Assembly (NCBI RefSeq): GCF_017876435.1
Contig: NZ_JAGIOA010000001.1
Location: 2,356,001 to 2,420,000 of the forward strand
Origin: Microbacterium phyllosphaerae
GTDB lineage: Bacteria > Actinomycetota > Actinomycetes > Actinomycetales > Microbacteriaceae
Direction: 5' to 3'
Length of the DNA stretch: 64,000 nucleotides
Of the stretch, positions 1-64,000 are shown piece after piece. Within the stretch, counting starts at the first letter, position 1; each line of letters opens with the position of its first letter. The translations under genes were made by a program, and so were the position numbers. The notes beneath the pieces are model-generated. The model did not search any database and was not told the origin of the DNA. It worked only from the letters and a program-made list of their open reading frames with translations.

Positions 1-190
1 CGGCTGGGAGGACAAGACCGTCACCTCCACCACGTGGGGAGCGGAGCCCAACATCGGACCCGCCGCGAAAGAGCTCGTCGGCGCGACCGTCGGATCACAG
101 CTGCTGGTCGTCGTGCCCGAGGCGGACGGCAACCCGGCCACGGTGATCGTCGTCGACATCCTGGGCATCGTCCCCGCACCGGAGCAGTGA
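1..190 (+). CDS. FKBP-type peptidyl-prolyl isomerase, C-terminal end only
   Basis: The frame ending in TGA at 188-190 is open back to the window edge and gives about 62 residues. They include GSQLLVVVPE and ATVIVVDILGI, the closing beta strands of an FKBP-type peptidyl-prolyl cis-trans isomerase. These enzymes catalyse proline isomerisation during folding, and actinobacterial copies are often secreted or lipoproteins. The start and the catalytic pocket lie outside the window. Its TGA shares one base with the ATG of pafB, so the two are probably cotranscribed. An FKBP gene before pafBC is a common arrangement in Microbacteriaceae. The assignment rests on a short tail and is moderately secure. 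Confidence 0.7.
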   Translation, partial: GWEDKTVTSTTWGAEPNIGPAAKELVGATVGSQLLVVVPEADGNPATVIVVDILGIVPAPEQ

Positions 191-1185
191 TGGCGGCCCG
201 TATTCCCGCGGAGGAGCGTCTGACGAATCTCGTCGTGGCGCTCATGGCCACGGAGATCGGGCTCACCAAGCAGCAGATCCTCGACAACGTCTCCGGTTAT
301 CGCCAGCGCGCCGACGCCGGAGTGCGGTCGGATGCGCTGGAGAAGATGTTCGAGCGAGACAAGGACGAGCTGCGCACTCTCGGCGTCCCTGTCGAGACGA
401 TCGGCGACCAAGCCGACCCCAATGACCTCCGTGAGGCTCGCTACCGTATTCCGCAGGCGGAATACGACCTGCCGAGCGACATCGAGTTCACCGCTGCCGA
501 GCTCGCCGTGCTGCAGCTCGCAGGCAGCGTGTGGAGTGCGGAGTCGGCGTCGAGCGATGCCACGGCCGGCGTGCGCAAGATCCGTGCACTGGGAATCGAC
601 GGTGACGAGCCCATCATCGGCTTCGCGCCGCGGATCACGGCGCGTGATGCGGCGTTCCCTCAGCTGCAGGACGCGATCGAGAAGAGCCGGGTGGTCACGT
701 TCGACTACCTCAAGCCGGGGGAGAGCGCCCCGCGTCGCCGCCGGATCCGCCCGTTGGCTCTCGTCGACTACGAGGCCCGGTGGCACGTCTTCGGCGTGGA
801 TGTCGACATCGACGCCGACCGCATGTTCCTCCTCAGCCGGATCGTCGGTGACGTCAAGATCACACCGACCTCGTTCTCTCCGGAGCTTCGCGAAGGGGCG
901 GGAGAGCGCGCCCTGGCGGGACTCCAGCAGGTCGCGTCGCAGAACTCCGCTCTTCTCGAGATCACCCCGGGGACGGAGGCCTCGCTGCGTCTGGGTCGCC
1001 GTGGAGTCCCCGCGGCGACGCAGGGGATCCTCGTGCCTTTCGTCGACCTGCACATCCTCGCCGACGAGCTCGCCTCGTACGGGCCGGAGGTGCGCGTGGT
1101 CGAGCCGGCGGCTCTCCGTGATGCCGTGGTAGACCGGCTGACTGCCGTCGTGACCACCAACTCCGTGGCGGGGGAGACCGCATGA
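190..1185 (+). CDS. pafB: WYL-domain transcriptional regulator PafB
   Basis: Predicted 331 aa. It has an N-terminal winged helix-turn-helix (residues about 10-90, starting MAARIPAEERLTNLVVAL), a central WYL domain, and a WCX-type C-terminal extension. PafB pairs with PafC to activate the RecA-independent DNA-damage response in actinobacteria. The open frame extends upstream to 34, but the ATG at 190 touches the stop of the FKBP gene and gives the usual N terminus, so it is preferred. The stop overlaps pafC by 4 nt (ATGA), indicating translational coupling. The adjacent pafC, tatA, tatC and helY match the conserved actinobacterial order. Confidence 0.93.
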   Translation: MAARIPAEERLTNLVVALMATEIGLTKQQILDNVSGYRQRADAGVRSDALEKMFERDKDELRTLGVPVETIGDQADPNDLREARYRIPQAEYDLPSDIEFTAAELAVLQLAGSVWSAESASSDATAGVRKIRALGIDGDEPIIGFAPRITARDAAFPQLQDAIEKSRVVTFDYLKPGESAPRRRRIRPLALVDYEARWHVFGVDVDIDADRMFLLSRIVGDVKITPTSFSPELREGAGERALAGLQQVASQNSALLEITPGTEASLRLGRRGVPAATQGILVPFVDLHILADELASYGPEVRVVEPAALRDAVVDRLTAVVTTNSVAGETA

Positions 1186-2171
1186 GCGCCCAGACGAAGC
1201 CGTTGCTCGCGGCCGATCGGGTGCGGGTGTACCTGACTCTCGTCCCTTACCTTCTCGAGCACGGACAGGTGTCGCTGGCGGAGGCGGCGGAAGAGTTCGG
1301 TGTCACCACCGCCGAGATGCGCCAGATGGTCGAGAAGCTCACCGTGATCGGCCTCCCGGGCGACTCCGGATTCTGGCAGCAGCCACAGGAGATGTTCGAC
1401 ATCAACTGGGATCTGCTCGACGAAGAGGACGTCATCGAGATCACGAACGACGTCGCCCTGCGCCGCGTCCCACGCTTCACCGCGCGCGAGGCGGCGGCGC
1501 TTCTCGCCGGTCTCCAGATGGTCGCCGCGGTACCCGCCGTCTCGGATTCGGGCCTCGTCACCGGACTGATCTCGAAGCTCTCCCGTGGCGCGGCCGACGC
1601 GCCGGCCGAGGTCGTGGTCGCTCCGAGCGCGGTCGACGAGGTGCGGCAGGTCGTGTCACAGGGCGTCCGGAGCGGTGTCGCGGTGTCGTTCACCTACCAG
1701 GCGCCGGATGCCGAGCCGACGACCCGCACGGTGGATCCCGTGCAGGTGATCATCACGAACGCGCAGTGGTACCTGCAGGGGTGGTGCCACATGCGCCAGG
1801 CGATGCGCACGTTCCACCTCGACCGGGTGAGTGACGCGCGCCTGACAGACATCCCGATCACGCATGCGGGAGACCACGTCCCCGAGGCCTTCTCCGCTCT
1901 CGACGACGAGGGGGAGGTTCGTGTCCGCGTGCCGGAGCGGGTGGCGCCGCTGCTCGGCGATTTCCTGACGTCCGACAACGTGGAGATCGAGGACGGCGTC
2001 GTGACCGCACGACTCCACCTCGCGGATCCCCGGGGGATCAAACGGCTCGCCGCACGCTTCGGTGGGGCGCTCGAAGTGGTCGAGCCGACGGTGGCGCGCA
2101 CGGCGGCCCGAGAGTGGGCAGAAGCCGGACTCGCGCTGTATCGCCACCCGGATGGCGACAACGCCGGTTAG
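1182..2171 (+). CDS. pafC: WYL-domain transcriptional regulator PafC
   Basis: Predicted 329 aa. It is a paralogue of PafB with an N-terminal HTH (DRVRVYLTLVPYLLEHGQVS), a middle WYL domain around residues 150-230 (GVAVSFTYQAPDAEP, YLQGWCHMRQAMRTFHLDRV) and a WCX-like C terminus. It acts with PafB as a heterodimeric activator of DNA-repair genes. In mycobacteria the WYL domains sense single-stranded DNA. Its start overlaps the pafB stop by 4 nt. The TAG stop lies in a possible -10 for tatA (TAGACT, about 2169-2174), so tatAC may have its own promoter here. Confidence 0.93.
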   Translation: MSAQTKPLLAADRVRVYLTLVPYLLEHGQVSLAEAAEEFGVTTAEMRQMVEKLTVIGLPGDSGFWQQPQEMFDINWDLLDEEDVIEITNDVALRRVPRFTAREAAALLAGLQMVAAVPAVSDSGLVTGLISKLSRGAADAPAEVVVAPSAVDEVRQVVSQGVRSGVAVSFTYQAPDAEPTTRTVDPVQVIITNAQWYLQGWCHMRQAMRTFHLDRVSDARLTDIPITHAGDHVPEAFSALDDEGEVRVRVPERVAPLLGDFLTSDNVEIEDGVVTARLHLADPRGIKRLAARFGGALEVVEPTVARTAAREWAEAGLALYRHPDGDNAG

Positions 2172-2198
2172 ACTTGCAGGAAACGACGAAGGAGAATC
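2168..2198 (+). promoter_or_regulatory. Possible tatA promoter -10 and Shine-Dalgarno
   Basis: A TAGACT hexamer overlaps the pafC stop, and AAGGAG sits 6 nt before the tatA ATG. The ribosome-binding site is clear. The promoter is a weak call because I see no convincing -35. Confidence 0.35.
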
Positions 2199-2456
2199 AT
2201 GGGCGCTTTCGGTTGGCCACATCTGCTGATCATCCTCGCCGTCATTCTGTTGCTCTTCGGTGCGGCGAAGCTGCCGGCACTCGCGAAGAGCCTCGGACAG
2301 TCCGCGCGCGTGTTCAAGGGTGAGATGAAGGCGATGAAGAACGAGGACGCGAGTGACGCCACGGAGCCCGGTGCGCCGACGCCCACCGCATCCGTCGCGG
2401 ACACCACGGTGACGGCTCGCGACACGGATCCGGGTCAGCCTCCTCGATCCGCGTAG
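2199..2456 (+). CDS. tatA: Sec-independent translocase subunit TatA
   Basis: Predicted 85 aa. One N-terminal membrane helix (LLIILAVILLLFGAAKLP) is followed by the amphipathic helix (LPALAKSLGQSARVFKGEM) and a charged, disordered tail, the standard TatA layout and size. TatA oligomerises to form the passage for folded twin-arginine substrates across the cytoplasmic membrane. The start is set by a strong AAGGAG site. tatC follows after 3 nt, so the pair is an operon. No tatB is visible; many Gram-positives manage with TatA and TatC, although actinobacteria often carry tatB elsewhere. Confidence 0.95.
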   Translation: MGAFGWPHLLIILAVILLLFGAAKLPALAKSLGQSARVFKGEMKAMKNEDASDATEPGAPTPTASVADTTVTARDTDPGQPPRSA

Positions 2457-2459
2457 TCT

Positions 2460-3269
2460 GTGTCCGCTCTCGAATCCGCCGACCAGGAGACATCCGGCCG
2501 AGACAGGCGGATGTCTCTCGGTGCGCATCTGGTCGAACTCCGCCGGCGGCTGTTCATCGCCGCCGGCGCGCTGGTGGTCGGGATGGTCATCGCGTTCTTC
2601 GTCACCGGCCCGATCATCGAACTCCTGTCGATTCCGATCCGGACCATCGCCGAAGAGGCGGGGCGTGACTACGTCGGCCTCAACTTCACGACCGTCACGA
2701 GCGGTTTCGATCTGCGCATGCGCATCGCGTTCGCGATCGGGCTTCTGATCTCGGCACCCGTCTGGCTGTGGCAGGTATGGGCTTTCGTCATGCCGGGGCT
2801 CACGAAGAAGGAGACCCAGTACACGTGGGGTTTCCTCGGTGCCTCGATCCCGCTGTTCTTCGGCGGGTGCACCGTGGCGTTCTTCGTCCTTCCGCACGTC
2901 ATCGAGATCATGGCGTCGTTCGTGCCTACGGGAATGGCGCAGTTCTTCGACTACTCGACGTACTACGACTTCGTCTTCAAGTTCCTGCTGGTGCTCGGCA
3001 TCGCCTTCGTCCTCCCCGTCTTCCTCGTGGCGCTGAACCTCGCGGGAGTCATGTCGGGCCGCGACATCCTCAAGGGATGGCGGGTCGCGATCCTCGTGTG
3101 CACGATCTTCGCAGCGATCACCACTCCGCCTGCCGACGTCTTCTCGATGCTGCTCCTCATGGCATCCATGATCGTGCTGTATTTCGCGGCAACCTTCGTC
3201 TCGATGCTGTTCGACCGCCGCAAGCGAAAGCGCGATGAGGCCGCAGGCATCGAACCCGTGAGCGCATGA
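2460..3269 (+). CDS. tatC: Sec-independent translocase subunit TatC
   Basis: Predicted 269 aa from a GTG start. Six membrane segments can be picked out. The conserved N-terminal pattern is present (MSLGAHLVELRRRLFIAAG), followed by the FVMPGLTKKE segment in the first cytoplasmic loop. TatC binds the twin-arginine signal peptide and recruits TatA. The N-terminal 20 residues before MSLGAHLVEL are poorly conserved, and an internal ATG at about 2511 is a possible alternative start. The stop overlaps the helicase start by 4 nt. Confidence 0.95.
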   Translation: MSALESADQETSGRDRRMSLGAHLVELRRRLFIAAGALVVGMVIAFFVTGPIIELLSIPIRTIAEEAGRDYVGLNFTTVTSGFDLRMRIAFAIGLLISAPVWLWQVWAFVMPGLTKKETQYTWGFLGASIPLFFGGCTVAFFVLPHVIEIMASFVPTGMAQFFDYSTYYDFVFKFLLVLGIAFVLPVFLVALNLAGVMSGRDILKGWRVAILVCTIFAAITTPPADVFSMLLLMASMIVLYFAATFVSMLFDRRKRKRDEAAGIEPVSA

Positions 3270-5743
3270 GCTCGCCCTCCGAGCGGTACGCCGCCGCCCG
3301 TGAGGCCGCCGGGCACCCCGCGACCGTCGCATTCGGTGCCAGCCAGAAGTTCGAGCTCGACCCCTTCCAGATAGAGGGCTGTCACGCGCTCGAGGACGGC
3401 AGCAGCGTGCTCGTGGCTGCGCCGACCGGGGCAGGCAAGACGATCGTCGGCGAGTTCGCGATCCATCTGGCGATGCAGACCCCGAGGGACAAGGCGTTCT
3501 ACACGACGCCGATGAAGGCCCTGTCGAACCAGAAGTTCCGCGAACTGGTCGATGTCTACGGACCCGACGAGGTCGGACTGCTGACCGGTGACACGAACAT
3601 CAACGGCAATGCCCGCATCGTCGTGATGACGACCGAGGTGCTCCGCAACATGATCTACGCGGACTCGGCCGCTCTGCGCGATCTGCAGTACGTGATCATG
3701 GACGAGGTGCACTACCTCGCCGATCGCTTCCGCGGTGCCGTGTGGGAAGAGGTGATCATCCACCTCCCGCAGCACGTGCGGCTCGTATCGCTCAGCGCGA
3801 CCGTCTCGAACGCCGAGGAGTTCGGTGACTGGCTCGACACCGTGCGAGGCGACACCGAGGTGATCGTCTCCGAGATCCGGCCCGTGCCGCTCGAGCAGCA
3901 CGTGCTGGTACGCGACGACCTCCTGCCGCTGTTCGACGACCGCGCGGGCGTCGCCACCGCGCAGGTGAATCAGGAGCTGATGCGCATCCGCTCCTTCACC
4001 GGCTCGAACTACGAGAACAACCGCGACGCGCAGTCGTACCGCAGCAATCGCCACGCGGGGCGACAGGCACAGCGCCCGCCGCGAGGCGGACGGCGACCGG
4101 TCCGCGCTTCGAACGTGCGCCGCATCGAGCGGATGGACAGGCCGGACGTCATCCGTCTCCTCGAACGCTCGAATCTCCTTCCGGCGATCTTCTTCATCTT
4201 CAGCCGGGTCGGTTGCGATGCCGCCGTGCAGCAGGTCAGGCGCTCGGGCGTACGGCTCACGTCGGCCGATGAGCGTGCCGAGATCCGTGCGATCGTCGAA
4301 GAACGCACGAGGTCTCTGCAGGACGAGGACCTCGGGGTGCTGGGTTACTTCGAGTGGCTCGACAACCTGGAACGAGGCGTCGCCGCTCACCACGCCGGTC
4401 TCCTTCCCGCCTTCAAGGAGGTCGTGGAGGACCTCTTCAAACGCAAGCTCGTGAAGGTCGTGTTCGCGACCGAGACCCTCGCTCTCGGGATCAACATGCC
4501 GGCTCGAACCGTCGTCCTCGAGAAGATGGAGAAGTTCAACGGCGAGGCGCGCGTTGCGATCACCTCCGGGGAGTACACGCAGCTGACAGGACGCGCGGGG
4601 CGTCGCGGCATCGACGTCGAGGGCCACGCCGTCGTGCAGTGGACCGAGGGCATGGATCCCCAGTCCGTCGCTGCACTCGCGTCTCGTCGCACGTATCCGC
4701 TCAACTCCAGCTTCCGCCCGACGTACAACATGGCGGTCAACCTGATTGACCTGTTCGGAAAGGCTCGTGCCCGTCAGATCCTCGAGTCGTCGTTCGCCCA
4801 GTTCCAGGCGGACCGCGCGGTCGTGGGACTCGCACGGCAGGTGCGAGAGGCCGACGAGTCACTCGAGGGGTACAAGTCGGCGATGGTCTGCGACCACGGA
4901 GACTTCCTCGACTACGCGTCGATCCGCCGTGAGCTGAGCGACCTCGAGAAGAAGAACCGCCAGGACTCGAACGCTCCGCGGGTCACGCGCGACAAGCGCA
5001 TGAAGCAGATCCAGGGTCTGCGTACGCGAATGCAGCGACACGGATGCCACCGCTGCCCCGACCGCGAATCGCACGCGCGCTGGGCCGAGCGGTATTGGAA
5101 GCTCAAGCGGCAGACCGACCGCATCCGTCGCCAGATCGAGAACAGGACCGGAACGGTCGCGCGGGTCTTCGACCGGGTCGTCGAGGTGCTCGAGACGCTC
5201 GACTACCTGCGACGCGATGACGACGACGAGACCAGCCTCACGGAGGCGGGGCGCACGATGCGACGCATCTACGGTGAGCGCGACCTCCTGGTGGCCGAAT
5301 CTCTCAGGCAAGGCCTCTGGAACGGGTTGGACGCCCCGTCGTTGGCGGCGATGGCGTGCTGCCTCGTCTACGAGCCGCGCCGAGACGAGGCGAATTCGGG
5401 GGAGCGTGATCTCCCACGCGGAGCCTTCCGCGCCGCATACGAGAAGACCACGACGCTGTGGGCGGAGCTTGACGACCTCGAGAAGGATCATCACCTTCCG
5501 GGCAGTGAGCCTCTCGCCGCCGGACTCGCCGGTGCCATGCACTCATGGGCGCGCGGGGGGATGCTGGATCGTGTGCTGGTGGACGCGGACATGGCCGCGG
5601 GCGACTTCGTGCGCTGGGCGAAGCAGACGATCGACCTCCTCGATCAGCTCTCGATCGTCGCCGAAGACGGGGCTCTCGCCCGGAACGCGCGCGTCGCACT
5701 CGACGGTGTCCGTCGCGGCATCGTCGCCTATTCTTCGATGTGA
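3266..5743 (+). CDS. helY: Ski2-like DExH RNA helicase, HelY type
   Basis: Predicted 825 aa. The Walker A motif APTGAGKT lies near residues 52-59 and the DEVH box at 146-149. SAT motif LSATVSN, a helicase C domain with QLTGRAGRRGID, and a C-terminal DSHCT domain follow. The family unwinds RNA 3' to 5' in RNA turnover and includes yeast Mtr4/Ski2 and mycobacterial HelY. A basic insertion of about 50 residues after residue 245 (many N, R and Q) is typical of actinobacterial copies. M. tuberculosis helY also adjoins tatC. It is coupled to tatC by an ATGA overlap. Confidence 0.9.
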   Translation: MSSPSERYAAAREAAGHPATVAFGASQKFELDPFQIEGCHALEDGSSVLVAAPTGAGKTIVGEFAIHLAMQTPRDKAFYTTPMKALSNQKFRELVDVYGPDEVGLLTGDTNINGNARIVVMTTEVLRNMIYADSAALRDLQYVIMDEVHYLADRFRGAVWEEVIIHLPQHVRLVSLSATVSNAEEFGDWLDTVRGDTEVIVSEIRPVPLEQHVLVRDDLLPLFDDRAGVATAQVNQELMRIRSFTGSNYENNRDAQSYRSNRHAGRQAQRPPRGGRRPVRASNVRRIERMDRPDVIRLLERSNLLPAIFFIFSRVGCDAAVQQVRRSGVRLTSADERAEIRAIVEERTRSLQDEDLGVLGYFEWLDNLERGVAAHHAGLLPAFKEVVEDLFKRKLVKVVFATETLALGINMPARTVVLEKMEKFNGEARVAITSGEYTQLTGRAGRRGIDVEGHAVVQWTEGMDPQSVAALASRRTYPLNSSFRPTYNMAVNLIDLFGKARARQILESSFAQFQADRAVVGLARQVREADESLEGYKSAMVCDHGDFLDYASIRRELSDLEKKNRQDSNAPRVTRDKRMKQIQGLRTRMQRHGCHRCPDRESHARWAERYWKLKRQTDRIRRQIENRTGTVARVFDRVVEVLETLDYLRRDDDDETSLTEAGRTMRRIYGERDLLVAESLRQGLWNGLDAPSLAAMACCLVYEPRRDEANSGERDLPRGAFRAAYEKTTTLWAELDDLEKDHHLPGSEPLAAGLAGAMHSWARGGMLDRVLVDADMAAGDFVRWAKQTIDLLDQLSIVAEDGALARNARVALDGVRRGIVAYSSM

Positions 5744-5754
5744 CCAGAGGAACG

Positions 5755-7278
5755 ATGCCTGACTCCCGAGCGCGACAGCGCCCACTTCTGCCGCTCTCGC
5801 TCGCGCTTCCCGCTGCAGCGGCCGCAGCGCTGCTCATGGATCTGTCGTATCCCGACACCGCGGTGTGGGTGCTCGCCTTCCCGGCCACCGCGTTGCTGCT
5901 GATCGCACTCATCGGACGCAGGGCGGGAGGTGCGCTGGCGGTGGGGCTGGTCTACGGAGTGATCTTCTTCGGGCTGCTGGTGTCATTCACCTCGCGTTAC
6001 CTGGGTCCGCTGCCCTGGGCCGCACTGAGCGTGCTGGAAGGCGTCCTGACGGCCGTCGCGCTCATCCTGATCACGTTCGCCTATCGCTGGATCCCCAGGG
6101 CTCTGCCGGGTCTCTGGGCGCGGCTCCTGCTCCTTCCGGCAGTCGTCGCCGCACTCTGGGTTGGGCGGGAGCTGTTCGTGGGTTCGTGGCCGTACGGAGG
6201 CTTCCCGTGGGCCCGTCTGGGCATGAGTCAGGCCGAGAGTCCGCTGGCGCACGTCGCGTCCTGGATCGGGGTGAGCGGACTCAGCTTCCTGATGGTGTTC
6301 GTCGTCGCCCTGGTCATCCAGGTGGTGCGTGAGAGGGTCTGGCGTCACCCGACGGCCCTGGTCGCGCCGGTCGTCGTCGCTGTCGCGCTGCTCGTCACAC
6401 CGTTGTTCCCCACGACCGTCAGCGGATCCATGCGCATCGCCGCCGTGCAGGGGAACGGGCCGAGCGGCTATTTCGATGAGCGAAAGCCGTACTCGCTCAT
6501 CGATGCGCAGACGGATGCGACCGTGCCGCTCTACGGCGAAGACGTCGACCTGTTGGTGTGGCCCGAGGGTTCGCTCGACTTCGACCCGTTCCAGTCCGAG
6601 TCGCTGGCGAGGCGGATGAGCGCGATCGCCTCGCGCATCGGCGCACCCCTGCTCGCCAACGCCGCCACGGAACGTGACGGACTCTTCTACAACACCTCGC
6701 TGCTGTGGACCGAGGACGGGGCGACCGGACAGCTCCATGACAAGCGGCATCCGGTGCCGTTCGGCGAGTACGTGCCGGACAGGCCCTTCTTCAATGCCCT
6801 CGCGCCCGATCTGATCGGTCTGATCCAGCGGGAGTACACGCCTGGTTCGAACGCTCCGGTGGTCGACGTCGACGGCGTGAAGGTCGGTCTCGCCATCTGC
6901 TTCGATGTGATCTACGACGACGTGATCAACGAGGGAATGGCAGAGGGCGCCGAGGTGCTGGTCTTCCAGACGAACAACGCGGACTTCCGCGGAACCGACG
7001 AGAATCTGCAGCAGCTCGCCTTCGCACGGATGCGGGCGATCGAGACCGGTCGCAGCGTGGTCAACATCTCGACGGTCGGGACGAGCCAGGTGATCCGCCC
7101 GGACGGCTCCACCGTCTCGAGCCTGGATGCGGGAAAGGCCGGAGCGCTGCTCGAGGATGTCGAACTTCGCTCCGGCCTCACAGCGGGAGTTGCTCTCGGC
7201 CCCTGGATTCAGCAGATCCTGCTGTGGGGCGGCCTGGGCGCGCTCGCCTTCGGGTGGCTGCGCGCTCGGAGGCGTTAG
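5755..7278 (+). CDS. lnt: Apolipoprotein N-acyltransferase
   Basis: Predicted 507 aa. An N-terminal block of about seven membrane helices (to residue about 215) is followed by a carbon-nitrogen hydrolase domain. The catalytic Glu-Lys-Cys triad can be read as WPEG, HDKRHPVPFGE and ICFDVIYDD. The enzyme adds the third acyl chain to the lipid-modified Cys of lipoproteins, after Lgt (also in this window) and signal peptidase II. The ATG at 5755 has AGAGGA upstream. A GTG at 5740 overlapping the helY stop is the alternative. Its stop overlaps convergently with rbpA, matching the M. tuberculosis Rv2051c/Rv2050 neighbourhood. Confidence 0.92.
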   Translation: MPDSRARQRPLLPLSLALPAAAAAALLMDLSYPDTAVWVLAFPATALLLIALIGRRAGGALAVGLVYGVIFFGLLVSFTSRYLGPLPWAALSVLEGVLTAVALILITFAYRWIPRALPGLWARLLLLPAVVAALWVGRELFVGSWPYGGFPWARLGMSQAESPLAHVASWIGVSGLSFLMVFVVALVIQVVRERVWRHPTALVAPVVVAVALLVTPLFPTTVSGSMRIAAVQGNGPSGYFDERKPYSLIDAQTDATVPLYGEDVDLLVWPEGSLDFDPFQSESLARRMSAIASRIGAPLLANAATERDGLFYNTSLLWTEDGATGQLHDKRHPVPFGEYVPDRPFFNALAPDLIGLIQREYTPGSNAPVVDVDGVKVGLAICFDVIYDDVINEGMAEGAEVLVFQTNNADFRGTDENLQQLAFARMRAIETGRSVVNISTVGTSQVIRPDGSTVSSLDAGKAGALLEDVELRSGLTAGVALGPWIQQILLWGGLGALAFGWLRARRR

Positions 7279-7658
7279 GCGCCGATCTTCTCGCGGGTCG
7301 GGTCTTCACCGGCTCCGCGGCGGGCGCGGATGAAGGCGAGTCGTTCTTCGAGAAGCTCCTCGAGCTCCGCGCGGGTCCGACGCTCCAACAGCATGTCCCA
7401 GTGCGTTCGCGCGGCCTTCTCGTCGGCGGCGTCGAGCGTGACGGCCTGGCCGTCGACGTTCAGGCGGGCGTCCGCGCCGCAGGCACGGCACTCCCAGGTC
7501 TGCGGCGGCTCTGCGTCCGCTGCGAACATCAGGTTCGTGACATGGCCGCAGGTGTCACAGATGTAGGTGGTTTCACGGCGCTCCATGAACACGACGCCCT
7601 CTTCGCTCTGTAGGCTCTGGGCGCCGAGTCGGATGCCGCGTAGGCTGCGATCTGCCAT
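7275..7658 (-). CDS. rbpA: RNA polymerase-binding protein RbpA
   Basis: Predicted 127 aa. The zinc-binding core CDTCGH...CRAC is at residues 34-60. An N-terminal tail (MADRSLRGIRLGAQSLQSEE) contacts the RNA polymerase/promoter complex, and a C-terminal basic linker and sigma-interaction helix (RTRAELEELLEERLAFIR) binds the principal sigma factor. RbpA is an actinobacterial general transcription factor that stabilises open complexes. GAGAGGA precedes the ATG. It is a single gene with its own promoter region upstream. Confidence 0.96.
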   Translation of the reverse strand: MADRSLRGIRLGAQSLQSEEGVVFMERRETTYICDTCGHVTNLMFAADAEPPQTWECRACGADARLNVDGQAVTLDAADEKAARTHWDMLLERRTRAELEELLEERLAFIRARRGAGEDPTREKIGA

Positions 7659-7682
7659 TGTGTGGTCCTCTCGTCGCTGTCA

Positions 7683-7688
7683 GGTATA
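7683..7688 (-). promoter_or_regulatory. Candidate -10 element of rbpA
   Basis: On the minus strand TATACC lies about 25 nt before the rbpA ATG, inside GTTATACC. A convincing -35 is not visible, which is usual for actinobacterial promoters. Judged by eye only. Confidence 0.4.
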
Positions 7689-7783
7689 ACGCTCCAGCCT
7701 GTGCGCTTCATCCACGCAAGCGGGTTCTCGGCGCTATTCACAGCGGAATCCCAGCGCGAGCGCGTATGGGCGGCGTGGCGCGT

Positions 7784-8557
7784 TCAGCCGGCCAATGTCG
7801 CCAGGGCGAGATCGGCGCGGTCCGAGACGATTCCGTCCACACCGAACGCGACGAGCCTGCGCATGTCGTCCGAGTCGTTCACCGTCCACACGTGCACTTC
7901 GGTGCCGTGCGCGTGTGCGGACCGGAGGAGAGCAGGGGTGAGGATCCTGAGTGCGCCGTGCCGTTCGGGAATCTGAAGCGCGTCGATGTCGCGCAGCACC
8001 CGCGCGGGGGAGAGGCGGAGAGCCGAGAGCCCGCGCACGGCGGCGATCGTGCGGCTGCCGCCCGAGGTGGCCGGTCGCAACGCTGCGCCGGCTCGGAGGA
8101 CCGCGGCGACGGTGGCTCGACGGTTCGCATCGGAGAAGCTCGTGACGAGGACTCGCTCCGTGTGATCCACGAGGATCGGGCCGAGCAGGTGCGGCGCATC
8201 CGCCGTCTTGACGTCGATGTTGAAACGCGCGGTCGGGAACGAGGCGAGCGCGTCCGCGACCGTGAGGAGACCGCCGTGATCGGCGAAGATGAGGGCGAGC
8301 TCGCGTGTGCGCACCTCGCTGACCGCGCGGGGATCCCCGGCGAGGCGTTGCAGCGTCGAGTCGTGGAAGAGCACGACGTCTCCGTCTGCAGTCACCTGGC
8401 AGTCGGTCTCGATGTACTCCGCGCCCGCCGCATGCGCCGCCGCGAAGGCGGCCGCGGAGTTCTCCCACACACCGGAGTCCTCACCCGCCGCAGTGACAAG
8501 ACCGCGGTGAGCGAGGACTCGGGGGTGACGTGCCTTCTCGAAGTACGGGTGCGTCAC
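7784..8557 (-). CDS. Glycerophosphodiester phosphodiesterase family protein
   Basis: Predicted 257 aa, GTG start. GDPD-family residues are visible: VLAHRG near the N terminus, ENS, EYIETDCQVTADGDVVLFHD, FNIDVK, and VWTVND near the end. Such enzymes hydrolyse glycerophosphodiesters to glycerol-3-phosphate and an alcohol using a metal held by the conserved Glu, Asp and His. No signal peptide is seen, so it is predicted cytoplasmic. The start overlaps the SPFH gene stop by 4 nt (GTGA), placing it third in an NfeD-SPFH-GDPD operon. Confidence 0.9.
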   Translation of the reverse strand: MTHPYFEKARHPRVLAHRGLVTAAGEDSGVWENSAAAFAAAHAAGAEYIETDCQVTADGDVVLFHDSTLQRLAGDPRAVSEVRTRELALIFADHGGLLTVADALASFPTARFNIDVKTADAPHLLGPILVDHTERVLVTSFSDANRRATVAAVLRAGAALRPATSGGSRTIAAVRGLSALRLSPARVLRDIDALQIPERHGALRILTPALLRSAHAHGTEVHVWTVNDSDDMRRLVAFGVDGIVSDRADLALATLAG

Positions 8558-9480
8558 GCGCCGGGCAGGTTGGTCGGTGGCTGCCCGGGCTTCGGCGTGA
8601 ACGCGCTGCCGATCCCCTTGAGGGCTTCGGTCAGCTCGCTCGGAATGATCCAGAGCTTGTTCGACTGTCCCTCGCTGATCTTCGGCAGCATCTGCAGGTA
8701 CTGGTAGGCCAGCAGCTTGTCGTCCGGTGCACCCTGGTGGATGGCGGTGAAGACGTTCTGGATGGCCTCGGCCTCACCCTGAGCGCGCAGGACCGCCGCT
8801 TGCTTGTCACCTTCGGCTCGCAGGATCTCGGCCTGCCGCGAACCCTCTGCCTCGAGGATCGCGGACTGCTTGGTTCCTTCGGCCGTGAGGATCGCTGCTC
8901 GGCGATCACGCTCTGCGCGCATCTGCTTCTCCATCGAGTCCTGGATGGAGATGGGCGGATCGATCGCCTTGAGCTCGACACGCCCGACGCGGATTCCCCA
9001 CTTGCCGGTGGCCTCGTCGAGAACGACGCGCAGCTGGCCGTTGATGTTGTCGCGGCTGGTGAGTGCCTCTTCGAGGTTGAGGCCACCCACGACGTTACGG
9101 AGTGTGGTCGTGGTGAGCTGCTCGACGGCGCCGAGGTAGTTCGCGATCTCGTAGGTCGCGGCCCGGGCATCCGTCACCTGGAAATACACCACGGTGTCGA
9201 TCGAGACGACGAGGTTGTCTTCCGTGATCACCGGCTGCGGCGGGAACGACACGACCTGCTCGCGCATGTCGATCAGCGGACGCAGCCGATCGATGAAGGG
9301 GACGAGGATGTTGAGTCCCGGCATGAGCGTCTTGTGGTACCGACCGAGGCGCTCGACGACACCTGCCGTCGCCTGCGGGATGATGCGGATGGATCTGGCC
9401 AGCGTGACCACCACGAAGATGATGATCGCGATGACGAGGATCCACCCGATCGCAGCGGGGATGAACGATGCGTCGTCCAA
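8554..9480 (-). CDS. SPFH/Band 7 (stomatin-like) membrane protein
   Basis: Predicted 308 aa, TTG start with AGGAGA upstream. One N-terminal membrane helix (IGWILVIAIIIFVVVTLA) is followed by the SPFH domain and a coiled, Ala/Glu-rich segment with repeated AEG-K/R-QA units (residues about 200-255). It resembles QmcA/HflK-type proteins that scaffold membrane microdomains and control membrane proteases. The neighbouring NfeD-like gene 9 nt upstream is the usual partner of bacterial stomatins. Confidence 0.92.
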   Translation of the reverse strand: MDDASFIPAAIGWILVIAIIIFVVVTLARSIRIIPQATAGVVERLGRYHKTLMPGLNILVPFIDRLRPLIDMREQVVSFPPQPVITEDNLVVSIDTVVYFQVTDARAATYEIANYLGAVEQLTTTTLRNVVGGLNLEEALTSRDNINGQLRVVLDEATGKWGIRVGRVELKAIDPPISIQDSMEKQMRAERDRRAAILTAEGTKQSAILEAEGSRQAEILRAEGDKQAAVLRAQGEAEAIQNVFTAIHQGAPDDKLLAYQYLQMLPKISEGQSNKLWIIPSELTEALKGIGSAFTPKPGQPPTNLPGA

Positions 9481-9489
9481 GAGGTTCTC

Positions 9490-9963
9490 CTAGTCGTTGA
9501 CGGGACGGACGGTGGCGGTCGCGCCGCTGATCGCGACGACCGCGATCGGGGACCCCTGCGGGATGGGCACGGGTCCGGCGGTGCGGGCTGTCCAGGTGTC
9601 GCCGTTGCTGAGCTTCACCTGGCCGGTGATCTGGGTGATGTCCTGAAGAGCGGTGCCTCGTAGTTCGAGGAGTGCATCGACGTTGGACTTCGTCGGGTCC
9701 TCGCCCCTGTGCAGCCGCTTGATCAGCGGTGGGCGCAGGAACAGGATGAACAGTGCTGCGGCCGCCGCGGCTATCAGGACCTGCACCCAGACGGGGATGC
9801 CGATGAAGTCGGTGACGAGTCCGACGGCGCTTCCGAAGCTGAGCATGAGGAAGGTGAAGTCGAGCGTCAGCATCTCGATGACGAGGAAGATGGCGATCAG
9901 GACCAGCCACCCGATCCATGCCCATTGGTCGATGAACTGAACGAATGTCGCGAAGTTGTCCAT
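9490..9963 (-). CDS. NfeD-like membrane protein
   Basis: Predicted 157 aa. Two to three hydrophobic segments between residues 15 and 75 precede a C-terminal OB-fold (LLELRGTALQDITQITGQVKL onward), which defines the short NfeD1b class lacking the serine protease domain. NfeD proteins work with SPFH proteins at the membrane. A strong AAAGGAGG lies before the ATG at 9963. It is the first gene of the operon with the SPFH and GDPD genes. Confidence 0.9.
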   Translation of the reverse strand: MDNFATFVQFIDQWAWIGWLVLIAIFLVIEMLTLDFTFLMLSFGSAVGLVTDFIGIPVWVQVLIAAAAAALFILFLRPPLIKRLHRGEDPTKSNVDALLELRGTALQDITQITGQVKLSNGDTWTARTAGPVPIPQGSPIAVVAISGATATVRPVND

Positions 9964-10083
9964 GCGGCCTCCTTTGCGGTCAACCTATCACGCGCCATCG
10001 GTCGGGTCTCGGGCCGCGGAGGCCGCCTTGATAGTCTGGAGGCGCCGTGTCATCACGGCGTTTCACGCATCAGAGGAGTCACC

Positions 10084-10848
10084 GTGACCGACGTTCTTCC
10101 CGCAGGATCCCTCGAGGGCAAGGTCGCCCTCGTCACCGGTTCGTCCCGAGGCATCGGCGCTGACACGGTCCGCTATCTCGCCGAGGCAGGCGCCGACGTC
10201 GTGATCAACTTCCGCAACAAGGCCCCGCGCGCCGAGAAGCTCGCCTCTCAGCTGCGTGAACTGGGTCGCCGTGTCCTCGTCGTCGGTGCAGACCTCACCG
10301 ACCCCGCATCCGTCGCCGAGATGTTCGACGCCGTGAAGGCGGAGTTCGGACACCTGGACGTGCTCGTGCTCAACGCATCCGGCGGCATGGAGTCCGGCAT
10401 GGCCGAGGACTACGCGCTCCTCCTGAACCGCGACGCGCAGCTCAGCGTGCTCGATGCGGCCACGCCGCTGCTCACCGAGGACGCGCGCGTGGTGTTCGTC
10501 ACGAGCCACCAGGCGCACTTCATCCGCACGACGCCCACGATGCCGGAGTACGAGCCGGTGGCACTGTCGAAGCGCGCGGGGGAGGACGCCCTCCGGGAGC
10601 GCATCCCGGGCCTGGCAGAGAAGGGGATCGGCTTCACCGTCGTCTCCGGCGACATGATCGAGGGAACCATCACGGCGACACTCCTCGAGCGTGCCAACCC
10701 CGGCGCGATCGCCGAGCGCCGCGAGTCCGCGGGCAAGCTCTACAACGTGTCCGAGTTCGCAGCCGAGGTCGCACGCGCCGCGGTCGACCCGGTGCCGACG
10801 GACAACACGCGTCTCGTCGGCGACGTGAGCGCCTTCGCTGCCGAGTGA
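10084..10848 (+). CDS. SDR-family oxidoreductase with an altered active site
   Basis: Predicted 254 aa from a GTG with AGGAGTCACC upstream; the frame is open much further 5' but no coding signal supports it. The NAD(P)-binding glycine motif TGSSRGIG and an ADLTDP segment mark a classical short-chain dehydrogenase fold. The catalytic Ser is probably in VTSHQAH. The expected YxxxK is missing: the candidate Lys sits in LSKRAGEDAL, with Val where Tyr should be, and the nearest Tyr seven residues before. The reaction is therefore uncertain. It stands alone, with a strong terminator after it. Confidence 0.85.
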   Translation: MTDVLPAGSLEGKVALVTGSSRGIGADTVRYLAEAGADVVINFRNKAPRAEKLASQLRELGRRVLVVGADLTDPASVAEMFDAVKAEFGHLDVLVLNASGGMESGMAEDYALLLNRDAQLSVLDAATPLLTEDARVVFVTSHQAHFIRTTPTMPEYEPVALSKRAGEDALRERIPGLAEKGIGFTVVSGDMIEGTITATLLERANPGAIAERRESAGKLYNVSEFAAEVARAAVDPVPTDNTRLVGDVSAFAAE

Positions 10849-10862
10849 CCCGCTGACACAGA

Positions 10863-10896
10863 AAGAGGGCCCCGTCCTGATGGACGGGGCCCTCTT
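10863..10896. terminator. Bidirectional rho-independent terminator
   Basis: A perfect 15-bp inverted repeat with a TGAT loop lies between the stops of the convergent SDR and DUF308 genes. The plus strand ends in CTCTTCCTG and the minus strand in an equivalent T-rich run, so it can serve both. Confidence 0.9.
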
Positions 10897-10907
10897 CCTG
10901 TCTGCTG

Positions 10908-11507
10908 TCAGTTCGCGGTGTCGGCGTTGACCGACGCGACGAAGTTCTTCGCGTCCTTGCCGAGCGTGATCGCACGGACGATCTGAACGATGCCCAGGAC
11001 GACCAGCGAGATGCCGAGCACCAGCCACAGGACGGCGGCGGCGTAGAGCGGCGAGAAGAGCACGACGATACCCGCGATGATGCTGAGCAACGCGTACAGG
11101 AGCGTCCAGACGCGCGAGCCGTCCTGTCCGAGCAGCGACAGGGCGACCACGCCGTCGACGATCCAGCTGATGCCGATGAAGATGACCACGACGAGCGCGA
11201 GTGTCGCTGCGGCGACGCCCAGGTTCGCGAAGGCGATGACGCCGGCGACGATGTAGAGCAGGCCGAGCACGATGTGTCCGGCGCGAGCCCAACCGCCCTT
11301 GACCTTCGAGAAGATCCCGAGGCCGATGTAGACGAGACCGGCGACGACGAGGTAGGACGCGAAGATGGCGGTGACGATCACCGCGGACTTGAGCGGCCAG
11401 ACGAGCAGGATGATGCCGGCGATCAGTGCGATGACTCCGGATACCGCCAGGACGACCCGGATGGATTTGAAGAGCGACTTCGCTTCGGAAGCGAGGGGAG
11501 TGGCCAT
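10908..11507 (-). CDS. DUF308/HdeD-family membrane protein
   Basis: Predicted 199 aa with six membrane helices in three similar pairs, an arrangement of DUF308 repeats (VVLAVSGVIALIAGIILLVWP, IVLGLLYIVAGVIAFANLG, LLYALLSIIAGIVVLFSP). HdeD-family members are linked to acid resistance in enterobacteria, but the molecular role in actinobacteria is unknown. It is a single gene, converging on the SDR gene across the terminator. Confidence 0.88.
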   Translation of the reverse strand: MATPLASEAKSLFKSIRVVLAVSGVIALIAGIILLVWPLKSAVIVTAIFASYLVVAGLVYIGLGIFSKVKGGWARAGHIVLGLLYIVAGVIAFANLGVAAATLALVVVIFIGISWIVDGVVALSLLGQDGSRVWTLLYALLSIIAGIVVLFSPLYAAAVLWLVLGISLVVLGIVQIVRAITLGKDAKNFVASVNADTAN

Positions 11508-11646
11508 GGTGGGGGACCCTTTCTGAGAAATTCCTGTGAGGGATGATCACAGAGTAGCGCTGTCCGGGTGGGGATGGGGGAGCGAGTCCTCCGCGGTATC
11601 TCAGAAGCACATACCGCGTGATGAAGCGTCATGGCAGGATCTATTC

Positions 11647-12087
11647 GTGACTCCTGACGACGACGCCCGTCTCCGCGAGCTCGTCGTCATGCGCAAGGTG
11701 CGCGACCGTATCGACCGCGAGTACGCGAAGCCCCTCGATGTCGAAGCACTCGCGAAGGGGGTGCACATGTCGGCAGGTCACCTCAGCCGTCGATTCCGAG
11801 AGGCATACGGCGAGTCTCCGTACTCCTATCTGATGACCCGTCGGATCGAGCGGGCCATGGCGCTGCTGCGCCGAGGCGACCTCTCGGTCACGGAGGTGTG
11901 CTTCGAAGTGGGGTCCTCGTCGCTCGGCACCTTCAGCACCCGATTCACCGAGCTCGTCGGTGTCTCACCCAGCGTGTACCGTGAACGCGCGACCAACGTC
12001 GACGGCATCCCGACGGTGCACGCGAAGCAGGTCATCAGACCGATCAGGAATCAAGAAGCACCCCGCACCGACGCACATCTAGCCTGA
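11647..12087 (+). CDS. AraC-family helix-turn-helix regulator
   Basis: Predicted 146 aa from a GTG at 11647 with GGCAGGA upstream; the longer frame from 11536 lacks support. Both AraC HTH motifs are present: DVEALAKGVHMSAGHLSRRF and a second ending in FTELVGVSPSVYRER. No effector domain is attached. It lies 4 nt before a VOC gene and a UvrA-like gene, so it probably controls this small operon. Similar stand-alone AraC DNA-binding proteins precede VOC/UvrA-like pairs in other actinobacteria, as far as I recall. Confidence 0.88.
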   Translation: MTPDDDARLRELVVMRKVRDRIDREYAKPLDVEALAKGVHMSAGHLSRRFREAYGESPYSYLMTRRIERAMALLRRGDLSVTEVCFEVGSSSLGTFSTRFTELVGVSPSVYRERATNVDGIPTVHAKQVIRPIRNQEAPRTDAHLA

Positions 12088-12091
12088 ACCC

Positions 12092-12502
12092 ATGAAGATC
12101 AGCATCCACTACGCATTCCTTCCGCACACGGATGCCGAGGCAGCCCTCGGCTTCTATCGCGACGCCCTCGGCTTCGAGGTGCGCAACGACGTCGGCTACG
12201 ACGGGTTGCGATGGCTCACCGTCGGCCCCGAGAATCAGCCCGAGACGTCGATCGTGCTGCATCCGCCGGCAACCGACCCGGGGATCACCGACGCCGAGAG
12301 GCAGACGATCCTCGAGCTCATCGCGAAGGGCAGCTACACGGCGCTCACCCTCGCGAGCGACGACCTCGACGGGCTCTTCGAGCGCTTGGTCGAGCAGGGT
12401 GCCGACGTCGTGCAGGAGCCCATGGATCAGCCGTACGGAGTGCGCGACTGCGCCTTCCGCGATCCCGCAGGCAACCTTCTCCGCATCAACCAGGCCGGCT
12501 GA
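12092..12502 (+). CDS. VOC (glyoxalase/bleomycin resistance) family protein
   Basis: Predicted 136 aa. The paired beta-alpha-beta-beta-beta fold is recognisable from MKISIHYAFLPHTDAEAALGFYRDALGFEV at the start and DCAFRDPAGNLLRINQ at the end. VOC proteins bind metals or sequester small molecules such as bleomycin. The substrate is not predictable. Position between the AraC regulator (4 nt gap) and a UvrA-like ATPase (27 nt) suggests a drug-response role. Confidence 0.9.
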   Translation: MKISIHYAFLPHTDAEAALGFYRDALGFEVRNDVGYDGLRWLTVGPENQPETSIVLHPPATDPGITDAERQTILELIAKGSYTALTLASDDLDGLFERLVEQGADVVQEPMDQPYGVRDCAFRDPAGNLLRINQAG

Positions 12503-12529
12503 CACCGGCTGAGAACACTGAGGACCACC

Positions 12530-14871
<2,342 letters not shown>

Positions 14872-14878
<7 letters not shown>

Positions 14879-14897
14879 GTCGGGGCCCGATCAGGCG
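14872..14897. terminator. Possible terminator hairpin between convergent genes
   Basis: Nested arms CGCCT/AGGCG and TCGGG/CCCGA sit at the end of the UvrA-like gene, facing the methyltransferase gene. There is no T-run, so termination is only suggested. Confidence 0.35.
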
Positions 14898-14919
14898 ACG
14901 TCGGAGAAGGCCGTGTCCG

Positions 14920-15765
14920 TCAGTCCTTGCGGGCGACGATCGTGAACGTGCAGGGGATGAGGTTTCGCTCAGCCTCCGGCCACGCGTAGCCGCGGGGGAC
15001 CTCGACCATTCGGGGGCTGAACCGCCACGGGAGCGTTCGTCCCTCATCGAAGTGGACGAGACGAAGGCCTGCGCGAAGCAGTGCGCCGAGGATCTCGGAC
15101 AGAGGGTGCGGCCACTCGTACGTCCTCGAATGCGCGACCGTGCCGTCACCCGCATAGGTGGACTCGTCGTCCCACTGCTGCGCGCGGCCGTCTCCGAAGT
15201 ACGGGTAGCGCGTCGTGAGTTCCTGCGCATCCTCGTCGAGGGCGAGAAGTGCGGGATGCCCGTCGCGGATGAAGAACGTTCCGCCCGGACGCAGCAGTGC
15301 GACGATCTGAGCTGCCCAGCGATCGAGGTCCTCGAGCCAGCAGATCGTGCCGATGCTCGTGTACACGACGTCGAAGTCGCCCGACACCGCGCTGCGCGCG
15401 TCGAGAACGTCCGTTTCCACCCAGGTGGCGGCGACCTGCGCGCGGTCGGCGAGCGCGGCCGCGACGCGCAGCGCGGGCGTTGAGAAGTCGACGCCTGTGA
15501 CGACCGCCCCGGAACGCGCCCACGAGATCGTGTCGGTGCCGATGTGACACTGCAGGTGGCACAGGTCGAGCCCGGTGAGAGTGTCGCCGGGCAGGAATCG
15601 GCTGAGCACAGGCAGGTCGTCAGTCACGACGTCACTGATGTGCGTCGTGTCGTCGAACGCATCCAGCCCGTACGCCGCTTCGTGCAGTGGCACGCGGTCA
15701 TCCCAGTTCTGGAGGTTGGCTCCGCGTGCGGCTTCCCAGTCGATCTCGACGTTGCTTCCGTTCAC
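14920..15765 (-). CDS. Class I SAM-dependent methyltransferase
   Basis: Predicted 281 aa, GTG start. The SAM-binding motif is visible as LTGLDLCHLQCHIGTDTISW with GVDFS for the ribose-binding acidic residue; a later motif, LLRPGGTFFIRD, closes the Rossmann-like core. The first 50 residues (NLQNWDDRVPLHEAAYGL) are typical of a common actinobacterial small-molecule methyltransferase group. The substrate is unknown. It stands alone at the left side of the accessory block. Confidence 0.9.
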   Translation of the reverse strand: MNGSNVEIDWEAARGANLQNWDDRVPLHEAAYGLDAFDDTTHISDVVTDDLPVLSRFLPGDTLTGLDLCHLQCHIGTDTISWARSGAVVTGVDFSTPALRVAAALADRAQVAATWVETDVLDARSAVSGDFDVVYTSIGTICWLEDLDRWAAQIVALLRPGGTFFIRDGHPALLALDEDAQELTTRYPYFGDGRAQQWDDESTYAGDGTVAHSRTYEWPHPLSEILGALLRAGLRLVHFDEGRTLPWRFSPRMVEVPRGYAWPEAERNLIPCTFTIVARKD

Positions 15766-16357
15766 GCCTCGAGCCTAGCGAGGCCTCCGTTCGGCATGAA
15801 CACGGTAACGCCGATAATGCACATTATGTCAGAACAGGCGGAAAGCGACTCCCCTCCGCAGGGCTCTGCTGAGCAGAAATGTCCTCGCTGATGATCCTCT
15901 CTGCACGGGCGACGCCGTCATCCGGTCGGTACTCGACCATGTCTCCTGGTGGGTGATGGCATGGTCCCGGTCAATCGTGAACGACACCGGTGCGCCGTCG
16001 CGCAGCTCGAAGTCACCTGCGCAAGCCGATCTCACTTGGGGTCTCTCAGTTTTCGCACGGTGAGGCGACCTGCCCGGTGCGTCGAAGCGAGAATCGCGGC
16101 CTGGGTAGGTGAGCGGCGAGCCGGTTATCTCTGGGACTGCCGCAGTATCGAGTGCCGACGGCTCTGAACGTGTAGGCGCCCGTCTGGGAGGACTGGCGCC
16201 GTCACCACTCCCCCAGTCAAGTTCTCAGATTCTGGAGGCGGTGACGTGCGAACCACGGCACAACCGCCTCCGTCAGCATCGAGGACAGCCGAACTCGCGT
16301 GCTCCGGTTCTGACGTCACCGAAAGTGCTGCCTGTGATGTCGCGTCGTCCGCGAGTC
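15766..16357. other. Intergenic stretch without a convincing gene
   Basis: The 592 nt between the methyltransferase start and the adh stop hold only short open frames. One minus-strand frame at about 15831-15947 gives a 38-residue peptide (start MVEYRPDDGVARAERIISED) behind AGGAGAC, but the spacing to the start is poor and no family is recognised. I see no operator box, tRNA or repeat. It may be the left edge of the inserted block. Confidence 0.5.
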
Positions 16358-17416
16358 CTATCGAGGCCCCAGAGCGGGTTCGCGAACCGGAACGACGTCC
16401 GCGGTGTGGAATTGAAAGACGAGACGTGCTGGCACCGTGCCGGCGAGCACCTCCTCAACCGAGGAGTTCACGCTCTGAAGTTCGCGTGTCTCGGTGACCA
16501 CCCGAGTCCTCCCTGCGGCATGCAGCGCGAACACCTCGGCGAGGTCCTGTCTGGTTCCGACGATCGAGCCGATGATACTGATCCCCTTCAAGACGGTGTC
16601 GAAGACCGGCACGGTCAGCTCCCCTCCGGCTGGCAGCGAGACGAGCACCAGTCTGCCTCCGCGATTCAGCGAGTCGAATGCCTGGTTGAAGACTGCAGGC
16701 GCGACGGCGAGGACCACGACGACGTCGGCTCCGCCGAGATCCCGGATCGCCTGAACCGGATCCGTCTCCCGCGCGTTGATGACATCGTCCGCGCCGAGGG
16801 CTATGGCCAGGTCGAGCTTCTCGGCAGTGACATCCACCGCGACGACTTTCGCGCCGACCAGGCGTGCGTACTGGACCGCGAGGTGCCCGAGTCCACCGAC
16901 ACCGAAGATGGCGACTGTCTCTCCGGGTGTGACGCGTGCATTCTTTATCGCCGCATAAGTCGTGACTCCGGCACAGGTGAGAGGTGCGGCGTCGAGGGCG
17001 CTGACGCCGTCAGGAACGGGAGTGGCGAAGCGCGCGTCGGCGAGCATGTACTCGCCGAATCCTCCGTCGACGGCGTAGCCGTTGTTGTACTGGTGTTCGC
17101 AGAGGTTCTCTCGGCCGCTGACGCAGTAGCGGCAGTCACCGCACGCGTGGCCGAGCCAGGGCATCGCCACGCGCTGGCCGATCGTCCGGGTGGTGACGCC
17201 GCTTCCGATCTGCTCGATGATCCCCACGCCTTCGTGGCCCGGGACCAGAGGCAGGTTCGGCTTCACGGGCCAATCTCCGCGCATCGCGTGGATGTCGGTG
17301 TGACAGAGTCCGCACGTTTCCAAGCGAACCAGGACCTGGCCGGCACCGGGCTGTGGGATCGGACGCTCGTCCACGTGCGCCGGTGAACCGAACTCTGAGA
17401 CAACTGCTGCTCGCAT
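16358..17416 (-). CDS. adhP: Zinc-dependent alcohol dehydrogenase
   Basis: Predicted 352 aa. It is a medium-chain dehydrogenase. Catalytic zinc ligands are visible in GLCHTD (Cys38) and GHEG, the structural zinc in CGDCRYCVSGRENLC, and the NAD-binding motif in GVGGLGHLAVQYA. It matches propanol-preferring AdhP enzymes that interconvert alcohols and aldehydes with NAD. Two ATGs lie in tandem; 17416 is preferred because AAGGAGGA is otherwise too close. A DosR-like box at 17476-17489 predicts a start of transcription near 17441 with AAGACT as -10, so it fits as a regulon member for fermentative NADH recycling. Confidence 0.92.
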   Translation of the reverse strand: MRAAVVSEFGSPAHVDERPIPQPGAGQVLVRLETCGLCHTDIHAMRGDWPVKPNLPLVPGHEGVGIIEQIGSGVTTRTIGQRVAMPWLGHACGDCRYCVSGRENLCEHQYNNGYAVDGGFGEYMLADARFATPVPDGVSALDAAPLTCAGVTTYAAIKNARVTPGETVAIFGVGGLGHLAVQYARLVGAKVVAVDVTAEKLDLAIALGADDVINARETDPVQAIRDLGGADVVVVLAVAPAVFNQAFDSLNRGGRLVLVSLPAGGELTVPVFDTVLKGISIIGSIVGTRQDLAEVFALHAAGRTRVVTETRELQSVNSSVEEVLAGTVPARLVFQFHTADVVPVREPALGPR

Positions 17417-17475
17417 CATTCCTCCTTGACGGGATGGGTACGCTCGAAGTCTTTCGCTGTGCAGGCGCACTGGTC

Positions 17476-17489
17476 GGGTCGAAGGTCCT
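17476..17489 (-). promoter_or_regulatory. DosR-like operator box 1 (adhP)
   Basis: GGGTCGAAGGTCCT on the plus strand, read by adhP as AGGACCTTCGACCC. The centre is 41.5 bp from a predicted transcription start at 17441, with -10 AAGACT and a 25-nt leader containing AAGGAGGA. Confidence 0.8.
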
Positions 17490-17525
17490 TCGCCGCAGCG
17501 TCGACGAAGCTGCTGATCTCATGTA

Positions 17526-17987
17526 TCAGGCCGACATCGCGTGCGCAGCTGCATGGTGCTCCGTGATCTGAACTTGCTGCTCTTGATCGGGCACCTGAGC
17601 CGGCCACCCCATCTCCCGTTCGATTCGGAGTCTGAGAGTGTCCGCTGCGGAAGGTTCGCCGTGGGTGACGTATACGGCCTGGGGCGGATGAGGAGCACGC
17701 TTCATCCATGCGATGAGCTCGTCGGCATCCGCATGAGCTGACATCGCATCGATCATCGCGACCTCGGCCCGGATCGGCACATCGTTACCGAAGATCCGGA
17801 GAGACCGTTCCCCCGCAAGAAGTCGAGCGCCGCGTGTGCCCCCGGCCTGACAGCCGGTCAGGACGATGGTGTTGCGGTGCTCGGGTCCGCAGGCGCGGAG
17901 ATGGTGCAAGATTCGTCCGCCGTCGAGCATCCCGCTCGCGGAGACGATGATCATGGGACCGCCGCGCCTGGCGCGTAGTCGTGGCGT
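17526..17987 (-). pseudogene. Truncated beta-CASP metallo-beta-lactamase nuclease remnant
   Basis: About 150 residues survive, starting from the beta-CASP segment (GPMIIVSASGMLDGGRILHHL) and ending with the RMMBL part (SAHADADELIAWM). The N-terminal two thirds, with the HxHxDH zinc site, are absent. Full proteins of this RNA-processing family run to about 450 aa. The frame continues upstream of the ATG at 17954 directly to the flavodoxin stop, so a deletion probably joined the two genes in frame. No ribosome-binding site precedes the ATG. Catalysis is not expected. It could still be translated from the flavodoxin mRNA. Confidence 0.75.
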
Positions 17988-18569
17988 TCACGTGTGCACT
18001 CGTGTCGATGGGCCTGTCAGTGCCCGCGCGGTTGCCGCAATCTCACGGCCCCAGCGCAGTGCGCGGTCATGCTGGTCCGGGAGAAGACGACTGTCCTTGT
18101 CCACGAGGAAGCTCTCCGCTGCGAGAACCTCGCGCAGCCCGTGCTTCTTCAAACGCTTCCCGATCGCGGATGACGCAGCACCGGTGAAGATGCGTGGCAT
18201 GTCGACACGGGTATCGAATGCCACGTAGCCGTGTCGTGCGGCGGGCGGTAGCTCGATCCACTCTCGGACTCCTGTGGTCAGACTCCCGCTCTCGAGCGCC
18301 AGGTGCCTCGAGGGATTGAGCGCCCATCGTTCGGCTTCTGTGCGTGATGCCGGGCTGCTCAACGAGTGTGCGTGGGTGGGAGCTCCCACCACGAGGACAT
18401 CGCATTCTGGGAGCGCGGCTGCTTTCGCGACGGGCACGACGGAAACCGGCATGTGCTGTTCCCGGATGCCGTCCGCGATCGTTTCCGCGATGAGACGAGT
18501 GTTCCCGAACAGCGATTCGTAGACGATCGTGATCATCGGCCCCGGGCTGGGTGAGCTGGTCGCTGTCAC
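17988..18569 (-). CDS. Flavodoxin-domain protein
   Basis: Predicted 193 aa, GTG start. The flavodoxin FMN phosphate-binding loop is seen as MITIVYESLFGNTRLIAETIA, and VLVVGAPTHAHSLSSP matches the second flavin loop. It is likely a cytoplasmic one- or two-electron carrier or quinone-protecting flavoprotein. The GTG overlaps the stop of a 39-aa upstream ORF (GTGA), so translation is coupled. Two DosR-like boxes lie upstream of that ORF. Redox carriers are common in dormancy regulons. The partner is unknown. Confidence 0.88.
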   Translation of the reverse strand: MTATSSPSPGPMITIVYESLFGNTRLIAETIADGIREQHMPVSVVPVAKAAALPECDVLVVGAPTHAHSLSSPASRTEAERWALNPSRHLALESGSLTTGVREWIELPPAARHGYVAFDTRVDMPRIFTGAASSAIGKRLKKHGLREVLAAESFLVDKDSRLLPDQHDRALRWGREIAATARALTGPSTRVHT

Positions 18570-18685
18570 GATTCCTTCTCCTCGCGCTTCAGAGCGGTGA
18601 TGTCGATGGGCCGGGTCGGCGGGAGTGCCAGGTCAGCGGGGCCCACCTGCAGCGGTGGAAGGACGGCGAAGATCGAGTTGTTCAT
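18566..18685 (-). CDS. 39-aa small ORF upstream of the flavodoxin gene
   Basis: The ATG at 18683-18685 is preceded by AAGGAGCACT, a strong site at good spacing, and the frame ends in a TGA that overlaps the flavodoxin GTG. The peptide begins MNNSIFAVLPPLQVGPADLA and ends ITALKREEKES. It is Pro/Leu-rich with a charged tail, and no domain is recognised. A predicted DosR-driven transcript from about 18715 would give it a 30-nt leader. It may be a real small protein, perhaps a flavodoxin partner, or a leader for translational control. The ribosome-binding site and coupling are direct evidence; function is unknown. Confidence 0.65.
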   Translation of the reverse strand: MNNSIFAVLPPLQVGPADLALPPTRPIDITALKREEKES

Positions 18686-18749
18686 AGTGCTCCTTCAGCG
18701 ATGTGATTTTCCCTCCTTCCAACGTTTCCTCTCACGAACTCGCCGGGCA

Positions 18750-18763
18750 GGGCCGAAGGTCCC
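18750..18763 (-). promoter_or_regulatory. DosR-like operator box 2 (small ORF-flavodoxin operon)
   Basis: GGGCCGAAGGTCCC on the plus strand. It predicts transcription from about 18715 with AAACGT as -10, giving a 30-nt leader with a ribosome-binding site for the 39-aa ORF. Confidence 0.8.
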
Positions 18764-18782
18764 CCGGCGAAATGGTGAGGCC

Positions 18783-18796
18783 AGGACCTTGGGCCC
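18783..18796. promoter_or_regulatory. DosR-like operator box 3
   Basis: AGGACCTTGGGCCC, centred 33 bp from box 2. It may be a second upstream site for the flavodoxin operon. Facing the other way, its centre lies 43.5 bp before an ATG at 18833, with GACGTT as a possible -10. Confidence 0.7.
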
Positions 18797-18932
18797 GGGC
18801 CTTCTGCGCCACAGAGGGCTGACGTTCGACGAATGACTATGGGAGCGCGGGAGGTCAACACAGCCGACGTCGATCAGGCGACTGCGATCGATCGATTCGC
18901 GGGAGCGTTCGGCCGAGCCGACGGACGCCTGA

Positions 18933-19580
18933 TCACGGCCGGGCGCGACCTTCCCACGCTTCCGTTGCAAACACAGCAGCTTGGGTGCGGCGTTGCATGC
19001 CGAGCTTGGCGAGGAGCCCGGAGACGTAGTTCTTGACGGTCTTCTCGGCGAGGCCGAGGTGCTCACCGATCTGACGGTTGGTGAGCCCCTCCGCGATCAG
19101 CGTCAGCGCTTGGCGTTCTCTGAGAGTCAACTCCACCGCTGGCGATCGAGCTTCCGCTACTCGAGCCTCGAGCTTGCGGTGCACGCCATCGGAGACGTCC
19201 GTGGGGATGAGGTTCTCTCCCCGCGCCGCACGATGGATCGAGTCGACGAGGTCCGTTCCGCGGATCGTCTTGAGCACGTATCCGGATGCACCTGCAATCA
19301 CCGCTGCGATGCTCGCAGCGTCGTCGTCGAAGGCTGTCAGGATGAGGCACCGGATCTCGGGGTGGTCGGATCGAATGAGTCGGCACAGATCCACCCCGTT
19401 GCCGTCCGGAAGGTTCACATCGAGGACGACGATGTCCGGAAGCGTCGCTGAGACACGGCCGCGAGTCCCCTGCACCGTGCCGGACTCCCCCACAACCTCG
19501 AGACCCGGTTCCGCGTCGATGATCTGGGCGATGCCGCGGCGAACGATCTCATGATCGTCCACGAGGAAGACCCGGGTCAT
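18933..19580 (-). CDS. devR: DosR/DevR-like NarL-family response regulator
   Basis: Predicted 215 aa. The receiver domain starts MTRVFLVDDHEIVRRG, with phosphoacceptor Asp54 in VVLDVNLPDGNG and conserved Lys104. A LuxR-type HTH near residues 150-212 has the recognition helix LAEKTVKNYVS and the tail KLGMQRRTQAAVFATE. These features and their numbering match mycobacterial DosR closely. It should dimerise on phosphorylation and bind the GGGAC-N4-GNCCC boxes of this region. The open frame begins upstream, but the ATG at 19580 overlaps the kinase stop (ATGA) and gives the expected N terminus. It is cotranscribed with the kinase. Confidence 0.92.
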   Translation of the reverse strand: MTRVFLVDDHEIVRRGIAQIIDAEPGLEVVGESGTVQGTRGRVSATLPDIVVLDVNLPDGNGVDLCRLIRSDHPEIRCLILTAFDDDAASIAAVIAGASGYVLKTIRGTDLVDSIHRAARGENLIPTDVSDGVHRKLEARVAEARSPAVELTLRERQALTLIAEGLTNRQIGEHLGLAEKTVKNYVSGLLAKLGMQRRTQAAVFATEAWEGRARP

Positions 19581-21274
19581 GAGGCTGCCTGCGACGTCGA
19601 TCCGAGCGGCACGCGCCAGCGTACCCGTGTGCCACCTGTGCTTCGCCGCTCGATCTCGCACGTACCACCATGCGCTTGTGCTCGCTTGCGGAGGTTCGCA
19701 GTACCGCTGGACCGCGGTAGTTTTTCGCGAACGCCGACTCCGTCGTCTTCCACGAGAACCGTGACGAGCGACGCTGTGACGGAGACGCTGACCTCCGCGC
19801 TGTCCGCGTGGGCGTGACGAGCCACGTTGCTAAGAGCCTCTCGCACCACCGCGATGACGTCTTCCGCGAGTCTGCCGGTCACCAGCAGATCGACCGGGCC
19901 AGCGAAAGCGATTCGGGGTGGACTCTGGAGCAGCGGCGCGAGTTCATTCGCGATATCGATGAGTCGGTGTCGAACGGATTCGGGGTCAGAGGTCTGAAGA
20001 GTGAAGATTGCCGTACGGAAATCGGCGATCGCAGCGTCGATCTCTGCCACCTGCGCACTAATGGCGACAGCGTGCGCAGGCAATCGTGCGGCAAGCGCCT
20101 GTAACCCTAACCCTGTCCCGAACAGGCGCTGGATGACATTGTCATGGAGATCTCGGGCGATACGAGCGCGCTCTTCGATGAGATCCAACCTCTGGCGATC
20201 AACACGGGCCTGGGCGAGCGCGAGGGCGAGCCCTGCCTGCGCTGCGAATTCCGCAAGGGTGGAAAGGTCCTCGGGCGAAAACCGACGACCACTCTCATTG
20301 CGCGTCACACAGAGCGCACCGACTGGTGCACCGGTGACGATGAGTGGCACGGCCACCGTGGATCCACCCTTGGTTTGCAGCTCGTCCGACAGAATCCCGA
20401 GGATTCCATCGGCTACCACGACACCTCCGCCGGAGATCGCCGCTGAGATCAGGGAGTTACTGGCCGGCACCTCGACCCCCTCAAGAGTTGCGGCGCCGAG
20501 CCCGCGCGCAGTCTCTACGCGGTACTCCCCCGAGAGCGGGTCAGAGACGACGATGCAGACCATGTCGACGTCAACCAAAGTCGCCACGCGTTCGGCAAGA
20601 ACGCCGAACACGTCTCCCGCATCGGGAGACAAGAGTGCAGCATTGATCTCAGCGAGTGCGCCGCTCAGCCGCTGCAGCCTCCGTGACTCCTCGAAGCGTC
20701 GCGCGTTGTCAATCGCGATCGCCGCTGTCGACGCGAGGGCGAGCACGAGCTCCTCGTCCTCTTCCGAAAACGAGCCCGCGGCTGGGTTCGTGAGATACAG
20801 GTTTCCGTAGATTTCGTCTCGTACGCGAATGGGTACCCCGAGAAAGCTGCGCATCGGAGGGTGATGTGCGGGGAACCCGACCGACCGCGAGTCTTCTCCG
20901 AGATCGTCAAGCCGAATGGGATGTTCGCTCTCGATGACTGCCCCAAGGATGCCCAGCCCCTCCGGTAGATGGCCGATCTGGTGGGCCAGTCCCTCCTTCA
21001 TGCCTACATGGATGAATTGCTCGAGACCTCCGTCGCGGTCGATGACGCCGAGCGCGCCGTACTGCGCTTCCACGAGGTCGACGGCTGCTTCCGCGATATG
21101 ACGGAGCACATGCTCCAGTTCGAGGTCCTCCACGACGGCCTGATTCGCGCGCAGAAGGCTTCTCAGTCGTCCCTGATCCGCAAGGACGAGATGGGCACGA
21201 TCCAGCAACTCCCCGATCGTTTTCTCTAGGTCCGCTTGTTTCTGGTCAGGCACTTGGAGGTGATCGTCGGCCAT
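19577..21274 (-). CDS. devS: DevS/DosS-like double-GAF sensor histidine kinase
   Basis: Predicted 565 aa: GAF-A (about 50-195), GAF-B (about 205-355), HisKA_3 dimerisation domain with phosphoacceptor His377 in ARDLHDNVIQRLF, and a HATPase domain to the end. M. tuberculosis DevS binds heme in GAF-A through His149 and uses Tyr171 at the distal side. Here GFPAHHPPM supplies His138, and the Tyr 22 residues later in NLYLT is conserved (Tyr160), with no gap between. Heme-based sensing of O2, NO or CO or redox is inferred. No membrane helix is seen. The ATG at 21274 has GGAAGGGAAA upstream. Operator box 4 suggests autoregulation. Confidence 0.92.
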   Translation of the reverse strand: MADDHLQVPDQKQADLEKTIGELLDRAHLVLADQGRLRSLLRANQAVVEDLELEHVLRHIAEAAVDLVEAQYGALGVIDRDGGLEQFIHVGMKEGLAHQIGHLPEGLGILGAVIESEHPIRLDDLGEDSRSVGFPAHHPPMRSFLGVPIRVRDEIYGNLYLTNPAAGSFSEEDEELVLALASTAAIAIDNARRFEESRRLQRLSGALAEINAALLSPDAGDVFGVLAERVATLVDVDMVCIVVSDPLSGEYRVETARGLGAATLEGVEVPASNSLISAAISGGGVVVADGILGILSDELQTKGGSTVAVPLIVTGAPVGALCVTRNESGRRFSPEDLSTLAEFAAQAGLALALAQARVDRQRLDLIEERARIARDLHDNVIQRLFGTGLGLQALAARLPAHAVAISAQVAEIDAAIADFRTAIFTLQTSDPESVRHRLIDIANELAPLLQSPPRIAFAGPVDLLVTGRLAEDVIAVVREALSNVARHAHADSAEVSVSVTASLVTVLVEDDGVGVREKLPRSSGTANLRKRAQAHGGTCEIERRSTGGTRVRWRVPLGSTSQAAS

Positions 21275-21330
21275 CACATTTCCCTTCCGGCCTCCCGCTG
21301 CTGATGACACTACTCGCACACCGCGCCCGG

Positions 21331-21344
21331 GGGACCTTCGACTC
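21331..21344. promoter_or_regulatory. DosR-like operator box 4 (kinase-regulator operon and USP genes)
   Basis: GGGACCTTCGACTC lies between the divergent kinase and universal stress protein genes. The centre is 63.5 bp from the kinase ATG (22-nt leader predicted) and 43.5 bp from the USP ATG, with CAACAT as a possible -10 on that side. Confidence 0.8.
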
Positions 21345-21380
21345 TGCGCCGCGAGTGAAGCGAGTCGCAACATGGGATGA

Positions 21381-22193
21381 ATGCCCGATCTGATCTGCGA
21401 AGGCGATGCACGCATGCCCGCTCGATATGTACTTGGCGTCGGCGATTCCGACGCGGCTGCCGCAGGACGGTGGGCAGAGTCCCACGCCCGCCGTGATGGC
21501 ATTCCGCTGGTGCGAGTGCACGTCGGTGGTGGCGTTACGGAGCAAACGCCTGCTCACAAGGTCGGCACACAGGAAATGGACATCGTCCATATCGGTGGGC
21601 GGGTTCCAGAAGCGCTCGCTCGCTTCGTGACCGCCGATGACGTTCTGGTCATCGGTACGGGCAAGACCGGCTTCATTCACAGTCGTGTCTTCGGCTCTGT
21701 GAGTCTGCAGATCGCCGCCGAGGCGCGCTGCTCTGTGGCGGTTATCCCGATGATCGATCTACGGTTCCGACGCGGAATCGTCGCCGGCGTGAAGGACGAC
21801 GATCTCATGACTGCTATCATCCGCGCTGCCGCCGGTGAGGCCAGCGCTCGCCAGGAGCCGATCGAGCTCATCCATTCGTTTTTCAGCGGGGTGATTCCTG
21901 CCATGGTCGAAACGCGGGCCACCATCGCGGCTCGTGTCGCTGCCCTGGAGAGCCTGGTTGATGCGGGCACAAGGGTTCGAACGCGCTACACGCAGCGACC
22001 GCCCGCAGAGGCACTGCTCGACGCCTCGCGCAACGCCGCACTCCTCGTCGTAGGGGCAGGGCACCCAAGTGGCGCCGGGCACGCGCTCGGCGCTGTGACG
22101 CACGACGTCCTCGTGAATATCGATGCCCCTGTCCTCGTCGTGCGGCGCACTGCCGCCGACCGTACCTCACCGGAATCGGCCCAGAATTCATGA
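21381..22193 (+). CDS. Tandem universal stress protein
   Basis: Predicted 270 aa with two USP-like halves. The second half carries the cleaner nucleotide-loop pattern (LLVVGAGHPSGAGHALGAVTHDVLVNIDAPVLVVR shape: G-x2-G...VLVVR). The first half is degenerate. An ATG at 21414 (MPARYVLGVGDSD) is an alternative start. The upstream box is placed for a nearly leaderless mRNA from 21381. USPs of this type bind ATP or signal stress, and several belong to the mycobacterial DosR regulon. The stop overlaps the next USP gene by 4 nt. Confidence 0.82.
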   Translation: MPDLICEGDARMPARYVLGVGDSDAAAAGRWAESHARRDGIPLVRVHVGGGVTEQTPAHKVGTQEMDIVHIGGRVPEALARFVTADDVLVIGTGKTGFIHSRVFGSVSLQIAAEARCSVAVIPMIDLRFRRGIVAGVKDDDLMTAIIRAAAGEASARQEPIELIHSFFSGVIPAMVETRATIAARVAALESLVDAGTRVRTRYTQRPPAEALLDASRNAALLVVGAGHPSGAGHALGAVTHDVLVNIDAPVLVVRRTAADRTSPESAQNS

Positions 22194-22639
22194 GCGACAA
22201 CGCAAACACTCCGCCCGTAGTCGTCGGGGTAGACGGTTCCGCATCGTCGGTTGAGGCGCTCATCCGCGCCGCGACGATCGCGACAGCACTCCGCGCACCA
22301 TTGGAAGCGGTCATCGCGTGGACCTACCCGGTGATGCTGGGTCTTTTCGACCCGAGCTCCGACTGGTCGCCGAAGGCAGAGGCGGAACGCCTGCTAGAAG
22401 ACGCGATGCAGGAGGCCTTTCAAGGATCCCCTCCGGAGCGGTTCAGCCGGTCTGCCGTTCCCGGCCCGGCCGCTGCCGTACTGCTCGAACAAAGCGATCG
22501 CGCCACCATGCTCGTCGTGGGAAGCCGCGGACGCGGCGGATTCGCGAGGCTCTTGCTCGGTTCGGTAAGCGCCGTCTGTGCGTCCCACGCGCAATGCCCG
22601 GTTCTGATCGTGCATACGCCGAACGGGTCGGTCGGCTGA
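22190..22639 (+). CDS. Universal stress protein
   Basis: Predicted 149 aa, single USP domain. It starts PPVVVGVDGSASSVEALIRA and ends with MLVVGSRGRGGFARLLLGSV and CPVLIVHT, containing the G-2x-G-9x-G-S/T ATP-binding signature. It is thus expected to be an ATP-binding type USP. It is coupled to the upstream tandem USP by an ATGA overlap and followed by a strong hairpin terminator. Its closest relative in the window appears to be the USP at 28134-28613. Confidence 0.92.
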   Translation: MSDNANTPPVVVGVDGSASSVEALIRAATIATALRAPLEAVIAWTYPVMLGLFDPSSDWSPKAEAERLLEDAMQEAFQGSPPERFSRSAVPGPAAAVLLEQSDRATMLVVGSRGRGGFARLLLGSVSAVCASHAQCPVLIVHTPNGSVG

Positions 22640-22647
22640 CGTTCATA

Positions 22648-22686
22648 TGGGCAGGGGTGGTTTGCCCGAAGCACCACCCCTGCCCA
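22648..22686 (+). terminator. Rho-independent terminator after the USP pair
   Basis: A perfect 14-bp stem (TGGGCAGGGGTGGT and its complement) with an 11-nt loop, 8 nt after the USP stop, followed by a C/T-rich run (CGTCCCCCCTCTGC). Confidence 0.8.
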
Positions 22687-22806
22687 CGTCCCCCCTCTGC
22701 GCCGCCCTTCCTCGTTCGCCAGGGCCCCACACCCTGCGAACGGTGAAGCCCCATGAGAGGCGGCTAACCGCGACCCTTTCGGGTGCGGTGGCGGAGCGTC
22801 GACGAG

Positions 22807-23409
22807 TTATCCGCCCCACGGCGGGAGGTGCGGGATGGGCTGCGGCTTATCGGCCGTCCGTGCCCCGGAAGCACCTTGATCGACATGCTCGTCACGTGCG
22901 CGCCTGCCCGAAGTGGAAGCGGATGGGACGTTCCTCCGCGTCGAGGATGGGCTGCGGACGGGGAAACGGCGGCCCGTCACTGTGTCGGGCACGAGACGCA
23001 CGTAGTTGTGCTTCGCCGTGGGACTGTCGGATGCAAGCGTGAGAATGCCGGATGCTTCGATGTCAGCATCGGTGTCCATGCGCGTCGCGTTACCCCGGAT
23101 CACGATGCTCCACTGGAACGCGCCATCCACCCCGTCGATCTCGAGAGCAACGTCCGGATGCCCGGCAAGGCTTCGCAGCTTGGCCCCGGGCGCCGATTTC
23201 ATGAAGACGCTGCCCTCATGCACGAGGTAGTTGAGGGGAAACAGATCAGGGCGTCCGTCGATGCTCTGAATCGCAAGCCGACCGAGCGAGTTCGCCTCGA
23301 CCAGTTTCCAACAAGCGGCTGTTCCGATCTCCTCCACACCGGCTGACGCGGCCGTCTCCGGCGCGGTCGGTGGCTCCCGGTAGTACGGGTTGGGGTCATC
23401 ATTCGCCAT
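22807..23409 (-). CDS. Pyridoxamine 5'-phosphate oxidase-family flavin-binding protein, probable 3' frameshift
   Basis: Predicted 200 aa as read. The PPOX split-barrel is seen from GRLAIQSIDGRPDLFPLNYLVHEG to WSIVIRGNATRM. Such proteins bind FMN, F420 or heme and reduce small substrates; three occur in this block. After VTGRRFP the reading frame turns into a Ser/Arg-rich tail running to 22807. A -1 shift in CGTTTCCCC gives instead PRPQPILDAEERPIRFHFGQ, with G/C-rich third positions, ending at 22892. A one-base deletion (or sequencing error) is likely. The ATG at 23409 has AGGAGACCCACC upstream; the frame's earlier ATG at 23427 is less good. Confidence 0.85.
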   Translation of the reverse strand: MANDDPNPYYREPPTAPETAASAGVEEIGTAACWKLVEANSLGRLAIQSIDGRPDLFPLNYLVHEGSVFMKSAPGAKLRSLAGHPDVALEIDGVDGAFQWSIVIRGNATRMDTDADIEASGILTLASDSPTAKHNYVRLVPDTVTGRRFPVRSPSSTRRNVPSASTSGRRARDEHVDQGASGARTADKPQPIPHLPPWGG

Positions 23410-23509
23410 GGTGGGTCTCCTGAGCATCGGGTCCTCGGATCAGCCGCCGACGTGTTCTCGTCGGCGGTCTAGACGCGTCCAGTCAATCGCCAACGCGCCC
23501 CTGTGAGCA

Positions 23510-23523
23510 GGGTCGAAAGTCCC
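23510..23523 (+). promoter_or_regulatory. DosR-like operator box 5 (second response regulator)
   Basis: GGGTCGAAAGTCCC, the copy closest to the mycobacterial form (GGGACTTTCGACCC on the other strand). Transcription near 23558-23559 with TACTCT as -10 would leave a leader of about 32 nt containing GGAGGACGAC. It may also serve the divergent PPOX gene. Confidence 0.8.
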
Positions 23524-23589
23524 GAGGGCGAGTCGCCGCGGAGTTGTACTCTGTGGTTACCCGTCAGTGTGAGGGGATCGGAGGACGAC

Positions 23590-24243
23590 ATGTTCCGGAT
23601 CGTTCTCGTAGACGATCATGAGATGGTGCGGCGCGGGATCGCGGATCTCCTCGAGACGCAGTCTGATCTCAGCGTCGTCGGTGAAGCAGCAACGGTTCAC
23701 GATGCACGAGAGGTCGTCGCCGCGACTCTGCCGGATGTGGCGGTCTTGGACGTGCATCTCCCCGATGGCAGTGGCATCGATCTGTGTCGCGAGATCCGCC
23801 AAACGCACCCACAGGTGCAGTGTCTGATATTCACGGCATTCGATGACGACGATGCCTTGTTCGCCGCCGTTCTCGGAGACGCGGCCGGCTACCTGATGAA
23901 GACGCTCCGAACCGATGAACTACTCCGCTCGATCCGTGCTGTCGCGCAGGGCCAGCGACTGATCAAACCCTCGATGGTGTGCCATGTCACTGGCACCGTC
24001 GATCGTGCCGACACTGCTGATCCTCGCTTCGGTGCTCTGAGCATGCGCGAGAAGGAGGTCCTCGCCCTCATCGCTGAGGGGCTCTCCAACCGGCAGATCG
24101 GCGACCGCCTCGGTCTCGCGGAGAAAACCGTCAAGAACTACGTCTCATCTCTGTTGAACAAACTGGGTCTCGAGCGACGCACACAGGCGGCGGTCCTGCA
24201 GGCCGAAAGAGCGAGCCGCGCGTTCGATCATCGCGCCCCGTAG
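23590..24243 (+). CDS. Second DosR/DevR-like response regulator (orphan)
   Basis: Predicted 217 aa. It starts MFRIVLVDDHEMVRRG with phosphoacceptor Asp54 and Lys104, and has a LuxR-type HTH with LAEKTVKNYVSSLLNKLGLE. The recognition helix is the same as in the first DosR-like regulator, so both should read the same boxes. No kinase gene is adjacent; the DevS-like kinase 2.3 kb away is the obvious donor, or cross-talk may occur. The ATG at 23590 with GGAGGACGAC before it is chosen over the longer frame from 23503, because the operator lies inside that extension. Confidence 0.9.
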   Translation: MFRIVLVDDHEMVRRGIADLLETQSDLSVVGEAATVHDAREVVAATLPDVAVLDVHLPDGSGIDLCREIRQTHPQVQCLIFTAFDDDDALFAAVLGDAAGYLMKTLRTDELLRSIRAVAQGQRLIKPSMVCHVTGTVDRADTADPRFGALSMREKEVLALIAEGLSNRQIGDRLGLAEKTVKNYVSSLLNKLGLERRTQAAVLQAERASRAFDHRAP

Positions 24244-24256
24244 GTCCTTCCCTCTG

Positions 24257-24928
24257 TTACCGGGCGCGAACGTCGATGCGGTTGTCCACGTATGTCACGT
24301 ATGGTGAGGCCCAGGCCGCGTCTGCCGCTTGACTCTTCTCCGGCCAGGAGCGCACGGTGCCGGTGAGGATCGCCGTGGTCCCTTCAATCGCGACGGAGAC
24401 CGCGTTCGCATCCACGGCCGCGTTCCGGAGTATGGCACCATGAATGCGGTCTTCTGCATCCGCTGCCGATGGTCGTGCACTCAACGTGATCAGGCTGTTG
24501 ACATTCATGACCCCCCTGAGGTGTTGTACTGCGCGCTTCGCTGACCGGCGTTGATGGTCCCATTCGACCTCCCCCATGAGCGTGACCTCTCCCTCTTCGA
24601 TCACCGCTTTGACCGTGATCGGCACGTTCGCGGCGGCGTGGAGCGCGTGATCGACTTCCCTGGCCACGTCGGTGTCCGTGATCTGCGCGCCGTCCATCGG
24701 CCGCACGACGATGTCGTCGACCAGGGTGCTCACGCCACGGACGCGGAGAGCCGCGTGCTTCACCGCCAGGCGCTCCGAGTAGGTGTTCACCTCACCCGAC
24801 AGGGCAACCGCGCCATCCGTCACAGCCACTCCGATCGCCGCGTCATCGAGACCCGGTGTCCATTGCAGCTCCTGAGAGACAGCCCTTTGGACATCTCGAT
24901 CGTCGATGTGTTCTGTCGTGTTCATCAT
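24257..24928 (-). CDS. Triple-BON-domain protein
   Basis: Predicted 223 aa with three BON repeats, each built on a D-x-x-I/V...G-x-V-x-L-x-G-x-V pattern ([36 protein letters not shown]). BON domains bind phospholipid or peptidoglycan-associated partners; no signal peptide is seen here, so a cytoplasmic or membrane-surface role is likely. Tandem ATGs sit on the phosphoketolase stop (ATGATGA), with AAAGGAACAGG before them, so it is coupled to that gene. It is a clear paralogue of the BON protein at 31328-31999. Confidence 0.88.
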
Positions 24929-27450
24929 CCTGTTCCTTTCGACCGCTCTTCGTCGCGGGCCTCACCACTTGGCTGTGGCTCTGCCTCCGGCTCCGGCTCG
25001 CGCCATTCCCAGTTCCTGATCTCAGGCGCGTCTTCTCCGTGGAGCCGCGTGTAGGCCCGCGCTCGCACGCGCGAGTCCTGCATCTCCTGACGCAGGGCGG
25101 CCTCCCGGGGTCCCAGGCCGGGCACATGGTCGATCACATCCATCACGAGGTGGAAGCGGTCGAGGTCGTTCATCATCACCATGTCGAACGGGGTGGTCGT
25201 CGTTCCTTCTTCGATGTACCCGCGGACGTGGAGCTGGTCGTGGCCGCGTCGCCGGTACGTCAGACGATGGATCAGCCAGGGGTAGCCGTGGTAGGCGAAG
25301 ATCACGGGGCTGTCGGTGGTGAAGATCGCGTCGTATTCTCGATCTCCGAGACCATGCGGGTGCTCCCCCTCGGTCTGCAGGCGCATGAGGTCGACGACGT
25401 TCACCACACGCACCTTCAAGGAGGGAAGTCGCCGGCGAAGGATGGATGACGCCGCGAGGACCTCCAAGGTCGGTACGTCGCCCGCTGCGGCGAGCACCAC
25501 ATCGGGTTCCTCGCCGGCACGTTCGGAACCCGCCCAGTCGAAGATGCCGAGCCCACGGGTGCAGTGCTCGATCGCCGCATCCATCCCGAGCCAGTTCGGC
25601 GCGGGCTGCTTTCCTGCGACGACGACGTTGACGTAGCCACGTGAGCGCAGACAGTGGTCGTAGGTCGACAGGAGGGTGTTCGCATCGAACGGGAGGTACA
25701 CGCGCACGACGTCGGCCTTCTTGTTGACGACATGGTCGATGAATCCCGGGTCCTGGTGCGAGAGTCCGTTGTGATCCTGCCGCCAGACGTGTGAGCTGAG
25801 CAGGTAGTTCAGGGAGGAGATCGGCCGCCTCCAGGGGATGCTCCGGGTGGTCTTCAACCACTTGGCGTGCTGATTGAACATCGAGTCCACGATGTGGATG
25901 AACGCCTCGTACGAGTTGAGGATGCCGTGGCGTCCCGTCAGCAGGTACCCCTCGAGCCAGCCCTGGCACTGATGTTCACTGAGCATCTCCACGACCCTGC
26001 CGGAGCGTGCCAGATGATTGTCGGCATCCATCGGCAGCGACTCCGCGTTCCACTGTTTGTCTGTCACCTCGAAGACGGCATCAAGTCGATTGGATGCTGT
26101 CTCGTCGGGACCGAAGATGCGGAAGTTCGCGGGGTTGGCCGTGATCACGTCACGAAGCCAGCCTCCGAGGACGCGGGTGGCCTCGCTCACCGTGGCGCCG
26201 GGGCTGGGCACGTCGACGCCGTACTCGCGGAAGTCCGGGAGTCGCAGTTCTTTCCTCAGCAGCCCGCCGTTGGCCACAGGGTTCGCACTCATACGGAGCT
26301 CTCCGACTGGACCGAGCGCCGTCACCCACTCAGCCACTGCACCGTTCTGATCGAAGAGCTCTTCCGGCCGGTACGACAGCAGCCACGAGCGAAGCAGCGC
26401 TGTGTGCGCTTCAGTGTCACGCGCGTCACGGAGAGGCACCTGGTGTGAACGCCAGTTGTTCTCCGCCGGATGTCCGTCGATCTCGCGCGGACATGTCCAC
26501 CCTTTCGGCGTGCGCAGGATGATCATCGGCCATGCCGGCCGGGTGCGGAGAACGCCGGCCGTGGCATCCGCTTTGATCTGTGCGATGTGGTCGAGCACGT
26601 CATCCAGCACGATCGCGAAACGGCGATGTACGTCCATCGGGTCCTCACCATCGAACCCGCCGGAGACGAGATACGGAGTGTGCCCGTACCCACGCATGAG
26701 GGAGAGCAGCTCCTTCTCGGGGATACGTGCGAGCACAGTCGGGTTGGCGATCTTGTACCCGTTCAGGTGGAGAATCGGAAGAACGACGCCGTCGTGAAGA
26801 GGATCGAGGAACTTGTTCCCGTGCCAGCTCGTCGCCAGCGGCCCCGTCTCCGCCTCGCCGTCTCCGACGACTGCAGCGACGAGAAGGCCAGGGTTGTCGA
26901 ACGCGGCGCCGTACGCGTGAGAGAGGGAATAGCCCAGTTCCCCACCCTCGTGGATCGACCCGGGCGTCTCCGGCGCCACATGGCTCGGGATCCCTCCGGG
27001 GAACGAGAACTGGCGGAAGAGACGGCGCAGTCCGTCCTCGGAGCGGTCGATGCTGTTGTAGACCTCGCTGTAGGTGCCGTCCAAGTAGGCGTTCGCGACC
27101 ATCCCCGGTCCCCCATGTCCTGGCCCGGCGATGTAGATCGTGTGGAGAGAGCGTTCCCGGATCACTCGGTTGAGGTGGGCGTAGATGAGGTTCAGCCCCG
27201 GGGTCGTTCCCCAGTGCCCGAGGAGTCGAGGCTTGATGTGCTCAGGTCTGAGAGGCTCGCGGAGAAGCGGGTTGTCGAGAAGGTAGATCTGCCCCACGGA
27301 CAGGTAGTTCGCTGCCCGCCACCAGGCGTTCAGACCCTCCAGGGTGGACGCAGAAGGCTGGTCTCCGGTTCCTAGCGGCCAAGAGGATGTGGTCGCGACG
27401 TCGACCGCGATCTCTGTCTGCGCGGGAGAGGAAGTCCGAGATGCGTCCAT
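24925..27450 (-). CDS. xfp: Xylulose-5-phosphate/fructose-6-phosphate phosphoketolase
   Basis: Predicted 841 aa from the ATG at 27450. The thiamine-diphosphate motif [19 protein letters not shown], an early HWGTTPGLN, and GPGHGG are all characteristic. It splits xylulose-5-P or fructose-6-P with phosphate into acetyl phosphate plus glyceraldehyde-3-P or erythrose-4-P, giving ATP via acetate kinase without oxygen. Box 6 is centred 41.5 bp from this ATG with GAGACT as -10 and no ribosome-binding site, so a leaderless mRNA is likely. The frame extends to 27609 across both operator boxes, so the longer start is rejected. BON gene coupled downstream. Confidence 0.95.
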
Positions 27451-27484
27451 GCACGCAGTCTCGCCCGGGGACAGTCGCGGGATA

Positions 27485-27498
27485 GAGCCGAAGGTCCC
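27485..27498 (-). promoter_or_regulatory. DosR-like operator box 6 (phosphoketolase)
   Basis: GAGCCGAAGGTCCC on the plus strand. Its centre is exactly 41.5 bp from the phosphoketolase ATG; the minus-strand hexamer at -12 to -7 is GAGACT. Confidence 0.85.
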
Positions 27499-27529
27499 TC
27501 GCCCGTGTCGATGCAGCCCACGCGATGAC

Positions 27530-27543
27530 GGGACCTTGGTCCC
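27530..27543. promoter_or_regulatory. DosR-like operator box 7 (perfect palindrome)
   Basis: GGGACCTTGGTCCC lies between the divergent phosphoketolase and PPOX genes. On the PPOX side it predicts transcription near 27578 with CACGAT as -10 and a 30-nt leader. It may also act as an upstream site (-86.5) for phosphoketolase. Confidence 0.85.
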
Positions 27544-27607
27544 CCGGGTCGCTGAGGCCCCCGTGCACGATGAGAGCGAGACAGGAACCTCTCCGGACGG
27601 GAGAATC

Positions 27608-28030
27608 ATGACCGAGATCGAACGCTCGCCGACACGACAGCTGACCGAGGACGAGTGCTGGGACCGTCTCGCCCGAGCCCCCTACGGACGGATCGCCTGC
27701 GGTGCGGCGGGAGAGATCGACATCTTCCCGATCAACCACAAGACCGACGGTCGAACGATCATCTTTCGAACCTCAGCAGGCACGAAGTTGCTCGAGCTGA
27801 CCATCCGCGCGGCCGTCGCCTTCGAGATCGACGGTTACGACGAGCATGAAGCCTTCAGCGTGGTGGTGAAAGGGACCGCCCAGGAATTCGACCGCGACGC
27901 CGACGTGCTCGCGGCAGAACGACTGGGTGTGCACCCATGGGCCCCGGAAGAGAAAGACCGCTGGGTACGGATCGATGCATCCGAGGTTCGCGGCAGGGTC
28001 TTCGATCTTGAGGCGCAGAGCGCGCCCTGA
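27608..28030 (+). CDS. Pyridoxamine 5'-phosphate oxidase-family protein
   Basis: Predicted 140 aa. A compact PPOX split barrel: [20 protein letters not shown], then [19 protein letters not shown], then [21 protein letters not shown] and VRGRVFDL. Cofactor (FMN, F420 or heme) cannot be told from sequence alone. The ATG at 27608 has GGGAGAATC upstream; the track of the frame further 5' crosses the operator region and is not used. It is divergent from phosphoketolase and shares its two boxes. It is related to the PPOX proteins at 22.8 and 33.6 kb. Confidence 0.9.
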
Positions 28031-28085
28031 GCCCTCGAGGGCGAGGGTTCCGCCGCACAGTAGAACCGACGAAGTTCTGCTCCGT

Positions 28086-28099
28086 GTGACCTTTGGCCC
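28086..28099 (+). promoter_or_regulatory. DosR-like operator box 8 (USP-ATPase operon)
   Basis: GTGACCTTTGGCCC, centred exactly 41.5 bp before the USP ATG at 28134, with GATCGT at -12 to -7 and no clear ribosome-binding site: a leaderless mRNA is predicted. Confidence 0.8.
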
Positions 28100-28133
28100 A
28101 GTGGCCTGAAGCGAAAAGCAGGATCGTGAAGCT

Positions 28134-28613
28134 ATGTCGAACACACACACGCACCACATCGTCGTCGGCGTGGACGGATCCGATTCCTCTATCGACGCCC
28201 TCCGCTACGCAGCACGTCTGGGGAAGGCGCTGAAGGAGCCTCTGCATGTCGTCACGACCTGGACGGCTCCCCCGATCGATCCCTACTTGGCTATCGAGTG
28301 GTCACCCTCTGAGTTCGCCCGCGAAGCTCTGGATGAATCGATCCGGGGAGCATTCGCCGGCAACCCACCACACGACCTCACCAGCGAAGTCCTGCTCGGG
28401 TCCGCCGCGCGAACCCTGATCGGCCTCAGCAACTCGGCATCGATGCTGGTCCTCGGCAGCCGCGGGCACGGCGGCTTCGTCGGGCTCCTCCTCGGATCGG
28501 TCAGCGCTGCCTGCGCGGAACACGCTCACTGCCCCGTCCTGATCGTGCACACGAAGAAGGCGGTCGACAGCGAGCCCTCTCAGTCATCTTCGGGCGAAGA
28601 CCTGAACCGTTGA
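28134..28613 (+). CDS. Universal stress protein
   Basis: Predicted 159 aa, single USP domain with the ATP-binding loop pattern (MLVLGSRGHGGFVGLLLGSV and CPVLIVHT). It begins HHIVVGVDGSDSSIDALRYA. The start codon is at the predicted transcription start of box 8. The last codon overlaps the TTG start of the P-type ATPase gene (TTGA), so a stress protein and a metal pump are cotranscribed, as with ctpF in mycobacterial dormancy regulons (a different ATPase class). Confidence 0.93.
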   Translation: MSNTHTHHIVVGVDGSDSSIDALRYAARLGKALKEPLHVVTTWTAPPIDPYLAIEWSPSEFAREALDESIRGAFAGNPPHDLTSEVLLGSAARTLIGLSNSASMLVLGSRGHGGFVGLLLGSVSAACAEHAHCPVLIVHTKKAVDSEPSQSSSGEDLNR

Positions 28614-30454
28614 GACCAGTCCTGTTGCGGTACCCGATCATCACCCTCACGGTTCTCGTCTTCGTCGGAGTCGTCACGGCGCTGGTGATGGGAGCCGAAA
28701 GCACCGGTCATTGGGCGGCCACGATCTACGTCGCCGCATTCATCAGCTGGACACTGGTACGAATGGTGCGGGATGTGCTCCGAGGGCACGTAGGTCTCGA
28801 CATTCTGGCGCTCGTGGCGATGATCGCCACGTTGGCCGTGGGCGAGTACATAGCCTCGCTGATCATCGTGTTGATGCTGTCGGGGGGCGAGGCGCTGGAG
28901 GACTTCGCCGGACGACGAGCAAAGCGCGATCTCTCCGCACTTCTGGACCGCTCGCCTCGCACCGCGCACGTCCTGGAGTATGCGGACGCGGACGCTGGCG
29001 AAGCCATTCATGATGTTCCTGTCGACGAGGTCAAGATCGGGGACGTGCTTCTCATCCGGCCCTCAGAGATCGTGCCGGTCGACGGGTCTCTTCTCACGGA
29101 GACCGGATCCTTCGACGAGTCGTCGCTGACAGGCGAGAGCATGCCGGTCACTCGTGAGGCGGGCGGAGAGGTGCTGTCCGGGGCGATCAATGGAAACCGG
29201 GCGGTGCGTATCCGAGCAATACGGACCAGCGAGGACAGCCAGTATCAACAGATCGTCGCTCTCGTGCGTGCAGCGGAAGACTCCCATGCGCCCGTGGTGA
29301 GGCTGGCCGACCGATTCGCCATCCCGTTCACCGCAGTCTCGCTCGTTCTCGCCGGGGCCGCGTGGGCGTTGTCGAGTGATCCGACACGGTTCGCAGAGGT
29401 CCTGGTCCTGGCAACGCCCTGTCCACTCCTGATCGCCGCTCCGGTCGCCTTCCTCGGTGGGCTCTCCCGGGCCGCGAAGGCCGGCGTGATCATGAAGGGC
29501 GGCGCCGTCATCGAGCAGATCGCCCGCGTGCGTTCCGCCGCCTTCGACAAGACGGGAACCCTCACCCAGGGCCGCCCACGACTCATCGACGTCCGACCCG
29601 GCGAAGGCTTCGATGCGGATGAGCTCCTGATGCTCGCCGCCTCCGCAGAGGAGTACTCCTCCCATGTTCTCGCCGACGGTATCCGTCGCGCTGCGGAGGA
29701 TCGGGGCCTCGCGCTGCGCACCGCCAGCGCCGCACGTGAAGAAGCGACCAACGGCGTCGTGGCGACGATCGACGGGCGCACCGTGACCGTCGGGAAACCC
29801 GCCTACGTCACCGCTATCGCACCCGATACCCCCAGGGCCACGCTCGACGTCGGCGAAGCCGCCGCATACGTGGCCGTGGACGGACGATTCGCCGGCGTTC
29901 TGGTACTTGCCGATGACGCGCGTCCCGAAGCCGCGTCCGTGGTGTCCTGGCTCCGGAGTCACGGCATCGAACGGATCATCATGCTGACAGGCGACGTCCG
30001 GTCGACGGCGGAAGCCGTGGGCCATCGGATCGGCGTCGACGACATTCACGCGGAACTCCTCCCGCCCGAGAAAGTACGGCTCGCTCAAGACCTGCAGCCA
30101 CGCCCGGTGATGATGATCGGCGACGGAGTCAACGATGCCCCCGTGCTCGCCGCCGCCGACATCGGCGTGGCGATGGGCGCGAAAGGCGCGACGGCGGCCG
30201 GCGATGCCGCCGACATCGTGATCCTCGTGGATTCGCTGTCGAAGGTCGTGGACGCCGTATCCATCGGCCGACACACGCTGCGGGTCGCGCTCACTGCGAT
30301 CTGGATCGGTATCGGGCTGAGTCTCGCGCTCATGATCGTGGCGATGACCGGGATCATCCCCGCAGTCGCTGGCGCGGTCACGCAGGAGTTGGTAGATCTG
30401 GCCACGATCCTCTACGCATTGCGGGCGTTGCGGGGCCCACGGGATCTCGCTTAG
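28610..30454 (+). CDS. Heavy-metal P1B-type ATPase with TPC motif
   Basis: Predicted 614 aa from a TTG overlapping the USP stop. P-type hallmarks: TGES actuator loop, DKTGTLTQG phosphorylation site, and GDGVNDAPVL hinge. The transmembrane metal motif is TPC (LATPCPLLIAAPVAF), not CPC or SPC; TPC ATPases are assigned to the P1B-5 group, linked to nickel or iron in the few studied cases. The usual HP dipeptide of the nucleotide domain is replaced (YSSHVLADGIRRA). No N-terminal metal-binding domain is present. The metal is not predictable with confidence. Confidence 0.88.
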   Translation: MRPVLLRYPIITLTVLVFVGVVTALVMGAESTGHWAATIYVAAFISWTLVRMVRDVLRGHVGLDILALVAMIATLAVGEYIASLIIVLMLSGGEALEDFAGRRAKRDLSALLDRSPRTAHVLEYADADAGEAIHDVPVDEVKIGDVLLIRPSEIVPVDGSLLTETGSFDESSLTGESMPVTREAGGEVLSGAINGNRAVRIRAIRTSEDSQYQQIVALVRAAEDSHAPVVRLADRFAIPFTAVSLVLAGAAWALSSDPTRFAEVLVLATPCPLLIAAPVAFLGGLSRAAKAGVIMKGGAVIEQIARVRSAAFDKTGTLTQGRPRLIDVRPGEGFDADELLMLAASAEEYSSHVLADGIRRAAEDRGLALRTASAAREEATNGVVATIDGRTVTVGKPAYVTAIAPDTPRATLDVGEAAAYVAVDGRFAGVLVLADDARPEAASVVSWLRSHGIERIIMLTGDVRSTAEAVGHRIGVDDIHAELLPPEKVRLAQDLQPRPVMMIGDGVNDAPVLAAADIGVAMGAKGATAAGDAADIVILVDSLSKVVDAVSIGRHTLRVALTAIWIGIGLSLALMIVAMTGIIPAVAGAVTQELVDLATILYALRALRGPRDLA

Positions 30455-31290
30455 CGGACCACGACGGTGGCGGTCGCGAGCCGGGCGAGGACTTCCTCGC
30501 TGGTGGACCCGAGAAGAAAACGAGCGATCGCCCCGCGCCCGTGAGACCCCACCACCACCAGTCGAGCTTTCGCTGCCCGATCGCTGATCGTCCGGCCCGG
30601 ACTGCCCCTCTCCACCACGCGATGCACGACGAGGTCCGGATACTGTTGCCCGATCCCGGCCAGCGCGATGGCAAGTGTCTCTTCTGACGCCTGCTGCATC
30701 CCTGACAGGTAGGTCGACGGGTAGCCGTGCATACCCACAGGCAGCGGAACGGTCGTCCATGTCGTCACAGTCGTGAGGACGTCGCCACCTCTGTCCGCCT
30801 CCTCGGCAGCGAAATCGAGCGCCCGCTCGGAATCAACTGATCCGTCGATGCCCACGACAACGCCGCTGCGGTCGGTCAGATCGATGTCGGGCACCACCGC
30901 GACCGGACTATGAGCGCCCGCCGCTATGCGGACACCGTGCAGACCGCGTCGGTGCCCTTTCGACGGACCGCGATGGTCGCTTCCGATGACGAGGAGGTCG
31001 CCGACCATCGAGGCATCGATGAGTTCGCCGACCGGATCGCCGCGCCCCACACGCGTGTCCACGGTCAGTCCGCGCGACTGCAACCGAGTCGCCTCACGCG
31101 CAAGCATCGTCTCCGTCAACGAGAGAGCCTCCCGGAGCATCTTCCCCTCCCCGACCGCGCCTACAGCACCACCGACGATCGATATGAGGGTGAGTCTGCC
31201 GCTGCGGTCATAGGCGCGACGTGCCGCCCACTCGACCGCCTCACGCGAAGCGTGAGTGTCGACGACTCCGACCAGGATGCTCTCCGGCAT
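30451..31290 (-). CDS. Tandem universal stress protein
   Basis: Predicted 279 aa with two USP domains: SILVGVVDTHASREAVEWAARRA ... DLLVIGSDHRGPSKGHRRGLHGVRIAAGAHSPVAVVP, and GVVVGIDGSVDSERALDFAA ... LVVVGSHGRGAIARFLLGS. The second has a complete ATP-binding loop. It lies 37 nt after the BON gene on the same strand and is probably in one transcript with it, driven by box 9. The stop overlaps the P-type ATPase stop convergently. Confidence 0.92.
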   Translation of the reverse strand: MPESILVGVVDTHASREAVEWAARRAYDRSGRLTLISIVGGAVGAVGEGKMLREALSLTETMLAREATRLQSRGLTVDTRVGRGDPVGELIDASMVGDLLVIGSDHRGPSKGHRRGLHGVRIAAGAHSPVAVVPDIDLTDRSGVVVGIDGSVDSERALDFAAEEADRGGDVLTTVTTWTTVPLPVGMHGYPSTYLSGMQQASEETLAIALAGIGQQYPDLVVHRVVERGSPGRTISDRAAKARLVVVGSHGRGAIARFLLGSTSEEVLARLATATVVVR

Positions 31291-31327
31291 GGGATCCTAC
31301 TTTCCGCTCAAGTGCGCGCTCTCGACA

Positions 31328-31999
31328 TCAATCCGACTGGACCCGCACATTGTTCTCGACCTCAGTGATGTGCGGAGAGGCCCACGCGGCACGACCTGCC
31401 TGCTCCTTCTCTGCCCACGACCGCACGTGTCCGGACAGGGTGGCCCTGTTCCCGATGACGGTGACGACGATGTGGTTGGCGTCGAGCTGCGCGTTGCGGA
31501 CAAGCGCGTTCCTGATTCGCGCTTTCGCGTCGGTGGCAGAGACGCGAGCGAACAGCGTCACCCTGTTGTCGACCCGATGCACCCCGCGCAGATGCTGCAC
31601 GGTTCGCTGCGCGGCCTGGCGTTGGAAGTCCCAGAGAACCTCGCCGGTGAGAATCACGTTGTGGTCCGACACCTCAGCTCTGACTGTGTCGGGGACATTG
31701 TCCGCCCACTGCAGCGCACGTCGCACCTCCCGGGCGACGTCCGTGTCCGTGATCGTGATCGAGGCCTTCGGGTGCACGGTCAATGCGTCGACAACCGTCG
31801 ACACGCCCCTCACACGCCGTGCCGCACGCTTGGCAGCGAGACGCTCCGAATGCTGGTCGACCTCACCAGTGAGGATCACAGCGCCGTCCTCGACGGCAAC
31901 GCCGATTCCGGCGGCGTCCACGTCCGGGGTCCAGTCGAGTTCGTCCTGAACGGCGGTCTGGATGTCGTGGTCGCTGCGCGCCACGGTGGGAGTGCTCAT
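31328..31999 (-). CDS. Triple-BON-domain protein (paralogue)
   Basis: Predicted 223 aa, same length and layout as the BON protein at 24257-24928 and clearly related along its length (DVDAAGIGVAVEDGAVILTGEV against [41 protein letters not shown] against [20 protein letters not shown]). Three BON domains and no signal peptide. AGAGGACGAGCA precedes the ATG. Box 9 predicts transcription near 32037-32038 (-10 AAGTCT), a leader of about 39 nt. First gene of a BON-USP pair. Confidence 0.88.
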   Translation of the reverse strand: MSTPTVARSDHDIQTAVQDELDWTPDVDAAGIGVAVEDGAVILTGEVDQHSERLAAKRAARRVRGVSTVVDALTVHPKASITITDTDVAREVRRALQWADNVPDTVRAEVSDHNVILTGEVLWDFQRQAAQRTVQHLRGVHRVDNRVTLFARVSATDAKARIRNALVRNAQLDANHIVVTVIGNRATLSGHVRSWAEKEQAGRAAWASPHITEVENNVRVQSD

Positions 32000-32072
32000 T
32001 GCTCGTCCTCTCTTCGGTGCGGGCGATATCGCGCGCTATCCACAGACTTCCCGACTTCGCGAACCCCATGCA

Positions 32073-32086
32073 GGGTCATTGGTCCC
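32073..32086 (-). promoter_or_regulatory. DosR-like operator box 9 (BON-USP operon)
   Basis: GGGTCATTGGTCCC. It predicts transcription of the BON gene near 32037 with AAGTCT as -10. Confidence 0.75.
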
Positions 32087-32107
32087 GCGTAGCGCTGGAT
32101 CAGAGGC

Positions 32108-32134
32108 GACCCATGACCGTCTCGGTCATGGGTC
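32108..32134. repeat. 12-bp perfect inverted repeat between two DosR-like boxes
   Basis: GACCCATGACCG, a TCT loop, then CGGTCATGGGTC. It sits between boxes 9 and 10 in a divergent promoter, has no T-run, and its arms contain GACC/GGTC half-sites. An extra operator or a bidirectional insulator hairpin is possible. Confidence 0.6.
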
Positions 32135-32143
32135 AAGGGTGAA

Positions 32144-32157
32144 AGGACTTCCGACCC
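32144..32157 (+). promoter_or_regulatory. DosR-like operator box 10 (67-aa membrane protein)
   Basis: AGGACTTCCGACCC, a weaker match, but centred exactly 41.5 bp before the ATG at 32192 with GAAGCT at -12 to -7. The spacing supports it more than the sequence does. Confidence 0.7.
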
Positions 32158-32191
32158 AGGCGCTGCGCCCGGGCTGTGTGAAGCTCCGTCC

Positions 32192-32395
32192 ATGCACGAA
32201 CAACCGAGTCGAATCAGGGTCGTTGAGAAAGCCGGCCCGTGGGGGTTCTTCTTCCTGCTCTGCTACATCGGTGCTGCCATCTATTTCGTTTCGAACTCCA
32301 GCGGGGGTTTCTGGGACGTCGCTCTCGGCCTGCTTCAGGCAGCGGTCTGGCCCGTCTACGTGACCTTCCACGTGCTCGGCATCCTCGGGGCGTGA
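32192..32395 (+). CDS. 67-aa hypothetical membrane protein
   Basis: Short ORF with two hydrophobic segments (WGFFFLLCYIGAAIYFVS and an amphipathic-to-hydrophobic stretch ending VYVTFHVLGILG) and a charged N terminus (MHEQPSRIRVVEKAG). No family is recognised with certainty; similar tiny two-helix proteins occur widely in actinobacteria. The ATG has no ribosome-binding site, but it lies exactly at the transcription start predicted from box 10, so a leaderless mRNA is likely. The operator and codon use support it as real. Confidence 0.75.
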   Translation: MHEQPSRIRVVEKAGPWGFFFLLCYIGAAIYFVSNSSGGFWDVALGLLQAAVWPVYVTFHVLGILGA

Positions 32396-32470
32396 CGGCA
32401 CACCCGGTGTGACGATGCAGATGGTGGGAGAAGACCTGTTCGTTCCGAGTGCACCGCTCTCTCTGTCGAG

Positions 32471-32584
32471 GTTGTCCATCCGTCGCCGCGGACCTGGATG
32501 CATCACATCGAGCTCCGCTCGGTCACCGATGTCGATGAGGAACTTCTTCGATGGGTCGTGCAGGCCTACCAGGAAGCCGCCTAG
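32471..32584 (+). pseudogene. C-terminal remnant of a DUF5655-like protein
   Basis: The frame ending TAG at 32582-32584 reads PSPRTWMHHIELRSVTDVD, then EELLRWVVQAYQEAA. This resembles the closing segment of DUF5655-type domains. No start codon or upstream part of the domain is present in this frame; the preceding bases look coding only in other frames. It is a decayed fragment between two live genes. The family label is from memory and moderate. Confidence 0.5.
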
Positions 32585-32619
32585 CTGGCTCCGCACTCGC
32601 CCTCGTTCACACTGTCGGT

Positions 32620-32633
32620 GGGACCTTCGGTCC
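32620..32633 (+). promoter_or_regulatory. DosR-like operator box 11 (membrane protein)
   Basis: GGGACCTTCGGTCC, centred exactly 41.5 bp before the GTG at 32668, with CATGCT at -12 to -7. It argues against the ATG at 32641, which would be too near the box. Confidence 0.8.
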
Positions 32634-32667
32634 GGAAGTCATGCTCCCTGCGGGCCATGCTGTCTGG

Positions 32668-33537
32668 GTGAGGCAGTCAGAGACGATCAGCTTTCTCGGC
32701 AAGGTCACAGTGGCCCATGTCGTCACCTACTTCGTGATGGGCGCGGCCGCAGCGGCGATGCTCGATTACGAGTCGGTGTTCGCAGCACCGATCGTGCGTG
32801 ACTACATGAAGGATTTCGGATCCGTCGCCGTGCTGATCGGGCCGCTGGTGCAGGTTCTCCGTGGTCTTATCATCGCCGCCGTGCTTCTGCCGTTCCGCTC
32901 TGCTCTCATACCGCGCTACGGGTGGCTTCGCCTGTGGATGCTGCTCATCGGGATCGGCATCCTCTCGACCGCAGCTGCGGCACCATCATCGGTCGAAGGA
33001 ATCATCTACACCAGACTTCCTCTGTGGTACCACTTGATTGGCTTGCCCGAGATGCTCGGACAGACCCTCCTCTTCAGCATCGCTACTGCGCTGATAGCCC
33101 GCCACCCGACGGGAGTGCTCGCCGCACTCCCGCCGATCTTCGAGCGCCTCCTGCGCGCACTCGTGGCGGCATCTCTGGCGTTCGCCGGCTATGCGGTCGT
33201 GTCGGTCCTCTTCGCTCTGTCCGCAGGCGCTGAGATCGACGCCGGGGAAAGCCTCACCCTCAAGGTCCAGGGCCTGTTCATCGCGCCGTTTCTCATCAAC
33301 GGGATCATCGCATTCGTGGCGACTCACGGCTTGACTGCGCGGGCCCGCCTTGTCGCTGCCCTCGTCTCATTCTCCGCCGGTGTTGTCGTGATCGCCCTCT
33401 ATCAAGCAGTAGTGAGCGGCGGCACGAACCTCCCTTACGCGCTGATCGCACCCGTTCTTCCCGCGGCCATCCTGTGGGTGCTGATGCCGCGAGAGTCGAG
33501 GCGGAGTGGCCCCGAGCCTCTGGCCGACGTTAGATAG
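32668..33537 (+). CDS. Hypothetical polytopic membrane protein
   Basis: Predicted 289 aa from a GTG (N terminus MRQSETISFLGKVTVAHVV). About eight hydrophobic helices are spread along the length, with no soluble domain and no recognised family. The frame is open from 32551, and an ATG at 32641 is possible, but that codon is only 8 bp after box 11. The GTG is exactly where the box geometry puts the transcription start, so a leaderless start is preferred. The gene is likely a regulon member of unknown transport or sensing function. Confidence 0.75.
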   Translation: MRQSETISFLGKVTVAHVVTYFVMGAAAAAMLDYESVFAAPIVRDYMKDFGSVAVLIGPLVQVLRGLIIAAVLLPFRSALIPRYGWLRLWMLLIGIGILSTAAAAPSSVEGIIYTRLPLWYHLIGLPEMLGQTLLFSIATALIARHPTGVLAALPPIFERLLRALVAASLAFAGYAVVSVLFALSAGAEIDAGESLTLKVQGLFIAPFLINGIIAFVATHGLTARARLVAALVSFSAGVVVIALYQAVVSGGTNLPYALIAPVLPAAILWVLMPRESRRSGPEPLADVR

Positions 33538-33559
33538 CGTCGGGAAGCCGCTTCGGAGA

Positions 33560-34063
33560 TCACGGAGTCAACAGCTGCCGCTCGTGAACGGTTCCGCGCT
33601 GCCGCGCCTCCGATGACGGCTCTCGATCCGACGGGTCAGCGTCGACGGCGAAGATCCGACCCTTGATGCTGATCGGTACGAACGTCACCCAGCGCCGGTC
33701 AGCGGGCGGAGACGGCTGCGGTGCATAGCCGTCGAGCCGGAGAGCCTCCGATCCTGGCGCGATGTCCTCTGCGTATCCGATCATGGACACGGTGAACGCC
33801 TCGCGCGTGTTGTATCCATCGATCTGAACGGACATCAGGCTGTGAGCCAGGAAGTCTCTTGAGCCATTGCCGGAGGCGGCGCAGAACGTGAGGCGACCGT
33901 CCTCTATTACGTGAGATACCGGCGTGGCCTCTCGACCAGTCACCACCTGCGCCGCGATACGGACGTCGGCGTCCGCGAATCTGTTCCAGCACTCGTCCTC
34001 AGCCATCTCTCTGCACTGTGCAGGGTCTCCCCACGGGGATCCGGAGCGGACTGGTTTCACCAT
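33560..34063 (-). CDS. Pyridoxamine 5'-phosphate oxidase-family protein
   Basis: Predicted 167 aa. PPOX pattern: MAEDECWNRFADADVRIAAQ, ATPVSHVIEDGRLTFCAASG, LMSVQIDGYNTREAFTVSMIG, and IKGRIFAVDADP. It differs from the other two by a longer basic tail. The frame is open to 34765, but box 12 is centred exactly 41.5 bp from the ATG at 34063, with CAGCGT at -12 to -7. That start has no ribosome-binding site and is likely leaderless. Cofactor unknown. Confidence 0.85.
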   Translation of the reverse strand: MVKPVRSGSPWGDPAQCREMAEDECWNRFADADVRIAAQVVTGREATPVSHVIEDGRLTFCAASGNGSRDFLAHSLMSVQIDGYNTREAFTVSMIGYAEDIAPGSEALRLDGYAPQPSPPADRRWVTFVPISIKGRIFAVDADPSDREPSSEARQRGTVHERQLLTP

Positions 34064-34097
34064 GGTTCCACGCTGGTCCTTCCGACGCGGTGGCGTA

Positions 34098-34111
34098 GAG
34101 TCCAACGTCCC
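34098..34111 (-). promoter_or_regulatory. DosR-like operator box 12 (PPOX gene)
   Basis: GAGTCCAACGTCCC on the plus strand (GGGACGTTGGACTC for the gene). I found it by looking 41.5 bp upstream of the PPOX ATG, so its match there is a partial test of the rule. Confidence 0.7.
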
Positions 34112-34647
34112 ATGTGTGAGGGGATGACTAGCAGTGAGTGCTGTTCGCGGCTGCGCCGCTTGCGTGGGCCGCGTGGTCGACCTTTCCGTGTCGTGCCAGG
34201 GGCGCTGGCAGTGGATCTCGAGGAGCTGGGCGCCGAGTGGGACGAGGCTGAGCGCGACGCGCGTAGACGAGTCCGAGAACCCGGCCGGTGCGCACACCCC
34301 CTGGCGATACGTCGCCCTTCGGCGATTCCGGCCGGCTGATGCGTCGGACCGAGCCGGAGAGTGCTGACACACCTCCGAACCGTACGCGACGCGTTGATCG
34401 TCGTCTGTCCCCTTGCGTGCTCGTCTTCGCGCTCGTGGTGAGCGCCCAACAGATGCGGTCAGCAGGTGCTGCGGATCAAGTTCGGTTGTGGAGTCCGATA
34501 GGTAGGTTTCCCACATCGGACCCGCTGGGGCGACTTCCGCAAGACTCGAACGTCCCTCGGGCTGCGGCAAGGACGTACTCCAGGTGTCACATGCGTCATG
34601 CCTACCGACCGCCACCGAGGCTGCGCTTTGGGGCACCGCATAGTCGT
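34112..34647. other. Non-coding or undefined stretch
   Basis: No gene is convincing here. A plus-strand frame from an ATG at 34112 gives 75 residues (MCEGMTSSECCSRLRRLRGP first) with a helical, charged middle part, but the ATG abuts box 12 and no ribosome-binding site or relative is seen. Minus-strand frames are Arg/Ser-rich shadows. Confidence 0.4.
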
Positions 34648-34661
34648 GGGACCTTGGTCCC
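34648..34661 (+). promoter_or_regulatory. DosR-like operator box 13 (perfect palindrome, no gene at +1)
   Basis: GGGACCTTGGTCCC, identical to box 7. The rule predicts transcription at 34696 on the plus strand with TAGCCT at -12 to -7, the best -10 in the set. The minus side has no matching hexamer. Confidence 0.8.
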
Positions 34662-34695
34662 GCAGGCCTCCACCGAAGGGGCATAGCCTCGTGCA

Positions 34696-34842
34696 TACGG
34701 GGTCGCACCCGGACAGTCGAACAGATCCAGGAGTCAAATCCACGATCGCACCGCGCCATTGACAAGTCACATGGATCGCGCGGGATGGCTGGTGTGACAG
34801 AGGCGGTAGTCCGACGGGAGTACCGCCTCGTTCTCTGTCTGA
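34696..34842 (+). ncRNA. Candidate DosR-controlled small RNA or long leader
   Basis: No start codon with a ribosome-binding site follows the predicted start at 34696; only a 12-codon TTG frame is seen near 34759. A hairpin with 9-bp arms (GAGGCGGTA/TACCGCCTC, 34800-34829) and a T-rich tail GTTCTCTGTCT could end a transcript of about 140 nt. If the hairpin does not terminate, this is the leader of the membrane-protein gene at 34943. Inferred from promoter geometry only. Confidence 0.45.
34800..34829 (+). terminator. Hairpin, possible terminator of the candidate small RNA
   Basis: Arms GAGGCGGTA and TACCGCCTC with a 12-nt loop, followed by GTTCTCTGTCT. The stem is GC-rich; the T-tract is interrupted. 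Confidence 0.45.
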
Positions 34843-34942
34843 ACCTGAAGGTCCGATGCCGTCCCGCAGGACGACGATCTCCGATCCAGGTCAGCGTTTG
34901 CAGATTCCAGAACGAACAACACGACTCGAAAGCTGGAGCGTT

Positions 34943-35404
34943 ATGATCGACCGGTTGCGCGTTGTGTCATTGTGGACTCTGATCGCGCTGGCGATCTTCC
35001 AGGCCGTATCCGCATTCGCCGGAGGTATCGGCCTCATCGCGACGGCCGGGTTCGGAATGCCTCAGTCCTTTCTCGACGACGGCCCATTCAGATCTTTCGT
35101 ATGGCCCGGTTTGATACTCATCGGCGTGGTCGGAGGATCCCAAGCTTTTGCAGCCGGACTGCTTTTGGCGCGCCGAGAGTCCGCTCTGCTCTGGTCCGCC
35201 GTGGCGGGGTTCGGCATGATCGTCTGGATCTTCACCGAGACCGGGATGATCCGCGGCATGTCCTGGCTGCAGGCGCTCTACTTCGCCACAGGCATCGCCC
35301 AACTGGCACTCGTGATGGCGATGCTCGGCGTCGCAGCGTGGTTCCCGCGAGCCTCGTTGTCACCTGCGAGCATGCCCGAGATCTTCGATCGCCAGGATCT
35401 TTAG
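34943..35404 (+). CDS. Hypothetical four-helix membrane protein
   Basis: Predicted 153 aa from an ATG with GGAG at 5-6 nt. Four hydrophobic helices are seen (SLWTLIALAIFQAVSAFAG, FVWPGLILIGVVGGSQAFAAG, LLWSAVAGFGMIVWIF, LYFATGIAQLALVMAMLGVA). No family is recognised; it resembles small uncharacterised actinobacterial membrane proteins. The frame is open from 34856. A half-box TGAAGGTCC at 34847-34855 is a weak operator; box 13 further upstream is the alternative driver. Confidence 0.75.
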   Translation: MIDRLRVVSLWTLIALAIFQAVSAFAGGIGLIATAGFGMPQSFLDDGPFRSFVWPGLILIGVVGGSQAFAAGLLLARRESALLWSAVAGFGMIVWIFTETGMIRGMSWLQALYFATGIAQLALVMAMLGVAAWFPRASLSPASMPEIFDRQDL

Positions 35405-35468
35405 GCACGCTTCGCGGATGACATGTCGCGCCACCACCCGCGCGCAACGAAGACGGATCTGAGCCGAG

Positions 35469-35482
35469 AGGACCTTCGGCCC
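35469..35482 (+). promoter_or_regulatory. DosR-like operator box 14 (TM2 protein)
   Basis: AGGACCTTCGGCCC. It predicts transcription at 35517 with CACGCT as -10, leaving a 14-nt leader that holds the ribosome-binding site of the TM2 gene. Confidence 0.8.
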
Positions 35483-35530
35483 CCGTCGGGCACCGAACAA
35501 CGCGCACGCTGAGAAGCGAAAGGAGTAATC

Positions 35531-35938
35531 ATGTCCATGAACCTCCCACGAGTCGAGTCACACGACGTCGGCGCACAACCGGCATCAGCGCAAGCGTCGG
35601 ACCGGTCCTTCATCGCCACCTGGATGTTCGCCTGGCTTCTCGGCTTCCTCGGAGTCGACCGGTTCTATCTCGGCAAGACCGGCACAGGAATATTGAAGCT
35701 CCTAACCGCCGGCGGCTTCGGGATCTGGTGGCTGATCGATCTGATCTTGACGCTCGCCGGGGTGCAACGCGACAAGGCGGGACGCTTGCTCCCGGACTTC
35801 GACGAACACAAGACGATCGCGTGGATCATCACCGCTGCAGGGTTCGGACTCTGGCTTGTCGTGGCGGCGGTCTCCGGCATCTTCGAGCGGATGCCAGACC
35901 AGTTCTGGCCGATGATGCCGTGGTGGTACGCGCCCTGA
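35531..35938 (+). CDS. TM2-domain membrane protein
   Basis: Predicted 135 aa. The TM2 domain is clear: [20 protein letters not shown] with [13 protein letters not shown] and WWLIDLIL, the paired helices joined by the DRFY motif. A third hydrophobic helix follows ([21 protein letters not shown]), and the tail is aromatic. Function of bacterial TM2 proteins is unknown. AAAGGAGTAATC precedes the ATG. It is the last gene with a DosR-like box, which sets the right edge of the regulon island. Confidence 0.9.
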
Positions 35939-36186
35939 CCATCCAGCGTGGCGGGTGCGCGCGGTTCCACGCCCCCGTATTGTCGCGCCGCGGCCAACGC
36001 GACTGTGAGAGATCTCAAGCAGTACAGCTACCTGGCGTAGCTAGGACTGTGAGAGCTTTCGGCGCACTGCGAGCGGCCTGGGTGATTAGGTTCGTTGAAC
36101 CAGCTTCGGCGATAAGGGCAGCGTCGCGGGCACTTCCCTAGCATCACGCGATCATAGGGAGATCTTGAACCGGTAGTGTCCCAATC

Positions 36187-37161
36187 GTGAATCGGAATAT
36201 CGCGAGTCTCTCTGTTGCCTTTCTCGCGCTCCTTCTTCTCGCCGGATGCGCGGCTGCTCCCTCGACGAGCGGGCCGGATTCCAGCCCCAGCCCCAGCCCG
36301 TCGGCATCGGTGACTGCCGATACGGTCGAGAGAATTGAGAACACTTGGTCAGCGCCGGGAAGCGTGACTCTGGATGCGCTGCCACTCGGCGACGGCAACC
36401 TCTCCACCGAAACGGCCGCGGTCGGCTCTGTTCTCTCTTGCCGCCCCGCCAACCCGGACGCTCCCGGTGCACAGGTCGAGGGCCCGTGGATCAATGGCGA
36501 CACGTGGAACGCGCGCGAGAAGATCGTGGTGCAGGGCGAGGTCTCATGGCCGATAGCCGCGATGTCTGAGGATGTCGAGGGGGCTACCCGGACGATCATC
36601 ACCAACGGTCTCCCGATGGACTACGTGACTGGAGTGTTTCCTGTCGCGGCAACAGACCCGGCCATTGAATTCGACCGGAACCCCAACGCCATCAGCGAGT
36701 CGCTCGAGTACACGTTCTCGCTGCCGATCGCGCCTGCTGATAGCTCCGCCCCGAACTGCGTGGGCACCGGAGCGATCGGCGTGCTACTCAACGGGGTCGT
36801 GCTCTTCAGCGCCGTTGACGCTCGCGGAGACGATGCCGTTGCACACGAGGCCCAGGACGTCTGCCAGGGTCACCCCGAGATGACCGGCACCTACCACTAT
36901 CACGAGGTTCCTACATGCCTGCGAGACAACGCGGCCGGAGCATCCACCGTGGTCGGCTGGGCCGTTGACGGCTATCCGATCGTCGTCGAGCGCGACGCGG
37001 GGGGCTTTCTTCCGACGAACGCCGATCTCGACGCATGCCACGGCCGAACGAGTCCGATCATGCTGGACGGAGAAGTAGTCGAGCAATACCACTACTCGGC
37101 GACGCTGGAGTATCCGTACACCGTCGGCTGCCTCAAGGCTCCGGCGACCGAAGTCCAGTAG
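36187..37161 (+). CDS. YHYH-domain lipoprotein
   Basis: Predicted 324 aa from a GTG. A lipoprotein signal peptide ends in LLLLAGC, so Lgt/LspA (and Lnt, also present here) would process it. A Ser/Pro linker follows, then a YHYH domain with TYHYHEVPTC, a preceding GAIGVLLNGVVLF and WAVDGYPIV. YHYH proteins are extracellular and of unknown function. A TAGTGT hexamer ends 8 nt before the GTG, so the mRNA may be leaderless. No DosR-like box is present, so I place it outside the regulon. Confidence 0.88.
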   Translation: MNRNIASLSVAFLALLLLAGCAAAPSTSGPDSSPSPSPSASVTADTVERIENTWSAPGSVTLDALPLGDGNLSTETAAVGSVLSCRPANPDAPGAQVEGPWINGDTWNAREKIVVQGEVSWPIAAMSEDVEGATRTIITNGLPMDYVTGVFPVAATDPAIEFDRNPNAISESLEYTFSLPIAPADSSAPNCVGTGAIGVLLNGVVLFSAVDARGDDAVAHEAQDVCQGHPEMTGTYHYHEVPTCLRDNAAGASTVVGWAVDGYPIVVERDAGGFLPTNADLDACHGRTSPIMLDGEVVEQYHYSATLEYPYTVGCLKAPATEVQ

Positions 37162-37279
37162 AGGTTTCCGCTGACTCCCTTCCGCGGTAGCCCCGTTGTC
37201 CAGTCAACGAGGATGGTCATTCTCAGCTGGTGCCGAGGCCCAAAGGCCACGCTCTCCTTTCGGCCGACACTCGCCAGAA

Positions 37280-37840
37280 TCACCAGGGGGTGCCACGAAG
37301 ATCGATGTCCCCCGGCGGCCACGCGTCTGCGCCAGCGTGCGGCCTGGCTGCAAAGACGAGTATCGGACCCCCTGAGGACGCCACCGTCGCGCTCGAATCG
37401 GTCATCGACACATGCCGCTCCACGGCGTTCACCCGTGACCATCCGGTGCGCTGATAGAACGACACGACCTCTTCTCGGCACCCGAGGTAGCCGAAGTCGA
37501 TACGATCGTCGTCGCGCATCGCCTGCTGGGCGTGGGTCATCACGCGGCGGCCAACTCCTCCGGAGCGCCAGTCCGGATGAACCAGGACTCCCCCAGTACC
37601 TGCGACCCTGACCTCCCTGGCGCCGACGCGGATGAGGCGGCGTTGAAATCCGACGTGCGCCACGGCGAGCGGGCCGCGGAAGATCACCGTGTGCATATCC
37701 GCCGGCGAGTAACCGTACGGCCGATCAGGATTCCATTCTCCGTGCTCCGCTCGATACTCGCGGTCGAAGAGCTCACCCAGTGCCGCAGACTGCGATACAG
37801 ACAGAGCCTCATGCTCGACGGTGACGACATGTTCCATCAT
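37280..37840 (-). CDS. GNAT acetyltransferase, AAC(2')-like
   Basis: Predicted 186 aa. The acetyl-CoA loop is seen as VHPDWRSGGVGRRVM, with FGYLGCREEVVSFYQRTGW after it and a short C-terminal cap ending DIDLRGTPW. The layout recalls aminoglycoside 2'-N-acetyltransferases and NodA-like GNATs, but the substrate cannot be named. It is the last gene of a four-gene operon (ArsR, SRPBCC, GNAT, GNAT), with a 4-nt overlap with the gene before. Confidence 0.85.
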   Translation of the reverse strand: MMEHVVTVEHEALSVSQSAALGELFDREYRAEHGEWNPDRPYGYSPADMHTVIFRGPLAVAHVGFQRRLIRVGAREVRVAGTGGVLVHPDWRSGGVGRRVMTHAQQAMRDDDRIDFGYLGCREEVVSFYQRTGWSRVNAVERHVSMTDSSATVASSGGPILVFAARPHAGADAWPPGDIDLRGTPW

Positions 37841-38433
37841 TCAGGGTGCACCTTGCGTCCCATTGACGGGGCATTCATCGGCGGCAGCGACATCACCGTC
37901 AGTATGTTCCGCCCGTGCTCGCTCGCGGGGCGATCCTGTCCTGAATCCACGAAGCCGAGTTTCGTGAGCACGCGGCGCGAGGCCGCGTTCCATTCCCAGA
38001 CACTCGCCCACGCTCGCTCATGGCCTGCTGAGACCGCCCATGCGAGAACGGCGGTAGCGGCCTCCGTCGCGTACCCGCGATTCTGGGCGCTGCGCAGAAG
38101 CTCGAACGCGATCTCCGGCTCGCCCTCTGCTCCGTTACCGTCGAAGACGAGTCCGCAGTAGCCGTAGACATCGCCGGTCGCGCGATCCTGGACGGACAGG
38201 AGGTCGGAGCGCTCGCTCTCCTCGCCCGCGATATGGGCCGAGATATCGGAGACCGTGGGGTGACCCTCGGCATTGAGCTTTCGATGAGCCGGCACGCGTT
38301 CGTCGCGTTCGCTCCACAGTTGATGGAACACCTCCGCATCCGCGACAACCTGCGGTCGGAGAATCAACCGGTCCGTCCGCAGTGTCGTTGCGCCCAGCGC
38401 TCCTCGAGCGGGGGTCGACGTGTTCTCTCTCAT
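37837..38433 (-). CDS. GNAT acetyltransferase, RimJ/RimL-like
   Basis: Predicted 198 aa. Typical RimJ-type features: LRTDRLILRP near the start, GEPEIAFELLRSAQNRGYATEA for acetyl-CoA binding, and NAASRRVLTKLGF. It probably acetylates a protein N terminus or a small amine. The ATG at 38433 overlaps the SRPBCC stop (ATGA), which decides the start; the frame runs much further upstream as a shadow. Third gene of the ArsR operon. Confidence 0.88.
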   Translation of the reverse strand: MRENTSTPARGALGATTLRTDRLILRPQVVADAEVFHQLWSERDERVPAHRKLNAEGHPTVSDISAHIAGEESERSDLLSVQDRATGDVYGYCGLVFDGNGAEGEPEIAFELLRSAQNRGYATEAATAVLAWAVSAGHERAWASVWEWNAASRRVLTKLGFVDSGQDRPASEHGRNILTVMSLPPMNAPSMGRKVHPE

Positions 38434-38921
38434 GCCGCCTGTTCGGCCTCGACGAGTTCGGCCAGTGCCGACGTCACCGAGCCCCAGCCCTCGAAGAAGC
38501 CGAGGTCTTCGTGCAAGTTCCGTGCAGCGGGATCGCCATGGCGCACGATCACACGGTACATCGTGCCGTCGGGATGCTCGTCGAGCGTGATCTCCGCCGT
38601 CATCGAGACAGGTTCGGGCTTCGCGGGCCGCCAGGAGCTGTCGACCACGTTGGTGAAGACCAGTCGCCGCTCGGTCTCCACGACCAGGAAGATCCCATCC
38701 GAATGCGGGACGTACTCCCCCGCTTCCTCTTTCATGCTGGTGACGAAACCGCCCCCGGGCTGTACGTCGAGGCGGTCGACGCGTGCCTGCATGGGGGCGG
38801 GAACCCACCACTGTGCGAGAAGCTCCGGGTCTGTCCATGCGCGCCACACCGCCGACGGTGATGCCCGGATCGTCCTTTCCAGAGTCAGATCGAGACGCGG
38901 GTTGTGGGTTGTGCTGGTCAT
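38430..38921 (-). CDS. SRPBCC (AHSA1-like) ligand-binding protein
   Basis: Predicted 163 aa. The START/Bet v1-like fold is marked by LERTIRASPSAVWRAWTDPELLAQWW near the N terminus and a C-terminal amphipathic helix (FFEGWGSVTSALAELVE). AHSA1-type proteins of this group bind hydrophobic ligands and are very often encoded directly after an ArsR regulator, as here (ATGA overlap on both sides). The ligand is unknown. Confidence 0.9.
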   Translation of the reverse strand: MTSTTHNPRLDLTLERTIRASPSAVWRAWTDPELLAQWWVPAPMQARVDRLDVQPGGGFVTSMKEEAGEYVPHSDGIFLVVETERRLVFTNVVDSSWRPAKPEPVSMTAEITLDEHPDGTMYRVIVRHGDPAARNLHEDLGFFEGWGSVTSALAELVEAEQAA

Positions 38922-39250
38922 ACTGTCTCCTCCAGGTCGGTCACCAGGGACTCGAGTCGGTCCGTTCGCTCATCCCAGAGCCGGCGTTGCTCGTCGAGCC
39001 AATCACCGACGACGGCTAGGCGGTCGTGATCAAGTGTGCAGGTGCGCACGCGTCCGCTCTTCGAGGTGCGGATGAGTCCGCTCTCCTCCAGTGCGCGAAT
39101 GTGCTTCAGAAACGACGGAAGCGTGATCGCGAAAGGCCGGGCGAGCTCCCCCACACTCGCGGGGCCACGCCCGAGTGAGCGGATGACCTCGCGACGGGTC
39201 GGGTCGGCGAGAGCGAGGAACACCTCGTTCACACCGTCATGGTTTGCCAT
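38918..39250 (-). CDS. ArsR-family winged-helix regulator
   Basis: Predicted 110 aa. ArsR-type winged helix: VFLALADPTRREVIRSLGRG, then ASVGELARPFAITLPSFLKH and a wing with SGLIRTSKSGRVRTCTL. No metal-binding cysteine pair is present, so it belongs to the non-metal, SRPBCC-associated class and probably represses its own operon. It is the first gene of the four-gene run with 4-nt overlaps. Confidence 0.92.
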   Translation of the reverse strand: MANHDGVNEVFLALADPTRREVIRSLGRGPASVGELARPFAITLPSFLKHIRALEESGLIRTSKSGRVRTCTLDHDRLAVVGDWLDEQRRLWDERTDRLESLVTDLEETV

Positions 39251-39277
39251 GAGGATAAGTATTGCTCACGCGGAAGG

Positions 39278-39823
39278 TTAGCGCAAGGGCAAAGTTTGGT
39301 CAGGTCTCACCATACAGACGAGTCCTTCGCGGTCATCCCAGGATGCGACCCGTTCGAACCCGCGGGATTCATAGAGCCCGATCGCCGGAGCCCGCCAGTC
39401 CCAGACGGACAGGCGCACGCGCCCGGCGGTCAGCGCCAACGCCGCATCCAACAGTGCGGATCCGAGTCCTCGCCCGCGAAGATCCGGATCCGCCCAGAGA
39501 CGCTTGATCTCGGCCTCTCCTCCGTCGATCCGGATGATCACGACCCCGACGGGCCGCTGCTCGATCATGGCGAGCAGCGTGGTGCAGTCGGCGTAGGAGG
39601 CGCGCGGATCGGCCACCTCCCGCTCGTATCGTGGCGGCAGCGCCATGATCGACGCAGGCGGCTCGGCTCGACCGTACTCGTGCTTCTCCGATTCCGTCTG
39701 CAGGAGATAGGTGCGGACGAGCGCACTCACCGCAGTCGTATCGGCCTCGTCCCACCGCGATTGCCGGACGCGGATCGACAGCCGGAGTTCGTCAGACGAC
39801 GAGTGCAGATGGGGCGAGGTCAC
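39278..39823 (-). CDS. GNAT acetyltransferase
   Basis: Predicted 181 aa. The GNAT core is IKRLWADPDLRGRGLGSALL with LSVWDWRAPAIGLYESRGFERV near the end. The substrate is not predictable. It lies 27 nt upstream of the ArsR gene on the same strand and 15 nt after the VOC gene, so a longer operon (VOC-GNAT) is possible. Confidence 0.88.
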   Translation of the reverse strand: MTSPHLHSSSDELRLSIRVRQSRWDEADTTAVSALVRTYLLQTESEKHEYGRAEPPASIMALPPRYEREVADPRASYADCTTLLAMIEQRPVGVVIIRIDGGEAEIKRLWADPDLRGRGLGSALLDAALALTAGRVRLSVWDWRAPAIGLYESRGFERVASWDDREGLVCMVRPDQTLPLR

Positions 39824-39838
39824 ACCTCTATTCTGCTC

Positions 39839-40207
39839 TCACTGGGCTGCCCAGACGCCCAGCTCGTTGCCGCTCGGGTCCACGAAATGCAGTCGACGAC
39901 CGCCGGGGAACTCGTAGGGGCCCTGGGTGACGGCGCCGCCGGCCTCGGTGATGGCGGTGTGCGTGGCATCGAGGTCATCGGAGTACAGGAGCACGAGAGG
40001 ACCTCCCGCGGGACGCGCCTGGTCGGAGAGCAACAGACCGCCCACCTCTGACCCGTCGCCTGTCGGCGAGGCGATGCCCGCGTAGGCAGGACCGTAGTCG
40101 ACGAACACCCAGCCGAAAGTGTCGCCATAGAACCGCTTCGCGGTCTCGAGGTCATTGACGACGAGCTCGACGTAGTTGAGGGAGTGGTGAACGGGTGCGG
40201 GAGTCAT
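39839..40207 (-). CDS. VOC-family protein
   Basis: Predicted 122 aa, a glyoxalase/dioxygenase-fold protein: HSLNYVELVVNDLETAKRFYGDTFGW at the start, VLLYSDDLDATHTAITEAGG and FPGGRRLHFVDPSGNELGVW near the end. It belongs to the broad VOC group with unknown ligands. Probably cotranscribed with the GNAT gene 15 nt downstream. Confidence 0.9.
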   Translation of the reverse strand: MTPAPVHHSLNYVELVVNDLETAKRFYGDTFGWVFVDYGPAYAGIASPTGDGSEVGGLLLSDQARPAGGPLVLLYSDDLDATHTAITEAGGAVTQGPYEFPGGRRLHFVDPSGNELGVWAAQ

Positions 40208-40302
40208 GCGGCCACGGTAGCGAGAGCATCCGACATCCGGAAGGGGACTCTCCGGTGCGGCGCGCGACCGAGGAGGCCGCGCACCAGGAGTAGCGTTGAA
40301 GG

Positions 40303-41628
40303 GTGCAACAGGTTCCCCGCTCCCCCGTGACCGACCCGGGGTGGAGGGCCTGGCTCATCTGGGGCGTGGGCGTCGCGGCCTACGTTCTCGCGATCACGAA
40401 CCGCACCTCCTTGGGCGCGGTCGGAGTCGAGGCCGCCGATCGATTCCAGGCAGATGCGTCCACGCTCGCGCTCTTCGCCGTGGTGCAGCTCGCCGTCTAC
40501 GGCGGCATGCAGATCCCGATCGGCATCCTGCTCGACCGCTTCGGGTCCCGCCCGATCATGACGGTCGGCATGCTGCTCATGGCGGCCGGGCAGCTCACCA
40601 TGGCGCTCTCCCCCAGCATCGGGATCGCAGTCTTCGCGCGCATTCTGCTCGGGGCGGGCGATGCGGCGATCTTCCCCGCAGTACTGCGTCTCGTCGCCAC
40701 GTGGTTCCCCGCGCAGCGAGGGCCGATCATGGTGCAGTTCACCGGCATCATCGGCCAGGGCGGCCAGCTCATCGCCCTCGTCCCCCTGGCCGCGCTCCTG
40801 CACGCGACGACCTGGACGATCACGTTCGGCAGCATCGCCGGGCTCGGCGTGCTGTTCACGATCCTCGTCGCGCTCCTCATCCGCAACCACCCCGCCGCAC
40901 GCGGCGCCGACGTCTCCGTCGACACCGACACGGGCGTGATCCGCGTCGTCACCTCGGCGATCGACACGGGCGTCGGCATCCGCGCGGCGTGGGCGCACCC
41001 CGGCACACGGCTCGCCTTCTGGTCGCACTTCACGACGCCGTTCGCGGGTACGGCCTTCATCCTGCTCTGGGGAATGCCGTTCCTCACCGCAGCCCAGGGC
41101 CTCGACACCGCTCATGCGGCCGGGATCATCTCCGTCTACGTGGTCGCCGGAATGGCCTTGGGGCCGATCATCGGAGACCTCTCGAGACGGCTGCCCAATC
41201 AGCGCTCGGTGGCGCTCGTCCTCCCTGCGGTCGGTGTGCAGTTCGTCGCGTGGGTCGCCGTCATCGCCATGCCGGAACCCGCGCCGATCTGGCTTCTCTA
41301 TGTGCTCGCGGTGGCCCTCGCCACGGGTGGTCCGGCCAGCATGATCGCCTTCGACCATGCCCGCACTCACAATCCGTCGCATCGCCTGAGCACGGCGACC
41401 GGAGTGACCAATGCCGGCGGCTTCATCGCCGCCCTCATCGCGATCTGGCTGATCGGCCTCGCGCTCGACGTCCAAGGCGCCGGAACACCGGAGACCTACT
41501 CGTTCGAGGCGTTCCGGATCGCGTTCCTGATGCCGATCCCCCTTTGGATCCTGGGCGTCGTGTTCATCGTGATCGAACGCAAGCGCACCCGCATCCGGAT
41601 GGGCCTGGATCCCGAGAAGCGGCGCTGA
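40303..41628 (+). CDS. MFS transporter
   Basis: Predicted 441 aa from GTG with twelve membrane helices. The MFS loop 2-3 motif is GILLDRFGSRPIMTVG. The helices and the charged central loop (IRNHPAARGADVSVDTDTG) divide it in the usual two halves. The substrate is unknown. A GTG at 40327 (MTDPGWRAWL) is an alternative start. It is followed by a GNAT gene on the same strand. Confidence 0.88.
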   Translation: MQQVPRSPVTDPGWRAWLIWGVGVAAYVLAITNRTSLGAVGVEAADRFQADASTLALFAVVQLAVYGGMQIPIGILLDRFGSRPIMTVGMLLMAAGQLTMALSPSIGIAVFARILLGAGDAAIFPAVLRLVATWFPAQRGPIMVQFTGIIGQGGQLIALVPLAALLHATTWTITFGSIAGLGVLFTILVALLIRNHPAARGADVSVDTDTGVIRVVTSAIDTGVGIRAAWAHPGTRLAFWSHFTTPFAGTAFILLWGMPFLTAAQGLDTAHAAGIISVYVVAGMALGPIIGDLSRRLPNQRSVALVLPAVGVQFVAWVAVIAMPEPAPIWLLYVLAVALATGGPASMIAFDHARTHNPSHRLSTATGVTNAGGFIAALIAIWLIGLALDVQGAGTPETYSFEAFRIAFLMPIPLWILGVVFIVIERKRTRIRMGLDPEKRR

Positions 41629-41648
41629 CAGCTTCTAGGATGAGGCGC

Positions 41649-42074
41649 ATGTCCTCCGCCTTCACGTTCTCGAACGACCCGTCCCTGATCGACCGGGACC
41701 TGGTGCACCACTGGCTCAGCGTCGAGTCCTACTGGGCGCAGGGCAGGAGTCGAGAGACCCAGGACGCCGCGATGGACGAGTCGAGGAACTACTCGGTGCG
41801 CGATGCCGATGGCCGGCAGGTCGCGTACGCCCGCGTCGTCACCGACGGGGTGACCTTCGCGTGGCTGTGCGATGTGTTCGTCGATGAATCCGCTCGTGGC
41901 AAGGGGATCGGGCGGATGATCGTCGAAGGAGTCATCCAGGATCTCCAGGACGGGTCGACGGTGAAGCGGATCGTGCTCGCCACGAGCACCGCGGACGGCC
42001 TGTACGCGAAGTACGGTTTCGCGGAATCGCCGGGGCCGAACCGCTACATGATCAAGCAGATGCCAAGGGACTGA
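41649..42074 (+). CDS. GNAT acetyltransferase
   Basis: Predicted 141 aa. GNAT core FAWLCDVFVDESARGKGIGR with MIVEGVIQ, then LATSTADGLYAKYGFAE and the final RYMIKQ. Short enzymes of this group lie near the arsenate-type/putative small-molecule acetyltransferases, but the substrate is unknown. The ATG at 41649 is preferred (AGGA at 8 nt); an in-frame ATG lies at 41640. Probably cotranscribed with the MFS gene 20 nt upstream. Confidence 0.88.
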   Translation: MSSAFTFSNDPSLIDRDLVHHWLSVESYWAQGRSRETQDAAMDESRNYSVRDADGRQVAYARVVTDGVTFAWLCDVFVDESARGKGIGRMIVEGVIQDLQDGSTVKRIVLATSTADGLYAKYGFAESPGPNRYMIKQMPRD

Positions 42075-42091
42075 CCGTCCGATCGAGCGGT

Positions 42092-42847
42092 TCAGCGCCC
42101 GGGGCGTCGCAGCGGCGTCCAGCCGAACGGCACCGGGCCGTCGAACGCGGCCCGTTCGCGGTCGGCACGGTCCGACCACCCCTGCGCCTCGCCTGGCGTG
42201 TCGAAGGCGCCGCGCGCCACGCGCAGTCCGACGTCCTCGTGGTGCATCCGTGGTGCGCCCCCTCGTCGGACCGAGGCCCGGACGCTCCAGGAGTCGTCGG
42301 CGAAACCGCCCCCGCGGAACACGCGGTAGTCGTCGTACCGGGCGGGATCGAGGAGGTCCCAGCACCACTCCCAGACGTTGCCGAGCGTGTCGAACAGGCC
42401 GTGGAGATTGGGCAGTTTGCCTCCGACGTCCTGCGGCGTCGACACTCCGTCTGCGCTGGTCCATGCCGCATCGGTGAGCGGCGCATAGTGCGGTCCGGTC
42501 GAGCCGGCGCGGCACGCGTACTCCCATTCGGCCTCTGTCGGGAGCCGATAGCCGTCGCCGGTGGCGTCCCAGGTGACGTATTCTCCGTCGAACCGATAGA
42601 CCGGATCGAGTCCCTCCCACTCGGACGCGGCGTTGCAGAAGTGGACCGCGCGCAGCCAGCTCAGATCCGCAGCCGGTCTGCGTGGGTGCGTCGAGGGGAT
42701 CGGCAGCACCTCGGCGAGCTGCTCCTCCGTGATCGGGAACACACCGATCTCGAAGTCCTCCACGACCACGGTGCGCTCGACCTTGCGCCGCGCATCGTGC
42801 AGAGTCACCGAGCCGCCCGGAATGCGGCGCATCTCGATGTCGGTCAC
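42092..42847 (-). CDS. SUMF1/FGE-like protein without the catalytic cysteines
   Basis: Predicted 251 aa from a GTG overlapping the SGNH hydrolase stop (GTGA). The FGE-sulfatase fold is visible: RRIPGGSV, YRLPTEAEWEYACRAG, TLGNVWEWCWD, FRGGGFADDSWSVRASVRRG and VGLRVARG. True formylglycine-generating enzymes need two Cys in the RGGSxxC...C segment. Here no Cys occurs after the RGGG motif. It is therefore unlikely to modify sulfatases; some relatives in this superfamily have other oxidative or binding roles. Coupled to an SGNH hydrolase. Confidence 0.85.
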   Translation of the reverse strand: MTDIEMRRIPGGSVTLHDARRKVERTVVVEDFEIGVFPITEEQLAEVLPIPSTHPRRPAADLSWLRAVHFCNAASEWEGLDPVYRFDGEYVTWDATGDGYRLPTEAEWEYACRAGSTGPHYAPLTDAAWTSADGVSTPQDVGGKLPNLHGLFDTLGNVWEWCWDLLDPARYDDYRVFRGGGFADDSWSVRASVRRGGAPRMHHEDVGLRVARGAFDTPGEAQGWSDRADRERAAFDGPVPFGWTPLRRPGR

Positions 42848-43605
42848 GCCTGGGGTGCTCTCTCTACCCAGTCCGCATACTTCGCCGTGCGTCCGTCCCC
42901 GGAGGACGTACGTGTGACGCGCCGCCTCACCCAGGGGCCGACGAACTCCCGGTAGTAGGCGAGGCCGGCCGGGCCACCCGCCGTGAGTGCGGTCGGCGAC
43001 CACCACGACGACGGTGGCTCGAAGCCGAGGCCCTGAAGCACCCGGGCGGCGACCCGGTGGTGTCCCGCGGCGTTCATGTGCAGCCGATCCTCTGACCAGT
43101 ACTTCGCATCGGCGAGCTCACGATCGGGCCAGTTGAGCGCGCGCACCACGTCGTCGCGCCCCTCGACCCTGCGAAGGACGGCATCGGAGAGCTGGTCGCC
43201 GCGGCGCTGCACGAGCGAACCCATCGGCAACTGCCCGCTGGGGTTCGCGCCCGACAGCAGGATCAGCGTGACGCCCTCTTCGTCGCACCGTCGAAGCACT
43301 CGACTGAACGCATCGGCGATGTGTTCGAGATCGGTCCTCGGGCGGAGCATGTCGTTGCCGCCGCCGTTGAAGGAGAGATGGGTCGGGCGCAGCGCCAGCG
43401 CCGGCTCGAGCTGCTGCTCGACGATGGGCCAGGCCAGCTTGCCGCGGATCGCGAGATTCGCATAGCTGATCGAGTGCCCGGCGGCATCGGCCCACCCCTG
43501 GGCGACCAGGTCGGCCCAGCCCCGCTCGCGTCCGTCCGGCAGCACATCACCCACTCCCTCGGTGAAGGAATCGCCGATGGCCACATAGCGCACGTCTGTC
43601 ACCAC
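42844..43605 (-). CDS. SGNH/GDSL-family hydrolase
   Basis: Predicted 253 aa. All four SGNH blocks are recognisable: YVAIGDSFTEGVGD (Ser), a Gly in NLAIRGKLAW, LSFNGGGNDML (Asn), and DRLHMNAAGHHRVA (Asp and His). Likely a cytoplasmic esterase or lipase-type hydrolase of unknown substrate; no signal peptide is visible. First of a two-gene operon with the SUMF1-like gene. Confidence 0.92.
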   Translation of the reverse strand: MVTDVRYVAIGDSFTEGVGDVLPDGRERGWADLVAQGWADAAGHSISYANLAIRGKLAWPIVEQQLEPALALRPTHLSFNGGGNDMLRPRTDLEHIADAFSRVLRRCDEEGVTLILLSGANPSGQLPMGSLVQRRGDQLSDAVLRRVEGRDDVVRALNWPDRELADAKYWSEDRLHMNAAGHHRVAARVLQGLGFEPPSSWWSPTALTAGGPAGLAYYREFVGPWVRRRVTRTSSGDGRTAKYADWVERAPQA

Positions 43606-43640
43606 GACAGCCTATTCCCGCCCACGGACATGTGGCCGCG

Positions 43641-44993
43641 TCAGCGGTCGTCGAGCGCGACTCCCCGTCGATCGACCAGGCCCCACGCCGCAGCGGCCGC
43701 CGCCACGAAGCACGCTCCGAACACGGCGAAGAGCACGGGCGCTCCCCCGGCGACCAGGATCACGGGTACGGCGAGAGGAGCCACGATCGAGGCGATCCTC
43801 CCGACACCCGCGGCCCATCCGGAACCGGTCCCCCGGAGCGACGTCGGATAGATCTCGGGGGTGACGGCGTACAGTGCGCCCCACGCGCCGAGGTTGAAGA
43901 ACGAGAGCGCCATGCCGGAGGCGATGATCGCGGCTTCCGTCGTGGACGTGCCGAAGAACACCGCCGAGACGGCGGACCCGATCAGGAACACCGACAGAGT
44001 GGTCCGGCGCCCCCAGACCTCGATCAACCAGGCGGCCACCGCGTATCCCGGCAGTTGAGCGAGGGTGATGATGAGGGTGAACCCGAACGAGCGGACGAGA
44101 TCGAAACCCGCATCGACGAGGATGCTGGGGATCCAGATGAACGCACCGTAGTAGGCGAAGTTCACGCAGAGCCAGACGATCCACAGGCACAGCGTGCGGA
44201 CGCGGAACTCGGCATTCCAGAGGGTCGTGAGACGCGCCCTGGTGGTGACGGCGATCGCACGAGAGACCGGCTCGCGCCTGATCGCCGGGCCCGGCTCGAC
44301 ACCGGCATCCGCTTCGAACGTCGACACGATCCGATCGGCCTCGGCGATGCGTCCCCGCGAGGCGAGCCAGCGCGGTGACTCCGGCAGGCCCCAGCGCACG
44401 ATCAGCGCGTAGACGGCGGGGATCGCGCCGAGCGCGAAGGCCCAACGCCAGCCGTCGTCGGATGCGGGGATCACGAAGAAGCCGATGAGCGCTGCGGCCG
44501 TCCATCCCAGCGCCCAGAACGCCTCGAGAATGACGATGAGGCGCCCCCGGATACGCGCCGGCGCGAACTCGCTCACGTATGTCGAGGCGACAGGGAGCTC
44601 GGCGCCGAGCCCGAGCCCGACGAGGAACCGAAGGACGAGAAGCGCGGCGAGTCCGCCGACGAGTGCGCTCGCCCCCGTGGCGATGCCGTAGATGAGGAGC
44701 GTGAGTGCGAAGACCTGGCGTCGCCCGAGGCGGTCGGCGAGAAGGCCGCCGAGCGTCGCGCCGAGAGCCATGCCGATGAATCCGACGGATGCGATCCAGC
44801 CGGCATCCGTCTTCGTGAGGCCCCACTGCTGGGTGAGCGCCGCGAGGATGAACGAGATGAGTCCGACATCCATCGCATCCAGCGCCCAGCCGACTCCGGA
44901 GCCGGTGAGCAGGCGCAGATGGCGACGCGTGAACGGAAGGTCGTCGAGACGCCCGGCGATCGATGCGCGGCTCGGCAGCGCGGTGTTGGCCAT
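43641..44993 (-). CDS. MFS transporter, sugar-porter/metabolite:H+ symporter-like
   Basis: Predicted 450 aa with twelve helices. Conserved motifs: GLLADRLGRRQVFALTL in loop 2-3, PESPRWLASRGR after helix 6, and the acidic VSEFAPARIRGRL in loop 4-5. These mark the sugar-porter and related organic-acid/metabolite symporter families. The substrate cannot be named. The start at 44993 (MANTALPS) is preferred over a GTG at 45014; its ribosome-binding site is poor, so the GTG start remains possible. Confidence 0.88.
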   Translation of the reverse strand: MANTALPSRASIAGRLDDLPFTRRHLRLLTGSGVGWALDAMDVGLISFILAALTQQWGLTKTDAGWIASVGFIGMALGATLGGLLADRLGRRQVFALTLLIYGIATGASALVGGLAALLVLRFLVGLGLGAELPVASTYVSEFAPARIRGRLIVILEAFWALGWTAAALIGFFVIPASDDGWRWAFALGAIPAVYALIVRWGLPESPRWLASRGRIAEADRIVSTFEADAGVEPGPAIRREPVSRAIAVTTRARLTTLWNAEFRVRTLCLWIVWLCVNFAYYGAFIWIPSILVDAGFDLVRSFGFTLIITLAQLPGYAVAAWLIEVWGRRTTLSVFLIGSAVSAVFFGTSTTEAAIIASGMALSFFNLGAWGALYAVTPEIYPTSLRGTGSGWAAGVGRIASIVAPLAVPVILVAGGAPVLFAVFGACFVAAAAAAWGLVDRRGVALDDR

Positions 44994-45036
44994 TCCTACA
45001 TCGTAGGGGCGCACACCGCGCCGCCGAGCCTGTGGC

Positions 45037-46071
45037 TCAATCGCGGTCGGCGAGCAGCTTGCGCACGCGCGGGATGACCTCGGAACCGTACAGCTCGACG
45101 CTGCGCATCATCGCCTCGTGCGACAGGGTGCCCGTGGCGTACTTCATGTCGAATCGTCCGAGTCCCAGCGTCGTGACCGTGTCGGCGATCTTCGCGGCGA
45201 CGCGATCGGGCGAACCGACGTACAGCGCGCCGGCGGGGCCGATGTCGTTCTGGAATCGAGCACGGCTGTACGGAGGCCACCCGCGCTCGCGTCCGATCGT
45301 GTTGTTCATCGCCTCGAAGCCCGAGTACGCGGCCTCCCACGCCTCGTCGTCGGTGTCGGCGATGTGTCCGGGTGAGTGGACGGCGATCGGATGCGAGGTC
45401 GTGCCGAACGACGCCACCGACCGGTGGTAGAGGTCGACGAACTGCCGGAACCGCCCGGCTGGTCCTCCGATGATCGCGAGCATCAGTCCGAGTCCGTGTC
45501 GCGCCACGCGCACGACCGACTCGGGGCTGCCGCCCACGCCCACCCACGTGCGCAGACCGTTCGCGGTCTTCGGGAAGACGTTCGCGTTCTCGAGAGAGGC
45601 GCGCATGGAGCCGGACCACGTCACGGGCTCCTCCTTGAGCAGTTCGACGAACAGCTCGAGCTTCTGCTCGAAGAGCGCGTCGTAGTCGCGGAGGTCGTAA
45701 CCGAACAGCGGGAACGACTCGATGAAAGAGCCACGGCCGAGCACGACCTCTGCCCGTCCGTTCGAGAGCGCATCCAGAGTCGAGAAGCGCTCGAAGACAC
45801 GCACCGGGTCGTCCGACGACAGCACGGTCACCGCCGTACCGAGGCGGATGTCCTTCGTCCTTCCGGCGATGGTCGCGAGCACCATCTCGGGGGCCGAGAC
45901 GGCGAACTCGGTGCGGTGATGCTCCCCCACTCCGAAGAAGTCGACGCCGACGCTGTCGGCCCGCTCCGCCTGCTCGACGATGTTGCGGATCGTCTGCGCT
46001 CCTGAGAGGAGCTCGCCGTCGGCGCCCCTCGTGATGTCGCCGAAGGTGTCCAGCCCGAACTCGATGCTCAT
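45037..46071 (-). CDS. LLM-class flavin-dependent oxidoreductase
   Basis: Predicted 344 aa, bacterial luciferase-like TIM barrel. It begins MSIEFGLDTFGDI and contains VGVDFFGVGEHHR, LGTAVTVLSSDDPVRVFE and the closing RFDMKYATGTLSHE. These enzymes use FMNH2 (or F420) with O2 to oxidise organic substrates. The substrate is unknown. It lies after the MFS gene in gene order but reads as an independent unit. Confidence 0.9.
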   Translation of the reverse strand: MSIEFGLDTFGDITRGADGELLSGAQTIRNIVEQAERADSVGVDFFGVGEHHRTEFAVSAPEMVLATIAGRTKDIRLGTAVTVLSSDDPVRVFERFSTLDALSNGRAEVVLGRGSFIESFPLFGYDLRDYDALFEQKLELFVELLKEEPVTWSGSMRASLENANVFPKTANGLRTWVGVGGSPESVVRVARHGLGLMLAIIGGPAGRFRQFVDLYHRSVASFGTTSHPIAVHSPGHIADTDDEAWEAAYSGFEAMNNTIGRERGWPPYSRARFQNDIGPAGALYVGSPDRVAAKIADTVTTLGLGRFDMKYATGTLSHEAMMRSVELYGSEVIPRVRKLLADRD

Positions 46072-46124
46072 GTCAGCCCTTTCTATTCAACTGAATGAAC
46101 ACGGTGCGCGCTGGACTCATTCCC

Positions 46125-47801
46125 TCATCGTGCGAGAAGAGCGGTCCGAAGCGTGTCGAGGCCGACGCCGCCCATATCGAGAGCTCGCTTGTGGAACTCC
46201 TTGACGTCGAAATCTGCTCCGCGCTCCGCCTGGTATGCGTCACGCACCTGCTCCCAGATGCGCTGGCCGACCTTGTACGACGGCGCCTGCCCCGGCCAGC
46301 CCAGGTAGCGGTTGACCTCGAACTGCACGAACTGGTCCGACATGTTCACGTTCTTGCGCATGAAGTCGAGGGCGTAGTCGGCGTCCCACGTGCCGTCGCC
46401 GTCGAGGCGGGGCTTGCCGAGGTGCACGCCGATGTCGAGTACGACGCGCGCCGCGCGCATCCGCTGCCCGTCGAGCATGCCGAGCCGATCGGCCGGGTCG
46501 TCGAGGTATCCGAGCTGCTGCATGAGCCGTTCGGCGTAGAGCGCCCAGCCCTCGGCATGACCGGACGTGCCGGCGAGCAGTCGCCGCCACGAGTTCAGCT
46601 CGGCACGGTTGTACACCGCCTGTGCGATCTGCAGATGATGCCCGGGAACACCCTCGTGGTACACGGTCGTCAGCTCGCGCCAGGTGTCGAACTCGGTCAC
46701 ACCCTCGGGAACAGACCACCACATGCGTCCAGGGCGCGAGAAGTCATCGGTCGGCCCCGTGTAGTAGATGCCACCCTCCTGGGTGGGCGCGATCATGCAC
46801 TCGAGGGTGCGGATCGCCTCGGGGATGTCGAAGTGCGTGGCGCCGAGTTCGGCGACCGCGCGGTCACTCGTCTCCTGCATCCAGTGCTGCAGCGCCTCGG
46901 TGCCCACGAGCTTGCGCGCGGGATCGGCCTCGAGGTGCGCCACGGCCTCCTCGACCGAGGATCCGGGGAGGATCTCGTTCGCGATCGCCGTCTGCTCTGC
47001 GACCATGCGGGCGAGCTCCTCGCGACCCCACTCGTACGTCTCGTCGAGATCGATGGTCGCTCCGAGGAAGCGACGGGAGTTCAGAGCGTAGAGCTCGCGT
47101 CCTACGGCATCGACCTCGGTTGCGGCGGGAGCAAGCTCCTCCGCGAGGAAGCTGCGCAGCTCGTCGTAGGCCACGCGGGCGGCCGCGGAGTTGTCGGCCA
47201 GGGTGCGAGCGAGGGATGCCGGGAGGTTGCCCTCCGCGGGCGCGGCATCGGCGACGAATGCCGCGAAGAAGCCGTCGTCCGCCGTGTAGCGATCGATCTG
47301 CGTGGCGACCTCGACGACCTGACGGCGCGCAGGCGTGACGCCCTCGGCGATGCCGGCCCGAAGGGTCTCGGTGTAGCCCCGGAGCGCGTCCGGTACCGCG
47401 GCGAGGCGAGTCGCGATGACCGACCAGTCATCCGCGGTCGCCGTCGGCATGAGATCGAACGCCGAGCGCACGTCCTGTGCGGCCGAGGCGATCACGTTGA
47501 GGTCGCGCAGGTGCCACTTCGCGTCGTGCAGCTCGAGATCGAGGCTGAGCTCTGCAGACAGATCGGTCTTGGTCACCTCGTCGATTGCATCGACCGGCTC
47601 GAGGGCGGCGAGCTTCGCAAGCGTGGCACGCGTGGCCGACGCGATCTCGTCATGCCCAGCCGGGCTCAAGTCGCCGAACCGGTCGTTGACCTCGTCGCGA
47701 CCGATGTAGGTGCCGAGTGTCGGGGCGAGCACCGCGATGGTGTCGACCCACTCATCGGCGACTTTGTCGATGGCAGACGGGGTGCGGGGAGAAGAGGTCA
47801 T
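46125..47801 (-). CDS. DUF885-family (peptidase-like) protein
   Basis: Predicted 558 aa from ATG 47801; the longer frame to 48008 overlaps the end of polA and is rejected. DUF885 marks are the zinc-type motif VYHEGVPGHHLQ, followed by GHAEGWALYAERLM, and the C-terminal GQAPSYKVGQRIWEQVR. Such proteins look like soluble metallopeptidases, mostly uncharacterised. No signal peptide. It is 62 nt downstream of polA on the same strand. Confidence 0.9.
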   Translation of the reverse strand: MTSSPRTPSAIDKVADEWVDTIAVLAPTLGTYIGRDEVNDRFGDLSPAGHDEIASATRATLAKLAALEPVDAIDEVTKTDLSAELSLDLELHDAKWHLRDLNVIASAAQDVRSAFDLMPTATADDWSVIATRLAAVPDALRGYTETLRAGIAEGVTPARRQVVEVATQIDRYTADDGFFAAFVADAAPAEGNLPASLARTLADNSAAARVAYDELRSFLAEELAPAATEVDAVGRELYALNSRRFLGATIDLDETYEWGREELARMVAEQTAIANEILPGSSVEEAVAHLEADPARKLVGTEALQHWMQETSDRAVAELGATHFDIPEAIRTLECMIAPTQEGGIYYTGPTDDFSRPGRMWWSVPEGVTEFDTWRELTTVYHEGVPGHHLQIAQAVYNRAELNSWRRLLAGTSGHAEGWALYAERLMQQLGYLDDPADRLGMLDGQRMRAARVVLDIGVHLGKPRLDGDGTWDADYALDFMRKNVNMSDQFVQFEVNRYLGWPGQAPSYKVGQRIWEQVRDAYQAERGADFDVKEFHKRALDMGGVGLDTLRTALLAR

Positions 47802-47862
47802 CCCTCCAGCGTAGCCCCGCCCCCTCCGCGCAGGATATCGGTGTGGTGCGCGTCGTCGACGA

Positions 47863-50496
47863 TCAGTGCGCGGCCTCGTTCCAGTCGTGACCTCGGCCCA
47901 CCTGCACGTCGAGGGGCACGGTGAGATCCGCCGCATCGCCCATTCGGGTCCGGACGATCCGCTCGGTCGCGTCCCATTCGCCCGGGGCCACCTCGACCAC
48001 GAGTTCATCGTGGATCTGCAGGAGGGCGCGCGAGGTGAGGCCCTTGGTGCGCAGATCTTCGTGGATGTGCAGCAGCGCGATCTTCATGATGTCCGCGGCA
48101 CTTCCCTGGATCGGTGCGTTGAGCGCCGCCCGCTCGGCGTTCTCACGCAGCACGCGGTTCGGGCTGGCGAGATCGGGGAACGGTCGGCGGCGCCCGAAGA
48201 TCGTCTCGGTGTAGCCGACCTCCTTGGCCTTCAGCACCGACGCACGGAGATAGTCGCGCACCGCACCGAACCGGGCGAAGTACTCGACCATCAACTGCTT
48301 CGCCTCGGACTGCTCGATGCGCAACTGCTTCGACAGGCCGAATGCCGAGAGTCCGTAGACGAGCCCGTACGACATCGCCTTGACCTTCGTGCGCATCGCG
48401 GAGGTCACATCGCTCGGCTCGACCCCGAAGACGCGCGCGCCGACGAACCGGTGCAGATCCTCGCCGCTGTTGAACGCCTCGATGAGGCCCTCGTCTCCGG
48501 AGAGATGCGCCATGATGCGCATCTCGATCTGCGAGTAGTCGGCGGTGAGGAGGGCTTCGTAGCCCTCCCCGACCTGGAACGCGCTGCGGATGCGGCGCGA
48601 CTCCTCGGTGCGGACAGGGATGTTCTGCAGGTTCGGGTCGGTGCTCGACAGGCGACCGGTCTGGCTGCCCGTCTGCACGTACGTCGTGTGGACACGAGCG
48701 TCGGCACCGATCGCCGTGTCGAGCGATTCGATGATCTGGCGCAGCTTCGTGGCCTCGCGGTGCTGCAGGAGCAGGCCGAGGAAGGGGTGCGGGTGCGAAT
48801 CCTGCAGGTCGGCCAGCACAGCGGCATCCGTCGAGTACCCCGTCTTGGTCTTGCGCGTCTTCGGGAGCTGGAGATCGTCGAAGAGCACCTCCTGCAGCTG
48901 CTTCGGGGAACCGAGGTTGAACTCGCGCCCCACGATGCCGAAGGCCTCCTGGGCGAGGCCTTCGGCGCGGGTTGCGAGTTCGCCGGAGAAGGTCGAGAGG
49001 ACCTCGTGCGACACCGCGACGCCGGCGACCTCCATGTCGGCGAGCGTGATGAGCGTGGGCAGCTCGATGTCCGTGAGGACCTTCGCGACCGACTCGGGGA
49101 TGTCTTCTCGCAGGGCATTCGCGACACGCAGGGCGAACCAGGCCTCCTGCGAGGGTGTGGCGCCCTCCGTCTCGGGAACCAGCTGCGAGGGATCAGCCTC
49201 GGGGAGCTTCTCGCCGAGGTAGCGCTCGACGAGGTCACCGAGCGTCTTGTCGGGGAAGCTCGGGCGCAACAGCCACCCGGCGAGGCTCGTGTCGTAGGCG
49301 AGCCCGTTGACGCGGACACCCTGCCGCAGCAACGCCTTCACCTGCGGCTTCGCGTCGTGGATCACCTTGGGGCTCGTCGACTCGAGCCACGGGCGCAGTG
49401 CCGCGGCGACGTCGTCGGTCCAGTCGAGTTCGCGGAGTTCCTTCTCGGTCGCCGCGCCCACACGGGTGGGTGCTCCGCCCTGGACGAGGAGCCGTACTGC
49501 GACATCACCCGTCTGCGACTCCGCCCACGTGACGAAATCCGATGCGCCGACCTGGACGGGCTCGGGCAGGACGACCGCTGTGGCCGGGTCCTCGGCGACC
49601 TCTCCGGCTCCGACCGCATCGAAGACGCGGGGCAGCAGCGTGCGGAACTCGAGGCGGGCGAAGATGTCACGGACGGCCTGCGCATCGATCGGCGCGACCG
49701 CGAGATCGTCGGGAGCGACGGGCAGCTCGACATCCGTCAGCAGCCGGTTGAGTCGACGGTTCCGCCGCACGTCCTCGATGTGGTCGCGGAGGTTTCCTCC
49801 GACCACGCCCTTGATCTCATCCGCTCGTTCGAGGAGATCGTCGAGCGAGCCGAACTGCGTCAGCCACTTCACGGCCGTCTTCTCACCGACCTTGGGAACG
49901 CCGGGCAGGTTGTCGCTGGTCTCGCCGACCAGCGCGGCGATGTCGGGGTACTGTTCCGGGCGCACGCCATAGCGCTCCTGCACGGTCACCGGGTCGTAGC
50001 GCTTGAGCTGTGAGACACCCTGAACCGACGGGTACAGCAGGGTCACATCGTCGGTGACGAGCTGAATCGTGTCGCGGTCTCCGGAGACCACGAGGACGTC
50101 GTATCCCTTCTCGGCCCCTTGAGTCGACAGGGTGGCGAGGATGTCGTCGGCCTCGACGCCCTCCTTCATCAGCACCGGGATCGACATCGCGGCGAGGCAG
50201 TCCTGCAGCAGCGGGATCTGGCCGCGGAACTCCTGGGGTGACTCCGACCGAGTCGCCTTGTACTCGGGGTACTGGTCAGTGCGGAACGAATGACGAGAGG
50301 TGTCGAATGCGATCGCCATGTGCGTGGGCTGCTCTGCCTTGATGAGGTTCACCAGCATCGACAGGAAGCCGTAGATGGCGTTCGTGTGCTGGTTGTCCTT
50401 GGTCGTGAAATTCTCGACCGGAAGGGCGAAGAAGGCACGATAGGCGAGCGAATGGCCGTCGATGACCATGAGGGTAGGCTTTGCGGAGTCCGTCAC
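47863..50496 (-). CDS. polA: DNA polymerase I
   Basis: Predicted 877 aa. N-terminal 5'-3' exonuclease/FEN domain (LMVIDGHSLAYRAFFALP, VVSGDRDTIQLV, GVPKVGEKTAVKWL). The central 3'-5' exonuclease domain is degenerate, as usual in actinobacteria. Polymerase motifs A (TADYSQIEMRIMAHLSGDE), B (RTKVKAMSYGLVYGLSAFGL) and C (QIHDELVVE) are intact. The enzyme fills repair gaps and replaces Okazaki primers. It is divergent from the thioesterase gene with 45 nt between starts. Confidence 0.97.
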   Translation of the reverse strand: MTDSAKPTLMVIDGHSLAYRAFFALPVENFTTKDNQHTNAIYGFLSMLVNLIKAEQPTHMAIAFDTSRHSFRTDQYPEYKATRSESPQEFRGQIPLLQDCLAAMSIPVLMKEGVEADDILATLSTQGAEKGYDVLVVSGDRDTIQLVTDDVTLLYPSVQGVSQLKRYDPVTVQERYGVRPEQYPDIAALVGETSDNLPGVPKVGEKTAVKWLTQFGSLDDLLERADEIKGVVGGNLRDHIEDVRRNRRLNRLLTDVELPVAPDDLAVAPIDAQAVRDIFARLEFRTLLPRVFDAVGAGEVAEDPATAVVLPEPVQVGASDFVTWAESQTGDVAVRLLVQGGAPTRVGAATEKELRELDWTDDVAAALRPWLESTSPKVIHDAKPQVKALLRQGVRVNGLAYDTSLAGWLLRPSFPDKTLGDLVERYLGEKLPEADPSQLVPETEGATPSQEAWFALRVANALREDIPESVAKVLTDIELPTLITLADMEVAGVAVSHEVLSTFSGELATRAEGLAQEAFGIVGREFNLGSPKQLQEVLFDDLQLPKTRKTKTGYSTDAAVLADLQDSHPHPFLGLLLQHREATKLRQIIESLDTAIGADARVHTTYVQTGSQTGRLSSTDPNLQNIPVRTEESRRIRSAFQVGEGYEALLTADYSQIEMRIMAHLSGDEGLIEAFNSGEDLHRFVGARVFGVEPSDVTSAMRTKVKAMSYGLVYGLSAFGLSKQLRIEQSEAKQLMVEYFARFGAVRDYLRASVLKAKEVGYTETIFGRRRPFPDLASPNRVLRENAERAALNAPIQGSAADIMKIALLHIHEDLRTKGLTSRALLQIHDELVVEVAPGEWDATERIVRTRMGDAADLTVPLDVQVGRGHDWNEAAH

Positions 50497-50541
50497 CCTG
50501 TCAGCCTAACGAGGACGACAGACACCCGCTGAGGAGGATCC

Positions 50542-50970
50542 ATGACCGAGACCGCGACGAGTGCAGGACTCGACTGGGCGACAGCCCGCGGGATGGGCGC
50601 ACTCGCCCAGAAGATGGGCATGGAATTCCTCGAGTTCACCACTGAGCGTTGCGTCGCGACGCTTCCCGTCGAGGGCAACACGCAGCCGGTCGGCCTCATG
50701 CACGGCGGCGCCTATGTGGTCCTCGGCGAGTCGCTCGGCTCGATGGCGGCGAACCTCCACGCAGGCCCCGGCCGGCTCGCGGTCGGGGTGGACATCAACG
50801 CGACACACACGCGCTCCGCGACGTCGGGCGTCGTGACGGGTGTCTGCACGCCCGTGCATCTCGGACGCAGCATCACGGTCCATGAGATCGTCGTCTCCGA
50901 CGATCAGGGCCGACGGTGCTCGACGATCCGGATCACCAACATGATCAAGGATGCTCCCGCGGCACGCTGA
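50542..50970 (+). CDS. PaaI-family hotdog-fold thioesterase
   Basis: Predicted 142 aa. Hotdog fold: GMEFLEFTTERCVATLPVEG, then the active-site helix MHGGAYVVLGESLGSMAAN, then VVTGVCTPVHLGRS. It hydrolyses acyl-CoA thioesters; it could be a phenylacetyl-CoA or DHNA-CoA type enzyme but there is no supporting neighbour. GAGGAGGATCC precedes the ATG. The 3' end overlaps the convergent GNAT gene by 26 nt. Confidence 0.92.
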   Translation: MTETATSAGLDWATARGMGALAQKMGMEFLEFTTERCVATLPVEGNTQPVGLMHGGAYVVLGESLGSMAANLHAGPGRLAVGVDINATHTRSATSGVVTGVCTPVHLGRSITVHEIVVSDDQGRRCSTIRITNMIKDAPAAR

Positions 50971-51508
50971 GCGGCTCTTCCAGCAGGAGCTGGAACAGCA
51001 GGTGGTCCTGCCACTCCCCCGCGATCCGCAGATATCGCGGCGCGAGACCGATGCGTTCGAAGCCGGTGCCGACGAGCACCCGCTGTGACGCGAGGTTGTG
51101 CAGCAGCGTCGCCGCCTGGATCCGATGCAACCGCAGCTCGTCGCGCGCGTAGGCGGCGACCTCGGCCACTCCTCGCGAAGCCAGACCTCGACGCAGCTGC
51201 GTCGCATCGACCCAGTAACCGAGGTCGGCGCTGCGGAACGCGCCGCGGACGATGTTGTTCAGGTTGACTCGGCCGCGGATCTCGCCGTCGGTCGATTCGA
51301 TGACGAACCGGATGCTGCGGCCGGCAGCGGCATCATCCACGCACCGCCGCGCATCGTCCTCCTGCCAGGCGGTGGTGAAGAAGTCCTCCGGCCTGAGAGG
51401 CTCCCACGGCGCGAGGTGCTCGCGGTTCGCTGAATACGCCTTCGCAAGCGCAACGCCGTCACCGGCGCGGACAGGCCGCAGAACATGCTCCGCGTCGAGC
51501 GGCAGCAA
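50945..51508 (-). CDS. GNAT acetyltransferase, RimJ-like
   Basis: Predicted 187 aa. RimJ-type pattern: HVLRPVRAGDGVALAKAYSA, SADLGYWVDATQLRRGLASRG and RIQAATLLHNLASQRVLVGTGFE. It is likely a protein N-terminal or small-molecule acetyltransferase. It lies 3 nt after the ANTAR regulator gene on the same strand, so the two may be cotranscribed. Confidence 0.88.
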   Translation of the reverse strand: MLPLDAEHVLRPVRAGDGVALAKAYSANREHLAPWEPLRPEDFFTTAWQEDDARRCVDDAAAGRSIRFVIESTDGEIRGRVNLNNIVRGAFRSADLGYWVDATQLRRGLASRGVAEVAAYARDELRLHRIQAATLLHNLASQRVLVGTGFERIGLAPRYLRIAGEWQDHLLFQLLLEEPLSVPREHP

Positions 51509-51511
51509 AGA

Positions 51512-52132
51512 CTACTTCTTCGGCGCGAGCTGCTCGATGATCGCCTTGGCGACGTCCTGCATCGTGAGGCGACGATCCATCGACGCCTTCTGGATCCAGC
51601 GGAAGGCCTCGGGCTCGGAGAGGCCCATCTTCTCGTTCAGCAGCCCCTTGGCGCGGTCGACGAGCTTGCGGGTCTCGAAGCGCTCGACCATGTCGGCGAC
51701 CTCGGCCTCGAGCGTGATGATCTGCTCGTGGCGAGCCAGCGCGATCTCGATCGCCGGCAGCAGGTCGTTCGGGGTGAACGGCTTGACGACGTAGGCCAGC
51801 GCGCCGGCCTCGCTCGCACGCTCCACGAGCTCCTTCTGGCTGAAGGCCGTGAGGAGGACGACGGGAGCGATGTTGCCCTTGTGCAGCTTCTCGGCCGCGC
51901 TGATGCCATCGAGCTGCGGCATCTTGACGTCCATGATGACGAGGTCGGGACGCAGCTCGGTCGCCAGTGCGACCGCGGTCTCACCGTCTCCGGCCTCACC
52001 CACCACATCGAAGCCGTTGTCGCGGAGGATCTCGACGATGTCGAGACGGATCAGCGACTCGTCCTCGGCGACGACGACGCGTCGGGGTGCGGATGACGTG
52101 GGCTGCTCAGCTGCCTGTTCTTGCTCGGTCAC
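51512..52132 (-). CDS. pdtaR: ANTAR-domain response regulator
   Basis: Predicted 206 aa. The receiver domain is VVVAEDESLIRLDIVEILRD with phosphoacceptor Asp in LVIMDVKMPQLDG; a C-terminal ANTAR RNA-binding domain (LVDRAKGLLNEKMGLSEPEAFRW) follows. This matches actinobacterial PdtaR, which controls target mRNAs by antitermination when phosphorylated by the PdtaS kinase (not in this window). The polA/pyk neighbourhood is also typical. Confidence 0.93.
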   Translation of the reverse strand: MTEQEQAAEQPTSSAPRRVVVAEDESLIRLDIVEILRDNGFDVVGEAGDGETAVALATELRPDLVIMDVKMPQLDGISAAEKLHKGNIAPVVLLTAFSQKELVERASEAGALAYVVKPFTPNDLLPAIEIALARHEQIITLEAEVADMVERFETRKLVDRAKGLLNEKMGLSEPEAFRWIQKASMDRRLTMQDVAKAIIEQLAPKK

Positions 52133-52232
52133 AGATCCATCCTAGTGGAGACGACCTCTGAGGACCCCGATGGCGCGGCGAGTGGCCGTGATCACCGATC
52201 CTCTGCGATAAAGTCGAAGACGCGACACACGA

Positions 52233-52315
52233 GCCGGCGTGGCGGAATGGCAGACGCGGAGCACTCAAAATGCTTTGTCCGAGAGGGCGTGTGGGTTCGA
52301 GTCCCACCGCCGGCA
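52233..52315 (+). tRNA. tRNA-Leu (anticodon CAA)
   Basis: Class II tRNA of 83 nt. Acceptor arms GCCGGCG and CGCCGGC pair fully; the anticodon stem GAGCA/TGCTT closes the loop CTCAAAA, giving anticodon CAA for the TTG codon; a long variable arm and the T-loop GGTTCGAGTCC follow. CCA is not encoded. GATAAAGT about 25 nt upstream could be the -10. Confidence 0.95.
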
Positions 52316-52324
52316 CAACAGGGA

Positions 52325-52801
52325 TCAGATGCTGATCCACACCTCTCCGTCGATCAGCAGATAGCGATCGAGCGCGGGCGCCATGGCCGCATGGAGTTCA
52401 CGTTCTGCCGTCGCGGGGTGATCTGCCTGCAGGACCGCCTCCGGCACCGTCGCACTGATGATCGCGCCGAGGTTCTCGTCTGATGCGGCCACGGGCATGC
52501 CGCCGACGAGCAGCGGCTCGTACGTCCGGTCGCCGTGGATCCGTTCGCCCTCGCGCCCCGCGATCGTCTCTGCTGAGCGGGTCTGCGCGAGGTAAGCGGG
52601 AACACAGGCGATCGCGTCGTAGGTACGGAAACGCCGCTTCAGTCGGTAACGCACCCCGATGCTGCCCGGCTTCAGAGGCGGCAGCGAGTCGGACGAGGCC
52701 GTCTCGACGAGATCGAGGCGAGACGTGCACGGCTCGACGGACACCGGTCGGGCGATCTCGGGTCGCTCGTCCACGGCGGGTTCGATGGTCAGGTCATCCA
52801 T
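52325..52801 (-). CDS. Hypothetical protein
   Basis: Predicted 158 aa from the ATG at 52801; the frame is open to 52846. No family is recognised. The sequence is mostly soluble, mixed alpha/beta ([40 protein letters not shown]) and ends [12 protein letters not shown]. Codon use is typical of the host. It lies between tRNA-Leu and an alpha/beta hydrolase, with no visible operon partner. Confidence 0.65.
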
Positions 52802-52924
52802 GGGTGCGGGGCAGACGTGTCGACGTGCGGAGGTCTGCGCCTGCACCAGAGTACAGGTCTGCGCCTGACAGCCCCATGGCCGAAAGTCGAGGGTTTGCGC
52901 GGACCCGCGCCGAACCGGCGCTGC

Positions 52925-53611
52925 TCATCGCTCGGACAACGCTGCGACCTCGGCGACGACGCGAGGGTCCGCGAGGATCCGGAAATGTCCTCCGGTCTCG
53001 ATGCGCACGTTCTTGCGCGCACCGATCAGCTCGCTGCCCTCGGGGATGTGCGGGTCGAAGGCGGCGTAGACCGAGACGATCCTCTCGTTCACCTCGAGGT
53101 GCGTCGCCAGCTCGACGATCGACGGGTCCGAAGGGGAGAACGCCCACAGCGAGCGGACCGGCAGCAGGCGGGCGTAACGGGATCCGCCGAACGGCGTCGC
53201 GACCGCGAGCATCGCACGGATGCGTTCGCCCGAGGCGCCGGCCATGGCGAGCTTCCCCGCCAGTCCGCCCTTGCTGTGCGCGACCACGATCACGTCGGTC
53301 ATCCGGTTCGTCTCGAGGAACTCCTCCACGACCCGCGCCGCGTCGTGCACCGGCCGCCGATTGTGTTCGAGAGCGTCGAGGACGTGGACGGGATGACCGC
53401 GATCATGCAGCGCGGTGATCAGCGGCTGCATGAACCTCCAGGTCTCGTAGACGCCCGGGAGGATGAGGAGCGGCGCAGCATCGCCGCTCGCGAAGGCATC
53501 CGCCTTCTGCCGACCGAACGCCGCCCGGAACTGCCAGTAGACGGCGTATGCGTAATCGGCGATCCACCAGCCCGCCTTCTTCACGAGATCGATGATCCAC
53601 TCCCCTGCCAC
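52925..53611 (-). CDS. Alpha/beta hydrolase
   Basis: Predicted 228 aa. Alpha/beta-hydrolase features: PLLILPGVYETWRFMQPLI for the oxyanion region, nucleophile elbow AHSKGG, and a C-terminal His in TGGHFRIL. The family resembles lipase-like hydrolases acting on small esters. The substrate is unknown. The N-terminal 35 residues (WIIDLVKKAGWWIADYAYAVYW) are amphipathic and may touch the membrane. Confidence 0.88.
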   Translation of the reverse strand: MAGEWIIDLVKKAGWWIADYAYAVYWQFRAAFGRQKADAFASGDAAPLLILPGVYETWRFMQPLITALHDRGHPVHVLDALEHNRRPVHDAARVVEEFLETNRMTDVIVVAHSKGGLAGKLAMAGASGERIRAMLAVATPFGGSRYARLLPVRSLWAFSPSDPSIVELATHLEVNERIVSVYAAFDPHIPEGSELIGARKNVRIETGGHFRILADPRVVAEVAALSER

Positions 53612-53687
53612 TCCCGCCGACGCATGCGCGTCGTGCTCGACGATACGCCGGAGGCGATCGCGTGCGCGGCACCGCCCTGGATACGAC

Positions 53688-53717
53688 GAAGGGGCGGAAC
53701 TGTCGTTCCGCCCCTTC
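53688..53717. terminator. Rho-independent terminator after pyk
   Basis: A perfect 13-bp stem (GAAGGGGCGGAAC and its complement) with a 4-nt loop, just after the pyk stop on the minus strand. Confidence 0.85.
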
Positions 53718-53731
53718 GCTGCGATTCGATG

Positions 53732-55183
53732 TCAGACCGTGGCTTCCTTGTAGATCGGAGCCGCGCCGTTGACGGCGTCTCCGACCTTGTGCACTCGGAT
53801 GTCGTTGGTCGAACCCACGATTCCGGGAGGGGAACCGGAGATCACGACGACCTTGTCTCCCTCGACGGCGAGGCCGCTCGAGAGCAGGTAGTCGTCGACC
53901 TGCAGGTACATCAGGTCGGTGTGCTGCACCATGTCGACGAGCTTCGACTGGATGCCCCAGGTCAGCGCCATGCGGCGGCGGATGTTCGGCTCGGGGGTGA
54001 ACGCGATCATCGGGATGCGCGAGCGCAGACGCGACAGGCGACGCGCCGAATCGCCCGACTGCGTGAAGACGCAGAGATACTTCGCCTCGACGAACTCGGC
54101 GACCTCGAGGGCAGCGAGAGTGATCGCGCCACCCTGCGTGCGGGGCTTGGTGGTCAGGGGCGCGATGCGCTCGAGACCGTGCTCCTCGGTCGACTCGATG
54201 ATGCGGGCCATGGTCTCGACGACGACCACCGGGTAGTCGCCCACGCTCGTCTCGCCCGACAGCATCACGGCGTCGGCACCGTCGAGCACCGCGTTCGCGA
54301 CGTCCGAGGTCTCGGCGCGCGTGGGCACGGGGCTGTTGATCATCGACTCGAGCATCTGCGTCGCGACGATGACCGGCTTCGCCATGCGGCGTGCGAGCTC
54401 GACCGCGCGCTTCTGCACGATCGGCACGGCCTCGAGCGGGAGCTCGACGCCGAGGTCGCCGCGGGCGACCATGATCGCGTCGAACGCGTCGACGATCTCC
54501 TCGAGCGAATCGACGGCCTGCGGCTTCTCGACCTTGGCGATGACGGGGACCTTGACGCCCTCTTCAGCCATGATCTCGTGCACGCGGCTCACGTCTTCCG
54601 CGTTGCGGACGAACGACAGCGCGATGAGGTCGGCGCCGATGCGCAGACCCCAGCGGAGGTCGTCTTCGTCCTTCTCGCTCAGCGCGGGGACGTTGACGGC
54701 GACACCGGGGAGGTTGATCCCCTTGTTGTTGGAGACGGCACCGGCGACGATGACCTTCGTCGTCACGGTGACACCGTCGGTCTCGACGACCTCGACGCGG
54801 ACCTTGCCGTCGTCGATGAGCAGGAAGTCTCCCGGCTTGACGTCCTGCGGCAGGCCCTTGAAGGTCGTGCCGCAGATGTCCTTGTTGCCGATGATGTCTT
54901 CGGTCGTGATCTTGAAGATGTCGCCCTTGGCGAGCTCGTAGGGGCCGGCCTCGAACTTGCCGAGACGGATCTTCGGACCCTGCAGGTCGACCAGGATGGC
55001 GACAGCGCGGCCGGCGTCGTCGGCTGCCCGGCGAACGTTGGCGTAGTTGTTCTCGTGCACGGAGTAGTCACCGTGGCTGAGGTTCAGACGGGCGACGTCC
55101 ACGCCGGCGTCGATGAGTGCACGTACGGTCTCGTACGTGGAGGTGGCGGGTCCCAGGGTGGCGACGATTTTCGCGCGTCTCAA
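53732..55183 (-). CDS. pyk: Pyruvate kinase
   Basis: Predicted 483 aa, TTG start (LRRAKIVATLGPATSTYETV). Substrate and metal motifs: RLNLSHGDY, PVIAKVEKPQAVDSLEEIVD, and VARGDLGVELPLEAVPIVQK with MLESMINSPVPTRAE. It makes pyruvate and ATP from phosphoenolpyruvate and ADP. It lies downstream of gltBD but a 55-nt gap suggests its own promoter. Ends in a strong terminator. Confidence 0.97.
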   Translation of the reverse strand: MRRAKIVATLGPATSTYETVRALIDAGVDVARLNLSHGDYSVHENNYANVRRAADDAGRAVAILVDLQGPKIRLGKFEAGPYELAKGDIFKITTEDIIGNKDICGTTFKGLPQDVKPGDFLLIDDGKVRVEVVETDGVTVTTKVIVAGAVSNNKGINLPGVAVNVPALSEKDEDDLRWGLRIGADLIALSFVRNAEDVSRVHEIMAEEGVKVPVIAKVEKPQAVDSLEEIVDAFDAIMVARGDLGVELPLEAVPIVQKRAVELARRMAKPVIVATQMLESMINSPVPTRAETSDVANAVLDGADAVMLSGETSVGDYPVVVVETMARIIESTEEHGLERIAPLTTKPRTQGGAITLAALEVAEFVEAKYLCVFTQSGDSARRLSRLRSRIPMIAFTPEPNIRRRMALTWGIQSKLVDMVQHTDLMYLQVDDYLLSSGLAVEGDKVVVISGSPPGIVGSTNDIRVHKVGDAVNGAAPIYKEATV

Positions 55184-55238
55184 AGATTGCTCCAGGGTAG
55201 TGGGGGATGGAAATCAGGCGACGGTGCCGCGGCTCAGC

Positions 55239-61275
<6,037 letters not shown>

Positions 61276-61356
61276 CAGTACCGTCCTCAGATCTTCGGAT
61301 GACCCGGGGGCGTCATTGGCCGGGTGGATGCGATGGGGTCCGCACGGACCGGTCTG

Positions 61357-62385
61357 CTATCGAGAGCTTTCCGTGTCCGTGGGAGCGGTGCTTGTGGCGC
61401 TGGCTCCTGCGGCGACTTCTTCGGACGGAGGCTCACTCACGTCCACGAAATCGGAGGGATTGTCCTGCGATTCTACATCAGCGTCCAGGTCCTTCCGTCC
61501 GCGGCCGGGCTGGTACGGCGAAGGCTCCAGGCCGGGGTGACGACGCGACTGCACGATGAGGATCGCGAGACCCACGACGATGCCGATGATCGCGGCCCAG
61601 ACGTTGCTGCGCAGACCCAGGATGATCTCGCTCGGGTCGATGCGGATCGACTCCCACACGACGCGGCCCGCGCTGTACCAGATGAGGTAGATCGCGAAGA
61701 GCCTGCCCCACTGCAGAGCGGTCACCTTGCGGCTCAGCCACAGCAGGACGACGACGCCGAGAAGGTTCCAGATGACTTCGTAGAGGAAGGTCGGGTGGAA
61801 CAGCGTGCCCTCGGGAAGGCCGGGAGGGAAGGCCGAGTTGTCGGACTCGATCTCGAGGCCCCACGGCAGGTCGGTCGGCAGACCGAACAGCTCGTGGTTG
61901 AACCAGTTGCCGAAGCGTCCCATCGCCTGCGCGAGCAGGAGACCGGGAGCGAGGGCGTCGGCGAAGGTCCAGAAGCGGATGCCGGTCCAGCGGCAGCCCA
62001 GGTACGCACCGATGGCACCACCGATGAGCGCACCGAAGATCGCGATGCCACCCTCCCAGATCGCCCAGACGGAGCCGGGCTCGAACGGGTTCCAGGTGTT
62101 CTTGCCCTCGCCGAAGTAGAAGTTCGGGTGGGTGAGCACGTGGAAGATGCGCGCGCCGATGATGGCGATCGGAACGGCGAGGATCGAGATGTCGATCACG
62201 ACCCACGGCTCTGCCCCGCGCTTGGTCAGGCGGTGGTTGGTCAGCAGCACGGCGGCGATGATGCCGGCGATGATGCAGAGCGCGTAGAAGTGGATCCGGA
62301 GCGGGCCGAGGTCGATGTAGGAGACCGGGGGGCTGGGGATGCTGGCGAGCACGCCGCTGAAGGTGCTGTGGAGCGCGAGGGACAT
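61357..62385 (-). CDS. lgt: Phosphatidylglycerol:prolipoprotein diacylglyceryl transferase
   Basis: Predicted 342 aa from ATG 62385. Seven membrane helices and the Lgt signature (ALAPGLLLAQAMGRFGNWFNHELFG) are clear, with HPTFLYEVIWN and the essential Arg in GRVVWESIRID. It transfers diacylglycerol to the lipobox Cys; its product is later N-acylated by Lnt (this window). The frame extends upstream to 62631 over trpA and is not used. A long charged tail (residues about 285-342) is specific to actinobacteria. Confidence 0.96.
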   Translation of the reverse strand: MSLALHSTFSGVLASIPSPPVSYIDLGPLRIHFYALCIIAGIIAAVLLTNHRLTKRGAEPWVVIDISILAVPIAIIGARIFHVLTHPNFYFGEGKNTWNPFEPGSVWAIWEGGIAIFGALIGGAIGAYLGCRWTGIRFWTFADALAPGLLLAQAMGRFGNWFNHELFGLPTDLPWGLEIESDNSAFPPGLPEGTLFHPTFLYEVIWNLLGVVVLLWLSRKVTALQWGRLFAIYLIWYSAGRVVWESIRIDPSEIILGLRSNVWAAIIGIVVGLAILIVQSRRHPGLEPSPYQPGRGRKDLDADVESQDNPSDFVDVSEPPSEEVAAGASATSTAPTDTESSR

Positions 62386-62395
62386 GATTGCGATT

Positions 62396-63199
62396 CTAGT
62401 TCTCGTGTACGGGGCGCGACGACGACGTGCCGACGGCCAGGTTTCGGGTGACCTCGGCGAGGGCGGGGATGCCGCCGTCGCGCAGGGCGCGGACGAGTGC
62501 GGTGCCGACGATCGCGCCGTCGGCGTACTCGGACACGCCGGCGATCTGCTCGGCGGTCGAGATGCCGATGCCCACGCAGGCTCGGATGCTGCCGTGCTCG
62601 CGCAGGCGTCCGACCAGTGTGCGCGCCGCACGGTCGAGTTCGGTGCGTTCTCCGGTGATGCCCATGGTCGACACGGTGTAGACGAATCCGGTCGACGACT
62701 TCACCACGAGTTCGAGGCGCTCATCGGTCGACGTGGGGGCTGCGAGGAAGACGCGGTCGAGGCCGGTCCGCTCGCTCGCCGCGATCCACTCCCCCGCGAC
62801 GTCGGGTGTGATGTCGGGCGTGATGAGCCCTGCGCCGCCCGCTGCCAGCAGATCGTCGGCATAGCGGTCGACGCCGTACTGGAAGACGGGGTTCCAGTAG
62901 GTCATGACCAGCACGGGGACATCGGTGGCGGCGGTGATCGCACGGATCGCGGTGAAGAGGTCCTTCATCTTGAACCCGTTCGCGAGCGCGGCGGTCGTCG
63001 CCTCCTGGATCACCGCGCCGTCCATCACCGGGTCGCTGTACGGCGGGCCGAGCTCGATGATGTCGACGCCGTTCTCGGCGAGGGCGATCGCGGCCTGGAT
63101 GCTCGTCTCGAGGTCGGGGAAGCCGACCGGGAGGTATCCGACGAAGGCGCTGCGACCCGCCGCGTGGGCTGCGGCGATCGCCTGTTCGACGCGGCTCAT
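62396..63199 (-). CDS. trpA: Tryptophan synthase alpha chain
   Basis: Predicted 267 aa. TIM-barrel with catalytic Glu in [21 protein letters not shown] and Asp in LITPDITPD; glycine-rich phosphate site [15 protein letters not shown] ([20 protein letters not shown]). It cleaves indole-3-glycerol phosphate to indole, passed to TrpB. Overlaps trpB by 4 nt (ATGA) and lies 10 nt before lgt. Confidence 0.96.
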
Positions 63200-64000
63200 A
63201 GCTCGGGCTCCCCCTTCGAGGCTGCGTCTTCGGCTGCGGTCTCCTGGGCGACGTCGTGCGCGAGCGCCTCGGCGTCGTAGAGGTCGAAGTAGCGTGCAGC
63301 GGTGTCCATGTCCTTGTCGCCGCGGCCCGAGAGGCAGATCGCGATCACGGCATCCGGGCCGAGCTCGCGTCCGAGGCGCAGGGCTCCCGCGAGAGCATGC
63401 GCGGATTCGATCGCCGGGATGATGCCTTCGGTGCGACTCAGCAGACGCAGCGCCTGCATCGCCTCGTCATCGGTCGCCGGGATGTACTCGGCGCGGCCGA
63501 TGTCGGCGAGCCACGAGTGCTCGGGTCCGACCCCCGGGTAGTCGAGTCCTGCCGAGATCGAGTGCGACTCGACGGTCTGCCCGTCCTCGTCCTGTAGGAC
63601 GTAGGTCTTCGCGCCGTGCAGGATGCCGGGGCGACCGCGTTCGATGGAAGCGGCGTGACGGGGCGTGTCGACTCCGTCGCCTGCCGCCTCGACGCCGTAC
63701 AGCTTCACGCCCTCGTCATCGAGGAAGGCGTCGAACATGCCGATGGCGTTCGATCCTCCGCCGACGCACGCGACGACGGCGTCGGGGAGGCGGCCGACCT
63801 CGTCGAGAAGCTGCTGGCGGGCCTCCTCGCCGATGATCTTCTGGAAGTCGCGCACCATGGCGGGGAACGGATGCGGGCCCGCGGCGGTGCCGAAGATGTA
63901 GTTGGTGGTCTCGACGGTGGCGACCCAGTCACGGTACGCGTCGTTGATCGCGTCCTTGAGCGTGCGCGAGCCGGAGGTCACGGCGACGACCTCGGCACCG
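63196..64000 (-). CDS. trpB: Tryptophan synthase beta chain, 5' part outside the window
   Basis: The last 268 or so residues are present, open to the window edge. Beta-chain marks: [33 protein letters not shown] (PLP phosphate-binding glycine loop), [15 protein letters not shown] and [14 protein letters not shown]. The PLP lysine lies further upstream, beyond position 64000. It condenses indole with serine. Translationally coupled to trpA. The first ATG in the visible part (63981) is internal. Confidence 0.95.

Follow-up and report, generated by a model that had tools for sequence, protein, structure and literature searches.

Regulators and other genes of the island

The window, a 64,000-nucleotide stretch of the Microbacterium phyllosphaerae genome (contig NZ_JAGIOA010000001.1, positions 2,356,001 to 2,420,000), contains an island of dormancy genes with the sequence features of a DosR regulon: a DevR-orthologous regulator, a DevS/DosT-type GAF sensor, GGGACNNNNGNCCC-type boxes, and a proximal box over the -35 region. 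The DosR/DevR ortholog (18933..19661, minus strand, probable start 19580) matches the DevR structure PDB 3c3w with an E value of 3.9e-65. The adjacent gene encodes a DosS-like GAF-GAF histidine kinase by Pfam (19577..21502, minus strand), with its true start probably downstream of 21502. Among known structures, the GAF domain of the kinase matches those of DosT/DevS (best E value 5.6e-49), with which it has the motif HHPPMR in common. PDB 3c3w is also the best match of a second DosR paralog, RR2 (23503..24243, plus strand, probable start 23590; E 3.1e-56). Both window regulators carry the recognition-helix letters TVKNYVS; some relatives, L006 and L030 among them, lack these exact letters.

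DosR-type boxes were located with a trained matrix (PWM) and a site threshold of 12 bits. At 11 bits, this matrix returned 369 sites in 80 sequences versus 72 for the reversed motif. A first, hand-made box score was noisy, with 352 sites versus 290 for the reversed motif, and the trained matrix was used instead.

Three boxes of the island precede genes with leaders that contain a Shine-Dalgarno (SD) sequence. The first (27530..27543, center 27536.5, plus strand, 17.9 bits) is 45 bp from the phosphoketolase box, on its upstream side, and faces a PPOX gene (Pfam Pyridox_ox_2, 27608..28030, plus strand) with a leader of approximately 30 nt and an anti-SD duplex of -9.7 kcal/mol. This box also scores 15.8 bits on the minus strand, and it has a -10 A/T pair at 30.5/34.5 on the plus strand. 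The box of the BON-domain gene 31328-31999 (32073..32086, minus strand, 19.1 bits, -10 A at 31.5; duplex -10.1) is in the 42.5 register, and that of the TM2 gene 35531 (35469..35482, plus strand, 15.5 bits, -10 A at 30.5) is followed by a short leader (duplex -12.4). On the minus strand, a box at 17476..17489 (20.7 bits) has a -10 and a gene from about 17419 whose leader contains an SD-like AAGGAGG, while a box at 18750..18763 (22.6 bits) has a -10 and is leadered.

The preliminary description held that all remaining regulated genes obey the same 41.5-bp rule, with short leaders and ribosome-binding sites. This holds in part. Some of these promoters are at 41.5, but those at 21337.5 and 32079.5 are in the 42.5 register and those at 18789.5 (plus) and 34654.5 (minus) in the 43.5 register. 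The leaders were found for the 27608, 31328-31999, and 35531 genes, but the universal stress protein (USP) gene 21381 (box 21331..21344, plus strand, 21.4 bits, -10 A at 31.5) and a 67-codon ORF (box 18783..18796, plus strand, 17.0 bits) have an ATG at 43.5. Among the 16 oriented window sites at 12 bits, the -10 pair is absent at 23516.5, 27536.5, and 34549.5, all on the minus strand; the first of these is the 23.3-bit box at 23510..23523, which points towards the PPOX gene 22807-23427. A box at 34648..34661 (plus strand, 19.9 bits) has the -10 TAGCCT and no start codon near +1. Genome-wide, 5 of 12 strict-pattern boxes lie outside the window, none of them with a -10 pair at 29.5-32.5.

Five start codons and their boxes

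Five genes of the island had been described as having start codons exactly 41.5 bp from a box center, and the coordinates read from the sequence agree in each case. The 841-aa phosphoketolase (24925..27450, minus strand; Pfam XFP_N/XFP/XFP_C) has a predicted leaderless ATG at 27450, the -10 hexamer GAGACT at 27457..27462, and a box of 22.4 bits by PWM at 27485..27498 (center 27491.5). A USP gene (28134..28613, plus strand; Pfam Usp) has its predicted leaderless ATG at 28134, downstream of GATCGT (28122..28127) and a 16.3-bit box (28086..28099, center 28092.5). Also on the plus strand are two membrane protein genes of 67 and 289 aa. The former (32192..32395, predicted leaderless ATG at 32192) is preceded by GAAGCT (32180..32185) and a weak box (32144..32157, center 32150.5), which was left out of the site counts because its 11.8 bits are under the 12-bit threshold. 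The latter (32668..33537) has CATGCT (32656..32661), a 15.6-bit box (32620..32633, center 32626.5), and a predicted leaderless GTG at 32668, the other four starts being ATG. The fifth gene (33560..34063, minus strand) encodes a 167-aa PPOX-like protein with a predicted leaderless ATG at 34063, CAGCGT at 34070..34075, and a 19.8-bit box at 34098..34111 (center 34104.5). Its PPOX label is only partly upheld, with no Pfam match at 1e-3 but 27% identity to the PPOX gene at 27608 and 27-36% identity to PPOX-like genes.

The letters upstream of the starts fit NANNNT at -12 to -7 in all five, as had been noted. This pattern occurs at 3.2% of island positions, and a match at a fixed place in 5/5 would therefore arise by chance with a probability of about 3.5e-8. 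A strong SD is likewise absent at all five, with anti-SD duplexes of -1.2 to -4.4 kcal/mol versus -9.7, -10.1, and -12.4 kcal/mol for the three leadered genes above.

Homologs of the five genes were compared among the matches listed, with the window gene included in the counts. A box and a start at 41.5-43.5 occur in 8/39 phosphoketolase and 17/36 USP homologs, and a box and a start at 41.5 in 5/16 homologs of the 67-aa gene, of which L116, L117, and L121 have a stronger box at the same distance. No box was found nearby in 26/39 phosphoketolase and 18/36 USP homologs among these matches. Boxes without an in-frame start at 41.5-43.5 were found in 6/16 67-aa and 7/18 PPOX-like orthologs listed, and the predicted leaderless layout of these two genes is less well backed by relatives. 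In the L094 copy of the PPOX-like gene, the ATG and the -10 are both displaced by 1. Leaders or different spacings are frequent among the orthologs of both this gene and the 67-aa gene.

Longer upstream open frames cross the boxes for 27450, 32668, and 34063. The boxes could thus be real and translation begin elsewhere, at an upstream in-frame codon or downstream with an SD, the ATG at +1 being incidental. We consider this highly improbable. Such upstream frames would translate the operator, and the start of the 289-aa window gene is matched to about one residue by two homologs, L085 (ATG at 42.5) and L086 (ATG at 41.5). In addition, starts shift with the -10 in orthologs, and the distance peak spans many families (see below). 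Homologs back the proposed start corrections of the phosphoketolase gene and of the gene for the 289-aa membrane protein.

Distances between boxes, -10 elements, and start codons across genomes

Counting ATG starts with 50 or more open codons, we found 18, 31, and 15 at 41.5, 42.5, and 43.5 bp from the centers of 337 sites, related genomes being included in these and the following site counts. Without the window, the numbers are 15, 31, and 13, compared with a mean of 3.4 at other distances. A second set of 140 sites outside training gave 21, 7, and 1, with a mean elsewhere of 1.5 per distance, in line with the earlier view that chance is implausible. By protein family, the counts are 13, 16, and 6 versus a mean of 3.7 and a maximum of 9 elsewhere, and 23 families carry an ATG at 41.5-43.5. 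The reversed-motif control gave 14 ATG at 41.5 with repeats and 11 without; these 11 consist of 8 near-identical Cryobacterium stretches and 3 positions inside phosphoketolase loci, and they collapse to 2 families. On the opposite side of the boxes, there are 12 ATG at 41.5 and 8 at 42.5. This peak exists because some boxes also score on the reverse strand: the 182 boxes that do so account for 11 and 4 of these ATG, and the 295 that do not for 1 and 4.

A matrix-free scan of 366 Microbacterium genomes for the box/-10/ATG arrangement gave 77 matches in 45 genomes, the window and close relatives among them. Two were at 40.5, 42 at 41.5, 28 at 42.5, 4 at 43.5, and 1 at 44.5, with zero at the other four allowed registers and zero for the reversed pattern. 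Among the 28 matches at 42.5 are five nearly identical copies with a TGGTCTGACCA palindrome, which may be that of another regulator. The shared distance could have been a coincidence of GC-rich DNA, which is rich in start codons, and of a free pick among starts by the reader of the sequence, and related genomes can inflate counts at a single distance. We assign this almost no probability: given the second site set, the collapsing of families, the opposite-side control, and the genus-wide scan with its silent control, the chance explanation is refuted.

The -10 A/T pair is at 30.5-32.5 from the center in 296 of 477 sites (62%), versus 4-11% at eight other offsets. For 78 of the 93 ATG starts at 41.5-43.5, the -10 A is 11-12 nt upstream (pair elsewhere in 1, none in 14), and the start codon shifts together with the -10 across sites. 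An SD at -6 kcal/mol or below is present in 12.9% of these 93 leaderless candidates, similar to random positions (12.1% of 1760), and in 54.5% of 297 leadered starts. A second SD measure was concordant (25% of 64 leaderless starts versus 70% of 233 leadered ones, and 26% at random positions). Because start codon and -10 move as a unit, the first proposal, class II-like activation of leaderless mRNAs, appears well supported; the box over the -35, the -10, and the start at the predicted +1 recur in other genomes, as does the lack of a strong SD. With distances that differ by 1-2 bp, "exactly 41.5" is true of the five genes and not of all DosR promoters.

This arrangement makes it very likely that DosR-dependent class II promoters drive the five genes and that their mRNAs are leaderless. 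We infer that, under low oxygen or NO, a phosphorylated DosR dimer would occupy the box centered at -41.5 and stand in for the -35 element, which is missing. RNA polymerase carrying the housekeeping sigma factor would then engage a -10 that is weak (NANNNT, without T at -12) and begin transcription at the first base of the start codon (A or G), leaving a leader of 0 or at most 1-2 nt. Translation would apparently proceed without an SD from the first mRNA base, the start codon being located at the point to which DosR, an oxygen-stress regulator, is expected to direct RNA polymerase.

The same promoters could instead produce tiny leaders of 1-3 nt rather than a +1 on the start codon, which we regard as possible but rather unlikely. 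At some sites the ATG is 12 nt, not 11, after the -10 A (31.5 with 43.5, 9 sites in one count and 2 in another), and USP gene 21381 is of this kind. When the -10-to-ATG gap was left free over 19 allowed values, it was 7 nt in 9/67 genus-wide matches and 6 nt in 29/67. However, the ATG most often stands 11 nt after the -10 A and 6 nt after the T, which is the usual +1 position, and all five genes have this spacing.

Registers, regulators, and known systems

The 41.5 register preferred here is found mainly in Microbacterium, chiefly where a second DosR type exists; 42.5 is commoner in the other genera sampled. Sixteen loci with only clade A, the kinase-linked DosR, have 2/53 sites at 41.5, whereas the proportion is 23/34 at nine Microbacterium loci with only clade B (RR2) and 25/42 at six loci with both clades. 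Clade-B-only loci of other genera have 16/60 (14 loci), 9 of the 16 in Lacisediminihabitans. A rule that two paralogs give 41.5 failed, as loci with two or more show the -10 at 30.5 in 19 cases, at 31.5 in 16, and at 32.5 in 4; clade fits the register better than paralog number. Within Microbacterium, T at +7.5 is present in 18/75 sites of the 41.5 class versus 32/49 of the 42.5 class (p 6e-6 by sites, kinship ignored). At clade-B-only Microbacterium loci this T is rare in both classes, 6/23 (41.5) and 2/9 (42.5), so it may follow the regulator and not the register. One speculative scheme, which we think doubtful, would have two old paralog clades with registers 1 bp apart, A at -42.5 with T at -35 and B (RR2) in Microbacterium at -41.5, with islands that have both sorting their genes into two sub-regulons by spacing.

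The boxes of the window might accordingly be bound mainly by RR2 rather than by the kinase-adjacent DosR. RR2 has the TVKNYVS letters, and 41.5 is almost absent where only the other clade was seen. Yet genus is a confounder of both register and clade, 9 changes of the register label are needed on the tree, and both regulators may bind since both have the same helix letters. We hold RR2 as main binder to be a minority possibility.

Class II activation of leaderless mRNAs would have several consequences. In environmental actinobacteria, the sites where transcription and translation begin could be read by rule from operator position. Several gene starts are corrected, and a span of about 50 bp is seen to hold an activator operator, a -10, and a start codon in fixed relative positions. 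The lineages, and perhaps the paralogs, differ in register by 1 bp, which allows a direct test of how strictly NarL-type activators need to be phased with RNA polymerase.

In class II CRP promoters of E. coli, the activator is centered at -41.5 in place of the -35. The island's boxes share this centering relative to the predicted +1, though its activator is of the NarL type and unrelated to CRP. The M. tuberculosis DevR/DosR regulon resembles the island in its orthologous response regulator and GAF kinase. Its spacing is reportedly different, with -42.5 for mycobacterial DosR boxes (work by Chauhan in 2011) versus 41.5 here. In the available parts of two reports, the promoter-proximal M. tuberculosis box overlaps the -35 (PMC3029386; PMC5360333), and one DosR promoter is likened to class II CRP promoters (PMC5360333). 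The -10 hexamers are also similar: in the portion of PMC5360333 that includes Table 2, 7/7 have an A after an initial C or G, and 4/7 also have a T four bases on. Leaderless DosR genes are not mentioned in the available portions of PMC3029386, PMC5360333, PMC6448022, PMC3898074, and PMC4117774, and a literature search in one library listed no match on leaderless DosR promoters or Microbacteriaceae start maps. Another regulator of the DosR type, OsdR of Streptomyces coelicolor, has a palindromic box located close to USP genes; this box, AGGGCCGATCGGCCCT, is unlike the island's, and the accessible text of PMC5069765 holds no start-site or leaderless analysis of the OsdR regulon.

Leaderless genes themselves are common in Actinobacteria, making up >20% of genes and showing a TA-like signal some 10 bp upstream of the start codon (PMC3160421, in part), and in M. 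marinum leaders of 0-3 nt work, according to the available section of PMC8022548. The island has this kind of upstream signal in common with other actinobacterial leaderless mRNAs and adds an activator operator whose distance to the start codon is fixed. Its layout is a variant of a known scheme, common to relatives and ordinary in kind.

Start codons and boxes of the island

The island encodes a DevR/DosR orthologue linked to a kinase (18933-19661, - strand; PDB sequence search, 3c3w, E 3.9e-65), the DosS-like kinase itself, with a GAF domain of the DosT/DevS type (19577-21502; Pfam and PDB sequence searches), and RR2, a second DosR paralogue (23503-24243, + strand; PDB sequence search). Its other products include universal stress proteins, a phosphoketolase, a P-type ATPase, and BON-domain and PPOX proteins (Pfam). 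The best-matching named loci of the kinase are mostly from Microbacterium. The DosR-type box is GGGACCTTCGRCYCT-like and polar, and its orientation matches gene direction at the promoters listed.

According to the preliminary description, an operator centre lies exactly 41.5 bp from each of five start codons in the stretch 27450-34063, and sequence and box scans confirmed this for all five: phosphoketolase (27450, -), universal stress protein (USP; 28134, +), a 67-aa membrane protein (32192, +; weak box, 11.8 bits), a 289-aa membrane protein (32668, +; start codon GTG) and a PPOX-like protein (34063, -). The NANNNT hexamers it reported at -12 to -7 were read at every start; this form occurs at 3.2% of island positions, giving a chance of about 3.5e-8 for five of five. 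It also held that good ribosome-binding sites are absent, and anti-Shine-Dalgarno duplex energies are indeed weak, at -1.2 to -4.4 versus -9.7 to -12.4 for three island genes with leaders. Among all sites, 12.9% of 93 leaderless candidates reach -6 kcal/mol or below, compared with 54.5% of 297 leadered starts and 12.1% of 1760 random positions. The sequence supports the prediction that these five starts belong to leaderless mRNAs under class II activation.

Other boxes were also noted in this genome. Between the phosphoketolase and PPOX genes, which are divergent, lie two boxes 45 bp apart (27485-27543); the outer one, a perfect GGGAC/GTCCC palindrome, may act for both genes. At 18833 (+), a 67-codon ORF has its ATG 43.5 bp from the box at 18789.5, with the -10 displaced by two. 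This frame may be no gene, since the relative at locus L157 agrees over only about the first 20 residues shown. Outside the window, five strict box matches (L177, L178, L184-L186) show no correctly positioned -10 pair.

Start codons and the -10 element in relatives

Using a 20-bp matrix trained on 79 DosS-bearing loci and the window, with downstream sequence kept out, we found 369 sites at 11 bits versus 72 for the reversed motif. At 12 bits (first set, 337 distinct sites), ATGs that open a frame of 50 codons or more occur 18, 31 and 15 times at 41.5, 42.5 and 43.5 bp, falling to 1 at 44.5 and 0 at 45.5. With the window removed the counts are 15, 31 and 13, against a mean of 3.4 and a maximum of 11 elsewhere. 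A second set of 140 sites outside training gave 21, 7 and 1 (elsewhere mean 1.5, highest 7); its loci are homologues of window genes or islands, some from genomes also giving training loci, making it separate from training yet no random sample. Raw counts need caution because the uncollapsed reversed control reached 11 at 41.5, through near-identical stretches in related genomes. Collapsed to protein families, without the window, the counts are 13, 16 and 6 (elsewhere mean 3.7, highest 9), and those of the reversed control are 2, 1 and 1 (mean about 1, highest 4). In all, 23 families have an ATG at 41.5-43.5, of which at least two look like spurious frames. The opposite side of the boxes yielded 12, 8 and 2; at 41.5 these fall at 11/182 boxes whose reverse strand scores as well, versus 1/295 otherwise, as expected of divergent promoters.

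A -10 A/T pair lies 30.5-32.5 bp from the box centre at 296 of 477 sites (62%), versus 4-11% at eight other offsets, and the start codon position tracks it across sites. In the first set, A at 30.5 accompanies ATG at 41.5 at 15 sites, 31.5 accompanies 42.5 at 20 and 43.5 at 9, and 32.5 accompanies 43.5 at 4; off-line pairings are 30.5 with 42.5 in 2, 31.5 with 41.5 in 1 and 33.5 with 42.5 in 2, and 13 starts have no pair. The second set, including GTG, gave 20, 6, 2 and 1 for the same four combinations, with 29.5 and 41.5 in 1, 33.5 and 42.5 in 1, and 3 without a pair. Counted per ATG start, the -10 A is 11-12 nt ahead in 78 of 93, the pair lies only elsewhere in 1, and 14 have none. One relative of the PPOX-like gene (L094; G159:C25, ~198735-199059) has stops within the match that break the frame; box, -10 and ATG are retained, the latter two both moved by one base.

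A matrix-free scan of the genus gave 77 matches (two from the window itself) in 45 of 366 genomes, 42 at 41.5 and 28 at 42.5; the reversed pattern gave zero matches in these 366 genomes. When the -10/ATG gap was left free over 19 allowed values (198 genomes), it was 6 nt in 29 of 67 matches and 7 nt in 9. Near-identical stretches in G218, G219, G050, G151 and G349 combine a GGGACCTTSGGCCC box and a TGGTCTGACCA palindrome with an ATG at 42.5. These five copies account for 5 of the 28 matches at 42.5, and possibly represent a conserved promoter belonging to another regulator.

Homologues, registers and regulators

Homologues of the five genes, this genome included, were scored for an in-frame start 41.5-43.5 bp from a box. 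This arrangement was found for phosphoketolase (60% identity cut-off) in 8 of 39 (no box 26, box only 5), USP (40%) in 17 of 36 (18 and 1), the 67-aa protein (40%) in 5 of 16 (5 and 6), the 289-aa protein (40%) in 3 of 5 (1 and 1) and the PPOX-like protein (30%) in 4 of 18 (7 and 7). The PPOX-like gene has the weakest homologue support. Further DosR sites with leaderless candidates occur in relatives at L027, L031, L032, L052, L101 and L102; by their N-terminal letters, we take these products to resemble acetate kinase and pyruvate phosphate dikinase, which hints at a broader fermentative regulon.

The promoter register, or spacing class, differs between lineages: ATG at 41.5 versus 42.5 numbers 32 versus 10 in Microbacterium and 7 versus 28 in other genera pooled. 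T at +7.5, which is -35 in the 42.5 register, occurs in 133/162 of the 42.5 class versus 28/96 of the 41.5 class (Microbacterium alone, 32/49 versus 18/75). A midpoint-rooted tree of 57 regulators splits into two major groups, of which A contains the kinase-linked DosR and B contains RR2; the recognition-helix letters of RR2 are identical to those of the kinase-linked DosR, from which its tree group is separate. In loci of about 20 kb, which may miss a second regulator, 41.5 sites make up 2/53 with A alone, 23/34 with B alone in Microbacterium, 16/60 with B alone in other genera and 25/42 with both. Loci with both regulators, pooled, contain both registers (25 and 17 sites). A simple link between regulator group and register is doubtful, because T at +7.5 is rare in both classes of B-only Microbacterium loci (6/23 at 41.5, 2/9 at 42.5), Leifsonia has B and uses 42.5, and the register label requires 9 changes on the tree versus 12.7 with shuffled labels. 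The apparent association, which comes from ~20-kb loci and from statistics uncorrected for kinship, is no more than a lead.

Comparison with known DosR promoters

In M. tuberculosis, the DosR box was reportedly placed at -42.5 by Chauhan in 2011. Among sites with a -10 pair, the start codon lies 11-12 nt past the -10 A at 52/195 (27%) in DosS neighbourhoods, 30/88 (34%) in the second set and 6/13 in the window. DosR promoters thus appear about as leaderless as others, since these proportions resemble the >20% leaderless genes in Actinobacteria (PMC3160421) and the 38-40% leaderless primary start sites in M. marinum (PMC8022548). In M. tuberculosis, boxes overlying -35 are established, according to PMC5360333 and PMC3029386, and the former compares one DosR promoter to class II CRP promoters. 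The layout of the island promoters is a variant of this known architecture.
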